Below, in pieces: positions 1 to 64,000 of a stretch of DNA of 64,000 bases. The stretch lies in contig NZ_KI913949.1 of assembly GCF_000332095.2 (NCBI RefSeq), positions 1,946,511 through 2,010,510 of the forward strand. The letters run 5' to 3'. Within the stretch, counting starts at the first letter, position 1. Every line of letters starts with the position of its first letter. A program made the translations under genes and the position numbers. The DNA is from Leptolyngbya sp. PCC 6406 (GTDB lineage Bacteria; Cyanobacteriota; Cyanobacteriia; Phormidesmidales; Phormidesmidaceae). The notes beneath the pieces were generated by a model, which worked only from the letters and a program-made list of their open reading frames with translations, made no database searches and had not been told where the DNA came from.

Positions 1-162
1 GATATCAGCCCCAATTGCATCCATGCTTCCAGCCCCTGAAGCAAATTGGGGTGGTTGCTTGGCAAGGACACCCGAAGGTTAGGCAGAGGGTCAACAGGGG
101 GAGCCATAGAACCATGCAAGAAAATATGCGCCTATCATGGCAGTCTTTTAGACCTAAGGGGA

Positions 163-326
163 GGGTGATGGGGTGATGGGGTATTGGGGTGATGGGGTAT
201 TGGGGTGATGAGGTATTGGGGTGATGAGGTATTGGGGTGATGAGGTATTGGGGTGATGGGGTATTGGGGTGATGGGGTATTGGGGTGATGGGGTATTGGG
301 GTATTGGGGTATTGGGGTGATGGGAT
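163..326. repeat. G-rich tandem repeat array (TGGGGTGA / TGGGGTAT units)
   Basis: About 160 bp of near-perfect 8-mers alternating TGGGGTGA and TGGGGTAT, with a few TGAGGTAT variants. Similar arrays occur at 9629-9679 and 46704-46902, so this is a dispersed microsatellite family of this genome. Length is likely to vary by slippage. Confidence 0.85.
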
Positions 327-433
327 AAATCCCGTAGGGGCGGGTTTGGCTCGTGTCTACGGGGAAATCCCAAATGGGAGGCTCAAAACCCGCCCTACCC
401 AGTGCCGGGTAATCCAAGATTGAAGTTAATCCC

Positions 434-461
434 GTAGGGGCGGTTTCCGCGCCCAATGCAG
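434..461. repeat. REP-like palindrome (GTAGGGGCG...CGCGCCCAATGCAG)
   Basis: A short imperfect palindrome that starts GTAGGGGCGG and ends CGCGCCCAATGCAG. Nearly the same sequence is found at 9677-9706, 9753-9782 and 9857-9886 and, in longer compound form, at 57321-57786. A RayT-type transposase gene lies beside the compound copies at 56768-57316, which fits a REP family. Confidence 0.75.
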
Positions 462-665
462 GGACAGCAACACGAAAAAACCATTGACTCTCGTCAATGG
501 CTGCGGAGAGCGGATTTCGTGCAACACTGCTTAACAAAGCAACGGTGGCATCTGTATTTTTCTATACTATTGTGTAGCTACTGCAAAAGATTTAGGGAAG
601 CAGATTTTTCTCTTTCAGCCTAATAAACAAGCTGTGACATCACCCCTAAAACGATTCTTTTAGCC

Positions 666-806
666 CTAGTACCGCAGGGCGTAAATCAGCCCACTATTGT
701 CGCGTCAGCCCAACAATTTCTAGTCCCCTCTCCCCTCGGAAGAGGGCTGGGGGGCCGAGGTTTCCCACGATAGAACGGTGAGGATATTGACGCCGCAGAG
801 TACTAG
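666..806. mobile_element. MITE-like element, CTAGTAC family, copy 1
   Basis: A 141-bp element that begins CTAGTACCGCAGGGCG and ends GCCGCAGAGTACTAG, so the termini form an imperfect inverted repeat. It has an internal C-rich/G-rich hairpin. A second copy in the same orientation lies at 13665-13809, and a partial inverted copy at 63468-63572. It has no coding capacity. It supplies a spurious upstream start (778) to the kinase gene that follows. Confidence 0.75.
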
Positions 807-909
807 TTTCAGGCTTCCCAGGGGGAACCTTAGAAAGCTCCCCAGCGGTTTCAGTGTGTTCACTCCCATAGGAGATGAGGCGTCCGTGGTTCAGTCTCAG
901 TTCTCGCAA

Positions 910-2625
910 ATGAAGCGCTACGATCCCCAAGCGATTGCCCGCTATTATCGCAAGCGCCCCTGGCGGGTGTTCCTCCGTGCCCTCCAAGTCATTCTGATGC
1001 TGGGCAGTTTTGTGTTTGGGCTGTTGTGCGATCGCTGGTTTCATCAAGAAGCCCGAAACCAGCCCCAGCGGGCTACCCAACTCCGGCAATTACTAACCCG
1101 CCTCGGCCCCACCTTTATTAAAGTGGGTCAGGCCCTCTCCACCCGACCTGACCTAATTCGCCCCGATTTCCTCGACGAACTCGCCAAACTTCAGGATCAA
1201 CTGCCCCCCTGCGATAACGCCACGGCCTGGGCCATCATCGAGCGAGAACTGGGGGCCGCCCCTGAAGACTTGTTTAGCTATATCACGCCTGACCCCATCG
1301 CCGCCGCCAGCCTGGGGCAGGTTTATCGCGCCCGCCTCTTCACTGGCGAAGAAGTGGCAGTCAAGGTACAGCGCCCCAACCTCTTACCGACGCTCACCTG
1401 CGATCTGCACCTGATGCGCTGGGCCGCTGGCTGGCTGCGGCACTTTTTGCCCCTAAATCTTGGTCATGACTTGACCCTGATTGTGGACGAGTTTGGCACT
1501 AAGCTGTTTGAGGAAATTGACTACTTGAATGAAGGCCGCAACGCCGAAGCCTTTGCCGTCAACTTTCAAGACGATCCTAAAGTCAAGGTGCCCTGCATCT
1601 ACTGGCGCTACAGCAGCGGTAAAGTGCTTACCCTAGAGTGGATCAACGGCTTCAAACTCACTGATACCGAGCGTGTACAGCAGGCTGAACTCAGCACCGA
1701 CACTCTGATTGAAATTGGAGTCACGGCGGGGCTAAGGCAGCTCCTAGAGTTTGGCTTCTTCCATGCCGACCCCCATCCCGGTAATCTCTTCGCCCTACCC
1801 GATGGGCGCATGGCCTACATCGACTTCGGCATGATGGACAAGCTAGATCAGGAGACAAAGGAAACCCTGGTGGATTCCGTTGTCCATCTAATCAACCAGG
1901 ACTACGTCAAACTAGCAGCAGACTTTGTCAAGCTGGGGTTTCTCACCCCTGACACTGACATTACTCCCATCATCCCCGCTCTGGAATCAGTGCTGGGGGA
2001 TGCCCTCGGAGCCAAGGTCAGCGATTTTAACTTCAAAACCATCACCGATCGCTTCTCGGAGCTGATGTACGAGTACCCCTTCCGGGTGCCCGCCAAGTTT
2101 GCCCTGATTATCCGCTCCCTGGTCACCCAGGAGGGACTAGCCCTTAGCCTCAATCCCAACTTCAAAATTGTGGACATCGCCTATCCCTACGTGGCCCGCC
2201 GTCTGCTGATGGGGGAAACGCCATCCCTGCGGCGACGACTACTAGAGGTACTTTTCAAGGACGGCAAGTTCCAGTGGCAGCGGCTGGAAAACCTGCTCAT
2301 GATCGCCCGCAGTGATGACAGCTTTGACCTGCTACCTACGGCGGGACTGGGGCTCAGCTATCTCGTGTCGGATGAGGGAAAATATCTGCGTCAAAAGCTC
2401 CTCCTCGCCCTCACCGAAGACAATCAATTCCAAACCGAAGAGGTGCAAAAGCTCTGGGAGTTGGTGAAGGAAGACCTAACCCCCACACGGGTCTTGGGAG
2501 CCGCCTGGGAAGCCCTGTGGGCCTCGTCCCTAGCCCAAGCTGCGGCCTGGGTGCCTCCCGTTGCTGCTATCGCAGCCAATTTCCAGCCCGTCTCTTCGGG
2601 AAGCGCACCCCGCCAGCCCCTATAA
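910..2625 (+). CDS. ABC1/AarF/UbiB-family atypical protein kinase
   Basis: A 571-residue member of the ABC1 (ADCK/UbiB) kinase-like family, whose members support quinone or prenyl-lipid metabolism. In cyanobacteria and plastids they are linked to plastoquinone and tocopherol homeostasis. Visible hallmarks are the KxGQ element (FIKVGQALSTRPDL), LGQVYRA, VAVKVQRP with the ATP-site lysine, the catalytic-loop equivalent FFHADPHPGNL, and YIDFGMMD as the metal-binding DFG equivalent. A C-terminal hydrophobic alanine-rich helix may touch membrane. I start at ATG 910 (MKRYDPQAIARYY), because the in-frame start at 778 lies inside a MITE-like repeat. The stop is followed after 27 bp by a small membrane protein gene. 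The substrate cannot be assigned. Confidence 0.93.
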   Translation: MKRYDPQAIARYYRKRPWRVFLRALQVILMLGSFVFGLLCDRWFHQEARNQPQRATQLRQLLTRLGPTFIKVGQALSTRPDLIRPDFLDELAKLQDQLPPCDNATAWAIIERELGAAPEDLFSYITPDPIAAASLGQVYRARLFTGEEVAVKVQRPNLLPTLTCDLHLMRWAAGWLRHFLPLNLGHDLTLIVDEFGTKLFEEIDYLNEGRNAEAFAVNFQDDPKVKVPCIYWRYSSGKVLTLEWINGFKLTDTERVQQAELSTDTLIEIGVTAGLRQLLEFGFFHADPHPGNLFALPDGRMAYIDFGMMDKLDQETKETLVDSVVHLINQDYVKLAADFVKLGFLTPDTDITPIIPALESVLGDALGAKVSDFNFKTITDRFSELMYEYPFRVPAKFALIIRSLVTQEGLALSLNPNFKIVDIAYPYVARRLLMGETPSLRRRLLEVLFKDGKFQWQRLENLLMIARSDDSFDLLPTAGLGLSYLVSDEGKYLRQKLLLALTEDNQFQTEEVQKLWELVKEDLTPTRVLGAAWEALWASSLAQAAAWVPPVAAIAANFQPVSSGSAPRQPL

Positions 2626-2652
2626 TTGGGGCAATTTCACAATTCTTCACCT

Positions 2653-3015
2653 ATGTACCCTCAACCCCCCTACGTCCTCATGGTGGCTGGTTTCCTAGCT
2701 GCGATCGCGGCGGGTTCTGCTTTTGGGGCCACCCTACAGCAGTCCACGCGCAACTGGGCCGACCGGCGGGATGGCCAATCCCTCCTAGCCATTCGTAGCC
2801 TGTCGTTGAAACTGCCCTACTTCACCATCTGCGCTGGGGTTTGTGTGTTTCTCGCCTCCGGAATTCAATTCTTCGGCTTCCCCGCCAATATTGCCTATGG
2901 TTTAGCCCTAGTCTTAACAGCCTTCATGGCGTTGTTAGTGTGGCGGCAACTCGGGGTAATCCTGGTGCAGATTGAGCGGGGCGGCTCCAAAGCCCTAGAT
3001 CTAGACGCTTTCTAA
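2653..3015 (+). CDS. Small conserved-type membrane protein of unknown function
   Basis: A 120-residue protein with three hydrophobic stretches: VLMVAGFLAAIAAGSAFG near the N-terminus, LPYFTICAGVCVFLASGI in the middle, and IAYGLALVLTAFMALLVW near the end. It finishes with a charged tail. I chose ATG 2653; an earlier in-frame TTG at 2626 would only add residues encoded right after the kinase stop. It lies 27 bp downstream of the ABC1 kinase on the same strand, so co-transcription is likely. I do not recognise a named family. Confidence 0.7.
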   Translation: MYPQPPYVLMVAGFLAAIAAGSAFGATLQQSTRNWADRRDGQSLLAIRSLSLKLPYFTICAGVCVFLASGIQFFGFPANIAYGLALVLTAFMALLVWRQLGVILVQIERGGSKALDLDAF

Positions 3016-4036
3016 AGGATTCCAGAGCTTTCCATAACCTACAAAATGGGAGCAGGGAAGCCAGACTGTTCAGAACCCCCTCGCCCTGTGAAAGAGGGGC
3101 CGTAGTTCCCGTAGCTTGGGTCAAGGAACGGGACTTTTCCCCGGAGTTGACGGCGATAGAAGTTGCGATCGCAAAAAGCGTTATGAACGGTTTCTCCATC
3201 CTCTAGCACCATCTGGGTTTTAATAGCGGTGCATTTCGGCTAAGCAAGGTGATCCCGCATTTACAGAGGATGTTGGTGCCGCGAATGCACCCTACGAAAC
3301 CCTGAAAATCAACCTGAGTGCGACAAGGAGTAGAGGGCTACAAAATGTCAAGTCGGTATCAGCGCTGTCAGCCCGCCGGGAATTCAAAATTCCCGGCTTA
3401 CAAGGTTAAGTCCATTGAAAATGGACTGGGAGCTGGGCTGGGGATAGGGGGGCGAGTCCGTTTTAACGGACTTCTGCGATGAGCCAGGGCAATTTATTCC
3501 CTGGCGGATGGGCAGCGAAGCTTAGGGAGCTGCGAGTTATATAGTGTACCCAGTGGCCAGGTTTTCTCCCTTCGGGAGACGCTACGCAAACAACTTCGCT
3601 CAACCTTCAGTGATCGAGGGCTGAGCAAAGTCGTATGTCTTTCAGACAGGCTGCGCCAACATGGAATGGCTCCCCCAGGGAGCAAGCCCGATCGGCGGAG
3701 CGGGTACGTTATTTTCCTGCGAGTCCCTTACTATGCGGCTTTAACCAACCGCGCCTTAACGTTTGTCAGTCAACCAGGGTCAGAATTTATACCGCAGGGT
3801 ATTAGGATCCGAGGGTAAATTTCTCCAGAAAAACCCTCAGAACTGTTCTGAATCTCGACCATACCCCAAGAAGACTATTGAGGTATGGCAGAGCTTGTCT
3901 GCCGAGGAGGCAAGCCCTGGGATTGCCATATTGCCAGCATTGCTAACTTAGACAGTCAAATCGGTAACCGTAATTACCGGAGATAGCTTGGGAATATTGA
4001 CTGTCGTGCGTCTGCCACTTTAGGACCGGTCTACCC
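3016..4036. other. About 1 kb intergenic region with hairpin repeats
   Basis: No credible gene is visible on either strand. The first part has low-complexity and repeat fragments. A cluster of three perfect hairpins follows at 3375-3472. The segment near 3565-3660 contains CTTCGGGAGACGCTACGC, a short dispersed repeat common in cyanobacterial intergenic DNA. The last 80 bp precede the AEC transporter, but I could not pick a promoter with confidence. Confidence 0.6.
3375..3472. repeat. Cluster of three perfect hairpins
   Basis: Three perfect inverted repeats sit within 100 bp: GCCGGGAATT/AATTCCCGGC (3375-3397), AGTCCATT/AATGGACT (3409-3427) and AGTCCGTT/AACGGACT (3455-3472). The last two share the AGTCC...GGACT frame with compensatory changes in the stem, typical of a dispersed structured repeat. 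No T-run follows, so they are not obvious terminators. Confidence 0.7.
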
Positions 4037-5008
4037 ATGTGGTTTTTAGTTCGCCTGTATGTCCCCATCTGTGCAGCGGTTTTGGTGGGAGCCTTGATGA
4101 GTTTTGGCCTTAGCCAGCCTTGGATTCATCGTCTTAGCAAACGCGCTTTGCATCAGGATCTACCCGCTTGGCTAGGTAAGTTCCTGTTTTTAATTGGCGT
4201 CCCCATCAGCATCGTCAACTTTCTCCACCGGGCAAACCTATCTGGCGGAGTATTCTTAGCGCCCCTAGTAGCTTGGGGCGCTATGGCCTTGGCTCTCCTG
4301 TGCAGTCGATTTTGGCTCAGGCCCCAACTGGGAAACTGGGCTCGCCCCGCCCAGGGAACCTTCTCCCTGGCGGCGATGCTAGGTAACACGGGCTATATCG
4401 GCTTCCCCGTGGTACTGCTGCTGCCCCAATTAGGCCCCGACTACTTTGGCTGGGCCTTGTTTTACGATGTATTGGGGACGCTGCTCGGGGCCTACATTGT
4501 GGGGGTGATCCTGGCGGCTCAGTTTGGAGAGCAGCCAGGAGGAACGTCGAGAAGTTGGCGAGCGACCCTGAAGGAACTGTTCAAAAACCCGACTATCCTG
4601 GCCTTTATCCTGGGGTTAGCCCTGCGTCCGGTGGTCTTTCCCGAGCTGCTAGACATTACGCTGAATGGGTTTGCTTGGTCCATGGTGATGCTGTCCTTGG
4701 TGCTAATGGGGATGCGCCTGCAACAGTTGCGGTCTTGGGGCAATCTCAAACCTGCATCAGGTGCTGTGGGCATTCGCATGGTGCTGGTTCCCCTGGTTGT
4801 CGGCGTGGCGCTGACGGTCCTAGGGATGGCGGGGCCATCCCGGCTGGTCATGGTACTTCAGGCGGGTATGCCCTCTGCCTTTGCTACCCTAGTGCTTTCG
4901 GAAACCTACAACCTGGATCGAGAGTTGGCGGTGACCTGTGTGGGCATCAGTTCTGTTGTACTGTTATTGACCCTACCCCTGTGGCTGTGGGGCTTCTGCA
5001 CTTGGTAG
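4037..5008 (+). CDS. AEC-family (auxin efflux carrier-like) membrane transporter
   Basis: A 323-residue polytopic membrane protein with the length and hydrophobic pattern of the AEC family: about ten membrane segments in two groups, split by a short loop (residues about 165-185, QFGEQPGGTSRSW). The family tell-tale LGNTGYIGFPV follows a SLAAM stretch near residue 117, and the second half has ALRPVVFPELL and AGMPSAFATLVLSETYNLD. Bacterial members export small organic acids or other anions; the substrate here is unknown. ATG 4037 gives MWFLVRLYVPI. The gene stands alone, about 200 bp before the solute-binding lipoprotein gene. Confidence 0.9.
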   Translation: MWFLVRLYVPICAAVLVGALMSFGLSQPWIHRLSKRALHQDLPAWLGKFLFLIGVPISIVNFLHRANLSGGVFLAPLVAWGAMALALLCSRFWLRPQLGNWARPAQGTFSLAAMLGNTGYIGFPVVLLLPQLGPDYFGWALFYDVLGTLLGAYIVGVILAAQFGEQPGGTSRSWRATLKELFKNPTILAFILGLALRPVVFPELLDITLNGFAWSMVMLSLVLMGMRLQQLRSWGNLKPASGAVGIRMVLVPLVVGVALTVLGMAGPSRLVMVLQAGMPSAFATLVLSETYNLDRELAVTCVGISSVVLLLTLPLWLWGFCTW

Positions 5009-5212
5009 GGGCACAACCCCTGGGCCTATCCTGCCCCTTTGAGCTTAGAAGCGGGATTCTTTAACACCGTTTTGGGGAACTTGGTTGTTGGCGATCTTGC
5101 AGTGATAATGATCACGGAGCAAAGCCAGTGCTTACACTAATAACGGTATGATGCAGGCGGGTTGCAGTATCTTCTTCGGCAATGTTCTTTTTGGAAACGG
5201 ATTAATTCGGCT

Positions 5213-6616
5213 ATGACTTGGGTTGCAACTGGCTGGAGAGGGGGATCTTTTTCCCGTAGCGGTAAGATCCTGGGATTAGGGGTCTTAGCTCTCGGGATCC
5301 TGACAGCCTGTGGAGAGAGTGGACCTCAACTTGGCGGTGGTGGCGGCTCCGAAGGGCTGGAAATTTGGTGGAGCGAGGGCTATTACCCTGAAGAAACAGA
5401 GGCCATTCGTCAAGCGGTCAATGACTGGTCTGAAGAAACTGGTACCCCAGTAGAATTACAGTTCTATAGCGAAAAGGATCTGATCCAGCAGAGTGAGCGT
5501 GCGATCGCGGCGGGCACCCCCCCTGACATTATTTATGGCTACAGTCTAGATTTTTCCGTGCTGCCCCAATTGGCTTGGCAGGGGAAGCTGGCGGACGTGA
5601 CAGATGTGCTGGAGCCCGTTAAGACACTCTACAGTCCGGAGGCTCTGGAGAGCGTCTTTTATCAAAACAATGAGGCAGGGGAGCGGAGCTACTACGCTGT
5701 ACCCATTTCCCAGCAGACGATTCATATTCACTATTGGCAGTCGCTACTGGCAGAGGTGGGGTTAACTGCGGCGGATATTCCCCAGGACTGGGATAGTTTT
5801 TGGCAGTTTTGGGCCACAGCCCAGGGTGATCTGCGTGCCAAAACCGGAAATGAGGGGCTCCATGGGCTGGGGTTGCCCATGTCGGTGGCGGCAACGGATA
5901 CCACCTATACCTTTGAGCAGTTTCTAGAAGCCTATGGTGTGGTCTTGATTGACCCCCAGGGAAATCTTCTTTTGGAGGTGCCCGAAGTACGCGCTGGCAT
6001 CGTTGCAGCTCTGACGGACTACACTCAGTACTATTTTTCTGGGGATGTGCCCCCCAATGCGACGGAATGGGGGGATCCGGATAATAATGTGACCTTCCTG
6101 AGTCGGTTGACGCTGATGACGCCGAATCCAACCATGTCGATTCCGGGCTCCCAACGCCAGGATCCGGTAACTTACAACGAGCAGATGATGACGATTCCCT
6201 GGCCCAATACCCCCAGTGGAGAGCCCTTACAGTACATCGCCTCTACTAAACAGGTAGCTATTTTTGCTGATTCTCCCGAGATGGAGGCAGCTAAGTCCTT
6301 TGTGGCCTACCTAATCCAGCCGGAGATCCTGGCCCAGTATATTGAAGGAGCCCAGGGACGATTTTTCCCAGTCATGCCAGAATTGCTCCAGGGCAGCTTC
6401 TGGACCGACACTACCGACCCCCATACTTCAGTGGCGGCGCAGCAGTTTACCCAGACGCGCCCCTTGCCCACCGTGTACAATCCGGCCTATAGCGAGGTAC
6501 AGGCTCAGAATATCTGGGGTCAAGCGGTGCGTAGTGTGGTGGTCCAGAACGTTTCCCCTGAGGATGCGACAGATACTGCGATCGCGGCTATCGAGCAAAT
6601 CTTTGCAGACTGGTAA
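5213..6616 (+). CDS. ABC-type extracellular solute-binding lipoprotein (family 1-like)
   Basis: A 467-residue protein with a signal peptide ending in a lipobox (GILTAC, lipidated Cys), then a glycine-rich linker and a periplasmic sugar-binding-type fold (EIWWSEGYYPEETEAIRQ..., AAGTPPDIIYG). Family 1 solute-binding proteins bind oligosaccharides or similar solutes. I prefer ATG 5213 over an upstream TTG at 5162 because it places a normal-length signal sequence. No permease or ATPase gene follows. Two Cache-sensor genes come next on the same strand (gap of 45 bp, then a 4-bp overlap). This suggests the lipoprotein may present ligand to sensors rather than to a transporter, which is inference. 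Confidence 0.88.
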   Translation: MTWVATGWRGGSFSRSGKILGLGVLALGILTACGESGPQLGGGGGSEGLEIWWSEGYYPEETEAIRQAVNDWSEETGTPVELQFYSEKDLIQQSERAIAAGTPPDIIYGYSLDFSVLPQLAWQGKLADVTDVLEPVKTLYSPEALESVFYQNNEAGERSYYAVPISQQTIHIHYWQSLLAEVGLTAADIPQDWDSFWQFWATAQGDLRAKTGNEGLHGLGLPMSVAATDTTYTFEQFLEAYGVVLIDPQGNLLLEVPEVRAGIVAALTDYTQYYFSGDVPPNATEWGDPDNNVTFLSRLTLMTPNPTMSIPGSQRQDPVTYNEQMMTIPWPNTPSGEPLQYIASTKQVAIFADSPEMEAAKSFVAYLIQPEILAQYIEGAQGRFFPVMPELLQGSFWTDTTDPHTSVAAQQFTQTRPLPTVYNPAYSEVQAQNIWGQAVRSVVVQNVSPEDATDTAIAAIEQIFADW

Positions 6617-6661
6617 ATCCTGCTAGTAGATCCCGAGGCAGTCAATCCCGAGGCAGCGGTT

Positions 6662-8269
6662 ATGGCTTATTTCTGGCGGCATTCCATCGTAGCCCTAGGG
6701 CTAGCGGTCTTGGCTGCTGGAACCGGGACTGATATCAGTCTGGCCCAAGCCCCCGAGTTGGATAGTGCTGAGCGCTCTGAACTTGGGGTTAATCAGGATT
6801 CTGTTGCACCCCTGGCAAGCGGCGATCGCGGATCTGCCGTGGCCAGTTTGCAACGGTTACTGACGGCGCTAGGCTATGGCGATCTCATCGATGATGGGGT
6901 CTATGGAGCCGAGACTGAAACGGCGATTAGAGTCGTGCAGCAGCGTTATCGCCAATCCCCTACGGGGGTTGCCACCTGGCAAACTTGGGGGGGTTTGTGG
7001 GCCAGCCCTTGGCAAGATATCGCCACCGAAACCCTCCCCAGTATGCAGTTTCTGACCGCCGCTGAGACCACGGCTCAATCTGGCCCCGCTCCCTCTCCTC
7101 TATGGCTGCTGATAATGCCCGCCATTCCTTTAATTGGCGGAGCCTTAACCTACTGGAAACGCCGTCTGCTAGGCACAACCGCTGCCATGCCCCGCGATGC
7201 TCCACCCCCCCGAACCCCGGCAAAAATTATTCGCTACTTTCCCCTGCTAGGGTTAACCGTGGCTAGCACCACTGCCTTTGGCAGCTATATAGCGGTGCGT
7301 AGCCGCCTCGTGCCGCCGGTGCAGCAGGAGCTAGAAGCGCTTGCCGATGAACAGGCCCTCGCCCTAGATGCCTGGTTTGAGCAGCAGCGACAGGGCGTGC
7401 TGGACGCAGCGACAGCCCCCGACATCCTCCCCCAGATTGAGCAGTTGGTAAGACAGCCCAACCGTCAAGACCCTGAAACCCAGGCCGCCTACGGGGCCTT
7501 GTCCACCTATTTAGACGCCCTGGAAGGCTTTGGCAGTTCGACCCTGGCAGTCTCTCTCTTAACCAGTGGGGGCATTGTTGTCTTTGCCACGGACCAAACG
7601 CGAGAAGGTCAGTATCAGCCCCTGCAAAATACCACCACCTACTTCACCCGAGAGCAGGCTAATCAGGTGCCCAACCTGTACGTATCGCCTCTGACGAACA
7701 CCCTGCAAATCACCTTCGCCACCCCGGTTATCGATGATGAGGGACGGCGGCTGGGAGTATTAGCAGTAGATTTGGATCTCACCAGTCTCCATCAACAGAT
7801 TCAGGACACCGCTGAGGCTAGTCGGGTTGCCATCACAGAACGGCCTTCCCAGACTAGCTACCTTGTAGGGCGGGCGTCCCTGGTACAAAATCAAATCATC
7901 TCTGGCGATCTCGATTTTCAGGCCACCTATCCCGACGGTGTGGACAGCTATGGTATTGAAGCCGCGATCGCGGGCGGTAGTGGGGCCGACCTTTACTTAG
8001 ATTATGATAAAGTGCCCGTCATAGGCGTCTATCGTTGGGCTAGCCGCCACAATCTGGCATTGTTAGTCGAAATTGATCAGGCCGATGTGTTTCAACCGGC
8101 CCAACAGATTGCCCGACGGGTTTTTACAATTGGACTGGGTTTGACGGTATTGCTCTCGCTGCTTTTGCGTGGGTTTGGCTCCTCTGGACCGCTTCCCGGC
8201 AAAACCGCAGTCTCGACAGTCCCACAGCCTCCAACCCTCGGCGATCCGCCCCAGAGTTCTCCTGAATGA
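6662..8269 (+). CDS. Peptidoglycan-binding plus double-Cache membrane protein without output domain
   Basis: A 535-residue protein. The order is: signal sequence; a PG_binding_1-type repeat at about residues 50-105 (GDRGSAVASLQRLLTALGYG, then DGVYGAETETAIRVVQQRY); a transmembrane segment near 140-160; basic linker; a second transmembrane segment near 195-215; a large extracytoplasmic Cache region (about 220-480, with GGIVVFATDQ and ATPVIDDEGRRLGVLAVDLDL); and a third membrane segment (TIGLGLTVLLSLLL). The tail after it is short and has no HAMP, kinase or cyclase domain. The stop overlaps the start of the next gene (ATGA at 8266-8269), so the two are translationally coupled. It likely acts as an envelope ligand sensor that signals through its partner. 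Confidence 0.85.
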   Translation: MAYFWRHSIVALGLAVLAAGTGTDISLAQAPELDSAERSELGVNQDSVAPLASGDRGSAVASLQRLLTALGYGDLIDDGVYGAETETAIRVVQQRYRQSPTGVATWQTWGGLWASPWQDIATETLPSMQFLTAAETTAQSGPAPSPLWLLIMPAIPLIGGALTYWKRRLLGTTAAMPRDAPPPRTPAKIIRYFPLLGLTVASTTAFGSYIAVRSRLVPPVQQELEALADEQALALDAWFEQQRQGVLDAATAPDILPQIEQLVRQPNRQDPETQAAYGALSTYLDALEGFGSSTLAVSLLTSGGIVVFATDQTREGQYQPLQNTTTYFTREQANQVPNLYVSPLTNTLQITFATPVIDDEGRRLGVLAVDLDLTSLHQQIQDTAEASRVAITERPSQTSYLVGRASLVQNQIISGDLDFQATYPDGVDSYGIEAAIAGGSGADLYLDYDKVPVIGVYRWASRHNLALLVEIDQADVFQPAQQIARRVFTIGLGLTVLLSLLLRGFGSSGPLPGKTAVSTVPQPPTLGDPPQSSPE

Positions 8270-9642
8270 AACTTCTGCGCAAAAGTCTCTTAACCCAGTT
8301 GGTGAGTTCCTTCTCCCTGCTGTCCCTCATCACCATTAGCCTGGTGTCCTATAGCGCCTACGGACGGGCTAGGGAGTCTCTCCAAAATGCGGTCTTTGAT
8401 CGCCTTAATGTTGCCGTTGCCCTCAAGGAATTTGAGCTGAATCAATGGTTCATTAACCAGCGGCAAGAAGTCAGTGTGCTAGCGCGATCCCCCGTAGTCA
8501 TTGATAATCTGACGCCACTGCTCCCCCCCCAAGGTCCCCTCCTCACCTCACCTGCCGAAGGCGCTCCAGAGGGTGTTCCAGAAACACCAACAGCCCTGGG
8601 GGAAGGGGAGGCAGCGGTAGAAGCAGAGCCGCCCACCCCCAATCAGGCGCTTTCTCAATATTTCACCAACGTTCTAGACATCAAACCCACGATTCAGAGC
8701 ATCGATATCCTCACCAATGGGGGCATCGTTGTATTTTCCACAGATGCCGATCAAACAGGGGTTTACAAAGGTCTAGGCAACAACACAACTTATTTCGAGC
8801 CCGACCAAGCAGAGGTTGTGCCCACCATCTATCTGTCTCCGATTACCGGAGAACCCACCATCACCTTGGCCACGCCAATTCTGAATGAGGCCGGAGAGCG
8901 GCAAGCGGTTCTGGCCATCACCCTAAATCTAGACGCCATCAATCAACTCATCCGGGAACGCACCGGACTGGGGAAAACGGGTGAAACCTACCTCGTTCAA
9001 CCCCTAAATCGGGGCAATATCTTTGTCTCCGGTCAGCCTCTAGAACGTGAAAACAGCACCACAGTGACCAGTTTTGGGATTGATCAAGCCATGCAGGGCA
9101 TTAACGGCATGGATCTCTACGACAACTATGCCGAAGTGCCGGTCATTGGGGTCTATAAGTGGGTTGCGCAGAATAATGTCGGTCTCTTTGCCGAACTATC
9201 TCAGGAAGAAGCCTTCCAACCCGCTGTTCTCCTAGCCCGAGATATTTTTCTAATTGGACTGGGCTCCGCCAGTATCTTACTGGTGCTGGTTTATGTGCTA
9301 GCCCGATATATCGTGCGCCCTGTGCTGATCATTACCGACACCGCCGCTCGCATTGAAGAGGGCTCCTACGATGTCGCCGCCCTCGATACCGTCAAAACCC
9401 GCCTGGATGAATTGGGGCAACTGGCGCGGGTTTTCCAGGGCATGGTTGAGCAGGTTTATAAGCGGGAGCAGCGCCTCAAGCGCCAAGTTGCGGAACTGAC
9501 CATCGAAATCGACCAGTCTCGCAAGGAGCGTCAGGTGGCAGAGATTACTGAAACCTCCTATTTCCAGGAACTGAGCCAGAAGGCTAAGGATTTGCGTAAT
9601 CAGCGCAGGGCAAAGGGGGAGGGGAGGAGTGATGGGGTGTGA
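8266..9642 (+). CDS. Cache and HAMP domain sensor protein
   Basis: A 458-residue protein: N-terminal membrane anchor (residues about 10-30), an extracytoplasmic double-Cache-like domain (NGGIVVFSTDADQTG, FGIDQAMQGINGMDLYDNY), a second membrane segment (DIFLIGLGSASILLVLVYVLA), then HAMP (RPVLIITDTAARIEEGSYD) and a coiled coil ending SYFQELSQKAKDLRNQRR. The Cache part resembles the upstream protein (shared PVIGVYKWV / PVIGVYRWA), so they arose by duplication. No enzymatic output domain is present. The last codons run into a G-rich tandem repeat, so the C-terminus may be truncated or extended by repeat DNA. ATG overlaps the preceding stop. Confidence 0.85.
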   Translation: MKLLRKSLLTQLVSSFSLLSLITISLVSYSAYGRARESLQNAVFDRLNVAVALKEFELNQWFINQRQEVSVLARSPVVIDNLTPLLPPQGPLLTSPAEGAPEGVPETPTALGEGEAAVEAEPPTPNQALSQYFTNVLDIKPTIQSIDILTNGGIVVFSTDADQTGVYKGLGNNTTYFEPDQAEVVPTIYLSPITGEPTITLATPILNEAGERQAVLAITLNLDAINQLIRERTGLGKTGETYLVQPLNRGNIFVSGQPLERENSTTVTSFGIDQAMQGINGMDLYDNYAEVPVIGVYKWVAQNNVGLFAELSQEEAFQPAVLLARDIFLIGLGSASILLVLVYVLARYIVRPVLIITDTAARIEEGSYDVAALDTVKTRLDELGQLARVFQGMVEQVYKREQRLKRQVAELTIEIDQSRKERQVAEITETSYFQELSQKAKDLRNQRRAKGEGRSDGV

Positions 9643-9679
9643 GGGTGATGGGGTGTGAGGGTGATGGGGTGTGAGGGTA
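9629..9679. repeat. G-rich tandem repeat (GGGTGTGAGGGTGAT units)
   Basis: Three tandem copies of a TGGGGTGTGAGGGTGA unit that overlap the 3' end of the Cache-HAMP gene. They are related to the arrays at 163-326 and 46704-46902. Confidence 0.75.
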
Positions 9680-9886
9680 GGGGCGCGGTTTCCGCGCCCA
9701 ATGCAGGCGGTGACAGGTGACGGAAAGTTTTGAGTTTTGAATTAAATTTCCCGTAGGGGCGCGTTTTCCGCGCCCAATGCAGAGGTTGACAGACAGATGG
9801 ATCCCGCAGGGGCAATCCCTTGTGGTTGCCCTTATTGCCGGGTGACCCGTGATGGGGCAGGGACGCGGAAACCGCGCCCAATGCAG
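9677..9886. repeat. Three REP-like palindromes (9677-9706, 9753-9782, 9857-9886)
   Basis: Three copies of the GTAGGGGCG...CGCGCCCAATGCAG element in the space between the Cache-HAMP gene and the hydrolase gene; the third carries changes in the left arm (GGCAGGGACG). A short TTTTGAGTTTTGA tract lies between the first and second copy. The convergent ends of the two flanking genes make this a typical REP site. Confidence 0.75.
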
Positions 9887-9922
9887 GCGGTGACCAGGAA
9901 TAGGGTGAAATTCCCCCACTCC

Positions 9923-10843
9923 CTAACCCCTAACTCCCACCATCCCGTTCTGAAGCCATTCCAACACCGCCGTATTCACCACTTCGGGGCGCTCGTCGTG
10001 GGGACAATGGCCTGTGTCGGGGATGGATTGAAAGGTGACGGCGGACTGGGCTTGGGGATCTTGGCTGAGGCTGCGGTAGATCTCGGCCCCTTGAATGGGG
10101 GTCCAGGGGTCATCTTCTCCCCAGAGAACTAAGAGGGGTTGGTGGATCTGGGGCAGCAGATCCTGGGGGCGGGGGCCGGGGGGAGCGGTGACAATGGCGG
10201 CAAACACTTTCTGGGCACCGGGGTCACAGGCGGGGCCGTGGAGCATGTCCACCAGCTCGTCGGTGATGGCAGTGCGGTTGCGATAGACCTGGCGCAGAGA
10301 GCCCCGAATGCGAAACTTCTGGCGGACCTGATTGAAAATGAAGGGGCCAAAGAGTGGGGAACTGACCAAACGGGTAAAGGTGCCCATCACCAGCCGTAGG
10401 GGTGGCGCTAGTTCGTCGGGGCGATGGTTGAGGCCCCCAGCGCAGTTCAGTACGACTCCAGCCTGGGCCATTTCGGGAGCTTGGGCCATCATCATCAGGG
10501 CCAGCAGTCCGCCGATGGAGTTGCCGATAAAGACTGCGGGCTGACCGATGTGGGCGCGCCAATAGTCTTGGAGAAGGTCGGTCCAGAGTTCCAGGGAGTA
10601 GGCTATCGGGGGTTTATCTGATGCCCCAAAACCCAGTAAATCTAGGGCATGGACTTGGTATCCGGCTGCCGCGAGCACTGGAATATTTTTGCGCCAGTGA
10701 CCGATGGAGGCTCCAAATCCATGGATGAGGACGAGGGGTTGGCCGCTGCCTTGGGTGGTGTAGTAGACGGTATGGCCGCGCCATTGCCAGGGGTGTTTTT
10801 CAAGCTGGTCTAGGGAGATGGCAGGAAAGAGTTGGGCGGTCAT
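9923..10843 (-). CDS. Alpha/beta-fold hydrolase
   Basis: A 306-residue alpha/beta hydrolase. Visible landmarks: HGFGAS (oxyanion region) near residue 41, a GNSIGG nucleophile elbow (Ser) near residue 107, LWGEDDPWTP with the acid Asp near 238, and DTGHCPHDE with the catalytic His near 277. The DLLGFGASDKP segment is typical of the group that includes cyanobacterial and plastid lipid or chlorophyll-derivative hydrolases. The substrate is unknown. ATG is at 10843. It is the last of three minus-strand genes; the upstream FAD/SLH-like gene ends 88 bp before it. Confidence 0.9.
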   Translation of the reverse strand: MTAQLFPAISLDQLEKHPWQWRGHTVYYTTQGSGQPLVLIHGFGASIGHWRKNIPVLAAAGYQVHALDLLGFGASDKPPIAYSLELWTDLLQDYWRAHIGQPAVFIGNSIGGLLALMMMAQAPEMAQAGVVLNCAGGLNHRPDELAPPLRLVMGTFTRLVSSPLFGPFIFNQVRQKFRIRGSLRQVYRNRTAITDELVDMLHGPACDPGAQKVFAAIVTAPPGPRPQDLLPQIHQPLLVLWGEDDPWTPIQGAEIYRSLSQDPQAQSAVTFQSIPDTGHCPHDERPEVVNTAVLEWLQNGMVGVRG

Positions 10844-10930
10844 AGGACAGGGAAACTAGGGAAACAATACTTTACATATCTTTATCATAGGCCGTTTCCC
10901 GAGGCGGGGGGTGATTCAATGGCCTGTCCC

Positions 10931-12514
10931 TTATCGGATGTCCCAGTGGGATCGCCAAAGCCCGTAAAGCAAGCGGGACAAATGCCGTCGTCGCGCTGGG
11001 GCGTCATCCTCCACAATAGGGGGCAGGGGTACGCCCTCTGGCAGGTGCGATCGCACCCATGTCGCCAGTTCTCGCCGCGAAAGGACTTGGTTGGGCCGGA
11101 ATGGGGCAGCATTCATAGGCTTAAGACTACCCGCTGCGATGGCCCCTTTGGGTCGGTCTCTGACCATCGCGGCAGCTAAATAGCCCCAAGCCCAGTGGCT
11201 CCGGGCAACTTGCCCGAGAACCTTGGCGGCTAGAGAAGTATCCTGGGGCGTTTTCCAATTGAACAGCCGCCCTAGGGCCGTGGCCACAACGGCGCAGGTC
11301 ACTGGAGTACGGGGACGAAAGTGCAAATCGCGATCGCTCATGGTGCAGACAATGCCCACCGTCGCTAAAACTTGAATCGCCTCAAAATCTGGGTCATCAT
11401 GGCCCACATCGTCAAAGGGAAAAAGGGGCACGCCCGCTCGGGCCAATTGAACCTGCATCTGACCCCGCTGGCGAGGATCCTGACTCAGGGTGTGGAATCC
11501 CTGTCCCGTCCGAGTCGCCACCACTGCGGCATGACCCGCCGATTCCCCTAGCCCCCACTGGACAGTAGGCTGCTGCCAGAACGTTTCCCACCGGGGATCG
11601 GTAGCGGGCTGACTCATCCGTAGCCAACCCTCCACCCCGATCGGAATCATCGCCGTCAGCGGTAGGGTCATCGGTCGGTAGGGTTGTTGGCGTCGCCGCT
11701 GCAACGGCGTGAGGCCCGCCCCCGCGAGGGATCTGCGTCCCTCTCCACGCAAGATGCCCACGCTGTCAGCAAAACAAGTCCCCCGAGCCCCTCGGGGACG
11801 ATGGGGATGGCGGTGGTCTGGCGTTAGGTTTACATGGGTCGATTCTGGAATCGAGGCATCGGTAGTCAGAATCGTTGAAAGCGCCGCCCCTGCCGTTCCG
11901 TCGAGGGTAACGCCACTGTGAACTCGAAAAGGGATCCCCCGCCGCTGCTCCCGAAAGACCACTTGATAGACCCGTCGTTTTCCAGCGGTCTGACTGTAGA
12001 GCACGCGCACTGGCACAGCCGGGGAAATGAACATCAGCCCTTGCAGGTCTAGGGGAGATGCGATGGTCTTTGACCGGCCTCTGGCCATCGCATCTCCCCT
12101 AGAATCCATTGCCGCCAGTTCCCCACTGGGATGGGCAACCACCAGTCCTTCGGAGCTATTTTCCCTATGACGAAGGGAGTGACTACCCTGCCCAGGGGAC
12201 TGCCGCTGGGCCTGCTGCTGCCAAAACTGGAGCTGACTGCGAGAAACGGCACAGTCCCAAGGCAGTCCATCAGCAACCATCGTCTCTGGACCCATCAGCC
12301 TGCTCTCAGACTCGATCTGGGCTCCAGCACTAGGCTTGACCCAACAGACCCGCCCCCCCAGTTGCAAAATGGCCAAGGTCGCCGTGTAGGCCGCCAGGGT
12401 ATCCCCTACCACCAAGATGTCGCAGAAGAGGGTTTCGTTAGCCCGAGGGTGAAAGGGCGAAGCCTGGAGCAGAGGGAACACAGGCAAAAATGAGGATACA
12501 AAAGGGGGGATCAA
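10931..12514 (-). CDS. Divergent FAD-dependent-oxidoreductase-like protein with C-terminal SLH-like segments
   Basis: A 527-residue protein. Residues about 32-52 (DILVVGDTLAAYTATLAI) look like a Rossmann dinucleotide fold, but the GxGxxG glycines are only partly kept (G-D-T-L-A-A). GVTLDGTAGAAL resembles the conserved region of FAD-dependent oxidoreductases of the PF12831 type. Near the C-terminus, FDDVGHDDPDFEAIQVL plus FRPRTPVTCAVVATAL has the shape of an S-layer homology repeat, and FRPNQVLSRRELATWV of a second one. Whether it binds FAD is unsure. The start is a TTG at 12514 whose TGA overlap with the methyltransferase stop implies translational coupling; no good ATG lies nearby. Confidence 0.65.
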   Translation of the reverse strand: MIPPFVSSFLPVFPLLQASPFHPRANETLFCDILVVGDTLAAYTATLAILQLGGRVCWVKPSAGAQIESESRLMGPETMVADGLPWDCAVSRSQLQFWQQQAQRQSPGQGSHSLRHRENSSEGLVVAHPSGELAAMDSRGDAMARGRSKTIASPLDLQGLMFISPAVPVRVLYSQTAGKRRVYQVVFREQRRGIPFRVHSGVTLDGTAGAALSTILTTDASIPESTHVNLTPDHRHPHRPRGARGTCFADSVGILRGEGRRSLAGAGLTPLQRRRQQPYRPMTLPLTAMIPIGVEGWLRMSQPATDPRWETFWQQPTVQWGLGESAGHAAVVATRTGQGFHTLSQDPRQRGQMQVQLARAGVPLFPFDDVGHDDPDFEAIQVLATVGIVCTMSDRDLHFRPRTPVTCAVVATALGRLFNWKTPQDTSLAAKVLGQVARSHWAWGYLAAAMVRDRPKGAIAAGSLKPMNAAPFRPNQVLSRRELATWVRSHLPEGVPLPPIVEDDAPARRRHLSRLLYGLWRSHWDIR

Positions 12515-13635
12515 TACAAATCATATTTCATCAACTGACAGGGGAGGGTGCCATTGTAAACAGGCCAGCGCTGGGAGGATTTCAGGCCAATAGCCTGAGC
12601 GAGTTGCTTATTGCCACTGAGGACAAAGGCGGTCCAGCCTTTGAACCGCTGCTTGAGCACATCTCCCAACAAGGCATAGAAGGCCGCCAGATCACTGCCT
12701 TTTCCCAACCGCTCACCATAGGGGGGATTGCACATCAAAATACCCGTTGCCGCTGGAGCCTCGACCTGGGACAGATCCTGCTGCTGAAACTGAACCTGAT
12801 CGGCGACACCAGAACGAAGGGCATTACTACGAGCCTGGATGATAATGTCGCGATCGCGATCGCAACCCCCAATGGGTGTGGCTAGGGTGGTGAGTTGCAT
12901 TGCCTCTGCCTCCTGCCTGAGCCGCTGCCATAGGGCTGGGTCAAAATCAGGCCAGGTTTCAAACCCCATGCGATCGCGATGCAGCCCTGGAGCCCGGTTC
13001 AACGCCATTAAACTGGCCTCCAACGGCAGCGTTCCCGAACCGCAGAGGGGATCAAAAAACGCCTGCTCCGGCGTCCAACCCGTCAGCCGAATCAGAGCTG
13101 CCGCCAAAGATTCCTTCAGGGGAGCCAATCCCACCGCTGGCCGATAGCCCCGGCGATGGAGGCTACTGCCGGAACTGTCCAAACTGAGGGTGGCATGGTC
13201 CTGATGCAGGTGGAGATTGACCCGCACATCTGGATTGTCCAGCTCCACGCTGGACCGCTCCCCCTGGCGTTGCCGCTGCTGATCCACAATGGCATTCTTC
13301 ACCTGGAGAGCGGTGAAGTGGGTGTGGTTGAGATCCTGCGTTTTCCCCGTCGCCGTCACCGCTAGGGTGCGATCCGGCGGGACCATCTCACCCCAATCCA
13401 CCCCCTGCACTCCCTCGTACAAGTCTTCTGCATCTCGACAGGGGAACTCCGCCACCGTCATGAGGATGCGGAAGGGGAGTCGCGCCCACAAATTCACTCG
13501 GTACAACAGCGCTCGATCGCCCGCAAAAGCCACCCCGCAAAAACCGGGCTGTACCGATCCGGCCCCTAGTTCTGCCAATTCCTGAGCCGCGATCGCCTCT
13601 AGTCCCCGCGCCACCGTCGCAAAATACTGCCCCAT
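12511..13635 (-). CDS. THUMP-domain class I SAM-dependent RNA methyltransferase (RlmL-N-like)
   Basis: A 374-residue protein of the type that N2-methylates guanosine in 23S rRNA in the RlmL branch. The N-terminal third is a THUMP-like RNA-binding region (MGQYFATVARGLEAIAAQEL...). The methyltransferase has motif I FFDPLCGSGTLPLEA and the catalytic NPPYGERLG. I start at ATG 13635; an in-frame TTG at 13656 lies further upstream. The stop overlaps the TTG start of the FAD/SLH-like gene. Upstream sits a MITE-like element. The exact modified base cannot be read from sequence. Confidence 0.9.
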   Translation of the reverse strand: MGQYFATVARGLEAIAAQELAELGAGSVQPGFCGVAFAGDRALLYRVNLWARLPFRILMTVAEFPCRDAEDLYEGVQGVDWGEMVPPDRTLAVTATGKTQDLNHTHFTALQVKNAIVDQQRQRQGERSSVELDNPDVRVNLHLHQDHATLSLDSSGSSLHRRGYRPAVGLAPLKESLAAALIRLTGWTPEQAFFDPLCGSGTLPLEASLMALNRAPGLHRDRMGFETWPDFDPALWQRLRQEAEAMQLTTLATPIGGCDRDRDIIIQARSNALRSGVADQVQFQQQDLSQVEAPAATGILMCNPPYGERLGKGSDLAAFYALLGDVLKQRFKGWTAFVLSGNKQLAQAIGLKSSQRWPVYNGTLPCQLMKYDLY

Positions 13636-13664
13636 CCCCGTCTTTGCCACCCCCAATAATTTCC

Positions 13665-13809
13665 CTAGTACCGCAGGGCGTAAATCAGCCCACTATTGTC
13701 GCACCAGCCCAACATTTTCCGGTCCCCTCTCCCAAGGGGAGAGGGCTAGGGTGAGGGGCCGAGTGTGCCACGATGGAACGGCCAGAGTATTTCCGCCGCC
13801 CAGTACTAG
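13665..13809. mobile_element. MITE-like element, CTAGTAC family, copy 2
   Basis: A 145-bp element between divergent or tandem minus-strand genes. It is collinear with copy 1 (666-806): same left end CTAGTACCGCAGGGCG, same inner CAGCCCACTATTGTCGC, the central hairpin CCCTCTCCC/GGGGAGAGGG, and right end CGCCCAGTACTAG. It differs at scattered bases, so it is an older relative rather than a fresh copy. Confidence 0.78.
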
Positions 13810-13891
13810 TCTCCCATTGCGCCCGTCGTTCTCTAGGTCGATTGTCACAATCCATGAGGGAAGTCGGATTCATGAAGGAAGTCGGATCCTC

Positions 13892-15169
13892 TTAAAAATC
13901 CTCGGCAATGTTAACCCGATCGCCCTCCTGGATATACCCGGCTCCGGCTACTACCACCCGTTCCCCGGCCTGGAGGCCACTGCGGATTTCTACGGGGGCT
14001 GCTTCACCGTCAGGGCTGGAGAGGCGAGTTCCGGTTTCAACGGTGCGGGCGATAGTCTGATTCTCAGATCCCACGACAAAGACCCGTAGACTACCGTCGG
14101 CCTGGGGTAGGAGGGCGGCGGCGGGCACCGTGAGTCCAGTGCGGCTACCCACCTGAATCTCGGCGGTGAGGAACATGCCCGATCGGAGGCGATTACTGGC
14201 GGGAAAGCGGATGATTACCTGGGCGGTGCGGGTGGTGGCATCGACTAGGGGCCGGATTTCCTGAACTGCCCCTGTGGCTCGTACCTGGAGATCGGTGCTG
14301 GAGGTGACTATTGCTGGAGCCCCCACCGCCACCCGATCAAGTTGGGCTTGGGGCACCTCTGCTGCCAATTCGAGCTGATTATCTCGAATCAAGGACACCA
14401 CTGCGCTTCCGGTGGAGGACACATCCCCCACCGTTGCTGGCGGCTCCGCGACGACGCCCGCTGTCGGGGCGCGGACTACGGTGTAGTCCAGTTGAGTTCG
14501 CAGTCGTGTCACATCGGCCTCACGGCTGCGAACCGTGGCCTCGGCACTGACCACCGATGCCTGGGCTACCCGCACTGATTCCTGGGCCGTCACTGCTTGG
14601 GTGGCGCGGCTATCCAGTTCCTCCGCACTGATGGCTCCCTGGGCTTGGAGAGACTGGTATCGCTGCAAGTTGGTATTCGCTTCTGTGCGGCTGGCCTCGG
14701 CTTGGGCTAGGCTAGCGCGTTGCTGCTGCACCTGGGCGCGGGCCACGTCGATTTGGGCTTCGGCCTGCTGGATTTGGGTAACCAGATCTGAATCGTCCAA
14801 GATCACTAGGGGTTGCCCTGCCCCTACCTGATCCCCCACTGCGACCAAGACTTGGCGAATTTGCAAGCCGCCAATTTGGGGTGTCACCGTGAGCAGATCC
14901 GCAGGCTGGACGGAGCCCGTCACGGTTAAGGTTTCCGCAATTGGCCCGACGGTTACCGCCGCAACCGTTACCGCTTGGGTCGTACCCTGGGCCGGAGCCG
15001 CTGGTGACGCCTCCGGGGAGGCCGAATCGGTGCCGACTAAGCGGGTGCCGATCAGTGCGATCGCAAATCCCAGTCCCAGCCCCACCCATAAATTTCGCGA
15101 TCTGGCCCAACGCCCAATCTGCACCCCATGGGTAGTCTCCATGGGGTCTGCATCTGGGGCAATCTCCAT
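13892..15169 (-). CDS. RND/HlyD-type efflux periplasmic adaptor (membrane fusion protein)
   Basis: A 425-residue membrane fusion protein that bridges an inner-membrane pump to the outer membrane. It has an N-terminal anchor (LWVGLGLGFAIALIG), a biotinyl-lipoyl half-motif (VTPQIGGLQIRQVLVAVGDQV), a long alpha-helical hairpin rich in Ala and Gln (residues about 120-200), the second lipoyl half (VVRAPTAGVVAEPP) and a beta-barrel (RSGMFLTAEI). I chose ATG 15169; a GTG at 15187 is possible. No pump gene is in the window next to it, so its partner is encoded elsewhere or the gene works with a distant RND or ABC pump. Confidence 0.9.
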   Translation of the reverse strand: MEIAPDADPMETTHGVQIGRWARSRNLWVGLGLGFAIALIGTRLVGTDSASPEASPAAPAQGTTQAVTVAAVTVGPIAETLTVTGSVQPADLLTVTPQIGGLQIRQVLVAVGDQVGAGQPLVILDDSDLVTQIQQAEAQIDVARAQVQQQRASLAQAEASRTEANTNLQRYQSLQAQGAISAEELDSRATQAVTAQESVRVAQASVVSAEATVRSREADVTRLRTQLDYTVVRAPTAGVVAEPPATVGDVSSTGSAVVSLIRDNQLELAAEVPQAQLDRVAVGAPAIVTSSTDLQVRATGAVQEIRPLVDATTRTAQVIIRFPASNRLRSGMFLTAEIQVGSRTGLTVPAAALLPQADGSLRVFVVGSENQTIARTVETGTRLSSPDGEAAPVEIRSGLQAGERVVVAGAGYIQEGDRVNIAEDF

Positions 15170-15187
15170 TTCCGGTAGGTGGGTCAC

Positions 15188-15588
15188 AATTTCATCATTC
15201 CTGCTTCATCATTCCTGCTGTACAATCCAAGCCCCTTGGCCCAGAACTAGAATAGTCAATTTAGAATATTTACAGAGGATGTTGTGGGATTGCCATCGGC
15301 AGTTGCGGGTTTAGGAACGGGAGCGCGCGAGTGGATGCCATTCATCCCGAAAAGCCAAACCTGCCCCAACAGCGATCGCGACAATCACTTGGGCATTCTA
15401 AAGCCAGGGATGGGGGGAAATCCCGATTTTACCCCTGCTCTCCCAGTCATCCTCCCGCCCATAGACTTCTCGAACCCGCCGTAACAACGGTGAGAACTGT
15501 CGCTATACTCAGTAGCAGTCAAGAGCGGTCAAGGTTCCTGAAAGACGCTGAAGTGTTCTTCGACCCTGCGTTTAGGTGAGCATCGAGC
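15188..15588. other. Intergenic region between efflux adaptor and HD protein genes
   Basis: About 400 bp between divergent genes. It should hold the promoters of both. I see TTTAGAATATTTACAGAGGATG near 15260 and TATACTCAGTAGC near 15500 as AT-rich candidates, but no firm -35/-10 pair. Open frames here have no protein-like composition. Confidence 0.4.
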
Positions 15589-16437
15589 ATGTTTAATGCG
15601 ACCGAGATTCTAATTGCCGACTTTGTAGATAAGCTACGGGCAGGCTACCACCGTACCTACGGTGGCATGAAGCCCGACTATGAAGACATCATTGCCTGGG
15701 CAGGCAGCATGGCATTAGAGAATATTGCCAATAGCGATGCCCTTTATCACAATGTTGAGCACACCATCTTGGTTGCCCTAGTGGGGCAGGAAATGCTGCG
15801 CGGCAAACACATCCGAGAGGGGGGCGTCAGTTGTGATGATTGGCTGCACTTCATCATCGCCTTGGTCTGCCACGACATTGGCTACGTGAAAGGGGTCTGC
15901 CGCGACGATCGCGATCGTGAACATCTCTACGCCACCGGCAAGGGGGAAGAGATGGTAGAACTACGCCCCGGCTCCTCCGATGCCTCCCTCACCCCTTACC
16001 ATGTTGATCGGGGTAAGCGCTTTATCGAAGAACGCTTTGGGGGCAACCGCATCATTGACGCCGAATGCATCAAGCGCAATGTGGAATTAACCCGCTTCCC
16101 CGTCCCTAAGGAAGAGGATCACCAGGATACCCGCCGTTTCCCCGGACTGGTGCGGGCTGCGGATCTGATTGGGCAGTTAAGCGATCCCCGCTACCTGAAA
16201 AAGATTGGGGCGCTGTTCTACGAGTTTGAAGAAACAGGGCAGAACAAGTACCTGAACTACCAGCACCCCGACGATCTCCGCCGCAACTACCCTAAGTTCT
16301 ACTGGAATGTGGTTCATCCCTACATCCAGGATGGGTTGCGGTATCTTTCCCTAACCCAAGAGGGCAAGCAGATCATCGCCAACCTCTATTCCAATGTGTT
16401 TATGGTGGAAAACGAAAACACCATTGTGGCAACCTAA
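15589..16437 (+). CDS. HD-domain metal-dependent phosphohydrolase (Npun_R2479-like)
   Basis: A 282-residue HD-superfamily protein of a type widely kept in cyanobacteria. Metal ligands are visible as YHNVEHT (His), VCHDIGYVKG (the HD pair) and a later RAADLIGQ (Asp). HD proteins hydrolyse phosphoesters or (cyclic) nucleotides, but this subfamily has no settled substrate. ATG 15589 is preceded by GTGAGCATCGAGC, a weak ribosome site. The ABC permease gene starts 30 bp after its stop on the same strand. Confidence 0.88.
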   Translation: MFNATEILIADFVDKLRAGYHRTYGGMKPDYEDIIAWAGSMALENIANSDALYHNVEHTILVALVGQEMLRGKHIREGGVSCDDWLHFIIALVCHDIGYVKGVCRDDRDREHLYATGKGEEMVELRPGSSDASLTPYHVDRGKRFIEERFGGNRIIDAECIKRNVELTRFPVPKEEDHQDTRRFPGLVRAADLIGQLSDPRYLKKIGALFYEFEETGQNKYLNYQHPDDLRRNYPKFYWNVVHPYIQDGLRYLSLTQEGKQIIANLYSNVFMVENENTIVAT

Positions 16438-16467
16438 TTCATACCCTAATTCACCGTAGACCCTGGC

Positions 16468-17613
16468 ATGATTTGGTGGCAAAAGCTTCAGAAAAACCCG
16501 CTGGCCCGCTTAGGAGCAATCATCCTACTGGTGTTCTATGGGGCGGTTATTGCCGCAGAGATGATCGCTCCCTATGATCCCTACACCTCCAATATAAATG
16601 CGTCGCTGCTGCCACCAACCCAAATCTATTGGCGCAACCAGGTGACGGGAAACTGGATTGGTCCCCACGTTTATCCCACCACCCAAGGCCCCGTTTCCTT
16701 AGAAACCGGAGCGAGGCAGGTGACCGTAGAATTTGACCAGCCCTCCCCACTACGTCTGGGGGTCAAGGGATCGGAGTATCGCTGGTTGCAGATCCAGTTG
16801 CCCTTGCCCACCCGCTTGTCTCTCCAGCAGCCCGGTTTTGAAGAAATAGAACTGTTTCCGGGCTTTGCTGGGAACCGTCACCTGTTTGGCACCCTTGGTC
16901 CAGGGCGCATTAACCTTCTGGGCACCGATGGGCAGGCTCGGGATCAATTTAGTCGCTTGATCTATGGCGGGCGCATTAGCCTTTCCATTGGTCTGGTGGG
17001 CATCGTGCTGTCCTTTCCCCTGGGGCTGGTAGTGGGGGGATTGGCGGGCTATTTCGGGGGCGTAGTGGATGCCGTCCTGATGCGGTTAGTGGAGGTGATT
17101 ATGACGATCCCAGACATTTACCTGTTAGTGGCCCTAGCGGCGGTGCTTCCCCCAACCCTCAGCAGTGCCCAGCGGTTTCTGCTGATTATTTTGATCACCT
17201 CCTTTGTGCGCTGGACTGGGCTAGCCCGTGTGATTCGGGGACAGGTATTGTCCCTCAAGTCCCAAACCTATGTGCAGGCATCTCAAGCCATGGGGGGCAA
17301 AGCCTTTTACATTATCCTGCGCCACATTTTGCCCCAGACCGCCAGCTATGTGATTATCTCCGCCACCCTGGCCATACCCGGATTTATTCTGGCGGAGGCG
17401 GTTCTGAGTCTGATCGGATTGGGGATTCAGCAACCCGATCCCTCCTGGGGAAATATGCTATCTCTGGCCACCGATGCCTCTATTTTGGTGCTCCATCCCT
17501 GGCTGATTTGGCCCCCGGCGCTGCTGATTGTCTTAACAGTTCTGTCCTTTAATCTGCTGGGGGATGGGCTGCGGGATGCTTTGGATCCCCGGAGTTTGCG
17601 GTCCTATGATTAG
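16468..17613 (+). CDS. ABC transporter permease, dipeptide/oligopeptide type (DppC/OppC-like)
   Basis: A 381-residue inner-membrane permease. The N-terminus matches OppC proteins (NPLARLGAIILLVFYGAVIAAE, APYDPY). A region of about 100 residues follows (LLPPTQIYWRNQ, LFGTLGPGRINLLGTDGQARD), typical of peptide-uptake permeases. The core holds the transmembrane domain with the EAA-like loop (QASQAMGGKAFYIILRHILPQ) and EAVLSLIGLGIQQPDPSWG. No ATPase, partner permease or binding protein is adjacent, as is common for scattered opp/dpp genes in cyanobacteria. The stop overlaps the next gene start. Confidence 0.92.
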   Translation: MIWWQKLQKNPLARLGAIILLVFYGAVIAAEMIAPYDPYTSNINASLLPPTQIYWRNQVTGNWIGPHVYPTTQGPVSLETGARQVTVEFDQPSPLRLGVKGSEYRWLQIQLPLPTRLSLQQPGFEEIELFPGFAGNRHLFGTLGPGRINLLGTDGQARDQFSRLIYGGRISLSIGLVGIVLSFPLGLVVGGLAGYFGGVVDAVLMRLVEVIMTIPDIYLLVALAAVLPPTLSSAQRFLLIILITSFVRWTGLARVIRGQVLSLKSQTYVQASQAMGGKAFYIILRHILPQTASYVIISATLAIPGFILAEAVLSLIGLGIQQPDPSWGNMLSLATDASILVLHPWLIWPPALLIVLTVLSFNLLGDGLRDALDPRSLRSYD

Positions 17614-18220
17614 ACCCTGGCGCGTCCAGAAGGCTTCCGTTTGGGACACCTGGAACACCAGTGCTGATGTCTCAGCAGGGCGGTTTTCTGCCCAGAGACA
17701 GACCTTTGGGCTCAGGAAGCGTTGGGGGACAAAATCGGCATGGCCTTGGCTATTGCGGGGGATACTCCTCGGGGTGATTTTTCTGGGACTCTCGGGCTGC
17801 GGAGTGGGGAATGGCCCGCCCCAGGATATTGTGGTCGCTGCGGTGGAGCGGCAAGCTCAGTTCAATCAGCAAACCCTGTGGCAGGGGATTGGCGGCGGGT
17901 TTGAAGCTCCGACCCTGGTGGTAGACCGGGTTAAACCCAATCGGACGCGGCGGCTGACTCTGGCGGGGGGGCCTGCCTATGCGGTGACAGGAACCTACCG
18001 CTTTTTTGTGCGCTATTCGTCTCGTCAAACTAGCCCGTCGCGGGTGCCTTTTGAGGTGCTGGTGCAGCCTCTGGGGGATGGGGAGATCTGGCAATGGCTG
18101 CATCCAGTTGCTGAAGCGGCGAAAATCCAGGGAATCAACGGCATTCAGGACATGAAACGCCAGCGCGATCGCACTTGGCAGGGGGAAGTTTTACGGCGCG
18201 ATCGCGCCGTCGCGCCGTAA
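17606..18220 (+). CDS. Putative lipoprotein of unknown function
   Basis: A 204-residue protein from ATG 17606, whose first codons overlap the permease stop (ATGATTAG), so it is likely translated with it. A basic stretch, then a hydrophobic segment ending in a lipobox (LGLSGC at about residues 66-71), suggests an exported lipoprotein, although the N-terminal extension is long for one; a later start near the WPWLLRG segment is possible. The mature part is beta-rich (YAVTGTYRFFVRYSS, VPFEVLVQPLGDGEIWQWL). I do not recognise the family. The 3' end includes HIP1-like repeats. Confidence 0.65.
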   Translation: MIRPWRVQKASVWDTWNTSADVSAGRFSAQRQTFGLRKRWGTKSAWPWLLRGILLGVIFLGLSGCGVGNGPPQDIVVAAVERQAQFNQQTLWQGIGGGFEAPTLVVDRVKPNRTRRLTLAGGPAYAVTGTYRFFVRYSSRQTSPSRVPFEVLVQPLGDGEIWQWLHPVAEAAKIQGINGIQDMKRQRDRTWQGEVLRRDRAVAP

Positions 18221-18798
18221 CGGCACCCAATGGGAAAGTACTGAATGATCCAGAAAGTGACCAGTCAATGTAGCAATAGCCACCAAAACAACTTTTGTGT
18301 GTGGGCCATGAAGCTGCCCTCACATTCCCTGAAGATTCCATGAAGCGTGACCTATAAGCTTGAAGCCCATAGGAAAGTTGTGGTGAAATTACATAGGTGC
18401 TGGAATATTTCTCTACATTCCCACTCCAAATAGCCCAAATTTCATCCGTATTTCAGCTGTAGAGATTTCAGGCCATATTAGATGGTCGAAGATCGTATCG
18501 CCTTTGAAGGAGAGAATTAGTCCTGATTACTGGTCAAGTATTACGGTATTTGACCGTACTGCATAATTTTTTCACTTCCAAAGTGATATCAATTCGGAGC
18601 CGAACATAGATGAACCGTGATGACAGTTATCTCGCCTGTCTTAGACAGTCAAGCTAACTCCACCACGTTCCTTGAATTTTCTCGATCACCCTCCTTAGCA
18701 TTCATCCCAATTCCTTGGCTACAGCACACCAAGGGGTTGGGACAATTTTCGTATAGGCTTTAAGCCTTTGCATCTATCACCATAACCGGTTAAAAACC
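18221..18798. other. Long AT-rich leader region before the exopolysaccharide cluster
   Basis: 578 bp with no credible gene. It is clearly more AT-rich than the DNA before it. An inverted repeat at 18706-18741 pairs CCCAATTCCTTGG with CCAAGGGGTTGGG around a 10-nt loop (two G-U pairs in RNA), and lies 57 bp before the start codon of the first gene of the cluster. The length suggests a long 5' UTR with regulation, but I cannot name a riboswitch. Confidence 0.5.
18706..18741 (+). promoter_or_regulatory. Stable hairpin upstream of the hpsE-EAL gene
   Basis: A 13-bp stem with a 10-nt loop, followed by ACAATTTT. It could be an attenuator or terminator-like structure in the 5' UTR, or a 3' processing site from earlier transcription. 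Placement 57 bp before ATG 18799 favours a cis-regulatory role; this is inference. Confidence 0.4.
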
Positions 18799-20754
18799 AT
18801 GCTGGATATTGAATCGAGTATTTATACTCGTCTTGGTGAATCAACAGATTCTGGGCCTTCATCCTCTTTTTTAAGTGCCACAGAACCAGTGATTCTGGAA
18901 TATGAAAATAGCTCAGAAAATTTGTTATTTACTCATCCAGCTATTTCGAGTCTGGATGTAGCTCAGACCCATGCCATTACCGTAGCTATCCCCACCTATA
19001 ATGGAGCCCAGCGATTACCCAGAGTCCTAGACCAGTTGCGATCGCAGATAGACCTTGACAACATTATCTGGGAAGTAATCGTTGCCGATAACAACAGCAC
19101 AGACGAAACGGCCACAGTTGTTCGCACCTACCAACAGGATTGGCCTGCCCACTCCAGCCTCCGCTACTGCTTCGCATCTGAGCAGGGAGCCTCCTTTGCC
19201 CGCCAACGAGCCGTTGAATTGGCCCGTGGTGAGCTGGTAGCCTTTCTAGATGATGACAATATTCCCGATCTGGATTGGGTAAAACAAGCCTACGAATTTG
19301 CCCAAGGTCGCCCAGAGGTAGGAGCCTTTGGTAGCCAGATCCATGGTGAGTTTGAAGGCGAGGTTCCCTCTGAGTTTGGAGAACTTTCATGCTTCCTGGC
19401 GATTACGGAACGGGGAAATGAGCCCCACTACTATGATCCCAAGTCCAAAGTCCTTCCCCCTGGAGCCGGCTTGGTGGTACGTCGGCAAGCTTGGCTGGAT
19501 AATGTACCTAAGCGTCTATTTCTCAATCACAAAGGGAAGGATGCAGGACTAGCCAGTGAAGACCTAGAGGCTATTCTCCATATCCAAAAAGCAGGATGGG
19601 GAATCTGGTACAACCCTACCATGGTGGTCCATCATCAAATTCCCAATGGGCGTCTCAAGCAAGACTATCTGGTCAAACTATTTCGCTGTGTTGGCCTCAG
19701 TCGCTTTTATATCCGCATGCTGGGGGTCAAAGATTGGCAACAGCCCTTATTGGTACCCGCCTATATTGCCAATGATCTGCGGCGGCTCGCCCTACATTGG
19801 CTCAAGCAGCGATCTCACCCTGACGCTCCTTTGGTAGCGGCTTGTAAACAGCAGTATTTGACAAGCACTTTGGCTAGTCCCCTCTTTTTATTGAAGAAAG
19901 CCTCCCAGGATGCTTGGCAACATTTTACGGCTACACCATCGGCAAATCGAGATCTCTGGTTGACGCGCTTGACCCAGGCGTTTGAGCAGGATCAATTCCA
20001 GCTTTATAGTCAATCAGTCATGACGGTGGATGGCAGAGAAACTCCCGCCCAAGCCCAGGCTGAGATCCTGCTGCGGGTAGTCGCCACGACTGATACTGGT
20101 GAGTCTCAACTGCTGCTACCCAGGTATTTCATGGTGGCAGCGACTGAGTTGGGCTTAACTCGCACCCTGGATTATTGGGTGATTCGGAAGTTTTTTTCAA
20201 CCCAGGCAGGGGCATCTACGGCTAGCCTCTGGAAGGCTGAAGACAACCTAGCCAATCCTAGTAGGGTTTACTCCCTAAACCTAACGCCTGCCAGCCTCAG
20301 TGATTCCCGCTTTGCCCCCTTTATTGCGGACCAACTGACCCGTTCAGGTCTACAGCCCAAGACCCTTTGTTTTGAAATTCCAGCAGCAGCGCTTGTAACC
20401 CATTCTCATGCGGCTATTCGACGTATCCATGAGTTGAAAGAATTGGGGTGCCAGATCGTCATTGACGATTGTCTTCAGCCTGCCCACTTGAGACAACTGC
20501 CAACAACGCTCCCCATCGACTACTACAAACTTAGTGGTCAACTGCTCCAATCTAGGAAAGCTCAACCTTCCCATGGTGTTAGCCAGACGCTAACAGGGAT
20601 GACCCAATGGGGGGTGGCCCGTAGCATTCAACCAATCATTAAGGGAGTAGAGACCCTATCCATGCTGCATCAAGTGCAACAGATAGGTATTCCCTACGCT
20701 CAAGGCTATACTTTGGCCAAGCCGCAACCACTCCACCTCGAAGGTCAGGTGTAA
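18799..20754 (+). CDS. HpsE-type family 2 glycosyltransferase fused to an EAL domain
   Basis: A 651-residue two-domain protein. Residues about 55-385 form a GT2 glycosyltransferase of the HpsE type (AITVAIPTYNGAQRLPRVLD, VADNNSTDET, FLDDDNIPDLDWV, GAFGSQIHGEFEG). Residues about 395-648 form an EAL (c-di-GMP phosphodiesterase-like) domain: FQLYSQSV, AEILLRVV (EAL-equivalent EIL), YSLNLTPASL (metal-site Asn), CFEIPAAA, VIDDCLQ (Asp pair), YYKLSG (Lys), IKGVETL, and YAQGYTLAKP. The usual AEGVE reads IKGVE, so one catalytic-region Glu is Lys, and DDFG reads DDCL. The domain may bind c-di-GMP more than cleave it. The next gene, a paralogous HpsE without EAL, starts 2 bp after the stop. Confidence 0.88.
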   Translation: MLDIESSIYTRLGESTDSGPSSSFLSATEPVILEYENSSENLLFTHPAISSLDVAQTHAITVAIPTYNGAQRLPRVLDQLRSQIDLDNIIWEVIVADNNSTDETATVVRTYQQDWPAHSSLRYCFASEQGASFARQRAVELARGELVAFLDDDNIPDLDWVKQAYEFAQGRPEVGAFGSQIHGEFEGEVPSEFGELSCFLAITERGNEPHYYDPKSKVLPPGAGLVVRRQAWLDNVPKRLFLNHKGKDAGLASEDLEAILHIQKAGWGIWYNPTMVVHHQIPNGRLKQDYLVKLFRCVGLSRFYIRMLGVKDWQQPLLVPAYIANDLRRLALHWLKQRSHPDAPLVAACKQQYLTSTLASPLFLLKKASQDAWQHFTATPSANRDLWLTRLTQAFEQDQFQLYSQSVMTVDGRETPAQAQAEILLRVVATTDTGESQLLLPRYFMVAATELGLTRTLDYWVIRKFFSTQAGASTASLWKAEDNLANPSRVYSLNLTPASLSDSRFAPFIADQLTRSGLQPKTLCFEIPAAALVTHSHAAIRRIHELKELGCQIVIDDCLQPAHLRQLPTTLPIDYYKLSGQLLQSRKAQPSHGVSQTLTGMTQWGVARSIQPIIKGVETLSMLHQVQQIGIPYAQGYTLAKPQPLHLEGQV

Positions 20755-20756
20755 GT

Positions 20757-21740
20757 ATGACGGAATTCACAGTAGCGATTCCCACCTTCAATGGAGCTAG
20801 CCGCATTATTCAAGTGCTGGATCGATTGCGATCGCAGCAAGATATCGAGTCTCTACAGTGGACAGTCATTGTGGTAGACAACAACAGCACCGACAACATT
20901 GCTGAGGTTCTGGAAACCTATAACAGCCAACACCCTCTCCCCTACGACCTTATCCACATCATCGAAAAGCAGCAAGGCGCAGCCTTCGCAAGACAAAAAG
21001 CGATCCAGGTTGCCTCCAGTAACTGGGTAGGATTCCTAGATGACGACGTCCTTCCCGCCCCCCACTGGGTCGCAAAGGCCATCGAATTTGCCCAACAAGC
21101 GACAAACATTGCCGTATTTGGGGGACAAATTCACGGCGACTTTGAAGTGTCACCCCCAGAAAATTTTGGCCGGATTCAGTCCTTTCTGGCTATTCGTGAA
21201 CGTGGCAATAGCCCCCATCAATACGATCCCGTTCAGCTTATCCTGCCCCCCTCAGCCGCCTGGGTTGTACATCGTCAAGCATGGTTGGCCGCTGTCCCTC
21301 CCTGCCCTACCCTCAGCGGCAGAGTCAAAGGCTCCATGGTACAAGGGGATGACTATGAGCCTTTGTTGTATCTACATCAAGCTGGTTGGGAAATTTGGTA
21401 CAACCCCACTATGCATGTTCATCATCACATCCCGAGTTGGCGACTAGAGCGAGATTATCTTATGGCTCTAAGTCGTGGCTGTGGTCTCTGTATTTGTAGC
21501 CTACGGATGATGAATACCTCCCTTTGGCAAAAACCCATTGTTTTTGCGAAGATTACTATGGGATCCCTTAAGCGTCTTTGCCGGCATTGGATACAGTATC
21601 GCAAACAAACTAAATTCGACTTAGTTCTCGCCTGTGAGCGAGCCTTTTTCACAAGTAGCTTCTTAAGTTCATTCTATTTTGTTTGGAATAAAATCATGCC
21701 AAAGCAACATCAATTATCAGCCACCAAAAAATCATACTAG
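20757..21740 (+). CDS. hpsE: Hormogonium-polysaccharide-type glycosyltransferase HpsE
   Basis: A 327-residue GT2-family glycosyltransferase with FTVAIPTFNGASRIIQVLD, VVDNNSTDN, GFLDDDVLPAPHWV (nucleotide-sugar DxD region) and IHGDFEVSPPENFGRI, which match the HpsE group of cyanobacterial exopolysaccharide enzymes. It is clearly paralogous to the preceding GT domain, which suggests a local duplication followed by fusion of one copy to EAL. ATG 20757 is 2 bp after the upstream stop, so the two are an operon. The donor and acceptor sugars are unknown. Confidence 0.87.
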   Translation: MTEFTVAIPTFNGASRIIQVLDRLRSQQDIESLQWTVIVVDNNSTDNIAEVLETYNSQHPLPYDLIHIIEKQQGAAFARQKAIQVASSNWVGFLDDDVLPAPHWVAKAIEFAQQATNIAVFGGQIHGDFEVSPPENFGRIQSFLAIRERGNSPHQYDPVQLILPPSAAWVVHRQAWLAAVPPCPTLSGRVKGSMVQGDDYEPLLYLHQAGWEIWYNPTMHVHHHIPSWRLERDYLMALSRGCGLCICSLRMMNTSLWQKPIVFAKITMGSLKRLCRHWIQYRKQTKFDLVLACERAFFTSSFLSSFYFVWNKIMPKQHQLSATKKSY

Positions 21741-21781
21741 TTGGCTTTTTAAAACTTCTTAGCACATAGGTGTATTAAATC

Positions 21782-23458
21782 ATGGGTGAACCGGTTTTAG
21801 CGATTGGCCTAGATGCTGCCGATCCCCAACTCTTAGAAGAGTGGATGGACGCTGGACATTTGCCTAATCTCAATAGAATCAGACAACAAGGGAGCTATGG
21901 TCGCCTTGGTAACACAGTAAATTATAATAACATTCCCACAGAAACGTCATCTACCGAGCGTTTATGGGTCATGTTTAGTACTGGTTGCTTGCCCAATAAG
22001 ACAGGATATTGGAGTCCAGTAAAGTACTCTCCTCAGGATTATAGTGTCGAACATGACACCATCCACGGAGCTTACAACTTCAAGGAATTCTCCCCCTTCT
22101 ATGCTCTAGGTCAAGACTATAGGGTTGCCACCTTTGACATTCCAGTATCTGCTCTTTCCGATAACCTTAATGGTCTTCAAATTTTAGGATGGGGGGGCCA
22201 TGCTCCCCATACGCCCAGTCATTCATTACCAGCAGATTTATTGCCAGACATCATTCAACGCTACGGTAAAAATCCACTGCTGCACCAAGATTATGGCAAC
22301 TGGTGGGATCAGTCCTATCGCGATCGCACTCAAAAAGCTCTCCAGGAAAGTATTACTAAGCGTATTGCAATCTGCAAAGAACTGCTACAGAAAGAAGCTT
22401 GGGATTTGTTTATAGCTGTCTTTGGAGAAACCCATACTGCTGGCCATGACTTCTGGCATCTCAGTCAACCCGACCACCCTCTACATCAAAGACAAGAAGG
22501 GCAGGCAGATCCCCTTTTAGCCACCTTTCAGCAAATCGATCAGGGCATTGGTGAGTTAGAAGCGCTTATTCCCGAATCTGCTCACTTGCTTGTATTTGCT
22601 GTCCATGGCATGGGTAACAATGTCACAGATATGTTCAGTATGACTTTCTTGCCCGAGTTTTTGTACCGATACAACTTTCCTGGTAGTTACGGTCTTGCTC
22701 GTGGCAATGTCAATCGCCAACCCCCAGCGATCAACTTCAAACCCCACCGTAAAAGTTGGTCAGGAGAAGTCTGGCAAAAACGATATGACTCTAATCCCCT
22801 AAAACGTTGGCTGATGCCCTGGATCCCCAGTAAGTTTGATCACTACCTAAAGTCAGACACGACTCCTGAGCTAACGTCGCCCTATATTCTACGCCAACAG
22901 GGAATTGCTCTAAATTGGATGCCAGCCTTGTGGTACAAGAACCTTTGGCCCAAAATGAAGGCATTTGCCTTGCCAGCGTTTGCCGCTGGACATATTCGCA
23001 TTAACTTGAAAAATCGGGATAGCCAAGGAATCGTTCAGCCCCAAGACTATGAAGCTCTATGCAAGGAAATCACAGATCACCTGCACCAGCTTAAAGATGG
23101 CCGCACAGGTCAACCCATTGTCCAGAAAGTCGTTAGAACTCGAAGTTACGAAAATTGTCTGAGTAATGACAGTACCCTACCCGATGCCGACTTAGTGGTG
23201 CTGTGGAGAGATCAACCCAGTGATGTCGTAGATAGCCCGGAATTTGGACGTATTGGGCCACTGACTTATTACCGGACTGGTGGCCATCGTCCCGATGGCT
23301 TTTTGATGATTAAGGGGACAAAGGTCAAAGCAGGGCATAGGTTCGCTAATGCTCAAATTATTGATATTGGCCTAACTATTCAACATCTCCTCAAGGCTAA
23401 AATTAGCTCCACAGTAGATGGAAAATCCCTACTAAAATCCGAGACAAAACCTTGTTAA
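21782..23458 (+). CDS. Type I phosphodiesterase / alkaline-phosphatase-superfamily protein
   Basis: A 558-residue protein of the alkaline phosphatase superfamily (type I phosphodiesterase/nucleotide pyrophosphatase). AIGLDAADPQLLEEWMDAGHLPNLNRI is the metal-binding start, and the likely nucleophile is a Thr/Ser in IPTETSSTERLWVM. Later ligand-like segments are FGETHTAGHDFWH, VFAVHGMGNNVTD and YRTGGHRPDGFLM. No signal peptide is visible, so it may act in the cytoplasm. In this context it could transfer or remove a phosphate-linked substituent on a polysaccharide intermediate; that is inference. ATG 21782 follows the hpsE stop by 41 bp. Confidence 0.82.
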   Translation: MGEPVLAIGLDAADPQLLEEWMDAGHLPNLNRIRQQGSYGRLGNTVNYNNIPTETSSTERLWVMFSTGCLPNKTGYWSPVKYSPQDYSVEHDTIHGAYNFKEFSPFYALGQDYRVATFDIPVSALSDNLNGLQILGWGGHAPHTPSHSLPADLLPDIIQRYGKNPLLHQDYGNWWDQSYRDRTQKALQESITKRIAICKELLQKEAWDLFIAVFGETHTAGHDFWHLSQPDHPLHQRQEGQADPLLATFQQIDQGIGELEALIPESAHLLVFAVHGMGNNVTDMFSMTFLPEFLYRYNFPGSYGLARGNVNRQPPAINFKPHRKSWSGEVWQKRYDSNPLKRWLMPWIPSKFDHYLKSDTTPELTSPYILRQQGIALNWMPALWYKNLWPKMKAFALPAFAAGHIRINLKNRDSQGIVQPQDYEALCKEITDHLHQLKDGRTGQPIVQKVVRTRSYENCLSNDSTLPDADLVVLWRDQPSDVVDSPEFGRIGPLTYYRTGGHRPDGFLMIKGTKVKAGHRFANAQIIDIGLTIQHLLKAKISSTVDGKSLLKSETKPC

Positions 23459-23615
23459 ATACTGCCACCATTAACGCTGACATAACAATCCCATTTGATT
23501 TCCGAAGACCTTCGTAGCGTGGGAGAAGTGAAGCGTAACCCACAGAGAAAGAGGCTTACTGAAGACTCATGCAGGATAGCTATAGCCATTATCACTGAAC
23601 AGGAGAAGCGTCAAG

Positions 23616-24521
23616 ATGCTAGCCAAAATTAAGCAAAAGTTGTATGGATTGTCTAATGACATTTTGTATCGTTTCGATTTAGCCATAAATAGTAAGAATC
23701 TACCTCTGCTTTCCAAGGCTGATCTCAATATAGTTGATCAACTTAAGAAGGAAGGGGTAGTGATGACCTCTTTGGAAGATTTGGCAATTCCTCTGACACC
23801 TCAGCTCAAAAAAGCTGCTAGTTATCTAGTGGAAGATCTAGAGAATAACGGAGTTACTACTCCACCTTCACAAAATAAAAAAGAAGCTTTTAGCCACTCC
23901 TTGCCAATTGATCCCATAAAGATTTCCCAAGAACACCCGGAAATCTTTCTTTGGGGATTGGAAGAACGAATTCTCGATATTCTAGATTATTATATCGGCG
24001 TTCCTAGCGTTTGCCATGGCGTTAATATACGCCGAGATATTGTTGATGGAAAACAAATCGGAACTCGTTACTGGCATATGGATGGAGAGGATCGAAATGT
24101 TGTCAAGATTATTATTTACTTGAGTGATGTGGATCATCACTGTGGGCCATTTGAATATATACCTAAATCCCTTACTCCCTCCTACAAAACCTTTAAGAAT
24201 ATAAATTACACTATCACCAATGAGGATATGGAGAGAGTTATTCCCGCTTCTCAATGGCGACAATGTATAGGTAGAGTGGGCACAGTGATTTTGGTTGATA
24301 CCGGCCAGGTTTTTCATCATGGAAAGATTCCTGAAGCTGCGAGGACAGCTATTTTCTACGGCTATACCTCCCATCGACCTAAACGGCCTGAACTCTGTCA
24401 GTCTTCATCTTTCCGGAAGGGCTTACCCTATTTTACCCACCCTCTTTCTGAAAGACAACGAAAAGCAATATGGCATAGTCAAGATTTACCTTCTAATACG
24501 TTCTACTCAGAAGAATCATAG
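23616..24521 (+). CDS. PhyH-like Fe(II)/2-oxoglutarate dioxygenase
   Basis: A 301-residue protein with the facial triad of phytanoyl-CoA dioxygenase-like enzymes: RYWHMDGED (HxD), and FHHGKIPEAARTAIFYGY with the distal His and the 2-oxoglutarate-binding Arg. The family hydroxylates diverse small molecules or sugar derivatives; the substrate here is unknown. AGGAGAAG before ATG 23616 is a good ribosome site. Codon use and base composition are AT-rich, as in the following two genes and unlike the flanks, suggesting acquisition. Confidence 0.82.
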   Translation: MLAKIKQKLYGLSNDILYRFDLAINSKNLPLLSKADLNIVDQLKKEGVVMTSLEDLAIPLTPQLKKAASYLVEDLENNGVTTPPSQNKKEAFSHSLPIDPIKISQEHPEIFLWGLEERILDILDYYIGVPSVCHGVNIRRDIVDGKQIGTRYWHMDGEDRNVVKIIIYLSDVDHHCGPFEYIPKSLTPSYKTFKNINYTITNEDMERVIPASQWRQCIGRVGTVILVDTGQVFHHGKIPEAARTAIFYGYTSHRPKRPELCQSSSFRKGLPYFTHPLSERQRKAIWHSQDLPSNTFYSEES

Positions 24522-24606
24522 TTTCCAACGGATTAAGCTAAGAAATCAGTATCCAAGTCGTTGATCTCTTCAAAAACAACAACTATTACCCACAGACAAA
24601 TTTACA

Positions 24607-27600
24607 ATGGTTCATCAACAAAGCTTGAAATCCGATCAACTTACTAAAACTACAAAGCCTAGCCAATCGACACCTGCACTAGCAATCGCTAGTACTTTCA
24701 CTATTGAACCGATCAGGAATTCTCTCAATTTTTGGATCGAGGAATTATCTCTATCTCTAAAGATCAGTTTTAGTGGGTACAACCAGATTTTTCAGGAGCT
24801 AATCGATCCGAATAGTTTATTCTCTAAAAATGCTCATGGTTGCAACGTTATTTTAATTCGTCTGGAAGATTGGCTCAGAGATCATTCGAATTCTGACATT
24901 GACATCATAGAGGAAGATCTTAAACGCAACATTGATGATTTGTCAGCAGCCTTGGTTTCGTCTTCTAGCCGGTGTCAGGCTCCACATATTGTCATATTTT
25001 GCCCTCATACTCCCTTTGGAGAAGCCAGAAATTCTGAAAGTATAAATTTGCTAAATAATATATCCTTTTTGGCAATTGAAAGGATTAAGTCTATTGATGG
25101 TATCTATGTCATCACAGCCACCAACATTCATCACTGGTATCCATGTGTCAATTATTATAATCGCCGCACAGACGAATTAGGACACATCCCCTTTACCCCA
25201 GAGTATTTCTCTGCCTTAGGCACCACAATTATTCGCAAATATCAATCTCTAACCTGTAGTCCCTACAAGGTAATTGTGCTTGACTGCGATCAAACTCTAT
25301 GGAAAGGAGTTTGTGGAGAAGATGGGCCTCAAGGTATTGTCATCGATCCAGCGCGTCAATTTCTCCAAGAATTCATGGTCAAACAGACAGAACAAGGAAT
25401 GTTGATCAGCCTATGCAGTAAAAATGTAGAGGAAGATGTTATTCGAGTTTATGATGTTCGCTCAGATATGCCTTTGCAAAGAGAGCATATCGTAGCCTGG
25501 CGAATTAACTGGCAACCTAAATCAGAAAATATCAGATCTCTAGCGCAAGAACTGAATTTAGGACTCGATAGTTTTATTTTTATCGATGATAATCCAGTGG
25601 AATGCTCGGAGGTAATGGCTAACTGTCCTGAAGTATTAACCCTACAGTTACCTCAGAAAATTGATGAAATCCCCAATTTCTTAGAGCATGTCTGGGCTTT
25701 TGATCATTCCAAGGTGGCTACAGGAGCTGATTTGCAGCGAACCTTAATGTACAAACAAAATCTAGAACGTGAGCGTGTTCGTAGCCAAGCTTTGGATTTT
25801 GAAGAATTTCTAAATGGTTTGGATCTCCAGGTTTCGATCTTGCCAATGAAACCTAATCAACTTGTTAGAGTGGCTCAGTTAACGCAACGCACTAACCAGT
25901 TCAACGCTACAACTATTCGACGCTCCGAATCCACAATTCAACAGCTTTGTGCCCAAGGAGGGTATCAATTCTTGACAGTGGATGTTAAAGATCGCTTTGG
26001 AGATTATGGCTTAGTTGGTACTGTGATTTATGGAATTCAGAATAGCAGTTTGGAAGTTGATACCTTTCTGCTAAGTTGTCGTGTCCTTGGGCGAAGTGTT
26101 GAATATCGAATGCTAGCTGAACTGGGAAGAATTGCCCTTGAACAAAACCTTGATAGAGTTAATATACCCTATATTTATTCTGCCAAAAATCAACCTCTAA
26201 TAGATTTTCTAAACAAAATTGGTGGGGAATTTTCTCTGTCGACATCCCAGGGAATAATTTTTAGCTTTCCCGCAGACTATGCCAGATCGATAAAATTAAC
26301 TTCTGATGATGATCAACCTATTATAAAGACGAGTAAAGAGTCGCAATCAGAATCCTCTGTCACGCTAAAAGCAGAGGATAGTGAATCTAATCCTATGGAT
26401 AAAATCTCACCATCCTCTCATATTGATAAGATTAGCGCTATCGATAGAGTGGCTAATTGTCTATCCCAACTAGAAGCCATCCATGCTGCGGTTGAGAAGT
26501 ATCGCAAAGGGTTATGCCTACAATCTCGCCAACAAAAAGATCCACCTCGTAATCAGGTTGAGAGCGCACTAGTGGAAATATGGGGAAAGGTTCTTGGTCT
26601 TGAGCAAGTTGGCATTCATGAAGATTACTTTGATATTGGAGGAGATTCATTGCTGGCTGTCAGTTTATTTGTGGAGATCGAGGATGCTTTTCAAAAAAAG
26701 CTTCCCATGACGGTGTTATTAGAATCTCCTACCATAGAGAAACTTGGTAGAAAGATCCTGGAAACAGAGACTATCCAAACATCCTGGCCATCTCTCATTA
26801 AACTAAGATCGAATGGTACTGGCCCCTCTCTTTTCATGGTTCACGGCGGTTTTGGTGATGTACTTGGGCTAGTTACCTTGGAAAAGCATTTGGATACTAA
26901 TTATTCTTTCTACGCTTTACAGGGTATTGGGCTAGATGGCATTCAGAACTTGCCCCCATCTATTGAAGCAATAGCTAGCTGCTTCATTGACGAGATTAAA
27001 TTGGTACAGCCTCAAGGCCCTTATTTTCTGGGAGGCCAGTGCTCAGGGGGTACTATCGCCTATGAGATGGCTCAACAGCTTCAACAAGGAGGAGATCACG
27101 TTGAATTTTTAGCCCTCTTAGATACCCCTTATCCTCCATTGACAAATTACTTTGCTGAGCGCCTCCGCTTTTATCAAAGTAATCGGCCTCTACTTTATCA
27201 ACCTAGTCAAGCCTTATACTATGTCTTCACCTGCTTTAACCTGCGTTGGAAGGTGGCTTACCATATACGACAGTTTCAAAGGAGGAGCTTGAAAGAAAAG
27301 CGAGAATATCTATATAGTTATGGTCAGCGTTTTGTTAAAGTTTTAATCAAGAAAATGCACTTACCACTTCTCAATAAAAAGAGAGATCCCCATCCCTTTC
27401 CCGTGCAAAACAATTTGGCTATGGGAGATAGCGAGGCAACAGTTCCATCACTAGGGTCTACAGTACAGACGAACTCCGATTCAGAGATCAATACAATTTC
27501 TGGTTCTTCCCTCTTCCCTCGCCATAGTTCAGATCGAAAACACGCCCTTATAAAGCATCGTTTTTTTGAGGATTTGAATCAGGCGCTATCGATTTACAAG

Positions 27601-27882
27601 CCTAAGCCCTATGATGGTAAAATAGCCTACTTCCTACCTTTATTAAATAGCTATGCAGCAACATGTTCTCCTAAGAATTGGCGAGCTTTCTTTCCCCATG
27701 ATAAACCTGTGTCAGCTTTCCCAAGTTTAAGCTTGGGTTGGGATAAAGTGGCGAAAAAAGGACTGGAAATACACGAGTTTGAGGGCACTCATATTGGCAT
27801 GATTCGCGAACCACAGGTGAAATTATTGGCGGAGAAGATCAACTCCTGTCTAAATTTGGATGCGACAGAGTTATTTGATTAA
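24607..27882 (+). CDS. FkbH-like HAD phosphatase - acyl carrier - thioesterase trifunctional protein
   Basis: A 1091-residue assembly-line protein. Residues about 1-215 form an N-terminal region usual for long FkbH proteins; residues about 220-560 are HAD-IIIC/FkbH (VIVLDCDQTLWKGVCGEDG, LISLCSKN, FIFIDDNPVECSEV, FGDYGLVGTVIY). FkbH enzymes load a glyceryl unit from 1,3-bisphosphoglycerate onto a carrier protein. A carrier domain follows at about 645-715 (FDIGGDSLLAVSL, phosphopantetheine Ser), then an alpha/beta thioesterase at about 735-1085: FMVHGGFGDV, nucleophile elbow GGQCSGG with Cys in the nucleophile place, and EGTHIGMI with the likely His. A glyceryl group could thus be made, held and passed on by one protein. 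AT-rich; no HIP1 site within it. Confidence 0.88.
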   Translation: MVHQQSLKSDQLTKTTKPSQSTPALAIASTFTIEPIRNSLNFWIEELSLSLKISFSGYNQIFQELIDPNSLFSKNAHGCNVILIRLEDWLRDHSNSDIDIIEEDLKRNIDDLSAALVSSSSRCQAPHIVIFCPHTPFGEARNSESINLLNNISFLAIERIKSIDGIYVITATNIHHWYPCVNYYNRRTDELGHIPFTPEYFSALGTTIIRKYQSLTCSPYKVIVLDCDQTLWKGVCGEDGPQGIVIDPARQFLQEFMVKQTEQGMLISLCSKNVEEDVIRVYDVRSDMPLQREHIVAWRINWQPKSENIRSLAQELNLGLDSFIFIDDNPVECSEVMANCPEVLTLQLPQKIDEIPNFLEHVWAFDHSKVATGADLQRTLMYKQNLERERVRSQALDFEEFLNGLDLQVSILPMKPNQLVRVAQLTQRTNQFNATTIRRSESTIQQLCAQGGYQFLTVDVKDRFGDYGLVGTVIYGIQNSSLEVDTFLLSCRVLGRSVEYRMLAELGRIALEQNLDRVNIPYIYSAKNQPLIDFLNKIGGEFSLSTSQGIIFSFPADYARSIKLTSDDDQPIIKTSKESQSESSVTLKAEDSESNPMDKISPSSHIDKISAIDRVANCLSQLEAIHAAVEKYRKGLCLQSRQQKDPPRNQVESALVEIWGKVLGLEQVGIHEDYFDIGGDSLLAVSLFVEIEDAFQKKLPMTVLLESPTIEKLGRKILETETIQTSWPSLIKLRSNGTGPSLFMVHGGFGDVLGLVTLEKHLDTNYSFYALQGIGLDGIQNLPPSIEAIASCFIDEIKLVQPQGPYFLGGQCSGGTIAYEMAQQLQQGGDHVEFLALLDTPYPPLTNYFAERLRFYQSNRPLLYQPSQALYYVFTCFNLRWKVAYHIRQFQRRSLKEKREYLYSYGQRFVKVLIKKMHLPLLNKKRDPHPFPVQNNLAMGDSEATVPSLGSTVQTNSDSEINTISGSSLFPRHSSDRKHALIKHRFFEDLNQALSIYKPKPYDGKIAYFLPLLNSYAATCSPKNWRAFFPHDKPVSAFPSLSLGWDKVAKKGLEIHEFEGTHIGMIREPQVKLLAEKINSCLNLDATELFD

Positions 27883-28249
27883 TTAAAGAATGATGTCATT
27901 GCACCAAGTTTTGTGTTTTTCCAGCTTTACTAAAAACTCGAATAGGAGACATAAAGATTGAAATTTAGTTGTAGGGTACTTCCTTTCTGGGTGAGGTGCA
28001 GTCTATTCCCTGAAATAAAGGTTTTTAGAACTTGTTTTACACCTCAAGTATAGAGGCTTAGTAATGCAGGAAAATCCTGAAAGCTTTGATATATAAGAGA
28101 TTTTATGAAACAACGATTTCTGAGATGTGTCCATATATGGGTACTGAATCAGCGAATCCAGGGCATTTCAGCGTTCGCTTCTGCATATCACATCGTCTCA
28201 TTATAGACGCGCTTGAGTTTTCTGTACTACTCGGAGATAGAGGCCATCT
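27883..28249. other. AT-rich intergenic region
   Basis: 367 bp without a supported gene. Small open frames on both strands have no protein-like features. A weak hairpin (AGGAAAATCCT near 28069) is the only structure I noticed. Confidence 0.4.
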
Positions 28250-29017
28250 ATGTTTGTTTTTATTATTCCTTTTAGAAGTCAATATACAACTGACAACTGG
28301 TCTCAAGCTTGTGCTTTTCTACAGCGTACATTGACTTCAATCTGCAATCAAACAGATCAGGACTTTAAGGTTTTAGTGGTTTGCAGTGAGATTCCTGATG
28401 GAGTAATAAAAAATCCTAAAATAGACTTTATTAGATCTACTCTTCCTATTCCAAACAGCTTTCAGGAAAAATGCAAGGATTCCAAGATTAAGACTCGTAT
28501 TGGCATTTTCTATGCTCAGTATCTCAATCCAAGTTTTGTCATGAGTGTTGATGCGGATGACTTAGTGAGCAATAGATTAGTAGAGTATACAAAGAAAAAT
28601 TTTAAGGGTCAAGGGTTATTTTTCGACAAAGGTTATTTATACGTTGAGGGAGAAAATAAGGTCTTCTTGAAAAGAAAAGATTTTTATAAATGGTGTGGAA
28701 CCTGTAATATTTTTAGATTTGGAATCTTTGATATCCCTGAGAGTACTGAATTCAATTATTTTTCTGAAGAAGTTATGGCTAATACCTATTGCCTCCACCA
28801 TAGTACCGCCCCTAAGTTACTCATGGAAAAAGGTATGTCAATGGAACCCCTCCCGTTTCCAGGGGCAATTTATTCTATTGATAATGGCATCAATGTCAGC
28901 TCAGCAAGCAAGAAAAAACTGGCCGTCAATAATCCATTAAGGCTCATTAAAAGGGTGCTAGTAAATTACAGATTTCTGACACATTCTATTAGAGATGAAT
29001 TTGGTATTTGGAACTGA
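28250..29017 (+). CDS. Glycosyltransferase-like protein (GT-A fold)
   Basis: A 255-residue protein beginning MFVFIIPFRSQYTTDNWSQA, with RTLTSICNQTDQDFKVLVVCSE and MSVDADDLVSNRLVEY. This matches a GT-A glycosyltransferase N-terminus and its DxD (here DADD) metal/nucleotide-sugar site. The family is the short GT2-like group that often sits in polysaccharide clusters. AT-rich like its upstream neighbours and separated from the FkbH gene by a 367-bp gap. Donor and acceptor unknown. Confidence 0.75.
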   Translation: MFVFIIPFRSQYTTDNWSQACAFLQRTLTSICNQTDQDFKVLVVCSEIPDGVIKNPKIDFIRSTLPIPNSFQEKCKDSKIKTRIGIFYAQYLNPSFVMSVDADDLVSNRLVEYTKKNFKGQGLFFDKGYLYVEGENKVFLKRKDFYKWCGTCNIFRFGIFDIPESTEFNYFSEEVMANTYCLHHSTAPKLLMEKGMSMEPLPFPGAIYSIDNGINVSSASKKKLAVNNPLRLIKRVLVNYRFLTHSIRDEFGIWN

Positions 29018-29117
29018 AGGCACCAATTTCTATTCTTGATTTTTGAAGATAGGACAGGAATTTTGATCTATCCAAAATCCATCCAATCAAGATACCTGGT
29101 CCATGGATCTTAATGCT

Positions 29118-29804
29118 TCACGAAGGAGTGCTGGAGGTAGTAATATATTGTTGAACTTCGTAGTAACAGACGTGACAAAAATATAGGGCGAGGTTAGATG
29201 ATCCGAAAATTTTTGTTGCATCTTCCAGCATAATGGGTAGTCCTCTACCAGTCATAGGATAGGAGTCAGCTAGCCCTGAAATCAGAAAGAATACACCTGA
29301 GATACATAGAATGGCATAGGGTGTTCGCTTGATCTCTCGACGAAAGTAATAAATGAATAGGAAGGCTAGGATGGCATAGGTGGAGTATACTAAAATTTTG
29401 GGGATGCCCAGATAAATGGATAGCATGAGCTTAAATCTAAACGCTTCATCTAGTAGTACTGCACCCAGCAAGACACCGGGATAGAGGAGAAAATAACGCT
29501 CACTTAATCTTTTATGGATCGTTTTTACCTTGATTAAGGTGAAGCTAAAAAGGCATATAAATGAGGCGGCGGACCAAAGCAGAATGGATAAGCCGGGGAA
29601 GATGCCAATCTGAGGACTTCGAGCACTGAAAGGCTGCTCGAAAGCTCTTAATATGTAGTTAGCCCCAGCGATATGGGCAGAAGTTCCTACAATTCTAGAG
29701 AATAGAATATAAGCCGCTATCCCTGAAAATATTATTAGTAGTAAGACATTTGCAGTTAAGAAATATCGATATTTTTTGAAGAGAGTCTGGACGGAAATCG
29801 TCAT
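29118..29804 (-). CDS. Multi-pass membrane protein of unknown function
   Basis: A 228-residue protein with about six hydrophobic segments (FLTANVLLLIIFSGIAAYILF, IGIFPGLSILLWSAASFICLFSF, YFLLYPGVLLGAVLLDEAF, ILVYSTYAILAFLFIYYF, YAILCISGVFFLISGLA, and LALYFCHVCYY near the end). I do not recognise the family. AT-rich, like the glycosyltransferase gene it faces tail-to-tail, so it may belong to the same acquired segment. Confidence 0.6.
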   Translation of the reverse strand: MTISVQTLFKKYRYFLTANVLLLIIFSGIAAYILFSRIVGTSAHIAGANYILRAFEQPFSARSPQIGIFPGLSILLWSAASFICLFSFTLIKVKTIHKRLSERYFLLYPGVLLGAVLLDEAFRFKLMLSIYLGIPKILVYSTYAILAFLFIYYFRREIKRTPYAILCISGVFFLISGLADSYPMTGRGLPIMLEDATKIFGSSNLALYFCHVCYYEVQQYITTSSTPS

Positions 29805-29874
29805 CGTTCAATTAGCCGAGAGATGGTTCTGCTATTGTAATTCCTTTAGGATGGAGGAGTGTTAATACAGAGGG

Positions 29875-30639
29875 ATGATGGACTGGCGAGAGGTAACGGG
29901 AAACTGGCTGTGGGTACCGCCCCAGCCGAAGGCAATTGTCCATTTCTTGGGGGGGGCATTTGTGGCATCGGCTCCCCACTTGACCTATCGCCTGCTGTTG
30001 GAGGCGCTGGGTCGGCAGGGATATCTGATTGTGGCGACGCCCTTTGTGAATACCTTTGACCATCGTGCGATCGCGCACGAGGTGGCGATTACCTTCGAGC
30101 AAGCGCTGTATTATTTGCAGAATCGGGGCTTTTCGCCGCGATCGCTACCCATCTACGGACTCGGTCATAGTATGGGGGGGAAGATTCATCTACTCCTGAG
30201 CAGTTTAGGGAGGCTAGAGCGAGCCGGTAACGTGCTGATGGCCTTTAACAACTATTCTGCCCGCCGCTCGATTCCGTTGCTAGAGCAGTTCACGTCTTTC
30301 TCGCCCCAGTTCAGAGAGATGGAGTTTACCCCTTCTCCGGCGGAGACCTTGGCGCTGGTGCGCGATCGCTATTCTGTTCGCCGCAACCTACTGATTAAAT
30401 TCAGCCGTGACGACATTGACGAAACTCGTGTCCTGGGGACGGTGTTGATGGACAAATTTCCCCAGTTGACGACGATTGAGCGCCTCCCTGGTACCCACAC
30501 CACACCCCTAGCCCAAGCGGTGCCTTGGCAACCCGGCAGTAGCTTCACCGCCTTGGATGCCCTAGGTCAGTTTGTGCAGCAAGAATTCAACCGAGATATG
30601 ACTCGACTGCGGGATCAAATCCTGTTGTGGCTGACTTGA
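29875..30639 (+). CDS. DUF1350-family alpha/beta-hydrolase-like protein
   Basis: A 254-residue protein of the DUF1350 family kept in cyanobacteria and chloroplasts. IVHFLGGAFVASAPHLTYR near the N-terminus and YGLGHSMGGKIHLLL (a GxSxG-like elbow) are the marks; VLMAFNNYSARRSIP follows. A hydrolase fold is likely, the activity is unknown. Two tandem ATGs (29875 and 29878) are possible starts. HIP1 sites resume at this gene (30068), marking the end of the AT-rich segment. Confidence 0.85.
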   Translation: MMDWREVTGNWLWVPPQPKAIVHFLGGAFVASAPHLTYRLLLEALGRQGYLIVATPFVNTFDHRAIAHEVAITFEQALYYLQNRGFSPRSLPIYGLGHSMGGKIHLLLSSLGRLERAGNVLMAFNNYSARRSIPLLEQFTSFSPQFREMEFTPSPAETLALVRDRYSVRRNLLIKFSRDDIDETRVLGTVLMDKFPQLTTIERLPGTHTTPLAQAVPWQPGSSFTALDALGQFVQQEFNRDMTRLRDQILLWLT

Positions 30640-30758
30640 AGGAGACGCATTTCGGCGGATTTCTATTCTTGGGGGAGCGGCGGTTAGAAACCGCTAGAAA
30701 CCGCATCCAGACAACATCAGGTCGGGCATCAGTTCGGGAACCCGTACAGTTCAGCGAG

Positions 30759-30787
30759 TTGCTATCGCCGGACTAAGCGCATAGATT
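30759..30787 (+). promoter_or_regulatory. Predicted promoter of groES-groEL (TTGCTA-17-TAGATT)
   Basis: A sigma70-type pair: TTGCTA at 30759-30764 and TAGATT at 30782-30787 with 17 bp between them. The CIRCE operator starts inside the -10 box, so a bound repressor would block initiation. Confidence 0.6.
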
Positions 30788-30812
30788 AGCACTCAGGACG
30801 TGAGAGTGCTAA
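30786..30812. promoter_or_regulatory. CIRCE operator (HrcA site)
   Basis: A perfect 9-9-9 CIRCE: TTAGCACTC, 9-nt spacer, GAGTGCTAA. It lies 91 bp before groES and overlaps the predicted -10 box. In cyanobacteria HrcA binds this element to repress groESL, released on heat shock. Confidence 0.97.
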
Positions 30813-30903
30813 CGCAAGTTCGGAACAGTTCCTAAAAGCCTGGTTCCGGCTCGCCGTTGACATCACGATCTCAGTGTAAGGAATTTTTGGAGAGTTGTTT
30901 AGT

Positions 30904-31215
30904 ATGGCTGCTGTAACCCTGAGCGCGTCCGGTGTCACTCCCCTGGGCGATCGCGTATTGATCAAGGTCAGTGCATCAGAAGAGACCACCGCTGGGGGCA
31001 TTTTGCTACCCGATACCGCCCGTGAGAAGCCTCAAGTGGGCGAAATCACCGCTGTTGGCCCTGGCAAGCGCAACGATGACGGTACCCGTCAGGCCCCCGA
31101 AATCAAAGTGGGCGACAAGGTGCTGTATTCCAAGTATGCGGGCACCGAAATCAAGCTAGGTACCGACGAGTACGTGCTCCTGTCGGAGAAAGACATCCTA
31201 GCTGCCCTGGCCTAG
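30904..31215 (+). CDS. groES: Co-chaperonin GroES
   Basis: A 103-residue Gro[14 protein letters not shown], the mobile-loop region [30 protein letters not shown], and a [10 protein letters not shown] roof/base segment. It forms a heptameric cap on GroEL in the cytoplasm. ATG 30904 gives the usual [11 protein letters not shown] start with cyanobacterial N-terminal residues; a TTG at 30895 is not needed. Regulated by the CIRCE operator upstream; groEL lies 257 bp downstream. Confidence 0.98.
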
Positions 31216-31272
31216 TGCTCAGTCAATTAATGATTGACGGGTGACCGAAATCCTGGAGTTTAGTTGGGGTTG

Positions 31273-31304
31273 AATTTTGAGGGTCTTCGACCCGTCAAAA
31301 TTTT
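31273..31304 (+). terminator. Hairpin with T-run between groES and groEL
   Basis: ATTTTGAGGGTC and GACCCGTCAAAAT pair around a TTC loop (one bulged G), followed by TTTTCC. It could end part of the transcripts after groES or protect a processed end, giving unequal groES and groEL levels. Confidence 0.5.
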
Positions 31305-31469
31305 CCTGACGGAACACTAGGGACGTTTGGAGTTGTGAAGAGCGAGTTTTGATCTGAGGGCTGGCCGCAACATATCGGCCCTCAACCCTCGACACCCCAG
31401 CATTCACAACCCGGCCCTATCGCGACATCGCTACTTTTTCTAGTTTCAACCTATCTGGAGACGATTTAA

Positions 31470-33110
<1,641 letters not shown>

Positions 33111-33134
33111 ACCCGCTTAGACGAAGACCGGACC

Positions 33135-33268
33135 TAGTGGTCTGTCAACTTTACCTTTGTGAGTCTGCGTAGGTTGGGTGAAACGAAGTGGAACCCAACA
33201 TGGCCGACCGCTGTTGGGTTCCGCTAGCGCTGCACCCAACCTACAAAATTAGGTTTGACAGGCCACTA
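33135..33268. mobile_element. MITE-like element with TAGTGG terminal inverted repeats
   Basis: A 134-bp element with 14-bp ends TAGTGGTCTGTCAA and TTGACAGGCCACTA (one mismatch), flanked on both sides by GACC (33131-33134 and 33269-33272), a possible 4-bp target duplication. Inside is an inner palindrome built on GTAGGTTGGGTG and CACCCAACCTAC and on GAACCCAACA/TGTTGGGTTC. It is non-coding and sits just after groEL. Confidence 0.75.
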
Positions 33269-33272
33269 GACC

Positions 33273-33308
33273 AGACCTCCGAGGTTTAAAAAACCTCGGA
33301 GGTCTTTT
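33273..33308 (+). terminator. Strong intrinsic terminator after groEL
   Basis: A perfect 15-bp stem, AGACCTCCGAGGTTT with AAACCTCGGAGGTCT, loop AAA, then TTTT. A copy of the right arm recurs at 33324-33340. The MITE-like element was inserted between groEL and this terminator. Confidence 0.9.
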
Positions 33309-33398
33309 CATATGTTGGGCCTGAAAACCTCGGAGGTCTTTGACAGGACTTATTACAATGACCCCAGAAGCAGTTGCAGTTGCATGGAGGGTCTCACT

Positions 33399-34571
33399 AT
33401 GGCAGAAAATTTACTCACCCAACTCCGGACGATGACCGTCGTTGTGGCCGATACGGGGGATTTGCAGGCGATCGAAACCTTCACTCCCCAAGATGCGACG
33501 ACGAACCCGTCCCTGATTACCGCTGCGGCTCAGATGCCCCAGTACCAAGACATTGTGGATGAAACCCTGATCAAAGCCCGTCAGGATGCGGGGTCTGGGG
33601 TATCGGATAAGGATGTGGCCAATATTGCCTTTACCCGGCTGGCGGTGGCCTTTGGGCTCAAGATTCTCAAGATTGTGCCGGGGCGGGTGTCTACGGAGGT
33701 GGATGCGCGGTTGTCCTACGACACAGAGGCGACGATTGCGACGGCCCGTGACATTATTGCCCAGTATGAGGCGGCGGGGGTGGGGCGCGATCGCGTTTTG
33801 ATCAAGATCGCCTCCACCTGGGAAGGTATCCGCGCTGCGGAAGTGTTGGAAAAGGAAGGCATCCACTGTAACCTCACTCTGCTGTTTGGCCTGCACCAGG
33901 CCATTGCCTGTGCTGAAGCTGGGGTGACCCTCATTTCCCCCTTTGTGGGCCGCATCCTCGACTGGTATAAGCAGGAAACCGGACGGGACTATGCCCCCAC
34001 CGAGGATCCGGGGGTGCTGTCGGTGACGGAGATTTACAACTACTACAAGAAATTTGGCTACGCCACTGAGGTGATGGGGGCCAGCTTCCGCAACATTGGC
34101 GAAATTCGGGAGTTGGCGGGCTGTGATCTGCTGACGATTTCCCCTAAGCTTCTGGCCCAACTGGAATCCGTCGAAGAACCCCTGCCCCGCAAGTTGGATG
34201 CCGCTAAGGCCGTCAATCTGGATATTGAGCCCATCCCCATGGATCAGGCCACCTTTGAGCGGATGCATGGGGAGGATGCCATGGCCTCGGCCAAGCTGGA
34301 TGAGGGCATCAAGGGCTTTAGCAAGGCTCTGGAAACCCTGGAAAAGCTCTTGGCGGAGCGCCTGTGCAAGCGTCTGGAGGGCAAGGATTTTGTCACCCAT
34401 GCGGCGGCGGATCTGTTCCACGCCTACGACTTGGATGGCGATGGCTTCATCACCCGCGAGGAGTGGCTGGGTACCGATGCGGTATTTGATGCCCTGGATG
34501 CGGACCACGATGGCAAAGTTACCCCTCAAGAAGTGAGTGCGGGCCTCGGCGGCGCATTTCAAACAGTGTAG
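33399..34571 (+). CDS. tal: Transaldolase with C-terminal EF-hand pair
   Basis: A 390-residue transaldolase of the pentose phosphate pathway (moves dihydroxyacetone between sugar phosphates). [20 protein letters not shown] (Schiff-base Lys), and [29 protein letters not shown] are intact in the barrel; a tail at about 345-388 adds two EF-hand loops ([26 protein letters not shown]), an arrangement known in cyanobacterial transaldolases. I start at ATG 33399 (MAENLLTQL); upstream in-frame codons from 33312 overlap the terminator repeat and look non-coding. A Ca2+ role is suggested by the loops only. Confidence 0.95.
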
Positions 34572-34609
34572 GGTGGCCTATCCCGAATAAATCTACCTGT
34601 TCACCCTAG

Positions 34610-34637
34610 GGTGCATCGTCGTTGCGATGCACCTTTT
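34610..34637 (+). terminator. Intrinsic terminator after tal
   Basis: Stem GGTGCATCG/CGATGCACC with a 6-nt loop, followed by TTTT. It lies between the convergent tal and coaE genes and touches the coaE stop. Confidence 0.85.
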
Positions 34638-35220
34638 ACAACAGCCCCCGCTCTACCTGGGGATACAGCGCCTCTAGGGTGGTGTCATTGGCAATCACGT
34701 AATGGGCACGAGCGGCCTTTTCCGCCAAGGGCCATTGATTGCGGATGCGCGCGATCGCAGATTCCCGATCCAGCCCATCCCGCACCATCAACCGCTGGAT
34801 CTGCACCGCCTCCGGGCAGGTTACCACCCAGATCTCCGTCACCTGATCCGTGAGATTGGCCTCAAATAGGAGGGGAATCGCCTGCACCACCGTCGGCATT
34901 GCCCCTAAGGTCGCCATTTCCTGGGCAAATCGCTGCCGGACAAAGGGGTGGATCTGCTGCTCCACCCAACCCTTCTCCCCTTGGTCGTTGAAAATGATCT
35001 GGCCCAACTGGGGCCGATTCAGACTGCCATCGGCGTGGAGCAGCCCAGGACCGTAGCGCTGGGCAATTGCTGCCAGAATGGGAGCCCCCACCGCTACCGC
35101 CTCCCGTGCGTACAGATCCGCATCCAAAATCGGCAGACCCTGGTGGGTTTCCAAATAGTGGGAAACAGTGCTCTTGCCCGTAGCAATGCCCCCGGTTAAG
35201 CCAATGATGCGCTGGCCCAT
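34636..35220 (-). CDS. coaE: Dephospho-CoA kinase
   Basis: A 194-residue kinase for the last step of coenzyme A synthesis (ATP plus dephospho-CoA). Walker A is GLTGGIATGKSTVS at the N-terminus, followed by LDADLYAREAV (substrate Asp) and VVQAIPLLFEANLTD (lid/CoA region), then RIRNQWPLAEKAARA. The 5' end overlaps the hemD 3' end by 25 bp, so the two form an operon. Confidence 0.96.
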   Translation of the reverse strand: MGQRIIGLTGGIATGKSTVSHYLETHQGLPILDADLYAREAVAVGAPILAAIAQRYGPGLLHADGSLNRPQLGQIIFNDQGEKGWVEQQIHPFVRQRFAQEMATLGAMPTVVQAIPLLFEANLTDQVTEIWVVTCPEAVQIQRLMVRDGLDRESAIARIRNQWPLAEKAARAHYVIANDTTLEALYPQVERGLL

Positions 35221-35990
35221 TGGGTGATGGCCTCCGTCAGTCCCTCTAGGGTGTAGGTTTCGGCCTCAATGTCCACTCGGCCCAAGCAAGTGCGGCAGGC
35301 ATCGGAGGTTTGGGGGCCAATGGAGGCGATGGCCACGGCTTGAATCTGCCGCTGCCAATCTGCGCCTAGCCCCTGGGCCAGCAGGTGGCAGGTATGGTAC
35401 ACCGTTTTAGAACTGGCGAAGGTGATCAGATGAATGTGCTGGTCGGCTAAAGCCGCGATCGCAACCGCATCCGGGACCGGGGGACAGCCCGACTCGTAGG
35501 CGGGCACCTCCATCACCTGGGCTCCCGCAGCGGTCATTTCCTCCACCAGCACCGCCCGTCCCCCACTTTCCACCCGAGGAAAGAGCAACCGCTGTCCGGC
35601 CACAGATTCTGGGAAATGGGCCACCAGGGCATCCGCCACAAAGTCCGGGGGAATGTAGTCGGCTTCTAGCCCCCGCTGGGCCAAAACCTGGGCCGTCTTT
35701 TTGCCCACCACCGCCAGTTTGATGCCCGTGACTGCGTTGGCATGGCCCACCGCTGCCAAGCGATCCAGAAAATAGGTAACGGCATTGGCGGAGGTCAAAA
35801 TCAGCCAGTCGTAGGTGGACAATTCAGCGATCGCCCGATCCAGGGGTTCCCAACTAGAGGGGGGCTGAATTTCTAGGGCGGGCATCTCCACAACCTGGGC
35901 TCCCTGGGCCAGCAGTAGGGACCGAAATGGACTCGACTGCCCCGCCGCCCGAGTGACCAAGATTGTTTTACCCTGTAGCGGTAACCCCAT
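35196..35990 (-). CDS. hemD: Uroporphyrinogen-III synthase
   Basis: A 264-residue HemD that cyclises hydroxymethylbilane with inversion of ring D, feeding heme, chlorophyll and bilin synthesis. It shows ILVTRAAGQSSPF at the start, DWLILTSANAVTYFLDRL, then a second lobe with VPAYESGCPP and HLITFASSKTVYHTC, ending IGPQTSDACR. The gene family varies a lot in sequence but this pattern is characteristic. ATG 35990. Confidence 0.93.
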   Translation of the reverse strand: MGLPLQGKTILVTRAAGQSSPFRSLLLAQGAQVVEMPALEIQPPSSWEPLDRAIAELSTYDWLILTSANAVTYFLDRLAAVGHANAVTGIKLAVVGKKTAQVLAQRGLEADYIPPDFVADALVAHFPESVAGQRLLFPRVESGGRAVLVEEMTAAGAQVMEVPAYESGCPPVPDAVAIAALADQHIHLITFASSKTVYHTCHLLAQGLGADWQRQIQAVAIASIGPQTSDACRTCLGRVDIEAETYTLEGLTEAITQWASASLA

Positions 35991-36092
35991 ACCCGAGGAA
36001 ATCCCAATGCCTTAGTGGTGTGGGAAGCTCAATTTAGCTTCATCATAGCCAGTCTCACGATGAGAATCTTACCACCTTGGGAATCCGCGATC

Positions 36093-36239
36093 GCAATGCG
36101 GCCCAGTTTGGCCGATCTACCCATCGGCAAAGATATTGTTGTGACTACCCCTGAGGAAATTGCCTGTAGAGGCTACGTGGTTGGCACCGTGTTACATCAG
36201 GCGCTTACAGAAGGGACTGTGCTCTATGAGCAAGTCTGA
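36093..36239 (+). pseudogene. 5'-truncated MNT nucleotidyltransferase remnant
   Basis: The frame reads SLADLPIGKDIVVTTPEEIACRG and ends TVLYEQV, which matches only the C-terminal part of a minimal nucleotidyltransferase (MNT) antitoxin. The GSxxxG and DxD catalytic region that should come before it is missing. It overlaps the start of the HEPN remnant next to it (ATGAGCAAGTCTGA), the usual coupling of an MNT-HEPN pair. It lies between hemD and the TPR gene. Confidence 0.6.
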
Positions 36240-36390
36240 GCATGATCTTGAGGCTGCCCGATGGTTGTGCTATGCGGCAGAAGATTTGAGAGCAGCCGAG
36301 GCCATGCTGGCACAGTTAGCCGTTGAGCCCCGGCATATCTGCTTTTCTGGCTCCTGGCCTACGAAAGTTGCTTTAACAGTTCTCGGGTGA
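36226..36390 (+). pseudogene. 3'-truncated HEPN toxin remnant
   Basis: Begins MSKSEHDLEAARWLCYAAED with LRAAEAMLAQ, the opening helices of a HEPN-domain toxin, then decays after RHICF and stops within about 55 residues, where a full HEPN has about 120-130. The 3' end overlaps the TPR gene stop on the other strand, so an event that brought in the TPR/ATPase pair probably deleted the rest. Confidence 0.6.
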
Positions 36391-38002
36391 TGGGATGATC
36401 AGAAAGCATCTCGACTTGCCCTGCGGCCATGATCTGACGGAGATAGACAACAAAGTTCTTCAAAACGATTTGGGTATTGGGGTGATTTTTCCCCAAGGTT
36501 TGCATGAAAATTTCCCAGGCTTGCAGGTAGAGGGGTTCCGCCTCCCCGTAGCGCTCTTGGGCACGATACAGCTCGGCCAAGTTGTTCAGACTGCTGGCGG
36601 TGTCGGGATGCTCTGACCCCAACTGCGATCGCCGAATTTCCAAGGCTTGCAGGTAGAGGGGTTCTGCCTCCCCGTAGCGCCCTTGGGTGTAGTACAACCC
36701 GGCCAAATTATTTAGACTGGTGGCGGTGTTGGGATGGTCTGACCCGGACTGCGATCGCGTGATTTCCAAGGCTTGCTGGAAAAGGGGTTCCGCCTCCCCG
36801 TAGTGACCTTGGGACTCGTACAACCCGGCCAAATTGTTTAGACTTTGGGCGGTATCGGGATGGTCTGTCCCCAACTGCGATCGCCGAATTTCCAAGGCTT
36901 TTTGCAAGAGGGGTTTCACCTCCCCGTAGCGTCCTTGGGCACGATACAACTCGGCCAAATTGTTCAGACTCGTGGCGGTGTTGGGATGGTCTGACCCCAA
37001 CTGCGATCGCCGAATTTCCAAGGCTTGCAGGTAGAGGGGTTCCGCCTCCCCATAGCGCCCTTGGGACTCGTACAACCCGGCCAAATTGTTCAGACTGCTG
37101 GCGGTGTCGGGATGGTCTGACCCCAACAGCCGTTGGCATAAAGTAAGGGCTTTTTGATACAGAGGTTCGGCCTCGCCGTAGCGCCCCTGAGCATTGTAGA
37201 GGTTGGCTAAGCGTGCGAGGCTACTGGCCAACTGGACGGAATCTGCGACTTTGATCTGGCTGAGGATACCTTCAAACTGCTGGGTTAGGTCTCGGAGTTC
37301 CTTTTGGGCTCCAACTTCAGCCAGCGCTTCTAGAGCAGGCAAAATGTACGTACTGAGCAAGTCCGCTGGGGAGGCGTTACTGGTTTTAGCAATTTCAAAC
37401 TGACGAATCAGCCCATGGGCGCGCTGACGTGCATCATCAATATGGGTCGTCGAGCCATCGGTCTCCCTGAGTTGTGGGGTCGTCGCCTCGGGCAGAATGA
37501 CCTCTGTGAGCTGCAATCGTTGCAGAAAAAAACTGTTGAGGTCAGGCATGGCATGGATAGCCTTTTGCATAAAAGCGGGGGTCATCCACCAAATTTGTCG
37601 CAGGGGCAGGGTCACATAGCGATCGCGGTTAAAGTTCAGTACCCGCAGGGCATCTGCTTCCGGAGACTGGCGGCTAAAGGCCGTGGCAAACCCAGTCACA
37701 GAAACGACAGTAGAGGGCTGGGTAGCAATTTCCTCTAAGCGAGTAACCAGGGTTTGCACCACCGTTTCGGCCTCCTGAAACGGGGGCAGCCCAATTTCTT
37801 TTAGCGGAATACCTTGGGGTGTCAGCAGGGCTTGTAAGCGCTGCATCACCTGCTGACGGGCAAACTCAGAGCTATATTCCACCCGCACCAAGCCCGACGA
37901 GTCGCGCTGTGCCCACAGAGCCAGACGGCGACTGATATCTGCGATGGTGCCCGGTTGTAGACTCCCCTCAGACGGTGCCACCGACCACCTCCCCAGCCCC
38001 AT
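36359..38002 (-). CDS. Kinesin-light-chain-type TPR protein with STAND-like N-terminal domain
   Basis: A 547-residue protein. The first 200 residues include VLNFNRDRYVTLPLRQIWW and MTPAFMQKAIHAMPDLNSFF, which resemble the FWxPEY-APDFWSWRS type segment found before TPRs in bacterial NTPase-TPR proteins. The C-terminal half has about six 42-residue repeats (GRYGEAEPLYLQALEIRR, LGSDHPNTATSLNNLA), nearly identical at the DNA level, so repeat number could vary. It overlaps the ATPase gene by 35 bp, so the pair is coupled; I start at the ATG 38002. Such ATPase plus TPR pairs can work in signalling or defence, unproved here. Confidence 0.75.
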   Translation of the reverse strand: MGLGRWSVAPSEGSLQPGTIADISRRLALWAQRDSSGLVRVEYSSEFARQQVMQRLQALLTPQGIPLKEIGLPPFQEAETVVQTLVTRLEEIATQPSTVVSVTGFATAFSRQSPEADALRVLNFNRDRYVTLPLRQIWWMTPAFMQKAIHAMPDLNSFFLQRLQLTEVILPEATTPQLRETDGSTTHIDDARQRAHGLIRQFEIAKTSNASPADLLSTYILPALEALAEVGAQKELRDLTQQFEGILSQIKVADSVQLASSLARLANLYNAQGRYGEAEPLYQKALTLCQRLLGSDHPDTASSLNNLAGLYESQGRYGEAEPLYLQALEIRRSQLGSDHPNTATSLNNLAELYRAQGRYGEVKPLLQKALEIRRSQLGTDHPDTAQSLNNLAGLYESQGHYGEAEPLFQQALEITRSQSGSDHPNTATSLNNLAGLYYTQGRYGEAEPLYLQALEIRRSQLGSEHPDTASSLNNLAELYRAQERYGEAEPLYLQAWEIFMQTLGKNHPNTQIVLKNFVVYLRQIMAAGQVEMLSDHPITRELLKQLS

Positions 38003-39377
38003 TGCGGTGCAGTCGGTCTTGGTCGGCCAAAATATCGACCACGAGGGGATGCACGCCAAACCAGCGCTTGCCGTTAAATTCCTGCACCACCCTGGCATTG
38101 AGCAGGGCATACATCACCGCATCAGGAATTTTGGCCTCTGTATCTCCGTTATAGACCTCTACCAGGCGCTCGGCCTTATTGTCGTAGGTGATATCTGCCT
38201 GGTCAAAGGGACTTTGGCCCAGTCGCCGCTCGTAGTCGCTGCGGAGGTTAAAAATGGCGGCGCTGGCGTCTTCTGCGTTGATCTGGCTTCCCTCTCGCAG
38301 TAGGGCCGTATCTGCGGCGTAGTTCACCAGGGCGAACAGATCTCGCAGGTTGCCCCCCGATGCCACAATCAGCCGGATCATTTGCTCTGGCTCAAAGAGA
38401 TCTAAGGTCATGCGAGCCCCCAGCACTTTGGTCAGCGCCTCTCGCCCCAGTTCGTTAGCCCTGTGGTCTTGCTGGTAAACGGGGGTATCTGGAATCACAA
38501 AGCTGCAATCGCTAGGAAACGGAAGCCGAGCCGCTTTGTCTGAGTAATAGAGGCCAATGGGTAAGTTGAAAATCAGGTGGGCGCGGAGGTCTTGAAAGAT
38601 ATTGGCATAGGTAATAAATAGCTCTTCGATGCGATCGGTGGTGATGCCCGCCTTGTCAAAATCTTCCCCCACAAACAACCACTGTCGCCCACAGGCCGCT
38701 AGGAGTAACTGATTACACTCATCCAGCAGCTTATTGGCCACCGCAATTAACGAGGTCAAGCGGGTAATGCGATATTCCACCACTAATGTTTCGCGGGTAG
38801 AGGCGTACTTGATTTCCCCCCTTAACGCGGCGAATAGGCCGATCACTTGCGCCCACAAGGATTCTCGTTCTGCCCCGACGCCAGCTTCTAGGGTAGCGGT
38901 CATCTCCTCGGCCTGTTTACGGGTCACTTCCTCTGAGGCAAACCAGTTCCAAATATCTCGCAGCCGTGCCTCTGAGGGGGGGTGGCCCGCGCCCCCTGCT
39001 GCGATGGGTTTAGCGGTGTGTTCGGCGACTTCTGCCATCATCAACAGCACCACATCTAAGGGCCGAAAGTTGCCCGGATCGAGTGCTGTGGTGGCACTAA
39101 ACCGAATGGGGGTGAACTGGTCTTTGACTTGGCCCATGAGGCGAGAGAGTTCTGTAGACTTGCCCACCCCCCGATGACCCATGACGCAGGCTTTGAAGGG
39201 AATGCCATCTCCTGCGGCCCGGTTTAGGCGCAGCCGCAGGCGCTGCATTTTGTCACCGCCTCGGGTTTCGTTGATGGCGGGTTGATAAAACGCCTGAAGC
39301 TCCTCAGCAGTCTCTAAGGGGGCGGGTTGTAGGGTGCGATAAACGCTTTCTAGGGATGTTGCGGGAGTTGTCTGCAT
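37968..39377 (-). CDS. P-loop ATPase (AAA/STAND-like) paired with the TPR protein
   Basis: A 469-residue ATPase. Walker A is GHRGVGKSTELSRL near residue 68; LLLAACGRQWLFVGEDFDKAG carries a Walker B-like end (FVGEDFDK), and SGGNLRDLFALVNYAADTAL looks like the sensor-2 region of an AAA module. The C-terminus (DAVMYALLNARVVQEFNG with VHPLVVDIL) resembles a winged helix. No effector domain is visible. The stop lies inside the TPR gene start. Immediately past its 5' end (39378-39445) the CRISPR array's old end begins, so the pair is on the array's distal side. Confidence 0.75.
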   Translation of the reverse strand: MQTTPATSLESVYRTLQPAPLETAEELQAFYQPAINETRGGDKMQRLRLRLNRAAGDGIPFKACVMGHRGVGKSTELSRLMGQVKDQFTPIRFSATTALDPGNFRPLDVVLLMMAEVAEHTAKPIAAGGAGHPPSEARLRDIWNWFASEEVTRKQAEEMTATLEAGVGAERESLWAQVIGLFAALRGEIKYASTRETLVVEYRITRLTSLIAVANKLLDECNQLLLAACGRQWLFVGEDFDKAGITTDRIEELFITYANIFQDLRAHLIFNLPIGLYYSDKAARLPFPSDCSFVIPDTPVYQQDHRANELGREALTKVLGARMTLDLFEPEQMIRLIVASGGNLRDLFALVNYAADTALLREGSQINAEDASAAIFNLRSDYERRLGQSPFDQADITYDNKAERLVEVYNGDTEAKIPDAVMYALLNARVVQEFNGKRWFGVHPLVVDILADQDRLHRNGAGEVVGGTV

Positions 39378-39445
39378 GACTGGGTAGAGGTTGGGCCAGG
39401 GGGCGCGATCGCCCTACGTCCTCCAACTTATACCAGTCCCAAAGC

Positions 39446-42400
39446 ATTTCAATCCCTGAGAGGGTTTGGGGGGGGTTGGAGCGGCCACCGTCACGCTCCG
39501 AGTCGCGTTGTGGAACAGGTTTCAATCCCTGAGAGGGTTTGGGGGGGGTTGGAGCCTTCGCCTAGCTCGCGCATGGTGCGAGTGCCAGCGCGGTTTCAAT
39601 CCCTGAGAGGGTTTGGGGGGGGTTGGAGCCAACCGCCGCCGCCGAAAAACTGGGTCTGAGCCGCTGGTTTCAATCCCTGAGAGGGTTTGGGGGGGGTTGG
39701 AGCCCAGCGGCTGGGAGCTGATCCACCAAGCTGTAAAGTTTCAATCCCTGAGAGGGTTTGGGGGGGGTTGGAGCATCTTGCAGCCCGCATCCAGGCGGTA
39801 TCTTCTCTGTTTCAATCCCTGAGAGGGTTTGGGGGGGGTTGGAGCCCAGGCGATAGGAGCGAGGGCCGGAGAAGTTGCCGTTTCAATCCCTGAGAGGGTT
39901 TGGGGGGGGGTTGGAGCCTATCACGATCGCCGCGCCCTCTGGGCTGGTAGCCTGTTTCAATCCCTGAGAGGGTTTGGGGGGGGTTGGAGCGAGGGCAAAG
40001 ACGTGTATGAGATAGCCCGGTCGCTGTTTCAATCCCTGAGAGGGTTTGGGGGGGGTTGGAGCCATCGTTTTTAGGAGTGTCCCTAGGCCACCCTTTAGTT
40101 TCAATCCCTGAGAGGGTTGGGGGGGGGTTGGAGCGCCCCCAGACTTACAGCAGCGACGGCGACCGCAAAGTTTCAATCCCTGAGAGGGTTTGGGGGGGGT
40201 TGGAGCGGCCCCCATGGCAGCGGAGCCGGGACAAAGACCGGTTTCAATCCCTGAGAGGGTTTGGGGGGGGTTGGAGCGTATGGTCCATCAGCCGAAACGA
40301 AATCTGCCCTGTGTTTCAATCCCTGAGAGGGTTTGGGGGGGGTTGGAGCAGGACTTGCACCGGGCGGCTTTGCAATCGACCCAGGTTTCAATCCCTGAGA
40401 GGGTTTGGGGGGGGTTGGAGCCTTTGAAGCCTTGGGCCTCTAGGGTGCCCTTGAGGGGTTTCAATCCCTGAGAGGGTTTGGGGGGGGTTGGAGCAGCGCG
40501 GTAGACCCAAGGGATTTACCCTCTGATGCCGTTTCAATCCCTGAGAGGGTTTGGGGGGGGTTGGAGCTTGGTTGGCATTGGTTTGATGGGTTTTGTACAG
40601 AACGTTTCAATCCCTGAGAGGGTTTGGGGGGGGTTGGAGCGATTTGGGGCGCGATCGCAAATAATCCCCCCCCAGGTTTCAATCCCTGAGAGGGTTTTGG
40701 GGGGGTTGGAGCCTAAAAAAGACAACAGACCAACCGCTAGATGAGTAGTTTCAATCCCTGAGAGGGTTTTGGGGGGGTTGGAGCAGCTGCATTTTGAAAT
40801 GGTGCCAACTGGCATATACGTTTCAATCCCTGAGAGGGTTTTGGGGGGGTTGGAGCCAACTGAGTATTATTCTCTAATCCCTGACTTTGGCGGGTTTCAA
40901 TCCCTGAGAGGGTTTTGGGGGGGTTGGAGCCAGATATAGCCCGTGGCCACGCCCGCGCCGATCCCGGTTTCAATCCCTGAGAGGGTTTTGGGGGGGTTGG
41001 AGCCTGTACCTCCTTCATGTCGGGGCGCTTGGTCGTGGAGTTTCAATCCCTGAGAGGGTTTTGGGGGGGTTGGAGCGGGGGAGAAATTCCACGGGTCAGG
41101 GCGTGAGATCTCGTTTCAATCCCTGAGAGGGTTTTGGGGGGGTTGGAGCCGCCCTCACCGCATCCCAAGCCCGTGCCCTGCTGGTTTCAATCCCTGAGAG
41201 GGTTTTGGGGGGGTTGGAGCTCTTGCGGCCTGGGCTCAATATCGGCAGGAAGAGAGTTTCAATCCCTGAGAGGGTTTTGGGGGGGTTGGAGCGTAGATAG
41301 GCTCTTGGTCCCCACAGGTGTCAGGCGTTTCAATCCCTGAGAGGGTTTTGGGGGGGTTGGAGCCCCCCGTGTCCTTGTTCCGCGCAGACATCTGGAGCCG
41401 GTTTCAATCCCTGAGAGGGTTTTGGGGGGGTTGGAGCGGGGATACCACGCCGCTGCGGCCATTAAACGAGGTGTTTCAATCCCTGAGAGGGTTTTGGGGG
41501 GGTTGGAGCCATCCGCACCTTATCGGCGCTGCTGCCACCCGTATTGTTTCAATCCCTGAGAGGGTTTTGGGGGGGTTGGAGCCGACAGCCCCTGGGCATC
41601 CAGATCCGCCTGAGCCAGCGTTTCAATCCCTGAGAGGGTTTTGGGGGGGTTGGAGCCAGGGAAACCCCAACACTTCAAAGCAGAATTCCCCGTTTCAATC
41701 CCTGAGAGGGTTTTGGGGGGGTTGGAGCCAGCTACAGCTCTATGTGAAAGCGACCATGATGTGTTTCAATCCCTGAGAGGGTTTTGGGGGGGTTGGAGCC
41801 CAGAGCATCGTAAAGCAAGCATCTAATCCCGCCGGTTTCAATCCCTGAGAGGGTTTTGGGGGGGTTGGAGCGCACCGCCAGAATCCCATAGTTGTAGGGA
41901 CAATGTAGTTTCAATCCCTGAGAGGGTTTTGGGGGGGTTGGAGCCCACAACGGAATTAGTACCCTGCCATCATAGCAATTGTTTCAATCCCTGAGAGGGT
42001 TTTGGGGGGGTTGGAGCTCAGCATCTACAAAGTCCTCAAAATACTCAATAGGTTTCAATCCCTGAGAGGGTTTTGGGGGGGTTGGAGCTTCAGGCTAGTA
42101 GTGACAGAGCCCAAGAATTTACAGTTTCAATCCCTGAGAGGGTTTTGGGGGGGTTGGAGCCTTAGAACCTTTGGGGCGATACCGATTCATTTTCGCTGTT
42201 TCAATCCCTGAGAGGGTTTTGGGGGGGTTGGAGCCGATATCCGGTTCCTTGCTGAAATTCAATAAGCTGTTTCAATCCCTGAGAGGGTTTTGGGGGGGTT
42301 GGAGCCATTCTCTATTGGAACTTCCCCCCGTGCCGTCATGTTTCAATCCCTGAGAGGGTTTTGGGGGGGTTGGAGCAGACGCTTCTCCCGATTTGCTTTT

Positions 42401-45050
42401 GGTGCTGTTTGAGTTTCAATCCCTGAGAGGTTTTTGGGGGGGTTGGAGCTGGTGATGCAGGCGACGAAATGGGCCTCTGGAAACTGTTTCAATCCCTGAG
42501 AGGGTTTTGGGGGGGTTGGAGCTTGCTGAGTTGTTCACCGACCTAGAGGCCCTGTATGCAGATTGTTTCAATCCCTGAGAGGGTTTGGGGGGGGTTGGAG
42601 CGGCAAGCTGTCCAGGGCTCATGCTTCCAGCTCCGAAGTTTCAATCCCTGAGAGGGTTTGGGGGGGGTTGGAGCCTATTCCGGCTGGCCAGTGGCTTTGC
42701 TTTGCAGATGCCGTTTCAATCCCTGAGAGGGTTTGGGGGGGGGTGGAGCCAGCGGATCGCCTGATCGCTGCCCGCCCCTACGCAGTTTCAATCCCTGAGA
42801 GGGTTTGGGGGGGGTTGGAGCTCCGGACAGGGGAAAGAGGGGGGTCCAGGGGGGAGGTTTCAATCCCTGAGAGGGTTTGGGGGGGGTTGGAGCCGTTCAA
42901 AAAACTTGGCAACCTTGGTTCCTAGCTGTTTCAATCCCTGAGAGGGTTTGGGGGGGGTTGGAGCCGAAGGGGTCACCGGCGGGAAAGTAATACTTCTCGT
43001 TTCAATCCCTGAGAGGGTTTGGGGGGGGTTGGAGCGGTACCCAATCCCCGCCAAAGCCTCCAAAGCCTGCTAGTTTCAATCCCTGAGAGGGTTTGGGGGG
43101 GGTTGGAGCCAAAAATCGGCGGGTATCAGCGGGGCGGCCCACCATTTCAATCCCTGAGAGGGTTTGGGGGGGGTTGGAGCGTACCACTCAGAATCAGACA
43201 GATAATTCATGGGTGTTGTTTCAATCCCTGAGAGGGTTTGGGGGGGGTTGGAGCGCCTATTACTGAACCGACTCCCCCTGGGTATGATCCGTTTCAATCC
43301 CTGAGAGGGTTTGGGGGGGGTTGGAGCCATTAGGCGTGAGCATATTTCTTCTGCCTCGATCCGTTTCAATCCCTGAGAGGGTTTGGGGGGGGTTGGAGCG
43401 CCTAGATTGGGGTCAAATAAGCTCCCATCCCGCCGTTTCAATCCCTGAGAGGGTTTGGGGGGGGTTGGAGCCATGATCCCTTGGGCGTTGGCAGCGGCGG
43501 TGCGCGTTTCAATCCCTGAGAGGGTTTGGGGGGGGTTGGAGCCGAGGCGGCGCAATCGGCAGTGGATAGCCTGATCGTTTCAATCCCTGAGAGGGTTTGG
43601 GGGGGGTTGGAGCCTCAATGCCAAGGGAGCCGACACCCCCGAGGTCTTGTTTCAATCCCTGAGAGGGTTTGGGGGGGGTTGGAGCGGGTCAATCCGGTGC
43701 AGACCGAGCGCGAAACCGGAGTTTCAATCCCTGAGAGGGTTTGGGGGGGGTTGGAGCGAGGCAACTACACCCGCGATGGTTAGCAGCTTTAAGTTTCAAT
43801 CCCTGAGAGGGTTTGGGGGGGGTTGGAGCGAGTAGCCGTCTACCCGTACTAGGGGGGAGTGTTCGTTTCAATCCCTGAGAGGGTTTGGGGGGGGTTGGAG
43901 CATAGTCTCTCCTGGTAGTTTAACTAGTGAGTTAGTTTCAATCCCTGAGAGGGTTTGGGGGGGGTTGGAGCTCCGGCCAGCGTGACGGTGCTCTATGCCG
44001 ATACCGTTTCAATCCCTGAGAGGGTTTGGGGGGGGTTGGAGCCGAGCGCTGGCGGGATTTCGCCAGCCGCATGGCGAAGTTTCAATCCCTGAGAGGGTTT
44101 GGGGGGGGTTGGAGCTTGGCTCTATTTTTCCCGCTCTTGCTATTTGGCTGTTTCAATCCCTGAGAGGGTTTGGGGGGGGTTGGAGCCGCTTGCTACACCG
44201 AGTTAGCCAAGTTCCTTCCCAAGGTTTCAATCCCTGAGAGGGTTTGGGGGGGGTTGGAGCATCGCTCGACCTATCGATAAAGTCAATGTTGCCAGTTTCA
44301 ATCCCTGAGAGGGTTTGGGGGGGGTTGGAGCAGCAGCACTTGCCGCCGTGGCAGTAATCACAGCAGGTTTCAATCCCTGAGAGGGTTTGGGGGGGGTTGG
44401 AGCGGTGCCAGCTTCCCGATCTGCTGGGCGTACTGATCGTTTCAATCCCTGAGAGGGTTTGGGGGGGGTTGGAGCGAGGATAGCAACAAACCCCCAGACG
44501 GACTTGAAGAGTTTCAATCCCTGAGAGGGTTTGGGGGGGGTTGGAGCAGTAGCCGTCTACCCGTACTAGGGGGGAGCGTTCGTTTCAATCCCTGAGAGGG
44601 TTTGGGGGGGGTTGGAGCCTATTGAGTCCGTTGGCCGCTTCGTCGATGGATTTGTTTCAATCCCTGAGAGGGTTTGGGGGGGGTTGGAGCCTACCTTGTC
44701 GAAGGTGCCGGAGCTAACCTTGCTGTTTCAATCCCTGAGAGGGTTTGGGGGGGGTTGGAGCGTCACCGCCATGATCCGCTGGCTCATAGCGGTGAAGTTT
44801 CAATCCCTGAGAGGGTTTGGGGGGGGTTGGAGCTTTCTGGGTATTTCACCATGCTGTCCGCAACTGTTGTTTCAATCCCTGAGAGGGTTTGGGGGGGGTT
44901 GGAGCTGACGAGGACGGATGACCGATAACCAAATTTACCAGTTTCAATCCCTGAGAGGGTTTGGGGGGGGTTGGAGCCAAGGGCGCGGTGCCTTTGTCGG
45001 TAGCACTCGGATTGTTTCAATCCCTGAGAGGGTTTGGGGGGGGTTGGAGC
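39446..45050 (-). CRISPR. Type I-D CRISPR array, 78 repeats and 77 spacers
   Basis: I count 78 repeats of 37 bp (one of 38) from 39446-39482 to 45014-45050. On the + strand each starts GTTTCAATCCCTGAGAGGG, then a T/G tract, and ends TTGGAGC. Read on the minus strand the repeat ends ATTGAAAC, the classic 5' crRNA handle, so transcription runs leftward from the cas2 side. Spacers are 33-38 nt, with one of 42 (42523-42564). Repeats form three blocks: TTT-G8 (39446-40640), TTTT-G7 (40676-42522) and TTT-G8 again (42565-45050). Odd copies: 39880 (9 G), 40098 (TT-G9), 42413 (TTTTT), 42713, and A instead of G at position 1 in 39446 and 43144. The 39446 repeat is the old, terminal one. The crRNA hairpin would be small (CCCT/AGGG). 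Confidence 0.99.
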
Positions 45051-45302
45051 GGCGGGCCTGGGAAAAGGTTGGTGTATTTGGTTTTCAAGGTACAAATGCG
45101 CGGATAGCGCCATTTGTGCCATTCTACCCTGTCAGACACCAGATAGAACATGGGCCGAAAAAGGCTGAAAGCCAAGCATCCCAAGCCATCTGACCCTTGC
45201 GCGGACAATCCAATCTGGCAAACACCCAAAATCCTTTGAGGACAGGGGGTTGGGGCATTTTCCCAGGGCCTCCAGCCTGACACCCCCCCTACCGCGCCAG
45301 CG
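45051..45302 (-). promoter_or_regulatory. CRISPR leader region
   Basis: The 252 bp between cas2 and the leader-proximal repeat. It should contain the array promoter and the site read by Cas1-Cas2 during spacer uptake. An inverted repeat (GGTACAAATG/CATTTGTGCC, 45089-45120, 12-nt loop) sits about 40 bp from the first repeat. The next 180 bp to cas2 are not obviously coding. Confidence 0.75.
45089..45120. promoter_or_regulatory. Inverted repeat in the CRISPR leader
   Basis: Two 10-bp arms (GGTACAAATG and CATTTGTGCC, one T/G difference) with a GC-rich loop that is itself partly palindromic (GCGCGGATAGCGC). Its place 39 bp upstream of the leader-proximal repeat is where integration or transcription control elements are found in leaders. 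The role is inferred from position only. Confidence 0.5.
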
Positions 45303-45575
45303 CTAGGCAAAGAAAACCGTCTCATCCCGAACCGCCTCCCCACCGATACGCTCAATTTTGCCCTGGCAACAGGCACAGAGAAAATAGAAGCGGATACTGT
45401 CCGTTTCCGGCTGAATCAGCTTGTTAAGGCGATTGCGTAACTTAGTGTATTCAGCAGCAGAAAGACTGCACTCAAAAACGCTGTACTGCATCCATTGTCC
45501 ATAGGAGGAAAGAATGGTGTGGATTTTGGTGCGGCGTTTGTCTTCGGAGATGTCGTAGGTGATGACGGCATGCAT
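45303..45575 (-). CDS. cas2: CRISPR adaptation endonuclease Cas2
   Basis: A 90-residue Cas2: VITYDISEDKRRTKIHTIL (catalytic-face Asp at the end of strand 1), then YGQWMQYSVFECSL and FYFLCACCQGKIERIGG. With Cas1 it forms the integrase that adds new spacers at the leader. Last gene of the cas operon; ATG at 45575, and an AT-rich repeat gap of 126 bp to cas1. Confidence 0.97.
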   Translation of the reverse strand: MHAVITYDISEDKRRTKIHTILSSYGQWMQYSVFECSLSAAEYTKLRNRLNKLIQPETDSIRFYFLCACCQGKIERIGGEAVRDETVFFA

Positions 45576-45583
45576 GAGTGGAA

Positions 45584-45700
45584 AGTTTTGAATGCTTAAT
45601 TTTGAGTTTTGAATTGATAATTGGAAAATCTTGAATTGATGATTTTGGATTTTGAACTGATAGCAGAAAACAGGAATTAAAAACTCAAAACTTAAAATTC
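45584..45700. repeat. TTTTGAG/CTCAAAA inverted-repeat element between cas1 and cas2 (copy A)
   Basis: Left part reads AGTTTTGAATGCTTAATTTT with GAGTTTTGAATTG after it; right part reads AAAAACTCAAAACTTAAAAT. The arms are near inverted repeats around about 70 bp of AT-rich sequence. Relatives: 47512-48022 (with a gene inside) and 48670-48749 (inside cas6). Confidence 0.65.
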
Positions 45701-45701
45701 A

Positions 45702-46703
45702 TCACTTCAAGATGAGGGGGGGGTATTGATCGGTTTCGGCCATGAGGTATTTGGCGAGGAGTCGGGTTTGGATTTCAAAGGCTTCCTGGTAGGTGCATTG
45801 GCGACCCATGACGGGATGCTTGAATTTGGATTGCTTTTTCTGTTCATAGAGCCGGAGAAACTTACGACGGCCTTCGTCGGTGAGGGATACCGCGTGGCTG
45901 ATGGGTTCTGGGGTGAAATCTTCTAAACTCAACGCTTTGCGGTTGAGGGCGGCTAGCACCATGGCATCAACCACCAAGGGACGGAATTCTTCCATCAAGT
46001 CGAGGGCGAGGGAAGGGCGACCATAGCGCTGGGTGTGGAGATAGCCCAGATAGGGATCAAAGCCGACGATGTTGAGGGCTCCCTGAACATCGTGGCGCAG
46101 CAGGGCATAGCCAAAACTGAGCAGAGCATTGACGGGGTCGGTGGGGGGACGACGGCAGCGGGTGGTGAAACTAAAGTCGTCGTTGCGGATCAGGCGACCA
46201 AAGTGACCGAAGTAGGCGGCGCTGCCTGCCCCTTCAAGTCCGCGTAGGGCATCGATGATGGCGGTTTGATTGATGGGTTGGATGGCCTGCTCTAGACGGG
46301 TAATGCCGGGTTCTAGGTCGGTGATGCCCTCTCGTTGCGATCGCATCAGTAGGGTGCGGTAGTTCTTCAGCTTGCCGCGAATGAAACCCTGTACAGCGTG
46401 GATAGAACGCTCGGTTTCCCCAGCGGCCTGCCACTGGGCCGATCGCACAAAAATATTTTTGTTCAACTCCGGCTCTAGCCGCCCTAAAAATCGCCCGGTA
46501 CCAGTCATAAAGCTGAGGGGAATTTTGCGCTCTAGCAGTTCAATCAAGGCGGCGGGAGAGACAGTAGCCCGACCGAGTACCACCACCCCATCGACCTTGA
46601 TCAAAGGGACATCGAGCAGCGTTTCTTTTTGGGCGCGCACGCGGAGGCGTTCGTCGGTTTTGCCGATGAAGGCATCGTCGGTTGAAATGTAAATTGTTCC
46701 CAT
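45702..46703 (-). CDS. cas1: CRISPR integrase Cas1 (type I-D)
   Basis: A 333-residue Cas1 metal-dependent integrase. IYISTDDAFIGKTDERLRV opens the beta-rich N-terminal domain; the active-site Glu is in the ALRGLEGAGSAAYFG region, with a His in GYALLRHDVQGALN and an acidic patch in DLMEEFRPLVVDAMVLAALN. I start at ATG 46703 (MGTIYIST). The frame is also open upstream to 46928 through a G-rich tandem repeat, but the extra N-terminus would be repetitive and starts inside cas4, so I reject it. Confidence 0.97.
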   Translation of the reverse strand: MGTIYISTDDAFIGKTDERLRVRAQKETLLDVPLIKVDGVVVLGRATVSPAALIELLERKIPLSFMTGTGRFLGRLEPELNKNIFVRSAQWQAAGETERSIHAVQGFIRGKLKNYRTLLMRSQREGITDLEPGITRLEQAIQPINQTAIIDALRGLEGAGSAAYFGHFGRLIRNDDFSFTTRCRRPPTDPVNALLSFGYALLRHDVQGALNIVGFDPYLGYLHTQRYGRPSLALDLMEEFRPLVVDAMVLAALNRKALSLEDFTPEPISHAVSLTDEGRRKFLRLYEQKKQSKFKHPVMGRQCTYQEAFEIQTRLLAKYLMAETDQYPPLILK

Positions 46704-46902
46704 GGTGGTTGTTAGGTGATAGGGAGGGGAGGAGTAGGGGAGTGATGGAGGGGGGGAGTAGGGGAGTGATGGAGGGGGGGAGTGATGGAGTAGGGGAGGG
46801 GGGGAGTGATGGAGTAGGGGAGTGATGGAGTAGGGGAGTGATGGAGTAGGGGAGGGGGGGAGTTCCTCCAACACCCCAACACCCCAACACCCCATCACCC
46901 CA
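46704..46902. repeat. G-rich tandem repeat between cas4 and cas1
   Basis: About 170 bp of imperfect units (GGGGGAGTGATGGAGTAGGG type), then TGTTGGGGTGTTGGGGTG on the minus strand close to the cas4 stop. It belongs to the same G-rich microsatellite class as 163-326 and 9629-9679. It keeps the cas1 frame open on the minus strand and should be slippery. Confidence 0.85.
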
Positions 46903-47493
46903 TCACCCGCTTTCTCGATACTGTCCAACCTTCTTCGCCGCCTGGGGTAGGCATTGCGAGTAGAGGCTACAGCCTCGGCAGCGTTGGGTGTAGATGGGTG
47001 GGGGCATGTGTCCGGTGTGGAGCAGGGTGCGGACGGCGGTAAGAGTTGCGATCGCGCTTTCCCTCAGCTCAGGAGTGATTTCCACAGGTTGACGCTGGTG
47101 GGACTGGGCGTAGTAGATAAAGCCTTGGGTCACGGTACGTCCCGTCATGTCCTCCAGGCAGAGGGCTTGGGCGCAAACTTGCAGCTCATCATTGTCGAAC
47201 TCCCCCCGGTGACCGCGCTTGTACTCGACGGGGTAGAGCTGGCCATCGCTTTCTTCGATCAGGTCAGATTTGCCGATCAGACCATAGCGATCGCTGTGGA
47301 GCCAGATCGCCCGCACCTGCCAAGTATCATCCCGGTGATTGCTGCCCAAAGTGTGAACGCGATCGTGCAGACCCGTGCCTTCAAGGGTGTACTGGTTATC
47401 ACTAAACTCGCCCGCACAGAACATACGCCAACAGCGGTGGGGGCAGTAGGCGTATTGGTTGAGAGCGGCGATGGAGATGTAATCTTTGGACAT
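46903..47493 (-). CDS. cas4: CRISPR Cas4 nuclease (RecB-like, Fe-S)
   Basis: A 196-residue Cas4. The Fe-S cluster ligands are seen as NQYAYCPHRC near the N-terminus and RCRGCSLYSQC at the C-terminus. The RecB-type nuclease core is GKSDLIEESDGQLYPVEYKRG (acidic residue and ExK). It trims pre-spacers and helps choose the PAM in type I-D adaptation. The stop sits at the edge of the tandem repeat to its left. Confidence 0.96.
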   Translation of the reverse strand: MSKDYISIAALNQYAYCPHRCWRMFCAGEFSDNQYTLEGTGLHDRVHTLGSNHRDDTWQVRAIWLHSDRYGLIGKSDLIEESDGQLYPVEYKRGHRGEFDNDELQVCAQALCLEDMTGRTVTQGFIYYAQSHQRQPVEITPELRESAIATLTAVRTLLHTGHMPPPIYTQRCRGCSLYSQCLPQAAKKVGQYRESG

Positions 47494-47511
47494 ACTTGTT
47501 CAGGGGGAGGG

Positions 47512-48022
47512 TTTTTGAGTTTTGAGTTTTGAGTTTTGAGTTTTGAGTTCTTAGTTTTGAGTTGGGGGATGGGAATGCTTAGTTTTGAGTTCTTGGTTTT
47601 GAATTGTGAGCGGTTGCAGTGGGGGGAATAGGTTGGAATGGCTGAGAGTGTTATTCAGAAAAAGAGTTTTGAGTTTGCATTGAGAATTATTTGTCTTTAT
47701 AAAAAATTGCAATCTCAAAAAGAATTTGTGCTTTCTAAGCAACTATTAAGAAGTGGAACTAGCATTGGGGCAAATGTCGAGGAAGCGACTGCTGCCCAGA
47801 GTCGTAGGGATTTCTTGTCCAAAATGTCAGTTGCTTCTAAGGAAGCCAGAGAAACTAAATATTGGTTGAGATTACTGCAAGAATCAGATCTGGCATCTAT
47901 CGATTTCCAGTCAGAAATATCCCAAGTAGATGAACTTATTCGGATATTGACTGCAATCGTCAAAACTACCAAAACCACTTCGTAGTCCAAAACTCAAAAC
48001 TAAACATTCAAAACTCAAAACT
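47512..48022. mobile_element. IVS-like element: four-helix-bundle gene flanked by inverted TTTTGAG repeats (copy B)
   Basis: About 510 bp between cas4 and cas6. The left flank has tandem TTTTGAGTTTTGAG units (47514-47606) and the right flank has AACTCAAAACTAAACATTC plus AAAACTCAAAACTATC (47997-48023). The latter is, on the opposite strand, identical over about 29 nt to the left end of the insertion in cas6. In 23S rRNA, intervening sequences (IVS) are known elements with inverted ends that encode the same protein family. Here the element lies outside rRNA, inside a cas operon. Confidence 0.6.
47638..47985 (+). CDS. Four-helix-bundle protein (23S rRNA-IVS protein family)
   Basis: A 115-residue protein of the PF05635 type: VIQKKSFEFALRIICLYKKL, LLRSGTSIGANVEEATAAQS, SKMSVASKEARETKYWLRLL, and VDELIRILTAIVKTTK. 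The pattern of four amphipathic helices is characteristic. It is the only + strand gene in the cas operon and sits between inverted repeats, so it is an insertion. The family includes Avd of diversity-generating retroelements, but no reverse transcriptase, TR or VR is visible near it. The molecular role is unknown; members bind nucleic acid and pentamerise. Confidence 0.85.
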   Translation: MAESVIQKKSFEFALRIICLYKKLQSQKEFVLSKQLLRSGTSIGANVEEATAAQSRRDFLSKMSVASKEARETKYWLRLLQESDLASIDFQSEISQVDELIRILTAIVKTTKTTS

Positions 48023-48935
48023 ATCCCCTCCTCACCATCCCCATCCCCATCGGCGTCTTACGTCCAACTCCGGCGTAGAGGGCAAAGTCAGCTAGTGCGT
48101 TGAGTTGCTTGATGGTGTCGGTGTCCAGGGAGCCGAGAATTTGATAGGTGACTGTGCCGATGCAGCCCATGAACTGGTTGATGGGGCTAGTTTTGGCTCC
48201 GGTGTGTTGGAATTGCTGGCGAGGATCGGTGACGACTTCGGTGCGGATGTTGAAGTAGCTGGGTTGTAGAACGTCCAGAATTTCCCTGGGAAATTCCAGA
48301 TCGCTGTAGTGGTTCCAGCGGCGGAGCAGGCTACCGAAGACGCAATCGGGGGTGGGTAGGGGGGAGTCGTATTTGCCCTGGCGAAAGGCGGTGGGGGTGC
48401 AGAACTGGAGGGTGAGTTTGCGCTCGGTGTCGGAGGCTTGGTCGTAGAGCTGTGGGTAATTGCAGAAGTTGGCCCAGGGCTGGGTGCTCTGGGGGGTGCC
48501 GAGGATGCTGGTGATGTGCAGATCGGCGGGGCCGAGGTGCCAGGGCTGAGTGGGGTTGAGGTTGAGCCAGAGCTGGGAGAGGTGACCAAAGAGGCGATCG
48601 TCGAGCAGGGAGATGCGCCACCAGCAGGGGGTTTGGGGGGGGATAGGCTTGTGGTAGGTCCATTGGAGAAGTTTTGAGTTTTGAATGTTTAGTTTTGAAG
48701 TTTGAATTGAACGGCTGCGAGCTGAATTCAAAACTGAGAACTCAAAACTATCAACTATTTGAAGGGGACTCAGCGTAAACGCCTTATTCCCCTGGTTAGC
48801 GTGGAGCTGGTTGCCCATGTCGGCATCGACGGTGGTGACGAGGCTGAGGAAGAGGGCGTGAAGGTGTTTGCCGGTGGTGAAGCCGGGAGGGATGGGGGAG
48901 GTGGGGAGGAGGTTGAGGACGAGGCTATGGGGCAT
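48021..48935 (-). CDS. cas6: CRISPR pre-crRNA endoribonuclease Cas6 (type I-D) with an insertion
   Basis: A 304-residue Cas6 that cuts repeats to give crRNAs. It has MPHSLVLNLLPTSPIPPGF at the start and the Gly-rich loop GVGRKTPMGMGMV at the end. Residues about 60-90 (SFEFSVLNSARSRS, then KLNIQNSKLLQ) are encoded by a TTTTGAG/CTCAAAA repeat (nt 48670-48749 and flanks) and interrupt an otherwise normal sequence between FTLSPLQ and WTYHKPIPPQTPCWW. The insertion keeps the frame and has no stop. ATG 48935 overlaps the end of the HEPN gene by 11 bp; the stop touches the end of the IVS-like element. Confidence 0.92.
   Translation of the reverse strand: MPHSLVLNLLPTSPIPPGFTTGKHLHALFLSLVTTVDADMGNQLHANQGNKAFTLSPLQIVDSFEFSVLNSARSRSIQTSKLNIQNSKLLQWTYHKPIPPQTPCWWRISLLDDRLFGHLSQLWLNLNPTQPWHLGPADLHITSILGTPQSTQPWANFCNYPQLYDQASDTERKLTLQFCTPTAFRQGKYDSPLPTPDCVFGSLLRRWNHYSDLEFPREILDVLQPSYFNIRTEVVTDPRQQFQHTGAKTSPINQFMGCIGTVTYQILGSLDTDTIKQLNALADFALYAGVGRKTPMGMGMVRRG
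48670..48749. mobile_element. TTTTGAG/CTCAAAA element inserted in frame in cas6 (copy C)
   Basis: Left end AGTTTTGAGTTTTGAATG with TTTAGTTTTGA after it; right end ATTCAAAACTGAGAAC with TCAAAACT after it. The core is about 80 bp, and the disturbed protein segment spans about 31 codons (48666-48758), a multiple of three with no stop. It looks like a small relative of the gene-carrying element at 47512-48022. Confidence 0.65.
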
Positions 48936-49326
48936 GGCGATCGCCTAATAACTCAGCAATGTGACAAATAAAGGCTTCGACGGCTGGGAGTAAAGGCTCA
49001 ACTTGCTCCCGCTCAAACTCTAGGAAGTCTAGATAGTCAGCTTCCTGACGACGCTCAAACAAGTCGTTGTATAAGCGGGCCAAGTCTTTAGAAACCAGAC
49101 CCGGCCTGACATATTCACGGTTGAAAATGCCTCGAACACCAGAATGTTTGGAAGCTGACAGGTTGTCTTTGGCAATCAAGGCGGATACCGCATAGAAGCA
49201 ACTGTATTAAAGCCGATTCATACAGGCATTCCATCGCTCGGCTTGGGCTAATACCTGGGCATCAACTAACGTGGCCTGAGCACGCTGAATGCGATAAGTT
49301 GCTAATTCGTTAGAACCGTGACTCAC
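48925..49326 (-). pseudogene. HEPN-domain toxin gene interrupted by a single nonsense codon
   Basis: A GTG start at 49326 overlaps the MNT stop (GTGA). The frame reads YRIQRAQATLVDAQVLAQ, NACMNRL, then TAA at 49209-49207, then YSCFYAVSALIAKDNL, SASKHSGVRGIFNREYV and a normal HEPN tail ending at 48925. The expected residue at the stop is Tyr (RLYYSCFYA), so one T-to-A change would explain it. Frame and sequence on both sides are otherwise intact, so the change looks recent. A sequencing error or strain-specific mutation must be excluded. The 3' end overlaps cas6. Confidence 0.85.
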
Positions 49327-49634
49327 AGCATAATTCCGTCTTTTTGTACGAACTGGTAAAAGGCGCTCGCTTGATAACGTGGTGTTTGCCATTCCATGCG
49401 ATTACGTATAATCGAAGTGAGGACTTCACCGATATCCCACTCCAGTTCGTAAAGGGCATGGCGGAGGTGATCTGTTCGTTTAGCATCTACTGGGCCATCC
49501 AGTAAAACAAGGAAATCCCAGTCAGACTCTGGGGTAGCATCACCGCGAGCACGGGAACCATAAAGAATGATTTCGGCTTCGGGCTCTATCTGGTGAATGA
49601 TTTGTTTGACTTGGTCAAGAATAGGGTTTTTCAT
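49323..49634 (-). CDS. MNT-type minimal nucleotidyltransferase (antitoxin partner of the HEPN gene)
   Basis: A 103-residue minimal nucleotidyltransferase. IILYGSRARGDATPES is followed by DWDFLVL, which gives the GSx10DxD catalytic motif; a further Asp/Glu follows in ELEWDIGEVL. MNT antitoxins of this class modify a HEPN toxin by adding AMP units. It precedes and overlaps the HEPN gene, and lies 35 bp after csc1, inside the cas operon. Confidence 0.88.
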   Translation of the reverse strand: MKNPILDQVKQIIHQIEPEAEIILYGSRARGDATPESDWDFLVLLDGPVDAKRTDHLRHALYELEWDIGEVLTSIIRNRMEWQTPRYQASAFYQFVQKDGIML

Positions 49635-49669
49635 GACTTTTCCCTAGATGGGTTCTTGGGCTGTTATGA

Positions 49670-50383
49670 CTAATTGCTGAATCGATACTGCATGTGAATT
49701 GGGAGCTTGAGCGCCTCGCTGAGTCCTTCAAAGGTGTAGAACTCGCCGATCATTCGCACGTTACGGATGAGGCTGACGGGGGGCATGTTGAGGGTGTCGT
49801 AACTCAGTACTTGGTTGGTGAACATGACATCCAGTGGGTTGAGTGGATGGGGAAAGGTGAACTCTTTGGCGGAGTTGTGTTTAGGAGTGGGTAGCGCCTT
49901 CACGTTTACCTCTGCCTTACTCATCCATTTCCCCAGTCGAATCCAGCGGGGAAAGGTTAGGGGTTTTTGGGCAATGACGAAGAACTCAAACTGACTTTCG
50001 GGGGCAATTTCTTTGGCGCGACCAAAGCTGGGGATATTCTTCTGGGTTTTCTGCATTTCAACGTGGTAGCGGTTGTCGGCGTATTTCCAGGTATTGAGCA
50101 CCGCCGCGTGGCGAATTGCTCTAGCGGGGGTGACGTAGATGCCCTGTTGATTCAGGGGCGTGAGATGGGCCTCATACAGGGGCACTTGTTCGGCACAGAA
50201 GTATCGATAGCTATTTTCGTCCACAACGGTGGTGGCATACTTGGCGCTATCGACTAGCCCTAGGGCGTAGCAGAGGGCGTAGTTATGCAGTACGGGCTCT
50301 GTCTCGTAGAGCCGCCCAATTTCCCGCGTGGCGTAGTAGAGGTTGTCGTGCAGTTCTAGGGTGCCGCGATAGATATGGGGCAT
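49670..50383 (-). CDS. csc1: Type I-D Cascade subunit Csc1 (Cas5d-like)
   Basis: A 237-residue Csc1, the Cas5-like subunit that holds the 5' handle of the crRNA in the type I-D effector. MPHIYRGTLELHDNLYYATREIG is the usual start, with HNYALCYALGLV and YRFSN at the end. ATG 50383 is 4 bp after the csc2 stop, so I prefer it over an upstream in-frame start at 50425 that overlaps csc2. Confidence 0.95.
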   Translation of the reverse strand: MPHIYRGTLELHDNLYYATREIGRLYETEPVLHNYALCYALGLVDSAKYATTVVDENSYRYFCAEQVPLYEAHLTPLNQQGIYVTPARAIRHAAVLNTWKYADNRYHVEMQKTQKNIPSFGRAKEIAPESQFEFFVIAQKPLTFPRWIRLGKWMSKAEVNVKALPTPKHNSAKEFTFPHPLNPLDVMFTNQVLSYDTLNMPPVSLIRNVRMIGEFYTFEGLSEALKLPIHMQYRFSN

Positions 50384-50387
50384 GGTT

Positions 50388-51401
50388 CTAGGCTCCAGCT
50401 TTAGCAGCCTTTTTCTTGCTACCAATGTGCTTGTCAGCGTAGGCTTTGGCTTCTTGATCAGCCTGGTTGAGAATGGAGCGGATTCCGTCTTCGCTGGCGG
50501 TTAGGGATTTGACTTCGGTGAGCAAAGCCTGGAAATCTGCGCCAATGAAATCAGTATGCACAATGAACTCCTCTCCCATGAGCGATTGAATAGCGGCCTG
50601 AGCGGCTTGAGCGACATCATTCTCATCAAGGGGATCGGGAGTTTTCAGGGTGCTATTAGCCTGCATCTGGTCATAGATGGCCTGGGTCCAGCGCAGGTTG
50701 CTGACGATTTCGCCATCGGCAAAGACGACACCGATGAGCTCATTGCGGACGCGCCCGGTGCGGGTGGTTTGGGCTCCGTAGTGGCGAGTTCTGAGGATGT
50801 TATTGAAGACGTAGAGAAAGCTGGCTTCTGTAGGATCTTTGAGGGTGACAATGCTGGGGAAAAAGACCTGGGGCCGGATGTGATCTTGTTGATTAATGCG
50901 GCTGGTAACTTCCCCTGGCTTGGAGCCCGCTTCCCCCTTGGAGGCCATCGTGCCACTTTCATAGGGGGCATTCAGGGTGAAGGTTTCGTGGGATTCATCA
51001 AAGGCGGTAATGGAGAAGGCGGTATCCACGACAACTTTGGATTTTTCTGAGCCGGAGTCGCCGATGGCAAAGCCGTAGATGATGCAGTCGGGATTATCCA
51101 TACCAAAGGCGACGTTGTACTCACAGTCCTCTGGCTTGACGAAGCCGTAGGTGCGGAGGAGTTCGCGACCCACCAAGCGCTCTGGGGTGGACTGCTTGCG
51201 CTTGAACATGGAGAGACGGCTGATCGTAGTTCTATCTTCGACACCAGCTCGAACGCGGGCTTTGTTGAGTTCGCCATCGGTTTGAAAGAGCGGATAGGAC
51301 TCGGTGACCCGCACGGTCAGGAAATGGACGTATTTGCCCATGGGTTTGTAGGGAATCGCGGTGTGAAAGAATTTAGGATCGACGGTTTTGAGCAGGGCCA
51401 T
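50388..51401 (-). CDS. csc2: Type I-D Cascade backbone subunit Csc2 (Cas7d)
   Basis: A 337-residue Cas7-family backbone protein that coats the crRNA spacer in type I-D. LLKTVDPKFFHTAIPYKPMGK at the start, FLTVRVTESYPLFQTDGE, ERLVGRELLRTYGFVKPEDC and TRTGRVRNELIGVVF are typical. The family cleaves RNA in some contexts, but I assign only a structural role. The gap to the upstream nuclease-like gene is about 110 bp and looks non-coding. Confidence 0.97.
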   Translation of the reverse strand: MALLKTVDPKFFHTAIPYKPMGKYVHFLTVRVTESYPLFQTDGELNKARVRAGVEDRTTISRLSMFKRKQSTPERLVGRELLRTYGFVKPEDCEYNVAFGMDNPDCIIYGFAIGDSGSEKSKVVVDTAFSITAFDESHETFTLNAPYESGTMASKGEAGSKPGEVTSRINQQDHIRPQVFFPSIVTLKDPTEASFLYVFNNILRTRHYGAQTTRTGRVRNELIGVVFADGEIVSNLRWTQAIYDQMQANSTLKTPDPLDENDVAQAAQAAIQSLMGEEFIVHTDFIGADFQALLTEVKSLTASEDGIRSILNQADQEAKAYADKHIGSKKKAAKAGA

Positions 51402-51513
51402 AGTTTTTCTCCGAAGGTAATGAATTGATTTTCTGTGGGGGCACGGTCTCTGATAAGTTCTGCGTTGAAAGAGAGGATCTCGCCTCTATAAAATGCAGAA
51501 TGCAGGCATAGAT

Positions 51514-52122
51514 TTAACCCGTTAGCGCCTGAACTAAAATTCGCATCAGGGGTTCTACGTCGTCGGGAACACGATAACTGTCAAAGCCTTGATCGATGTG
51601 TTTACGCTTGCGGTGGAGCAAGCCAAACTCCCAGATTTTTCCAGTTGTCACTGCACCTAAAATACGGTCAGCGGGATTATCTATTTCCCACTGATCTAGG
51701 GCAATGAGCTGAGCCACTAATTGAGTGAAGCCAAAATCCAAGTCTCCTTTTTTGGCCTCAATAATGAGCAATTGGCTCTGCCGTTGTAGAAAATAGTCTA
51801 AATACCCTTGAAGCTGTTCCGTAACCTTGATGGGATATTCAATCCGAAGCTCTGCTTGGGTGTAGTGGATCAGGTCTAGAATGACTGGAGAGACGAGTAT
51901 TTCTCGACGAGCTGTTTCCGTGGATAGATTGACGTAGGGTAATGTCTCTTCAATACGATCCTTTAATTCGGTAATGCGATCGAGATCTCCTGAATATTGA
52001 GGTAGATTTAATCGCTTACGGCTGAAGGTATAGCCAAATTCTTCAGCGAGTTCTGCGGCGATTAACTTGAGTTCAAAAATTCTACTGAATGTGTAGGAGC
52101 CTCCAGGCTCTAAGACCTTCAT
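51514..52122 (-). CDS. Predicted PD-(D/E)XK-like protein coupled to cas10d
   Basis: A 202-residue protein of unknown function. YLDYFLQRQSQLLIIEAKKGD with LDFGFTQLVAQLIAL has the D...(E/Q)xK layout of a PD-(D/E)XK nuclease core (Asp in YLDYF; EAK on the next strand), and an N-terminal Glu-rich helix comes before it. Its ATG overlaps the cas10d stop (ATGA at 52122-52119), so it is translated with Cas10d. Genes of this type are also known outside CRISPR loci in cyanobacteria, so it could be a passenger. Not a known core member of type I-D. Confidence 0.6.
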   Translation of the reverse strand: MKVLEPGGSYTFSRIFELKLIAAELAEEFGYTFSRKRLNLPQYSGDLDRITELKDRIEETLPYVNLSTETARREILVSPVILDLIHYTQAELRIEYPIKVTEQLQGYLDYFLQRQSQLLIIEAKKGDLDFGFTQLVAQLIALDQWEIDNPADRILGAVTTGKIWEFGLLHRKRKHIDQGFDSYRVPDDVEPLMRILVQALTG

Positions 52123-55100
52123 TCTTCCTCCTCCTTGGGTTTTTCTTGGGAGTTCTCTTTGAGCTGCTTTTCAGCATTTATCACCTGATTTTCTTTGTCT
52201 TGCTCTAGACGGTAGAGAAATTCGCAGGTGTCGCGAATCAGATTCAGTTGGCGACCGGCTAGGCGGGCGCGATCGCCAGCAAAGGCTTGCTCAAATACAT
52301 CGACCACAAAGTAACGGGCAAAGTCGAGGACAAGTTGGCGTTCCTTTTCGCGATCGCGGATCACCCAGCGCCCCTCAGCGGTTGAGTTGTGGACGCGATC
52401 CATGAGCTTAAAGACCTCTGCGGCTACCACGGTGACCAGAGCTTCGTCGTGGAACATGCTGGTTTCAGCTTTGAGGATGGTATCGGCGGCGATGTCGATA
52501 GGCTTGAGAACTGCGTTGGCCTTAGCGTTGTAGCGCTTGTTGGCCCGATAGAATTCGCGATAAAGTTCCGTTAATTTCTTGGGATGATTCAATGCTGATG
52601 CTGGGGTCACGTTCCAGTTCTCCTGATCAAAGGTGTAGGTGGCATAGGGGTCAAAGCAGGGGTAAAAGTGGTGGGCGTAGAGCCTGATTTTCTGAGGACT
52701 CGGGGCATCGGCTTTCTGCCCTCGACTCCACTTCGCTAGGTAGGAAAAGACATACAGAGGGCTGGTTTCGATGTCTTTGGCTAGTTCTGTAAAGCGGCCC
52801 CAATTAGCGTCGTAGCCGCCTTTGCCCTGCTTGGCGTTGACATCCATGTGGATGGCGTAGGCGGCAGTCAGGGTATTCAGGGGGGCGGGGTGCTTGAGTC
52901 CGCTCTCGTCCGTCCAGCCTTCGAGGATGAAATCGAGTCGAAAGCGATCGTGGCCGACCAGGGTACGGAAAGCGTGGGGAGCACTGTCGAGGAAGACGCT
53001 TTCTTCAAACTCAGCCCCATCGGTAAAGGGCGGAATGGGCGACTCCGACACCACGGTTTTGACATCCAGAATCATGGGAAAGGCCAGGGCCAGCCAAGTC
53101 GGCATCACCCAAGATTCGGTGTCGGTGCTGTCGCGCCCTGGGGGCAGGGCCATGAAGTAGAAGGTGAGGGGTTTGTTGTCGGGGTAGGCCAGTTTGAAGG
53201 TTCTGTCTCGCTTGAAATTCGGGTCGTCGTCGGACAACTGCTTGCGCTGAGCCAGGTCGTCTGCCATCAAAAAGGCATCGACAGTTTGATACTTTTCTCT
53301 GCCAAAGTCAGCTTCTAGCTGCTTGTTGATGAAGTGGTTACGAATGCTGGTGTCAAAGCGGGTTTGGGCGATGTTGTTATAGGCCCGATGTAGAAACGAG
53401 TTGGTTTCCGGGGTGAAGTAGTAGGTGGGATAGAAGTAGAGGTAGCGGTATTTGCCATCCTCAAAGCGCTTGCCCACGGCCTGGGTCTGGTTCATCAAAA
53501 TCTGCCGCAGCATCATTTCAATGCCTGCAATGCTGGAGATATTGCGTTTGGCGTTGGAGCCGCCCAGGTGTTGTTTGTTGGTGTAGACCTGGGGCGTGAA
53601 CAGCACCGCCGATTCCATCTGTTCGCTAACGGAGTAGGGGGAATGGGAGATAGAGCATATTTTTTTTGCACCTCTTTTTGACTTTTTGGCGGCGTTGTAA
53701 TGATTTAGTTCTTTCAGGAAGATTTCAGCCTGTTTTTCGACTGATGGTTGTAGAGTTTTTCCCGGCAGCATGGCAACTTTACCAACCCAATCTCGTAAAT
53801 CCATCCAGGCATCGGGAATTTCGTATTTGTCCACAATGGGTTTTGTAAGTGTTAGCCAATGATTTACTAGCCCTTGACAAATTGGCCTTACATCTTCATA
53901 ACCTGGATTTCTTTCCAAATACTGTTTTGCGATATAGTACCACTCATACGAGACTCCGCCTGTATTCTTAAGATTTTTAAGATTGAGAACTTCAGGTAAA
54001 CAATCCACTAAATCAAGAAACTCTACAGCAGATCTAGTTAGGTCAAGATTTTCGATGACAGTAATATCTTGAGACTTTTTATGTTTCTTCAAAAGTGAAA
54101 TAACTTGATCTGTGTATTTCTGCCAGAATTTTCCGACGATGAGGGCTCCTAATTCAGCGAGATGATCTACTCGGATATCTTCCGGAAAATTGATATCAAG
54201 ACTCTCAGGTAATTCCCCTTTCTCCTTGAATTGAACTAGCTTTTGAGCTTTATCGGCTGCTTTACTTGTCTTGATTTTGCTAATGACACCATCGACGGAA
54301 AACTTCATAAGTTCCTGAATATTGAAAAATAGCTCATAGTAGTCGGCATACTTCATGCCGACGTTTCCACGGCTGAATCCAACCTTGCGTGAGGAAAGCT
54401 GGTTTGCACAAAGTGCCTTAATGCTGGCGACAACGCGATCGGGCAAGGTATTGGGGCTAATCGCTGGGGCTTCCCGTTGGGCCAGATAGATGACACCTGT
54501 GGGCAGATACAGCAGTGGGGTGTAGTGCTCTTGCTCTGGCGTATTAAGGCTGCTGTGGGCATCCATCAGGGCGTTGTTGACCACATTGGTCAGCACCCCT
54601 CGGTTTTCGGCAATGGCGTGGTAGGTAAAGCGCAACTGGCCATCGCTGACCCCGTGAATGATCTCATTCAAGGCGGAATTCTCAGCGTCTTGGGGGTGCT
54701 TGATGATAGACGCGAGGCGATCGGCGAGGCAGGTGAGGTCGGATAGGCAGCGCAGGGTGCGATCGCGCAACACAGGATTCAGTCCATCCTCAGATAAGTT
54801 GAGGTTGGTATCATTCCGTCGCTGGGCGTTATAGGCCAGAAACAGCAGGTCATCCAGGTATTGTGTCCAATCGTCTGGTTGGTCAGGGCAGATGAAGGAA
54901 TCTAGCCCCAACGCCTTCACCAGTGTCGTGATGATTTCGCGATGCTCTGGGATCGTGCGTTTCCGAATGTCCTGCTCTGGATCCCGCCGGATTTCCCTGA
55001 AGGCTTCCGGCATTTCAGGAATGAGGTCATAGTCGAACTTCTCGAAGTCGTGCAGAATAAAGCCCGATACCAGGAGACGGCGTTCTTGCTCTTTGACCAG

Positions 55101-55508
55101 ACGCTTAACCGTGGTATCAAGTCGCTGTAACCGTCGCTCAATCAGGTTGGCTGGGAATAACCCATTGAGCAAGTGAGTATTGAGGGACTGATCCGCCGCA
55201 TTGTCGCGACGAATCGGCTCCTTACCGGCAGCGATGCGTTGGGGATTCACGACCCGATCTAGATACTCGGCAAAGAATTTGCCCCCCTTGGCGGTTACCC
55301 CAACGGTGTATTTCAGTAGATGGGGGAGTGCGATCGCGGCAAAATCCTGCATTACGACATCATCAGGATTCTGAGCCTGAATGGCTTCCCGCAAGAGTTT
55401 GAGGGTCAGTAGCTCCCGCTGCGCGGGAGCTACTGTTCTGTCGCTTGCTTCGTCAAATCCATAGTCTTCATCTAGAAAGCCATAATCATCATTATGAGGA
55501 CTCTGCAT
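52119..55508 (-). CDS. cas10d: Type I-D effector large subunit Cas10d (Csc3)
   Basis: A 1129-residue Cas10d with an N-terminal HD nuclease (LLVSGFILHDFEKFDYDL near residues 142-160). In type I-D the HD domain is on Cas10d rather than on Cas3. The centre carries CSISHSPYSVSEQMESAVLF and the C-terminus has a long helical tail ending in KEEEE. No GGDD cyclase motif is visible. A stretch in the middle (nt 53650-54340) is clearly more AT-rich than the rest. The start overlaps the HepT stop by 17 bp and the stop overlaps the nuclease-like gene by 4 bp. Confidence 0.96.
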   Translation of the reverse strand: MQSPHNDDYGFLDEDYGFDEASDRTVAPAQRELLTLKLLREAIQAQNPDDVVMQDFAAIALPHLLKYTVGVTAKGGKFFAEYLDRVVNPQRIAAGKEPIRRDNAADQSLNTHLLNGLFPANLIERRLQRLDTTVKRLVKEQERRLLVSGFILHDFEKFDYDLIPEMPEAFREIRRDPEQDIRKRTIPEHREIITTLVKALGLDSFICPDQPDDWTQYLDDLLFLAYNAQRRNDTNLNLSEDGLNPVLRDRTLRCLSDLTCLADRLASIIKHPQDAENSALNEIIHGVSDGQLRFTYHAIAENRGVLTNVVNNALMDAHSSLNTPEQEHYTPLLYLPTGVIYLAQREAPAISPNTLPDRVVASIKALCANQLSSRKVGFSRGNVGMKYADYYELFFNIQELMKFSVDGVISKIKTSKAADKAQKLVQFKEKGELPESLDINFPEDIRVDHLAELGALIVGKFWQKYTDQVISLLKKHKKSQDITVIENLDLTRSAVEFLDLVDCLPEVLNLKNLKNTGGVSYEWYYIAKQYLERNPGYEDVRPICQGLVNHWLTLTKPIVDKYEIPDAWMDLRDWVGKVAMLPGKTLQPSVEKQAEIFLKELNHYNAAKKSKRGAKKICSISHSPYSVSEQMESAVLFTPQVYTNKQHLGGSNAKRNISSIAGIEMMLRQILMNQTQAVGKRFEDGKYRYLYFYPTYYFTPETNSFLHRAYNNIAQTRFDTSIRNHFINKQLEADFGREKYQTVDAFLMADDLAQRKQLSDDDPNFKRDRTFKLAYPDNKPLTFYFMALPPGRDSTDTESWVMPTWLALAFPMILDVKTVVSESPIPPFTDGAEFEESVFLDSAPHAFRTLVGHDRFRLDFILEGWTDESGLKHPAPLNTLTAAYAIHMDVNAKQGKGGYDANWGRFTELAKDIETSPLYVFSYLAKWSRGQKADAPSPQKIRLYAHHFYPCFDPYATYTFDQENWNVTPASALNHPKKLTELYREFYRANKRYNAKANAVLKPIDIAADTILKAETSMFHDEALVTVVAAEVFKLMDRVHNSTAEGRWVIRDREKERQLVLDFARYFVVDVFEQAFAGDRARLAGRQLNLIRDTCEFLYRLEQDKENQVINAEKQLKENSQEKPKEEEE

Positions 55509-55947
55509 TATTCTTATTTGCCTCTAAAGAACCCAAAAAAGCCTGAATACAATCCGAAAAGGCAGGAAAATCTCTCAGGACTAGCTGAATATTGTCAACT
55601 ACTTTGTTGGGATTTATTTTGTCGTAGAGATGAACCAATACATTTCTGAAACTGGCAGCTTCTGCCAAAATTTCTCCTAAAGCTTGTGGGAGAATACCCA
55701 TCCTTGTTAGCTCCAAAAACACACTGGCATTTTCTTTTGGATCCAGAGAATAAAGCTCCTTGAGAAAATGTCGGCCAATGTCTAGTGAAGCTTGGATAAT
55801 AAGTTCTTGAAGCCTTTCAGCAGTTCTATACTTATAAACATCACTGATTATCTGATTTCTGCTGAGCAAGGCTAATGGCCTCAACTCCTCCAAATAATCA
55901 GCAATTAACTTTAATTTGGCTTTGATCGAGCCGACTTTAAGGCTCAT
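55492..55947 (-). CDS. hepT: HepT-type HEPN toxin (DUF86)
   Basis: A 151-residue HEPN RNase-type toxin with the RX4HXY active-site motif visible as RNVLVHLY. Helices match DUF86 (SIKAKLKLIADYLEELRPLA, AERLQELIIQASLDIGRH). HepT cleaves cellular RNA and is silenced by oligo-AMPylation at the motif Tyr by MntA. ATG 55947 overlaps the antitoxin stop (ATGA), and its stop overlaps cas10d. The motif is intact here, unlike the second HEPN in this operon. Confidence 0.9.
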   Translation of the reverse strand: MSLKVGSIKAKLKLIADYLEELRPLALLSRNQIISDVYKYRTAERLQELIIQASLDIGRHFLKELYSLDPKENASVFLELTRMGILPQALGEILAEAASFRNVLVHLYDKINPNKVVDNIQLVLRDFPAFSDCIQAFLGSLEANKNNAESS

Positions 55948-56606
55948 GACTGTCTTAGCCTCTCTAGTTTACGCTCGGTTTCCTCACTCAAAGCCTTCTC
56001 AAATATTTTCATTTCTTGTGGAGACTTGAAATGACTACGCCTAAAATCTTCAAAAGAACCAGGATCCCGCTCATAGATAACCTTGCCGTCTTCTGCAAGA
56101 TAGTGAGCCATGAGTTCTGAGCATTCTTTCATCTCAATGACATCAATCTGATCATCTAGGAGATCATACGCATTCTGCAAAATCCCCCACATTCGAAATG
56201 AATCCCAGCCGCCTTTCTCGTATTGCTTGCGCTGCTCTTCATCACACAAGAAGGCGAAATCCCAATCACTACCTGAGTCGGCATCGCCTCTGGCGCGAGA
56301 GCCGAACAGAACTAATAGTGTGAGGTAAGGTGCTTTTTCAAGGATTTCAGGAATTGAGTCGGCTAGTTCTTCAACTTTGAGCCCTGGCCGAACGTTTTGC
56401 ACTAGGTTTTGGGCGTAAAGCAAGCAAGCTTGAATATCCTCTGGTTCTAGAAAGGGATATTCCTCTTTTAGGGTGTCCATAGTATCCCCTGCGGCTAACA
56501 TGCCCAAGACATGCTCGACGGCGAGACGATAGCCTCGAACAATGGGTTTGCCACCGAAGATTTTGCGACTGGTCGTAATGCGGCTTAGGAGTTCTGCTTC
56601 ATTCAT
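55944..56606 (-). CDS. mntA: DUF433 - MntA nucleotidyltransferase fusion antitoxin
   Basis: A 220-residue protein with two parts. Residues about 10-65 match DUF433 (RKIFGGKPIVRGYRLAVEHV, YPFLEPEDIQACLLYA), a helix-turn-helix antitoxin domain. Residues about 95-200 are an MNT nucleotidyltransferase with GSRARGDADSGSDWDFAFL, giving GSx10DxD. MntA AMPylates HepT. The DUF433 part could add promoter binding (autoregulation). ATG 56606 is preferred over a TTG at 56648. It is the first intact gene after the RayT region and reads into cas10d. Confidence 0.88.
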   Translation of the reverse strand: MNEAELLSRITTSRKIFGGKPIVRGYRLAVEHVLGMLAAGDTMDTLKEEYPFLEPEDIQACLLYAQNLVQNVRPGLKVEELADSIPEILEKAPYLTLLVLFGSRARGDADSGSDWDFAFLCDEEQRKQYEKGGWDSFRMWGILQNAYDLLDDQIDVIEMKECSELMAHYLAEDGKVIYERDPGSFEDFRRSHFKSPQEMKIFEKALSEETERKLERLRQS

Positions 56607-56767
56607 GGTGTGTAACTCTAAACAAGGTTTCTCCCTGAAGTAGTTCAATGCAATCGGTCAGGATACCTCTCTCGATCATCTGGTGGTACTGCCCCACCGT
56701 GAATTTTTTTCGCAAGATTTGGACTGTTATGAGAGGTTTTTTGATGTTGTATTAATAGATGGATTTT

Positions 56768-57316
56768 TTACCATTTTGATGGATTCTCGGGATGAAGCTG
56801 ATCCAGTTGCCATTTTTCAGGATTACTCAAAATATACTGACGCAATCGATTTAGAGAAGCTTCACTACGAATAATATGCTCATAGTAACTCCGTTGCCAC
56901 AATTTCACACCGATCATATCTCTATTTATATTGATAATTTTCGTGGACTGATATTTAAAGTATGCGACGACTTGCCCTAGCCTTGGCCGTTTTTCTCTTA
57001 TGTTTTTTGTTTTTGACAAATGATTGCTCCTCTCGGAAATCGAATTATCTAAGATGGTTAAAATTCCATGGAAATGATTGGGCATGACTATCGCCGCATC
57101 TAAAGAGATGCATGGAAAGTGGTTGGGTATTTCTTGCCAAATTTTTTCAACGATCAAACCATGCTGATTGAGATGAAGGGATTTGTCATTAATCTTACCC
57201 AATAAACATTCTCTGCCCTGGACACAGAGGGTAATGAAATATGTCCCAGATTGGCTATAGTCATAGTCTCTTAATCGAATGGAACGTCGATGATGAATCG
57301 CGGGATTGTATTTCAT
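56768..57316 (-). CDS. RayT (REP-associated tyrosine transposase, Y1/IS200-like)
   Basis: A 182-residue Y1-type transposase: HRRSIRLRDYDYSQSGTYFI, IVMPNHFHGILTIL (HUH metal-site His pair) and RSYYEHIIRSEASLNRLRQYI (catalytic Tyr in the helix YYEHII). RayTs handle single-stranded REP hairpins, which lie next to it at 57321-57786. I start at ATG 57316; the upstream frame crosses the REPs and is spurious. Its place between cas3' and the MntA gene means the cas operon was broken up by a REP/RayT event. Confidence 0.9.
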   Translation of the reverse strand: MKYNPAIHHRRSIRLRDYDYSQSGTYFITLCVQGRECLLGKINDKSLHLNQHGLIVEKIWQEIPNHFPCISLDAAIVMPNHFHGILTILDNSISERSNHLSKTKNIREKRPRLGQVVAYFKYQSTKIININRDMIGVKLWQRSYYEHIIRSEASLNRLRQYILSNPEKWQLDQLHPENPSKW

Positions 57317-57320
57317 CTTC

Positions 57321-57828
57321 GTAGGGGCGCGGCCTCCGCGCCCGGTGCAGCATATAAACAATAGGGTAGGGGCGCGGTCTCCGCGCCCAGTGCAAAATGT
57401 TGCGCTTTCCAGGGAAACCCGGTGTGGGGTTGTGAAATGTTGCATTGGGCGGGGAAACCCCGCCCCTACCATTGGGTTGTGAAATGTTGCATTGGGCGGG
57501 GAAACCCCGCCCCTACCGGGGATTAGTCCACCCATATTTCACCTCCATCGTGCCGGAATCGGTGCCGTAGGGGCGCGGCCTCCGCGCCCGGTGCAGCATA
57601 TAAACAATAGGGTAGGGGCGTGGTCTCCGCGCCCAGTGCAAAATGTGGACAATAGGCAAAATGTTGCGCTGTCCAGGGAAACCCGGTGTGGGGTTGTGAA
57701 ATGTTGCATTGGGCGGGAAAATCCCGCCCCTACCATTGGGTTGTGAAATGTTGCATTGGGCGGGGAACCCCCGCCCCTACCGGGGATTAGGCCACCCATA
57801 TTTCACCTCCATCGTGCCGGAAACGGTG
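57321..57828. repeat. Compound REP block in two tandem units that includes the cas3' tail
   Basis: Two units, about 57321-57558 and 57567-57828, share the same order of REP hairpins: GTAGGGGCGCGGCCTCCGCG, GGTAGGGGCGCGGTCTCCGC (G/T change in unit 2), TTGCATTGGGCGGG repeated, then CACCCATATTTCACCTCCAT. The last part of unit 2 is the coding 3' end of cas3'; unit 1 carries a copy of those bases with no gene. So the unit was duplicated after a REP insertion next to cas3'. Unit 2 has about 19 extra bases (GGACAATAGGCAAAATGT). Confidence 0.85.
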
Positions 57829-59955
57829 GGCGAGGGTGTCGAGCAGCAGGGCTGACTCGCCAAACGCCACTGAGTAGGGCGCGTTGGCATCATGGACGCT
57901 GTTCAGGTCGCTGATGGGGTAGATCTGAAAGTGCATAGGGAGTTGGAGCCGCAGCCGCACTTCCCGCACGGGCTTCCGCAGGACGTAGCAGACTATGGCC
58001 TGCTGCTGTAAGCGGCGGTTGATGGATCCGGCCCAGGGGTTATCGGGTTGCCAGATTTGTAGACCCACCAACACCTGTACCTTCCAGGCATCGGCGATGG
58101 GTTGGAGATCGCCAGGGGAGGTAAAGGTCCAGTTCAGCCGTTCTTCTCGGTAGCCCCGTAGCTTTATAAAGCCCAGGCAGTATTCAAAGCGGCCCTTGGG
58201 GATGGGTTGCCCGGTGCGGGCGACGGTTTCCTGGAGGGTGTCTAAGAAGGCGGCTTTGCTCCACATTTCGATGTCCAGGTTGCTGAGGATGCCGGGAAGG
58301 TCGTAGGTTTTGAAGCGATCGCACTCCCTCGGCTCTGTCAAATCGTAGAGTCCACACTGCAACGGGCTAGAGCCGCGAAAGCTGGTGGCGTCGTCGGCAA
58401 TGGGGTTACCTTTTTTGCCGGATAGGTGCTGCCATTCCTTGGCCCAGCCGCCAATGCGTCCGCCTACTTGCCGAAGGTTGGTGGCAAACACCTTCTCGCA
58501 GGCATCATGAAACTGTCTCAGGGCATCGGAATACTGCTGTTTAAGGTTCGGGTTCTTGAGCTGTTGAGCTAGATACACAGATTGAACGGCTCCCCAGCGT
58601 TTGTAGTAGCCCTCAAAGTTGTTGATCTGGCGGTATTTCTCACGAATAAGGTTTTGGAAGGTGATTCTGTCGCACACCTGCCCATCGGACAGAACCGCCT
58701 CATCTCCCGCAAATAGCCGCTCCACAAAGAAGTTGGGGACCAGAGCATAGGCGCTAAAGCCATCAAATGGAATATCCTGGTCGTCTTTCCGATGGCCATC
58801 GTGGCGACCTAAGCGCCCTAACCGCTGGATGAAGTTACCTGCATCGGATGATTCAAAAATCAGGAAGTTGATTTTGAAATCGACGCCGACATCAATGGTG
58901 CTGGTGCCGATCACCAGGTCAGCCGCTAGGGATTCGGCCTTCTCTTGTCCACCCGATAGCCCGGTGTTTTCTCGCACCGTCAGGCCATGGTGGGCAAAAA
59001 GCGCTCTAAATACTGGGGTTAGTCGCTTCACCGCTGCAATGGAGTTGAGAATGATGGCTCCCTTGCTGCCGGGGTGCTCCAGAAATTGGCTGAGGATGAG
59101 GTCTTGATTGTCCTTCAGCCAGGTTTCCGATGCTTTGGATGTGGGCTCCATGGGCATAAAGGTCAGGTTGATGGCGCGGGCGACCTGTCGCCAATGCTGG
59201 TTACTGAGGGTATGGGCGGCGGCTTGGGTGTCTGGAAACTGGTACTTGCCTGCCTCAATCGGGTTAATGACTTGGCACCGGAAACCCGCTTGATCAAGTC
59301 TTTTCAGTAGCGTGTCGCTAGGGGTAGCTGAGAGAAACAGGAATTTTTTGCGTCGATTGGTGGCCTGAATTAACAGCATCGTGTTCAGAACGCTGGCAAC
59401 CTGGGGGGCTGCAAAGACGTGAAATTCGTCGAAGATGAACAGGTCAAAGTCTTTGTCGATGCGGTTCCAGAGCTTATCGGGGGTATCTTTGCCCGTTAAG
59501 TAAGCGCCTCGGTGCAGGTAATGGAAGATGTCGGGGTTGGTGATCAGGATTTCAGATTGGCCCGAACGGGATGCGATCGCACTTCCCTTGCGCAAGCCTT
59601 CATTCTCTGCATAGACCTCCAGCTCAGGCCCGCTCAACCGATTGACCCGTGGGGCATTGGCCGGCTGAAACTGCTGGATGTAATCCCGCACCTGGGTTTC
59701 CTGATCGCTGGCGAGGGCATTGGTGGGGTAAAGTGCCATCGCAAAACAGTTTCCCTGCAATACCTCCAAATAAGCGGCAAGACTCTTGCCATCCCCGGTC
59801 ATCGCCGTGTTGAACACCACATCTATCTCTGGGTTGCGCAATGCCTTTAAGGTTTCAACCTGATGCCAAGCGAGTTTCCATCCGTTAGGCAGCTTGATTC
59901 CTGCGGGGGCATCGGCGGGGCAAGCGTAAACAGGCTTTAGCTGAATGGAATACAT
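57787..59955 (-). CDS. cas3': Type I-D helicase Cas3' (HD-less)
   Basis: A 722-residue SF2 helicase without an HD domain, as in type I-D. NTAMTGDGKSLAAYLEVLQ (Walker A), DLFIFDEFHVFAAPQ (motif II DEFH), FLFLSATPSD (motif III) and FIQRLGRLGRHDGH (motif VI) are intact. It unwinds the target strand so that Cas10d HD can cut. ATG 59955 is first in the operon and faces the WYL gene. The stop is reached through a repeated tail also found in the REP block downstream, so the 3' end was recently moved. Confidence 0.96.
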   Translation of the reverse strand: MYSIQLKPVYACPADAPAGIKLPNGWKLAWHQVETLKALRNPEIDVVFNTAMTGDGKSLAAYLEVLQGNCFAMALYPTNALASDQETQVRDYIQQFQPANAPRVNRLSGPELEVYAENEGLRKGSAIASRSGQSEILITNPDIFHYLHRGAYLTGKDTPDKLWNRIDKDFDLFIFDEFHVFAAPQVASVLNTMLLIQATNRRKKFLFLSATPSDTLLKRLDQAGFRCQVINPIEAGKYQFPDTQAAAHTLSNQHWRQVARAINLTFMPMEPTSKASETWLKDNQDLILSQFLEHPGSKGAIILNSIAAVKRLTPVFRALFAHHGLTVRENTGLSGGQEKAESLAADLVIGTSTIDVGVDFKINFLIFESSDAGNFIQRLGRLGRHDGHRKDDQDIPFDGFSAYALVPNFFVERLFAGDEAVLSDGQVCDRITFQNLIREKYRQINNFEGYYKRWGAVQSVYLAQQLKNPNLKQQYSDALRQFHDACEKVFATNLRQVGGRIGGWAKEWQHLSGKKGNPIADDATSFRGSSPLQCGLYDLTEPRECDRFKTYDLPGILSNLDIEMWSKAAFLDTLQETVARTGQPIPKGRFEYCLGFIKLRGYREERLNWTFTSPGDLQPIADAWKVQVLVGLQIWQPDNPWAGSINRRLQQQAIVCYVLRKPVREVRLRLQLPMHFQIYPISDLNSVHDANAPYSVAFGESALLLDTLAHRFRHDGGEIWVA

Positions 59956-60069
59956 GGTGCTTCAGGGAAAGTATCCGTGCCTTGTTGCATAACCCTATCT
60001 TGGCAGCGACAATAGGATTGATCAATAGATATACGGACGAAGTGTCCGTATACTTGAACGTGATTCCCT
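59956..60069. promoter_or_regulatory. Divergent promoter region between cas3' and the WYL regulator
   Basis: A 114-bp gap that should hold promoters for both the cas operon and the regulator. It has two palindromes: ATTGATCAAT at 60017-60026 and the larger one at 60030-60052. Both lie closer to the WYL gene, consistent with autoregulation and control of the cas operon. Confidence 0.7.
60030..60052. promoter_or_regulatory. Palindromic operator candidate TATACGGAC-N5-GTCCGTATA
   Basis: A perfect 9-bp inverted repeat with a 5-bp spacer (GAAGT), 17 bp before the WYL start. Centre-to-centre spacing and perfect symmetry suit a dimeric regulator; the WYL protein next to it is the obvious candidate. 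Assigned by position, not shown. Confidence 0.65.
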
Positions 60070-60933
60070 ATGACCCGTAAACAGCGATCCATTACCCTGT
60101 CTATCGAAGAACACGAAAAGGCCCAGCTAGAGCAGCTTGCCCTGGAGTTTGACCAGACCTGGGGCAAAAAGCCCAACGTTTCAAAACTTTGCAAAGCGAT
60201 CGCCAAAGGCCACCTGCGTCTCGCCATTAACCACGACTGGAACCGCGATCGCATCGACACCCTCAACCGTGCCCTGAATCACCTCAAAGATGCAGGGCGA
60301 CTCCATGAAGCCCTGACCCTGGCCCAGGTCTTACTAGAACGCAGCGAACTGAACCAACCGCTGCGCCAAGCCATTCAAACCTGGGTTGATCGCCCCAATG
60401 CCCCCTGGCGCGTTGAGTTAGACCGCTGTATTTTGCGCCAACGCCCCTTTCGACTGGCCTATCAAGATGCCGCCGATCGCATCTGGAGCTTCACCGTGCG
60501 CCATGCCCGCATTGAGCCCCTAGAAGATCGCCAGTACCTCACCTGCTGGTGTGATCAGACCGAAGGCAACCAGGACGTGACCGCCCTTCAGCACAACTGG
60601 ACCCTGCGCCTAGACCGCATCCCCGACGAAGCCGTCATAGCCCCCGCCGAGGGCTATTGGCAGCTAGAACTGGGGCATATCACCGTCGAGTTCCATCTGC
60701 TCAACCGCCTAGCCTTTGCCTATCGCTCTAAAACTGAGGCCGACGTGGTGAATGAATGGGTGCCGGAGCAGGAACGTCGCCGAGTGGTGCGGCGCATCCA
60801 CAGTACGTTTTGGTTTTTCCGCGAGATCCGCCGCTATGGCGCAGATTGCATTGTGATTGGGCCAGAGGAAGTCCGCGATCGCTTTGCCCAAGAAATTGTG
60901 ATGATGGCCAGACAGTATTCACCCAGTCTTTGA
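60070..60933 (+). CDS. WYL-domain transcriptional regulator of the CRISPR-Cas locus
   Basis: A 287-residue regulator with an N-terminal DNA-binding region (MTRKQRSITLSIEEHEKAQL, WGKKPNVSKLCKAIAKGHL) and a WYL-type ligand domain at about residues 115-200 (RPFRLAYQDAADRIWSFTVR, ARIEPLEDRQYLTCWCDQ, WTLRLDRI). A C-terminal WCX-like part follows. In Synechocystis a WYL gene beside the type I-D locus (sll7009) acts as a negative regulator of the crRNA; this gene is placed the same way, divergent from cas3'. Confidence 0.85.
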   Translation: MTRKQRSITLSIEEHEKAQLEQLALEFDQTWGKKPNVSKLCKAIAKGHLRLAINHDWNRDRIDTLNRALNHLKDAGRLHEALTLAQVLLERSELNQPLRQAIQTWVDRPNAPWRVELDRCILRQRPFRLAYQDAADRIWSFTVRHARIEPLEDRQYLTCWCDQTEGNQDVTALQHNWTLRLDRIPDEAVIAPAEGYWQLELGHITVEFHLLNRLAFAYRSKTEADVVNEWVPEQERRRVVRRIHSTFWFFREIRRYGADCIVIGPEEVRDRFAQEIVMMARQYSPSL

Positions 60934-60980
60934 GCACCCCATCTTGGGCTCCTTCCTTCAGAGCGGCGGGGGCTCCCCAT

Positions 60981-61062
60981 GGGGAAACCGTCGGGGATTG
61001 GGGGGATTTCCAGGTGCAATGGCCCCTTTGGGCCGGTCCCTGACCATCGCACTTTATCTGAC
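60981..61062. repeat. Direct repeat, copy 1 of a flanking pair
   Basis: GGGGAAACCGTCGGGGATTG, then GGGGGATTTCCAGGTG and CGCACTTTATCTGACCTGCG, nearly repeated at 61977-62042 with a deletion of about 30 bp. The two copies enclose the DUF3782-like gene (61122-61787) and about 200 bp more. Confidence 0.7.
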
Positions 61063-61121
61063 CTGCGATCGCATCTCACCTGCGATCGCGGGCATCCACC
61101 CACCATTCCCCTCCCTTGCCC

Positions 61122-61787
61122 TCACCACACCGCTGGTCTAAAGGTGGTGTCGTTGGCGATAGCTACCGTCTCTCCACTCTGCTTGATCACAAACAGACCC
61201 CGCTGATAGGCATAGCGATCCACCCCTGGATCAATCTCAATGCCAGCTACAGCACCGTATATCTGATAGTCGCTGTAGTGGGGAAAGGCCAGTCGAAAGC
61301 GACCCATTTTCTCCAAGAAGTACTCCACATCCCGCTGAGAGAGCCGAGACTTCACCTCAATTGCCACTGCCACCGCTCCATTCACCGCGAAGATGTCGAT
61401 TTCCATCTCAGCCCCCGGACGCTGGGACTTCATCCGGCGAGCCGTCTCTTGCACATCAATGCCGCGTGCCCGAAACAGTTGCACCACACCGGGTTCTACA
61501 AAGTTTTCGACAAATAGCCCCCAGCGACTGGTGAGCCCCGCCACCTCTCGACTGGTGTGGGCGGTGATTTTTTCTAATCGCTCCAGGCGACGATCTGCCT
61601 CCGCAGAACGACGATCCGCCTCCGCAGAAAGCTGCTTAGCCGCAGCGGTTGATTCTGCCCAGCGGCGATCTGCCTCCGCAGAGCGCTGATCGGCAGCGGC
61701 GGTTAATTCTGCCCAGCGACGATCCGCCTCTGCCTGGGAAGCGCGGAATAGGGCATAAATATCCTCAAGGGTGACCGGATTTGCCAT
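61122..61787 (-). CDS. Coiled-coil protein with PD-(D/E)XK-type nuclease domain (DUF3782-like)
   Basis: A 221-residue protein. Residues about 15-70 hold a repeated decamer-like coiled coil (SAEADRRWAE, SAEADRRSAE). The C-terminal half has the nuclease-type core GAEMEIDIFAVNG and VAVAIEVKSRLSQRDVEYFL (Asp and ExK). This layout is found in cyanobacterial DUF3782-like genes of unknown role. The repeat region at DNA level could vary in copy number. It lies between direct repeats just outside the CRISPR locus, so it may be a mobile or defence gene. Confidence 0.75.
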   Translation of the reverse strand: MANPVTLEDIYALFRASQAEADRRWAELTAAADQRSAEADRRWAESTAAAKQLSAEADRRSAEADRRLERLEKITAHTSREVAGLTSRWGLFVENFVEPGVVQLFRARGIDVQETARRMKSQRPGAEMEIDIFAVNGAVAVAIEVKSRLSQRDVEYFLEKMGRFRLAFPHYSDYQIYGAVAGIEIDPGVDRYAYQRGLFVIKQSGETVAIANDTTFRPAVW

Positions 61788-62127
61788 GGTCTATTGACGA
61801 CTGCTGTCCTCATTTTAGGCCCAGAGAACAGTCCTGCTACCGCCTATTGTTCAGGGATTGGGGGGGGTGCCAAACCTGGGGTTTTCAGGAAGCCCCAGGT
61901 GGTGTCAGGGCATGAGATTTCTTAAGGTTGTCCCTTCCCTGACTCCTCTTGCCTGTTCTGTGAAGGGCTCTCTAGGGGGGAAACCGTCAGGGATTGGGGG
62001 GATTTCCAGGTGTAATCGCACTTTATCTGACCTGCGATCGCGGGCGTCGCCCCTGTATCTTTCCTTGGGCATACTGAAAGATGCCTTGTTGAGATCTATC
62101 CAGCCCTAGGGCTGGCCACCCCCACCC
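61788..62127. other. Intergenic region with hairpin and direct repeat
   Basis: 340 bp with no gene. ACCTGGGG/CCCCAGGT (61874-61900, 11-nt loop) is a terminator-like stem without a clear T-run. The second copy of the direct repeat is at 61977-62042. Confidence 0.5.
61977..62042. repeat. Direct repeat, copy 2 of a flanking pair
   Basis: GGGGAAACCGTCAGGGATTG, then GGGGGATTTCCAGGTG and CGCACTTTATCTGACCTGCG: collinear with 60981-61062, with a short internal deletion and a few changes. Confidence 0.7.
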
Positions 62128-63471
62128 ATGCGTCGCTTAAATAACCGTGCCTTCGAACTACTGTCGGCTGAGGTGACCCGCCTGACCCAGGGCGCTTTAG
62201 AGGAAGTCCGTCGCGATCTCGTCCTGCGGCGATTGAATCGCTTTCGCCTCCAAGAGGGCGAGCCCCTCACCTATGAAGAACTGAGGTCCGCCGTCGAAGA
62301 CATTTTTCCAGAATTCAATGACCGTATCTTGAGGAGAGCCGCCCGGATCAACCGGGGTCGGCGGGGCATTGGGCTCGGGCGTATCGGTGCGGTGACCCTG
62401 GGCACCGCCGTCACCGTCTCCATCGCCGCTGGGGGACTGTGGGTGCTGAACCTGCCCTATCCCATGATCCGCTGGCCCGTGTCTCGGGTGGCCCCCATCC
62501 TGCTGCTACCCAGCTACATCAGCATGGATCATAGCTACCGCCAGACGGTTTCCCTGGTGGCCCAGTCGGACCAACTGGTGAACCAGGCCACCAGTACCCA
62601 GGATATTCAACTGGGAGCAGAAAAGGTGACCGACGCCCAAAAGCACCTGGATCGTCTGCCCGTATGGTTTCTGGGCTACTATCCTCGGGCCTACTGCACC
62701 CTGTTTAGCTGCACTTGGCGCTTCACCTACGACGAGTTTGCGGTAGCTCGGGAAGCGATCGGGCGCATGGAGGCCAAGATTTTCCAAGAGGAGAACGCTT
62801 TCACCCTGCTAGATCAGGGCACCACGGAGGTAGATGCCGCCAAGGTCCAATACCAGGCCGCTCCTACTACCGAGGCCAAAACCACGGCGGTGATGGCTTG
62901 GCAGGGGGGCATGGATAAGCTCAACGAAATTCCACCGGAAACCCTGGCGGGGCGACAGGCCCAAACCAGGCTGGCGGCCTACCGGCGCGACTTTGAGCAG
63001 GTCTCTGGTCTCTTGGCAGGGGACAATCGCTCCATTACCCTGATTAATGCGGCCAAACAGTTCGCGATGCAAGCGGCCAATACAGCCCAGAACGCACCCC
63101 ATAGGGCGGAGATCTGGGTGGAAATTATCGGCCTTTGGGAAACCGCGATTAGTCGCCTAGAAGAGGTTCCCATTGAGGATCCGGGCTATAGCGAAGCCCA
63201 GGCTAAGTTAGCGGAATATGGGCGTAACTTGGCAACTATTCGGATTCGACTAGCGCAGGAACAAGAGGCTCAGGACTACTGGTTACGGGCAGAGGAACGC
63301 CAAATCCGTCTCTGGGAAAGTTCTCGGCGGTTGAGTTCCGAAGCCTATGCAGCGGAGCTTCAGCTTACAGTAAATGAGCTGAAGCGGGTGGAACCGGGAA
63401 CCACACCCTACGACGACGCCCAAACGCTGTTGCGATCGGTGCAGGCGGAGTTGGCCAAGGCCACGCCCTAG
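62128..63471 (+). CDS. Membrane-anchored coiled-coil protein of unknown function
   Basis: A 447-residue protein. A cytoplasmic N-terminal part (VTRLTQGALEEVRRDLVLRR, EGEPLTYEELRSAVEDIFPEF) is followed by one membrane segment (AVTLGTAVTVSIAAGGLWVL) and a long helical outer part rich in Ala, Glu and Gln. I do not recognise a named family, but this build is common in cyanobacteria. The TAG stop lies in the left end (CTAGTACTG) of the MITE-like element at 63468, so the element may have fixed or shortened the C-terminus. Confidence 0.7.
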   Translation: MRRLNNRAFELLSAEVTRLTQGALEEVRRDLVLRRLNRFRLQEGEPLTYEELRSAVEDIFPEFNDRILRRAARINRGRRGIGLGRIGAVTLGTAVTVSIAAGGLWVLNLPYPMIRWPVSRVAPILLLPSYISMDHSYRQTVSLVAQSDQLVNQATSTQDIQLGAEKVTDAQKHLDRLPVWFLGYYPRAYCTLFSCTWRFTYDEFAVAREAIGRMEAKIFQEENAFTLLDQGTTEVDAAKVQYQAAPTTEAKTTAVMAWQGGMDKLNEIPPETLAGRQAQTRLAAYRRDFEQVSGLLAGDNRSITLINAAKQFAMQAANTAQNAPHRAEIWVEIIGLWETAISRLEEVPIEDPGYSEAQAKLAEYGRNLATIRIRLAQEQEAQDYWLRAEERQIRLWESSRRLSSEAYAAELQLTVNELKRVEPGTTPYDDAQTLLRSVQAELAKATP

Positions 63472-63572
63472 TACTGGGCGGCGGAATACATTGACCGTTT
63501 TATCGTGGCACACCTCGGCCCCTCTCCCTAGCCCTCTTCCAAGGGGAGAGGGGACCGGACAATGTTGGACTG
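63468..63572. mobile_element. MITE-like element, CTAGTAC family, partial inverted copy 3
   Basis: Starts CTAGTACTGGGCGGCGGAAT and keeps the CCCTCTCCC...GGGGAGAGGG hairpin and CCGGACAATGTTGGACTGA, which match copy 2 (13665-13809) on the opposite strand. The far end is missing after about 105 bp. Its left end includes the stop of the upstream gene. Confidence 0.7.
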
Positions 63573-63669
63573 ATGAGGATCCGGGTTCCTCAGACGGGTA
63601 AATGGGGGATGAAGGTGGGTAAACTCGGGGGGTGCAACGATTTATATCCTGGACCCCTGGACTGCTGCT

Positions 63670-64000
63670 ATGGCGATCGCACCCTCTCCCTCCACATTTA
63701 TTGATAAGCCGATTAAGTTTGGCACCGATGGCTGGCGCGGCATGATGGCTGCTGACTTTACCTTTGCGCGGGTGCAGCAGGTGGCCACTGTCGCCGCCCA
63801 GGTCTTGCAACAGACCTATGGGGCCACCACCGGCAGCAACACCGTGATCGTGGGCTACGATCGCCGCTTTCTGTCCCCGGAATTTGCCCGCACCGCCGCC
63901 GAAGCGATCGCCGCCGCCGGATTTGATGTCCAACTCAGCAAGGGCTTTGCGCCCACCCCCGCCTTTAGCTGGGCAGCAAAATCCCAGGGAGCCCTGGGGG
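63670..64000 (+). CDS. Phosphoglucomutase/phosphomannomutase family protein (5' part)
   Basis: The gene starts at ATG 63670 and runs off the window. The first 110 codons read MAIAPSPSTFIDKPIKFGTD, then GWRGMMAADFTFARVQQVA, VGYDRRFLSPEFARTAAEAI and SKGFAPTPAFSWAAK. FGTDGWRG is the N-terminal landmark of the alpha-D-phosphohexomutase superfamily; the active-site Ser (TxSHNP) would lie just beyond the window. Family members interconvert sugar 1- and 6-phosphates for polysaccharide and peptidoglycan precursors. Which substrate it uses cannot be told here. HIP1 overlaps its start codon region. Confidence 0.9.
   Translation, partial: MAIAPSPSTFIDKPIKFGTDGWRGMMAADFTFARVQQVATVAAQVLQQTYGATTGSNTVIVGYDRRFLSPEFARTAAEAIAAAGFDVQLSKGFAPTPAFSWAAKSQGALG

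Follow-up and report, generated by a model that had tools for sequence, protein, structure and literature searches.

The window, a 64,000-nucleotide stretch of the Leptolyngbya sp. PCC 6406 genome, contains an hpsE-EAL fusion gene that reads as one open reading frame from 18799 to 20754 on the + strand, encodes 651 amino acids and ends in a TAA stop at 20752–20754. Residues 60–363 matched the HpsE family NF038302 with 444.7 bits (curated cut-off 300), and the same half also matched the Pfam GT2 glycosyltransferase family. Residues 390–642 matched the EAL domain PF00563 with 114.2 bits (Pfam cut-off 31.3). The original prediction that an HpsE-type GT2 and an EAL domain stand in one chain was thus borne out. 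The acidic GT2 motifs, DDD 151–153 (DxD-type) and E254-D255, were invariant in 17 fused proteins. The next ATG, at 20757, lies 2 bp past the fusion stop. The features of the locus are as follows.

18799..20754, + strand: hpsE-EAL fusion gene, 651 aa (open reading frame, domain matches, orthologous fusions)
18799..18963, + strand: variable N-terminal extension, residues 1–55, possibly not all translated (pLDDT, GC3, lack of conservation)
18976..19887, + strand: HpsE-type GT2 domain, residues 60–363 (NF038302, Pfam GT2, DDD 151–153, E254-D255)
19888..19965, + strand: linker, residues 364–389, poorly conserved (model secondary structure)
19966..20724, + strand: EAL domain, residues 390–642 (PF00563 at 114.2 bits and fold match)
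20062..20076, + strand: ExLxR motif E422–R426, kept in 20 of 20 fused EALs
20278..20280, + strand: N494 (RocR N233), kept in 20 of 20 fused EALs
20464..20487, + strand: D556, kept in 20 of 20, with the loop 6 motif DFGTGYSS destroyed (intact in 0 of 20)
20527..20535, + strand: K577, kept, with the KID aspartate replaced by S579 (RocR-numbered alignment)
20641..20643, + strand: K615 at the position of the catalytic Glu (RocR E352); Lys in 15 of the 17 lineage A members
20701..20706, + strand: Q635-G636 (RocR Q372), kept in 20 of 20 fused EALs
20757..21740, + strand: second HpsE-family glycosyltransferase without EAL, 327 aa, an anciently diverged tandem paralog (NF038302 at 454.3 bits; separate deep clade)
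21782..23458, + strand: type I phosphodiesterase/nucleotide pyrophosphatase-like gene, third in the run (PF01663)

The start codon of the fusion gene is uncertain. Since residues 1–55 were unconserved among relatives, had pLDDT values mostly below 30 and were encoded with a GC3 of 0.218 as against 0.52 in the rest of the gene, translation may begin at a later codon. In an AlphaFold2 model built with 17 input sequences (mean pLDDT 78.3, pTM 0.78), the first half of the linker was the end of a long helix (residues 344–377) that runs out of the glycosyltransferase. A crude test for membrane spans gave a top 19-residue mean hydropathy of 1.13 for this protein and of at most 1.66 across the 17 fused proteins. 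As no 19-residue stretch of the chain exceeded 1.13, the fusion protein is probably a soluble or peripheral transferase and not a membrane synthase.

The tandem order of fusion and plain glycosyltransferase was kept in most relatives. A PF01663 gene was also found downstream at loci L055, L057, L068 and L070, with a fragment at L072, and in Vasconcelosia and Leptolyngbya sp. PCC 7375 a third GT2-like gene stands there instead. The stand-alone paralog had been put forward as an internal control for the effect of the EAL domain. It is indeed an EAL-less HpsE transferase at the 2 bp spacing stated, but the two genes sit in two old, deep clades, and a recent duplication as the source of the downstream gene was rejected on this ground. 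Because the paralog is ancient, it is a weak control: a difference between the two could stem from transferase divergence as well as from the EAL domain.

Several other genes of the window were noted. At 15589–16437, 2.4 kb upstream of the fusion, lies a gene for an HD-domain metalloprotein of the Npun_R2479 family (NF045583, 524.7 bits). A 301-residue open reading frame at 23616–24521 matched neither Pfam nor NCBIfam at the thresholds applied and looked by eye like a phytanoyl-CoA dioxygenase. The gene at 24607–27882, in the same run as the polysaccharide glycosyltransferases, joins an FkbH domain, a phosphopantetheine carrier and a thioesterase in one chain, and that at 33312–34568 encodes a transaldolase with a C-terminal pair of EF-hands. 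Elsewhere in this genome, an HpsE-like open reading frame (L002, G000:C1:2279070-2280125) has a match that continues past its TAG into a longer open frame.

Judged by its sequence, the fused protein is an HpsE, and its product need not be the hormogonium polysaccharide. A Nostoc punctiforme strain with a deletion of hpsE-G lacks this polysaccharide (PMC12188702). At L078, a Nostoc locus, hpsA, hpsB and hpsC are followed by the plain hpsE pair. In the genome analysed here, hpsA occupies 3.379–3.383 Mb, a plain hpsE stands about 5 kb from it, and the fusion lies at 1.965 Mb, about 1.4 Mb off; no linkage of the fusion to hpsA, and no placement within an hpsA-G locus, was found in this genome. A search with the HpsB profile gave matches below the curated cut-off in 14 of the 14 genomes tried. 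Since the fused gene is far from hpsA, which has its own plain hpsE nearby, it probably serves an exopolysaccharide other than the hormogonium polysaccharide.

The same domain order was then found elsewhere. Full-length, in-frame fusions were present in 17 of 65 Phormidesmidaceae genomes, spread over 9 of 14 genera; a further genome (G044), a low-coverage assembly, held the fusion in pieces. The remaining 47 gave no fusion match at this cut-off; they include the large genus g12, in which plain HpsE exists. In a scan of named genomes, the fusion was found in Leptolyngbya sp. PCC 7375, Adonisia turfae CCMR0081, Vasconcelosia minhoensis LEGE 07310, Phormidesmis priestleyi Ana and others, and two Xenococcaceae metagenome-assembled genomes (MAGs) carried an open GT-EAL frame. 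In a Trichodesmium MAG the GT part was frameshifted and yet joined to an EAL domain. Among 386 genomes sampled evenly across the phylum, only two gave a full-length match, both of them Phormidesmidaceae, so the fusion is rare outside this family. In Phormidesmis sp. RL_2_1 (L075, which is the G044 copy, and L027) the gene was broken on a contig of about 3x coverage, as a pseudogene or through sequencing errors.

The trees of both domains point to a single, old fusion event. The fused EALs formed one clade (100/98, ultrafast bootstrap/SH-aLRT) whose neighbours were RbdA-like cyanobacterial EALs and which was separate from the genome's 15 other EALs, and the fused transferases formed one clade (95/88) inside the clade of the first gene of the tandem hpsE pair. 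A quick GT tree had placed lineage B among plain genes, hinting at two separate fusions; the careful GT tree and the EAL tree reject this. Lineage A comprises 17 fused EALs including that in the window, and lineage B comprises three and is known from MAGs only.

We compared the residues of the 20 fused EALs with those of 35 unfused ones (15 of this genome and 20 of relatives) in RocR numbering, taken in part from PMC12943098. All 35 unfused domains keep E175, N233, E265, D295, D296, K316, D318, E352 and Q372. The pocket residues Q161, E175, R179, N233, D295, K316 and Q372 with the following Gly were kept in 20 of 20 fused EALs, and every one of the 20 lacked at least two catalytic residues. 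All 17 members of lineage A lack E352 (Lys in 15, Asn and Val in the remaining two) and D318, and loop 6 was also lost. Lineage B kept both E352 and D318, and had Ser or Gly for E265 and Lys or His for D296. No single catalytic residue was missing throughout the 20 proteins, only the loop 6 motif, DFG(T/A)GYSS, being degraded in all, which suggests, for these 20 sequences, two separate losses of catalysis, both later than the fusion.

The fusion protein in the window keeps E422, N494, E526, D556, D557, K577 and Q635. Beyond loop 6, which reads DDCLQPAH, two further acidic residues are gone: S579 stands at the KID aspartate and A529 at the second Glu of FExxE. The IKGVE noted in place of AEGVE is real, and puts K615 at the position of the catalytic Glu. 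The claim that most metal-site residues are present holds for the first five of the kept residues and fails for loop 6, S579 and A529. The domain passes the Pfam cut-off for EAL but lacks the ExxE catalytic Glu and the loop 6 of an EAL phosphodiesterase. Alanine at the E352 position abolished the activity of TBD1265 (PMC12943098), and for this reason c-di-GMP hydrolysis is not expected here; all fused EAL domains are predicted to be inactive as enzymes. A kept pocket with lost catalysis is the residue pattern of a receptor, as in LapD and FimX, degenerate EALs that bind c-di-GMP (PMC3032553). Of the c-di-GMP-type EAL originally proposed, the fold and the pocket remain, and the residues speak for a putative receptor and not for a phosphodiesterase.

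The structure model agreed with an EAL fold. Residues 374–647 aligned with RbdA/PA0861 (Z 28.7, rmsd 2.8, 258 residues) and residues 385–648 with c-di-GMP-bound FimX (3hv8; Z 27.0, rmsd 2.3, 238 residues) in VIA-align, and FimX was among the closest solved structures in both the profile search and the fold search. For four pairs with usable dS, the dN/dS of the EAL part was 0.28, 0.09, 0.18 and 0.14 vs 0.29, 0.08, 0.05 and 0.10 for the GT part. For L020/L021 the EAL value was about three times that of the transferase, and in most pairs the two lay close together; these ratios indicate purifying selection on the EAL part. Mean pairwise identity was 38% in the EAL part vs 66% in the GT part, so that the EAL part diverged faster. 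The genome gave 24 GGDEF and 16 EAL matches, and as 15 intact EALs are encoded besides the fusion, together with the GGDEF domains, c-di-GMP is very likely made in this organism.

We favour, as probable, the reading of the protein as a soluble GT2 of the HpsE family whose C-terminal pseudo-EAL binds c-di-GMP without cleaving it and relays the binding to the transferase. Binding would alter the activity of the transferase or its docking to an assembly complex, placing one sugar-transfer step in an exopolysaccharide pathway under c-di-GMP control. By analogy with BcsA and NfrB, activation would be likelier than inhibition. Direct control of the transferase, which the original prediction proposed as allosteric, would fit a conserved GT2-EAL chain whose sequence points to a retained dinucleotide pocket and which is under selection. 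The faster evolution of the EAL part and the lack of the fusion in most genomes of the family count against a receptor.

The possibility exists that the EAL domain is a ligand-free module for protein-protein interaction or localisation, tethering the transferase to a partner with c-di-GMP uninvolved. Some EAL proteins, YdiV and BluF among them, work through partners without turnover, and loop 6 and many other EAL positions vary freely in the fused proteins. A pure scaffold would, however, be expected to lose the pocket residues, and it is precisely these that are invariant in 20 of 20, so we regard this explanation as rather unlikely. It is a good deal less likely that the domain binds something other than c-di-GMP, for instance pGpG, a nucleotide sugar or a different cyclic dinucleotide. 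The change to Lys at the catalytic position in 15 of 17 alters the charge of the pocket, and FimX has been crystallised with pGpG too (4afy), but Q161, E175, R179, K316 and Q372 are kept as in intact EALs and FimX.

That the EAL domain is a passenger decaying after an accidental fusion we consider improbable. Its faster divergence and the fragmented gene in the low-coverage genome G044/L075 would agree with decay, whereas dN/dS values of 0.09–0.28, the invariant pocket and the preservation of a full-length domain across genera would not. Residual phosphodiesterase activity that lowers c-di-GMP locally could be imagined from the seven residues that the protein retains, and is very improbable: the Glu whose loss killed TBD1265 activity (PMC12943098) is missing in all of lineage A, E265 and D296 are gone from lineage B, and the loop 6 motif is destroyed. 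A missed frameshift or an assembly join of hpsE to a separate EAL gene, which the original prediction had named as one finding that would refute it, has next to no probability: 16 further Phormidesmidaceae genomes, as well as L068 and L070, carry the fusion in frame, which rules it out, and the window lies within a 5.47 Mb contig of a three-contig genome.

For the putative c-di-GMP receptor fused to a transferase, the following history can be proposed tentatively, with somewhat less than even confidence. An active phosphodiesterase EAL would have been fused once to an HpsE transferase, and two lineages would then have lost catalysis independently while the pocket was kept. The result would be a soluble, non-synthase transferase gated by c-di-GMP, and a third kind of in-cis c-di-GMP domain after PilZ and MshEN. 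To our knowledge, the route from c-di-GMP to exopolysaccharide synthesis in cyanobacteria is poorly known, and a natural GT-EAL fusion directly names a candidate target. It also offers clear mutants (pocket vs catalytic positions) and a natural panel of fused and unfused HpsE proteins of the same clade. If the EAL domain binds c-di-GMP, it would show cleanly how, following a single fusion, an enzyme domain became a receptor on two occasions.

Compared with known systems, the transferase resembles HpsE (NF038302) in a GT2 domain above the curated cut-off and in having a second HpsE-type transferase next to it, as in Nostoc loci; it differs in its C-terminal EAL domain and in not standing beside hpsA in this genome. 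The EALs of RbdA (PA0861) and of its cyanobacterial kind gave the best sequence and fold match, and the fused EALs branch there, but the RbdA-kind domains keep the catalytic residues and the fused ones do not. With FimX and LapD the fused domain shares the EAL fold, the loss of catalytic residues and a partly kept pocket; the residues lost are others (FimX also lacks N233, E265 and D295), and the fusion has no GGDEF domain and is joined to a glycosyltransferase.

A GT-EAL chain was not described in the open-access papers that were searched. BcsA is a membrane synthase that makes and exports its polymer. In-cis control of polysaccharide glycosyltransferases by c-di-GMP is already known through PilZ in BcsA, where this domain is in one chain with GT2, and through MshEN in NfrB (PMC8669469), and a novel c-di-GMP-binding domain has been reported for BgsA (PMC5567048). 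The fusion is like BcsA in joining a GT2 to a c-di-GMP-type domain, with binding predicted, and has an EAL where BcsA has PilZ. Escherichia coli NfrB has the same order, a glycosyltransferase and then a c-di-GMP domain in one chain, and this domain has been proposed to activate exopolysaccharide synthesis (PMC8669469). Its MshEN domain is, however, unrelated to EAL, and NfrB is an inner-membrane protein, whereas the fusion, in which c-di-GMP binding is predicted, has no evident membrane span.

Follow-up and report, generated by a model that had tools for sequence, protein, structure and literature searches.

A putative glycan-acylating FkbH-ACP-thioesterase in the variable segment of an HpsE-type polysaccharide locus of Leptolyngbya sp. 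PCC 6406

Gene content of the locus

Within the 64-kb stretch of Leptolyngbya sp. PCC 6406 DNA analysed here (the window), a three-domain FkbH-ACP-thioesterase protein (FkbH-ACP-TE) is encoded together with a PhyH-like oxygenase and a small putative glycosyltransferase between a phosphodiesterase-like gene (PDE) and the gene of a hydrophobic protein (Table 1). This agrees with the gene content given in a preliminary description of the DNA, with matches to PF01663 for the PDE, to TIGR01686, PP-binding and Thioesterase for the three-domain protein, and with a modelled 2OG-oxygenase fold for the oxygenase. Two HpsE-family glycosyltransferase genes just upstream (18799-21740), absent from that description, set the context of the locus. 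Homologues of the putative glycosyltransferase were found in 19 of 385 other genomes of the phylum, and a sequence search of solved structures returned no relative of the membrane gene product.

Table 1. Genes of the locus, with positions in the window
Feature	Position	Strand	Placement	Evidence
HpsE-family glycosyltransferase fused to EAL domain (HpsE-EAL)	18799..20754	+	backbone	NF038302, 444.7 bits (cut-off 300); EAL PF00563
Second HpsE-family glycosyltransferase (HpsE2)	20757..21740	+	backbone	NF038302, 454.3 bits (cut-off 300)
Type I phosphodiesterase/alkaline-phosphatase-like protein (PDE)	21782..23458	+	backbone	PF01663
PhyH-like 2-oxoglutarate/Fe(II) oxygenase	23616..24521	+	cassette gene	residues conserved; model fold
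FkbH-ACP-thioesterase, 1091 aa	24607..27882	+	cassette gene	TIGR01686, PF00550, PF00975
Putative glycosyltransferase, 255 aa	28250..29017	+	cassette gene	weak PF11316 match, E 0.0051, below cut-off
Hydrophobic (presumed membrane) protein	29118..29804	-	backbone	no Pfam family
DUF1350 gene	29875..30639	+	right-hand flank, outside system	PF07082

Domains and catalytic motifs of the FkbH-ACP-TE protein

The protein is composed of an FkbH domain (about residues 221-543; TIGR01686, 289.9 bits against a curated cut-off of 146.65) that is the only FkbH in the genome, an ACP (654-715, with Ser681) and a type I thioesterase (about 741-1083; PF00975, 71.5 against 26.4 bits). Its FkbH domain has the HAD catalytic motifs DxDxT, CSKN, PKS lysine and DD in intact form (LDCDQTLW at 225-232, CSKN at 270-273, K305 and D327-D328). 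An alignment of 15 FkbH-ACP-TE proteins, drawn from the 17 genomes that encode one, found the FkbH motifs and the ACP serine intact in all 15.

The thioesterase lacks the serine of the GxSxG nucleophile motif and has GQCSG with Cys812 instead; the nucleophile is a cysteine in all 15 aligned proteins and also in the protein of the planctomycete Aquisphaera giovannonii. The Asp and His of the triad (D839 and H1062) are invariant among four sequences, and the same columns read D120 and H343 across seven thioesterases; two FATc proteins are without Asp and His there. Among 33 more distant ACP-TE proteins whose motif could be read, 12 likewise have a cysteine nucleophile, which is thus not specific to FkbH-ACP-TE. 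An AlphaFold2 model of the 1091-residue protein from a four-row alignment reached a pLDDT of 47.8, too poor for a fold search.

FkbH-ACP-TE proteins fall into two groups whose thioesterases belong to unrelated lineages, and the nucleophile is a cysteine in each. In the FkbH tree these proteins likewise do not form one clade, with the group of the window's family joining two FkbH domains of NRPS lines (88/94) and the other group standing apart (88/88), supports that are moderate, so that two origins are argued mainly by the thioesterase trees.

The PhyH-like oxygenase

The oxygenase matches no Pfam family at E<=0.1, and its relatives match PhyH or 2OG-FeII_Oxy_3 (3 of 9 members match PhyH, best E 0.00044). 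H154, D156, H234 and R243 are invariant in the alignment, and the structural model (pLDDT 82) is closest to 8xpf (Z 21.4, 236 residues aligned, rmsd 4.6), with KanJ at Z 17.9, so that the protein is predicted to adopt the 2OG-oxygenase fold; a sequence search of solved structures gave rows at chance level only. Homologues with 31-43% identity are present in 11 of 62 other genomes of the family, none of the 11 adjoining an FkbH-ACP-TE gene (neighbourhoods with wide flanks were retrieved for 7). Two of them (G019 and G438) lie among glycan-like genes, as judged by sequence starts. No PhyH homologue stands beside FkbH-ACP-TE at any other locus examined, and we therefore rejected the oxygenase as a fixed partner of this protein; the proposal that it yields a hydroxylated glyceryl group found no support.

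A common backbone with a variable middle

A backbone common to relatives consists of HpsE-EAL, HpsE2, the PDE and the membrane gene, and the oxygenase, FkbH-ACP-TE and small glycosyltransferase genes (23616-29017) are the variable part. Full-length homologues of HpsE-EAL occur in at least 17 of 63 genomes of the family, its own included, with HpsE2 following HpsE-EAL in relatives; HpsE-like genes are numerous per genome. The PDE lies beside HpsE in five genomes (G009, G010, G013, G019 and G457). Of the 62 other genomes of the family, 10 have a homologue of the membrane gene at E<=1e-20, and in five of these it shares a locus with an HpsE gene. In one relative (G019) the backbone is contiguous and without the middle, with 138 bp from PDE to membrane gene compared to 5,659 bp in the window. 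The stretch from the 3' part of the PDE gene to the membrane gene had been described as an island; we rejected a single insertion of this kind since backbone genes common to relatives belong to it, the backbone is uninterrupted in G019, and the island genes are absent beside the DUF1350 gene in all six neighbourhoods of relatives that were read. FkbH-ACP-TE itself is patchy: it was found in 4 of 62 other genomes of the family, and no FkbH was found in three genomes of the same genus (61-87% completeness).

Other genes can occupy the corresponding place. In two genomes (G018 and G025) it is filled by a FAAL-KR-ACP-TE protein with a thioesterase of the same lineage, and in G009 a hexapeptide acyltransferase comes after the PDE.

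Base composition and edges

As previously described, the region is AT-rich and free of the HIP1 site: the window holds 55 copies of GCGATCGC where shuffles expect 0.82, and none lies between 22327 and 30067 (i.e., at 22328-30066). A gap of at least this length arose in 4.5% of 20,000 random placements of 55 sites (P 0.045) and the next longest gap is 5.7 kb, which makes the absence of HIP1 taken alone borderline evidence. Composition is the stronger evidence for an atypical stretch, with a GC content of 41.2% against a median of 54.2% over windows of the same size and at most 0.3 points from the lowest value in the window. GC3 is 0.33-0.41 for the oxygenase, FkbH-ACP-TE, glycosyltransferase and membrane genes and ca. 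0.58-0.73 for most other genes tested, with exceptions of 0.445 and 0.46 near 56-57 kb. The right edge is abrupt, from 41% GC in the membrane gene to 56% in the DUF1350 gene. The left edge is graded (HpsE-EAL 50.5, HpsE2 48.4, PDE 46.0, oxygenase 40.0), and the left coordinate of the HIP1-free stretch is merely the last HIP1 site, within the PDE gene. As possible marks of a mobile island, neither direct-repeat families of >=16 bp in 21500-31000 nor tRNAs in the window were found, and scans for promoters and terminators gave only shuffle-level results.

Recurrence beside glycosyltransferases

The three-domain protein occurs in 17 cyanobacterial genomes of five families. Within the drawn genome samples from which all linkage counts come, a glycosyltransferase is part of the locus in 13 of the 17: the same GT2 gene adjoins FkbH-ACP-TE at a distance of 4-132 bp in nine and another glycosyltransferase is present in four, with none seen nearby in three (G006, G470 and G483) and a contig end in one. 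On a plasmid of A. giovannonii, FkbH-ACP-TE is flanked by glycosyltransferases inside an exopolysaccharide locus with a tyrosine autokinase, an exosortase, rfbC and a sugar transferase. Further neighbours are rmlC and rmlD downstream in G044 and a PPTase upstream in G037, with PPTase homologues in G459 and G472. The loci searched contain no KS or C-domain homologue, and a search of the window at E<=1e-5 likewise yielded no homologue of KS, C or FAAL, in line with the earlier view that FkbH serves here outside the polyketide and NRPS lines in which it is normally found. This use of FkbH had been called unusual; 17 cyanobacterial genomes and a planctomycete plasmid show that it is not a one-off.

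Proposed function and alternative explanations

We lean toward the view that FkbH-ACP-TE is a thiotemplate module esterifying a glycan with a glyceryl (or other hydroxyacyl) group in the variable central part of a polysaccharide locus of the HpsE type. The domain make-up, preserved motifs and locus layout, the repeated proximity to glycosyltransferases and the lack of NRPS/PKS homologues in the window are observed; the scheme that follows, from substrate and enzymatic activity to the acceptor, the succession of reactions and the ester formed, is inferred. The FkbH domain would take D-1,3-bisphosphoglycerate, a substrate suggested by analogy with excerpts of the FkbH literature, strip the phosphate and load the glyceryl group onto the phosphopantetheine arm at Ser681 of the ACP. 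The thioesterase would accept it on Cys812 and pass it to a sugar hydroxyl, giving a glyceryl ester on a repeat unit or polymer made in the cytoplasm, and the oxygenase and small glycosyltransferase may modify or add the acceptor sugar. The earlier idea of a glyceryl-decorated polysaccharide is supported in part, by the absence of KS, C and FAAL homologues from the window, the sole FkbH of the genome, the patchy occurrence of FkbH-ACP-TE and its wide linkage to glycosyltransferases; a phospho-linked glyceryl group, like the hydroxylated one, gained no support. More tentatively, and with some doubt, the protein may represent a general class of glycan-acylating modules that occupy a variable position in the polysaccharide loci of cyanobacteria. 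A fixed cysteine thioesterase would serve as release domain with acyltransferase activity and the loader would be swappable, FkbH supplying glyceryl and FAAL-KR a different hydroxyacyl group; other cyanobacteria and the exopolysaccharide clusters of planctomycetes would have a second lineage of independent origin.

It is rather unlikely, yet worth serious attention, that the product of FkbH-ACP-TE and a glycosyltransferase is instead a glyceryl glycoside, either soluble or bound to a lipid (an osmolyte, glycolipid or signal), and no polysaccharide ester. The f3 and f24 genomes hold just a two- or three-gene cluster of FkbH-ACP-TE and GT2 (plus a PPTase in f3) with no full polysaccharide locus, near a gene that we take from its sequence to be ruvX-like; however, glycan loci house the protein in the window, in G005, G033, G625 and G556, and in Aquisphaera. 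We give little credence to a detached module that loads glyceryl for an NRPS or PKS elsewhere in the genome and uses its thioesterase for editing. The genome does have a PKS/NRPS cluster (C1:3.255-3.275 Mb), and FkbH is known from cyanobacterial NRPS starter modules in excerpts of work on suomilide, varlaxin and dysinosin, but the cluster is 1.29 Mb distant, FkbH-ACP-TE recurs without adjoining NRPS or PKS genes, and a module fused to its own thioesterase would be unlikely to pass its acyl group on to another line. Similarly improbable is ordinary drift in the composition of the polysaccharide locus, combined with a cassette that was gained by lateral transfer and is now functionless: GC3 far below that of the rest and a patchy distribution would fit, yet every catalytic motif inspected is intact and the genes are open and collinear.

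If glycan esterification is correct, carrier-protein chemistry of the antibiotic type would also decorate bacterial surface polysaccharides, a swap of loader would alter the acyl decoration of the cell coat, and FkbH-ACP-TE adjoining a glycosyltransferase would be a short gene test predicting glyceryl or hydroxyacyl esters. For genome miners, a match to FkbH-ACP-TE need not signal a polyketide or peptide.

Relation to known systems

FkbH-ACP-TE in glycan loci is a variation on already known FkbH chemistry. The same FkbH-ACP pair is found in the PKS and NRPS lines of tetronates, of vioprolide and cystomanamide, and of suomilide, varlaxin and dysinosin, and over the FkbH domain the window's protein is ca. 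55-62% identical to most cyanobacterial FkbH embedded in such lines; it differs by the lack of KS or C domains nearby, its own thioesterase and its setting in a glycan locus. D-alanylation of teichoic acids by Dlt also relies on a carrier protein to bring a small acyl group to a polymeric glycan, and differs in using an adenylating ligase, a separate carrier and a membrane acyltransferase. BF1531 of Bacteroides fragilis (PDB 3slr, listed there as uncharacterized) matches in sequence at profile positions 51-365 (E 1.7e-31), and its chain of 387 residues leaves no room for an ACP and thioesterase; no literature on it was found in open-licence PMC. The NRPS thioesterases SulM and ObiF1 share the cysteine in the nucleophile motif and close beta-lactam or beta-lactone rings, whereas the acceptor of the window's thioesterase is thought to be a sugar; the C2818S variant of SulM shows rapid hydrolysis according to an excerpt of PMC11298585.

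Judged by title and abstract, no paper in open-licence PMC was found to link FkbH to exopolysaccharide, to lipopolysaccharide, or to polysaccharide together with glyceryl, and the titles listed on glyceric acid in cyanobacterial polysaccharides offered nothing useful; in excerpts, the papers examined on FkbH, cyanobacteria and glycosyltransferases concern NRPS systems. Hormogonium polysaccharide (hps) loci resemble ours through the HpsE equivalog matches of two window genes, a likeness of HpsE alone in a genome with multiple HpsE copies. Since an excerpt of PMC12188702 states that the composition of this motility polysaccharide is unresolved, a concrete and testable substituent would be useful.

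A variable slot in an HpsE polysaccharide locus

The stretch that the preliminary description had singled out as AT-rich and free of the HIP1 motif indeed holds zero HIP1 sites in our motif scan of the window (C1:1946511-2010510 of the 5.78 Mb genome), and its low GC is confirmed; a HIP1-free gap of such length comes with 4.5% of random placements and is borderline taken alone. HIP1 density and gene content mark the genome as cyanobacterial. Its genes run in the order HpsE-EAL, HpsE2, type I phosphodiesterase-like gene (PDE), PhyH-like oxygenase, FkbH-ACP-thioesterase (TE) and glycosyltransferase (GT), all on the plus strand, followed by a membrane gene on the minus strand. The last four are atypical by GC, GC3 and codon usage alike, the first three grade towards normal composition, and the DUF1350 gene beyond is normal in both GC and GC3. 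Neither direct repeats flanking the island (21500-31000, families of at least 16 bp) nor tRNA genes anywhere in the window were found.

Features by position in the window or in fetched loci (L)
Feature	Position	Remark
HpsE-EAL	18799-20754	glycosyltransferase/EAL fusion
HIP1-free, low-GC stretch	22328-30066	
DUF1350 gene	29875	
Transaldolase	33312-34571	C-terminal EF-hands
Type I-D CRISPR-Cas	45702-59955	Cas1, Cas6, Csc2, Cas10d/Csc3, Cas3-like helicase
Second low-GC patch	55944-57535	by CRISPR locus; two genes, 44.7-46.1% GC, one a DUF433/nucleotidyltransferase protein
Acyl_transf_3 genes near membrane gene and HpsE	L229:7423-8484, L230:13341-14408	G456, G015
FkbH-ACP-TE keeping TE Cys	L314:8165-11086, L315:8903-11809	no Asp and His at usual columns
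PPTase, FkbH-ACP-TE, GT2 trio	L253:7578-13087	f3; near ruvX-like gene

The island did not hold up as one unit, since its backbone is common to relatives. HpsE-EAL is kept full-length, including the EAL part, in at least 17 of the 63 genomes of the window's family (own genome counted), good PDE homologues adjoin HpsE in G009, G010, G013, G019 and G457, and the membrane gene has homologues (E<=1e-20) in 10 of the 62 other family genomes, of which those of G005, G015, G018, G019 and G456 have an HpsE gene in their locus and several others lie on short contigs. Genome G019 keeps HpsE-EAL, HpsE2, PDE and membrane gene in the same order and on the same strands as the window, but just 138 bp separate the last two, compared to 5,659 bp in the window, where this interval holds the oxygenase, FkbH-ACP-TE and GT. 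In G009 PDE is followed by a hexapeptide acyltransferase, FAAL-KR-ACP-TE proteins (1737/1751 aa) lie within the HpsE locus of G018, adjoining the membrane gene, and of G025, and FkbH-ACP-TE is found in the HpsE loci of G005, about 8-15 kb from the locus glycosyltransferases with transposase-like genes between, and of G033, beside a GT. The G033 gene is interrupted by a scaffold gap, and the part for its N-terminus lies at another place close to the membrane gene. The Acyl_transf_3 genes near the membrane gene and HpsE in G456 and G015 show acylation genes to be a recurring element of these loci. The EAL motifs of HpsE-EAL look degenerate to the eye (DDCLQP, where we would expect DDFGTG), so this protein may sense c-di-GMP and thereby control polysaccharide synthesis.

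FkbH-ACP-TE proteins recur beside glycosyltransferases

The FkbH model TIGR01686 matches 45 of 388 class genomes (E<=1e-30). Among the neighbourhoods fetched (TIGR01686 genomes whose open frame measures about 950-1330 aa, and the family members), 17 genomes of five families carry the three-domain protein: G000 (own), G005, G006, G029 and G033 in the window's family f1; G037, G459 and G472 in f3; G543, G531, G510 and G470 in f24; G044 in f10; and G625, G556, G518 and G483 in f15. The other TIGR01686 genomes, part of them opened, mostly have FkbH within long NRPS/PKS frames or as a short separate protein; G032, G316 and G633 were ruled out by a different N-terminal half and no ACP-TE.

In 9/17 genomes the next gene, 4-132 bp off, is a GT2 that resembles rhamnosyltransferases and shares 66-99% identity with the one in G037, and another GT lies in the locus of G000, G005, G033 and G029 (an adjoining GT-like ORF, E 1e-6, on a 7.4 kb contig). 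The locus also has rmlC and rmlD in G044, an O-antigen-ligase-like gene in G556 (E 8.6e-7, just under Pfam's cut-off) and a PPTase in G037, with homologues in G459 and G472. No GT was seen nearby in G470, G483 and G006, whose gene lies near allophycocyanin-like and chlorophyll antenna genes outside any glycan locus; the contig of G518 stops 120 bp from the gene. Beyond cyanobacteria, the protein is found on the Aquisphaera giovannonii plasmid pOJF2_1, the top hit among 65 matching plasmid records. Its 1003-aa 'HAD-IIIC family phosphatase' is FkbH-ACP-TE, judged by Pfam ACP and TE matches and a 40.8% match to query residues 1-843, and the exopolysaccharide locus around it also has tyrosine autokinase, exosortase, glycosyltransferases, rfbC and sugar transferase; the second-best, Niallia, lacks annotation, and the neighbourhood read is that of Aquisphaera.

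A possible glyceryl transfer to sugars

An adjacent NRPS/PKS line could have explained FkbH, and none was found: ketosynthase, condensation-domain and FAAL queries have zero matches in the window, ten scanned among the larger ORFs right of the island include no NRPS/PKS, and no ketosynthase or condensation-domain match was found at the FkbH-ACP-TE loci searched in other genomes. The genome's NRPS/PKS cluster lies 1.29 Mb off and terminates in a different ACP-TE; the genome has a single FkbH domain, and three same-genus genomes (61-87% complete) yielded none. Glyceryl loading from 1,3-bisphosphoglycerate onto ACP is the accepted or proposed FkbH-family step in tetronates and NRPS lines (PMC7489565, PMC8949500, PMC13122637). 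With its motifs for this intact, the window's FkbH domain would load glyceryl from 1,3-bisphosphoglycerate onto ACP, and TE would hand it to a sugar hydroxyl, as the lack of a chain-extending domain, the neighbours and the TE nucleophile suggest. By domain order, FAAL-KR-ACP-TE at the corresponding place would provide another hydroxyacyl group.

This nucleophile is Cys in both groups of FkbH-ACP-TE proteins (15/15 aligned, plus Aquisphaera). Cys is a common option and not a proof of acyl transfer, because it also stands in 12/33 less closely related ACP-TE proteins whose motif could be read, and in the NRPS TE of this genome (GHCFGG). By analogy, the Cys-to-Ser variant of SulM, which hydrolysed its product (PMC11298585), suggests that Cys may favour transfer over water. 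The oxygenase has a 2OG fold with metal ligands and the aminoglycoside dioxygenase KanJ among its structure matches (Z 17.9), and may act on the sugar.

The observation of the preliminary description is confirmed, and its interpretation is supported in part. The finding gains strength from what that description could not see, because five cyanobacterial families have FkbH-ACP-TE next to glycosyltransferases and a second phylum has it within an exopolysaccharide locus. It loses strength in the unity of the island and in the side claims: no evidence ties the oxygenase to glyceryl, and no support was found for a hydroxylated or a phospho-linked glyceryl.

Two probable origins of the fusion

A window-type TE profile has full-length matches in 7/388 class genomes (497-602 bits; next match 172 bits), with FkbH as the preceding loader in five and FAAL-KR in two. 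These TEs group as a single clade (99/100, present in 98% of bootstrap trees; tree of 43 rows; 100/100 for six of them in a second tree), and the FAAL-KR pair is nested within it, from which we infer that the loader was exchanged while the TE was retained. TEs of the other FkbH-ACP-TE group form a separate clade (100/100), and the FkbH domains likewise split in two, the window's group joining two NRPS FkbH domains (88/94); by these phylogenies, mainly those of the TE, FkbH-ACP-TE probably has two origins. The PPTase, FkbH-ACP-TE and GT2 trio of three f3 genomes (L253, L326, L325) lies near a gene that we take to be ruvX-like, and the same neighbour in two f24 genomes (L316, L321) suggests old vertical inheritance.
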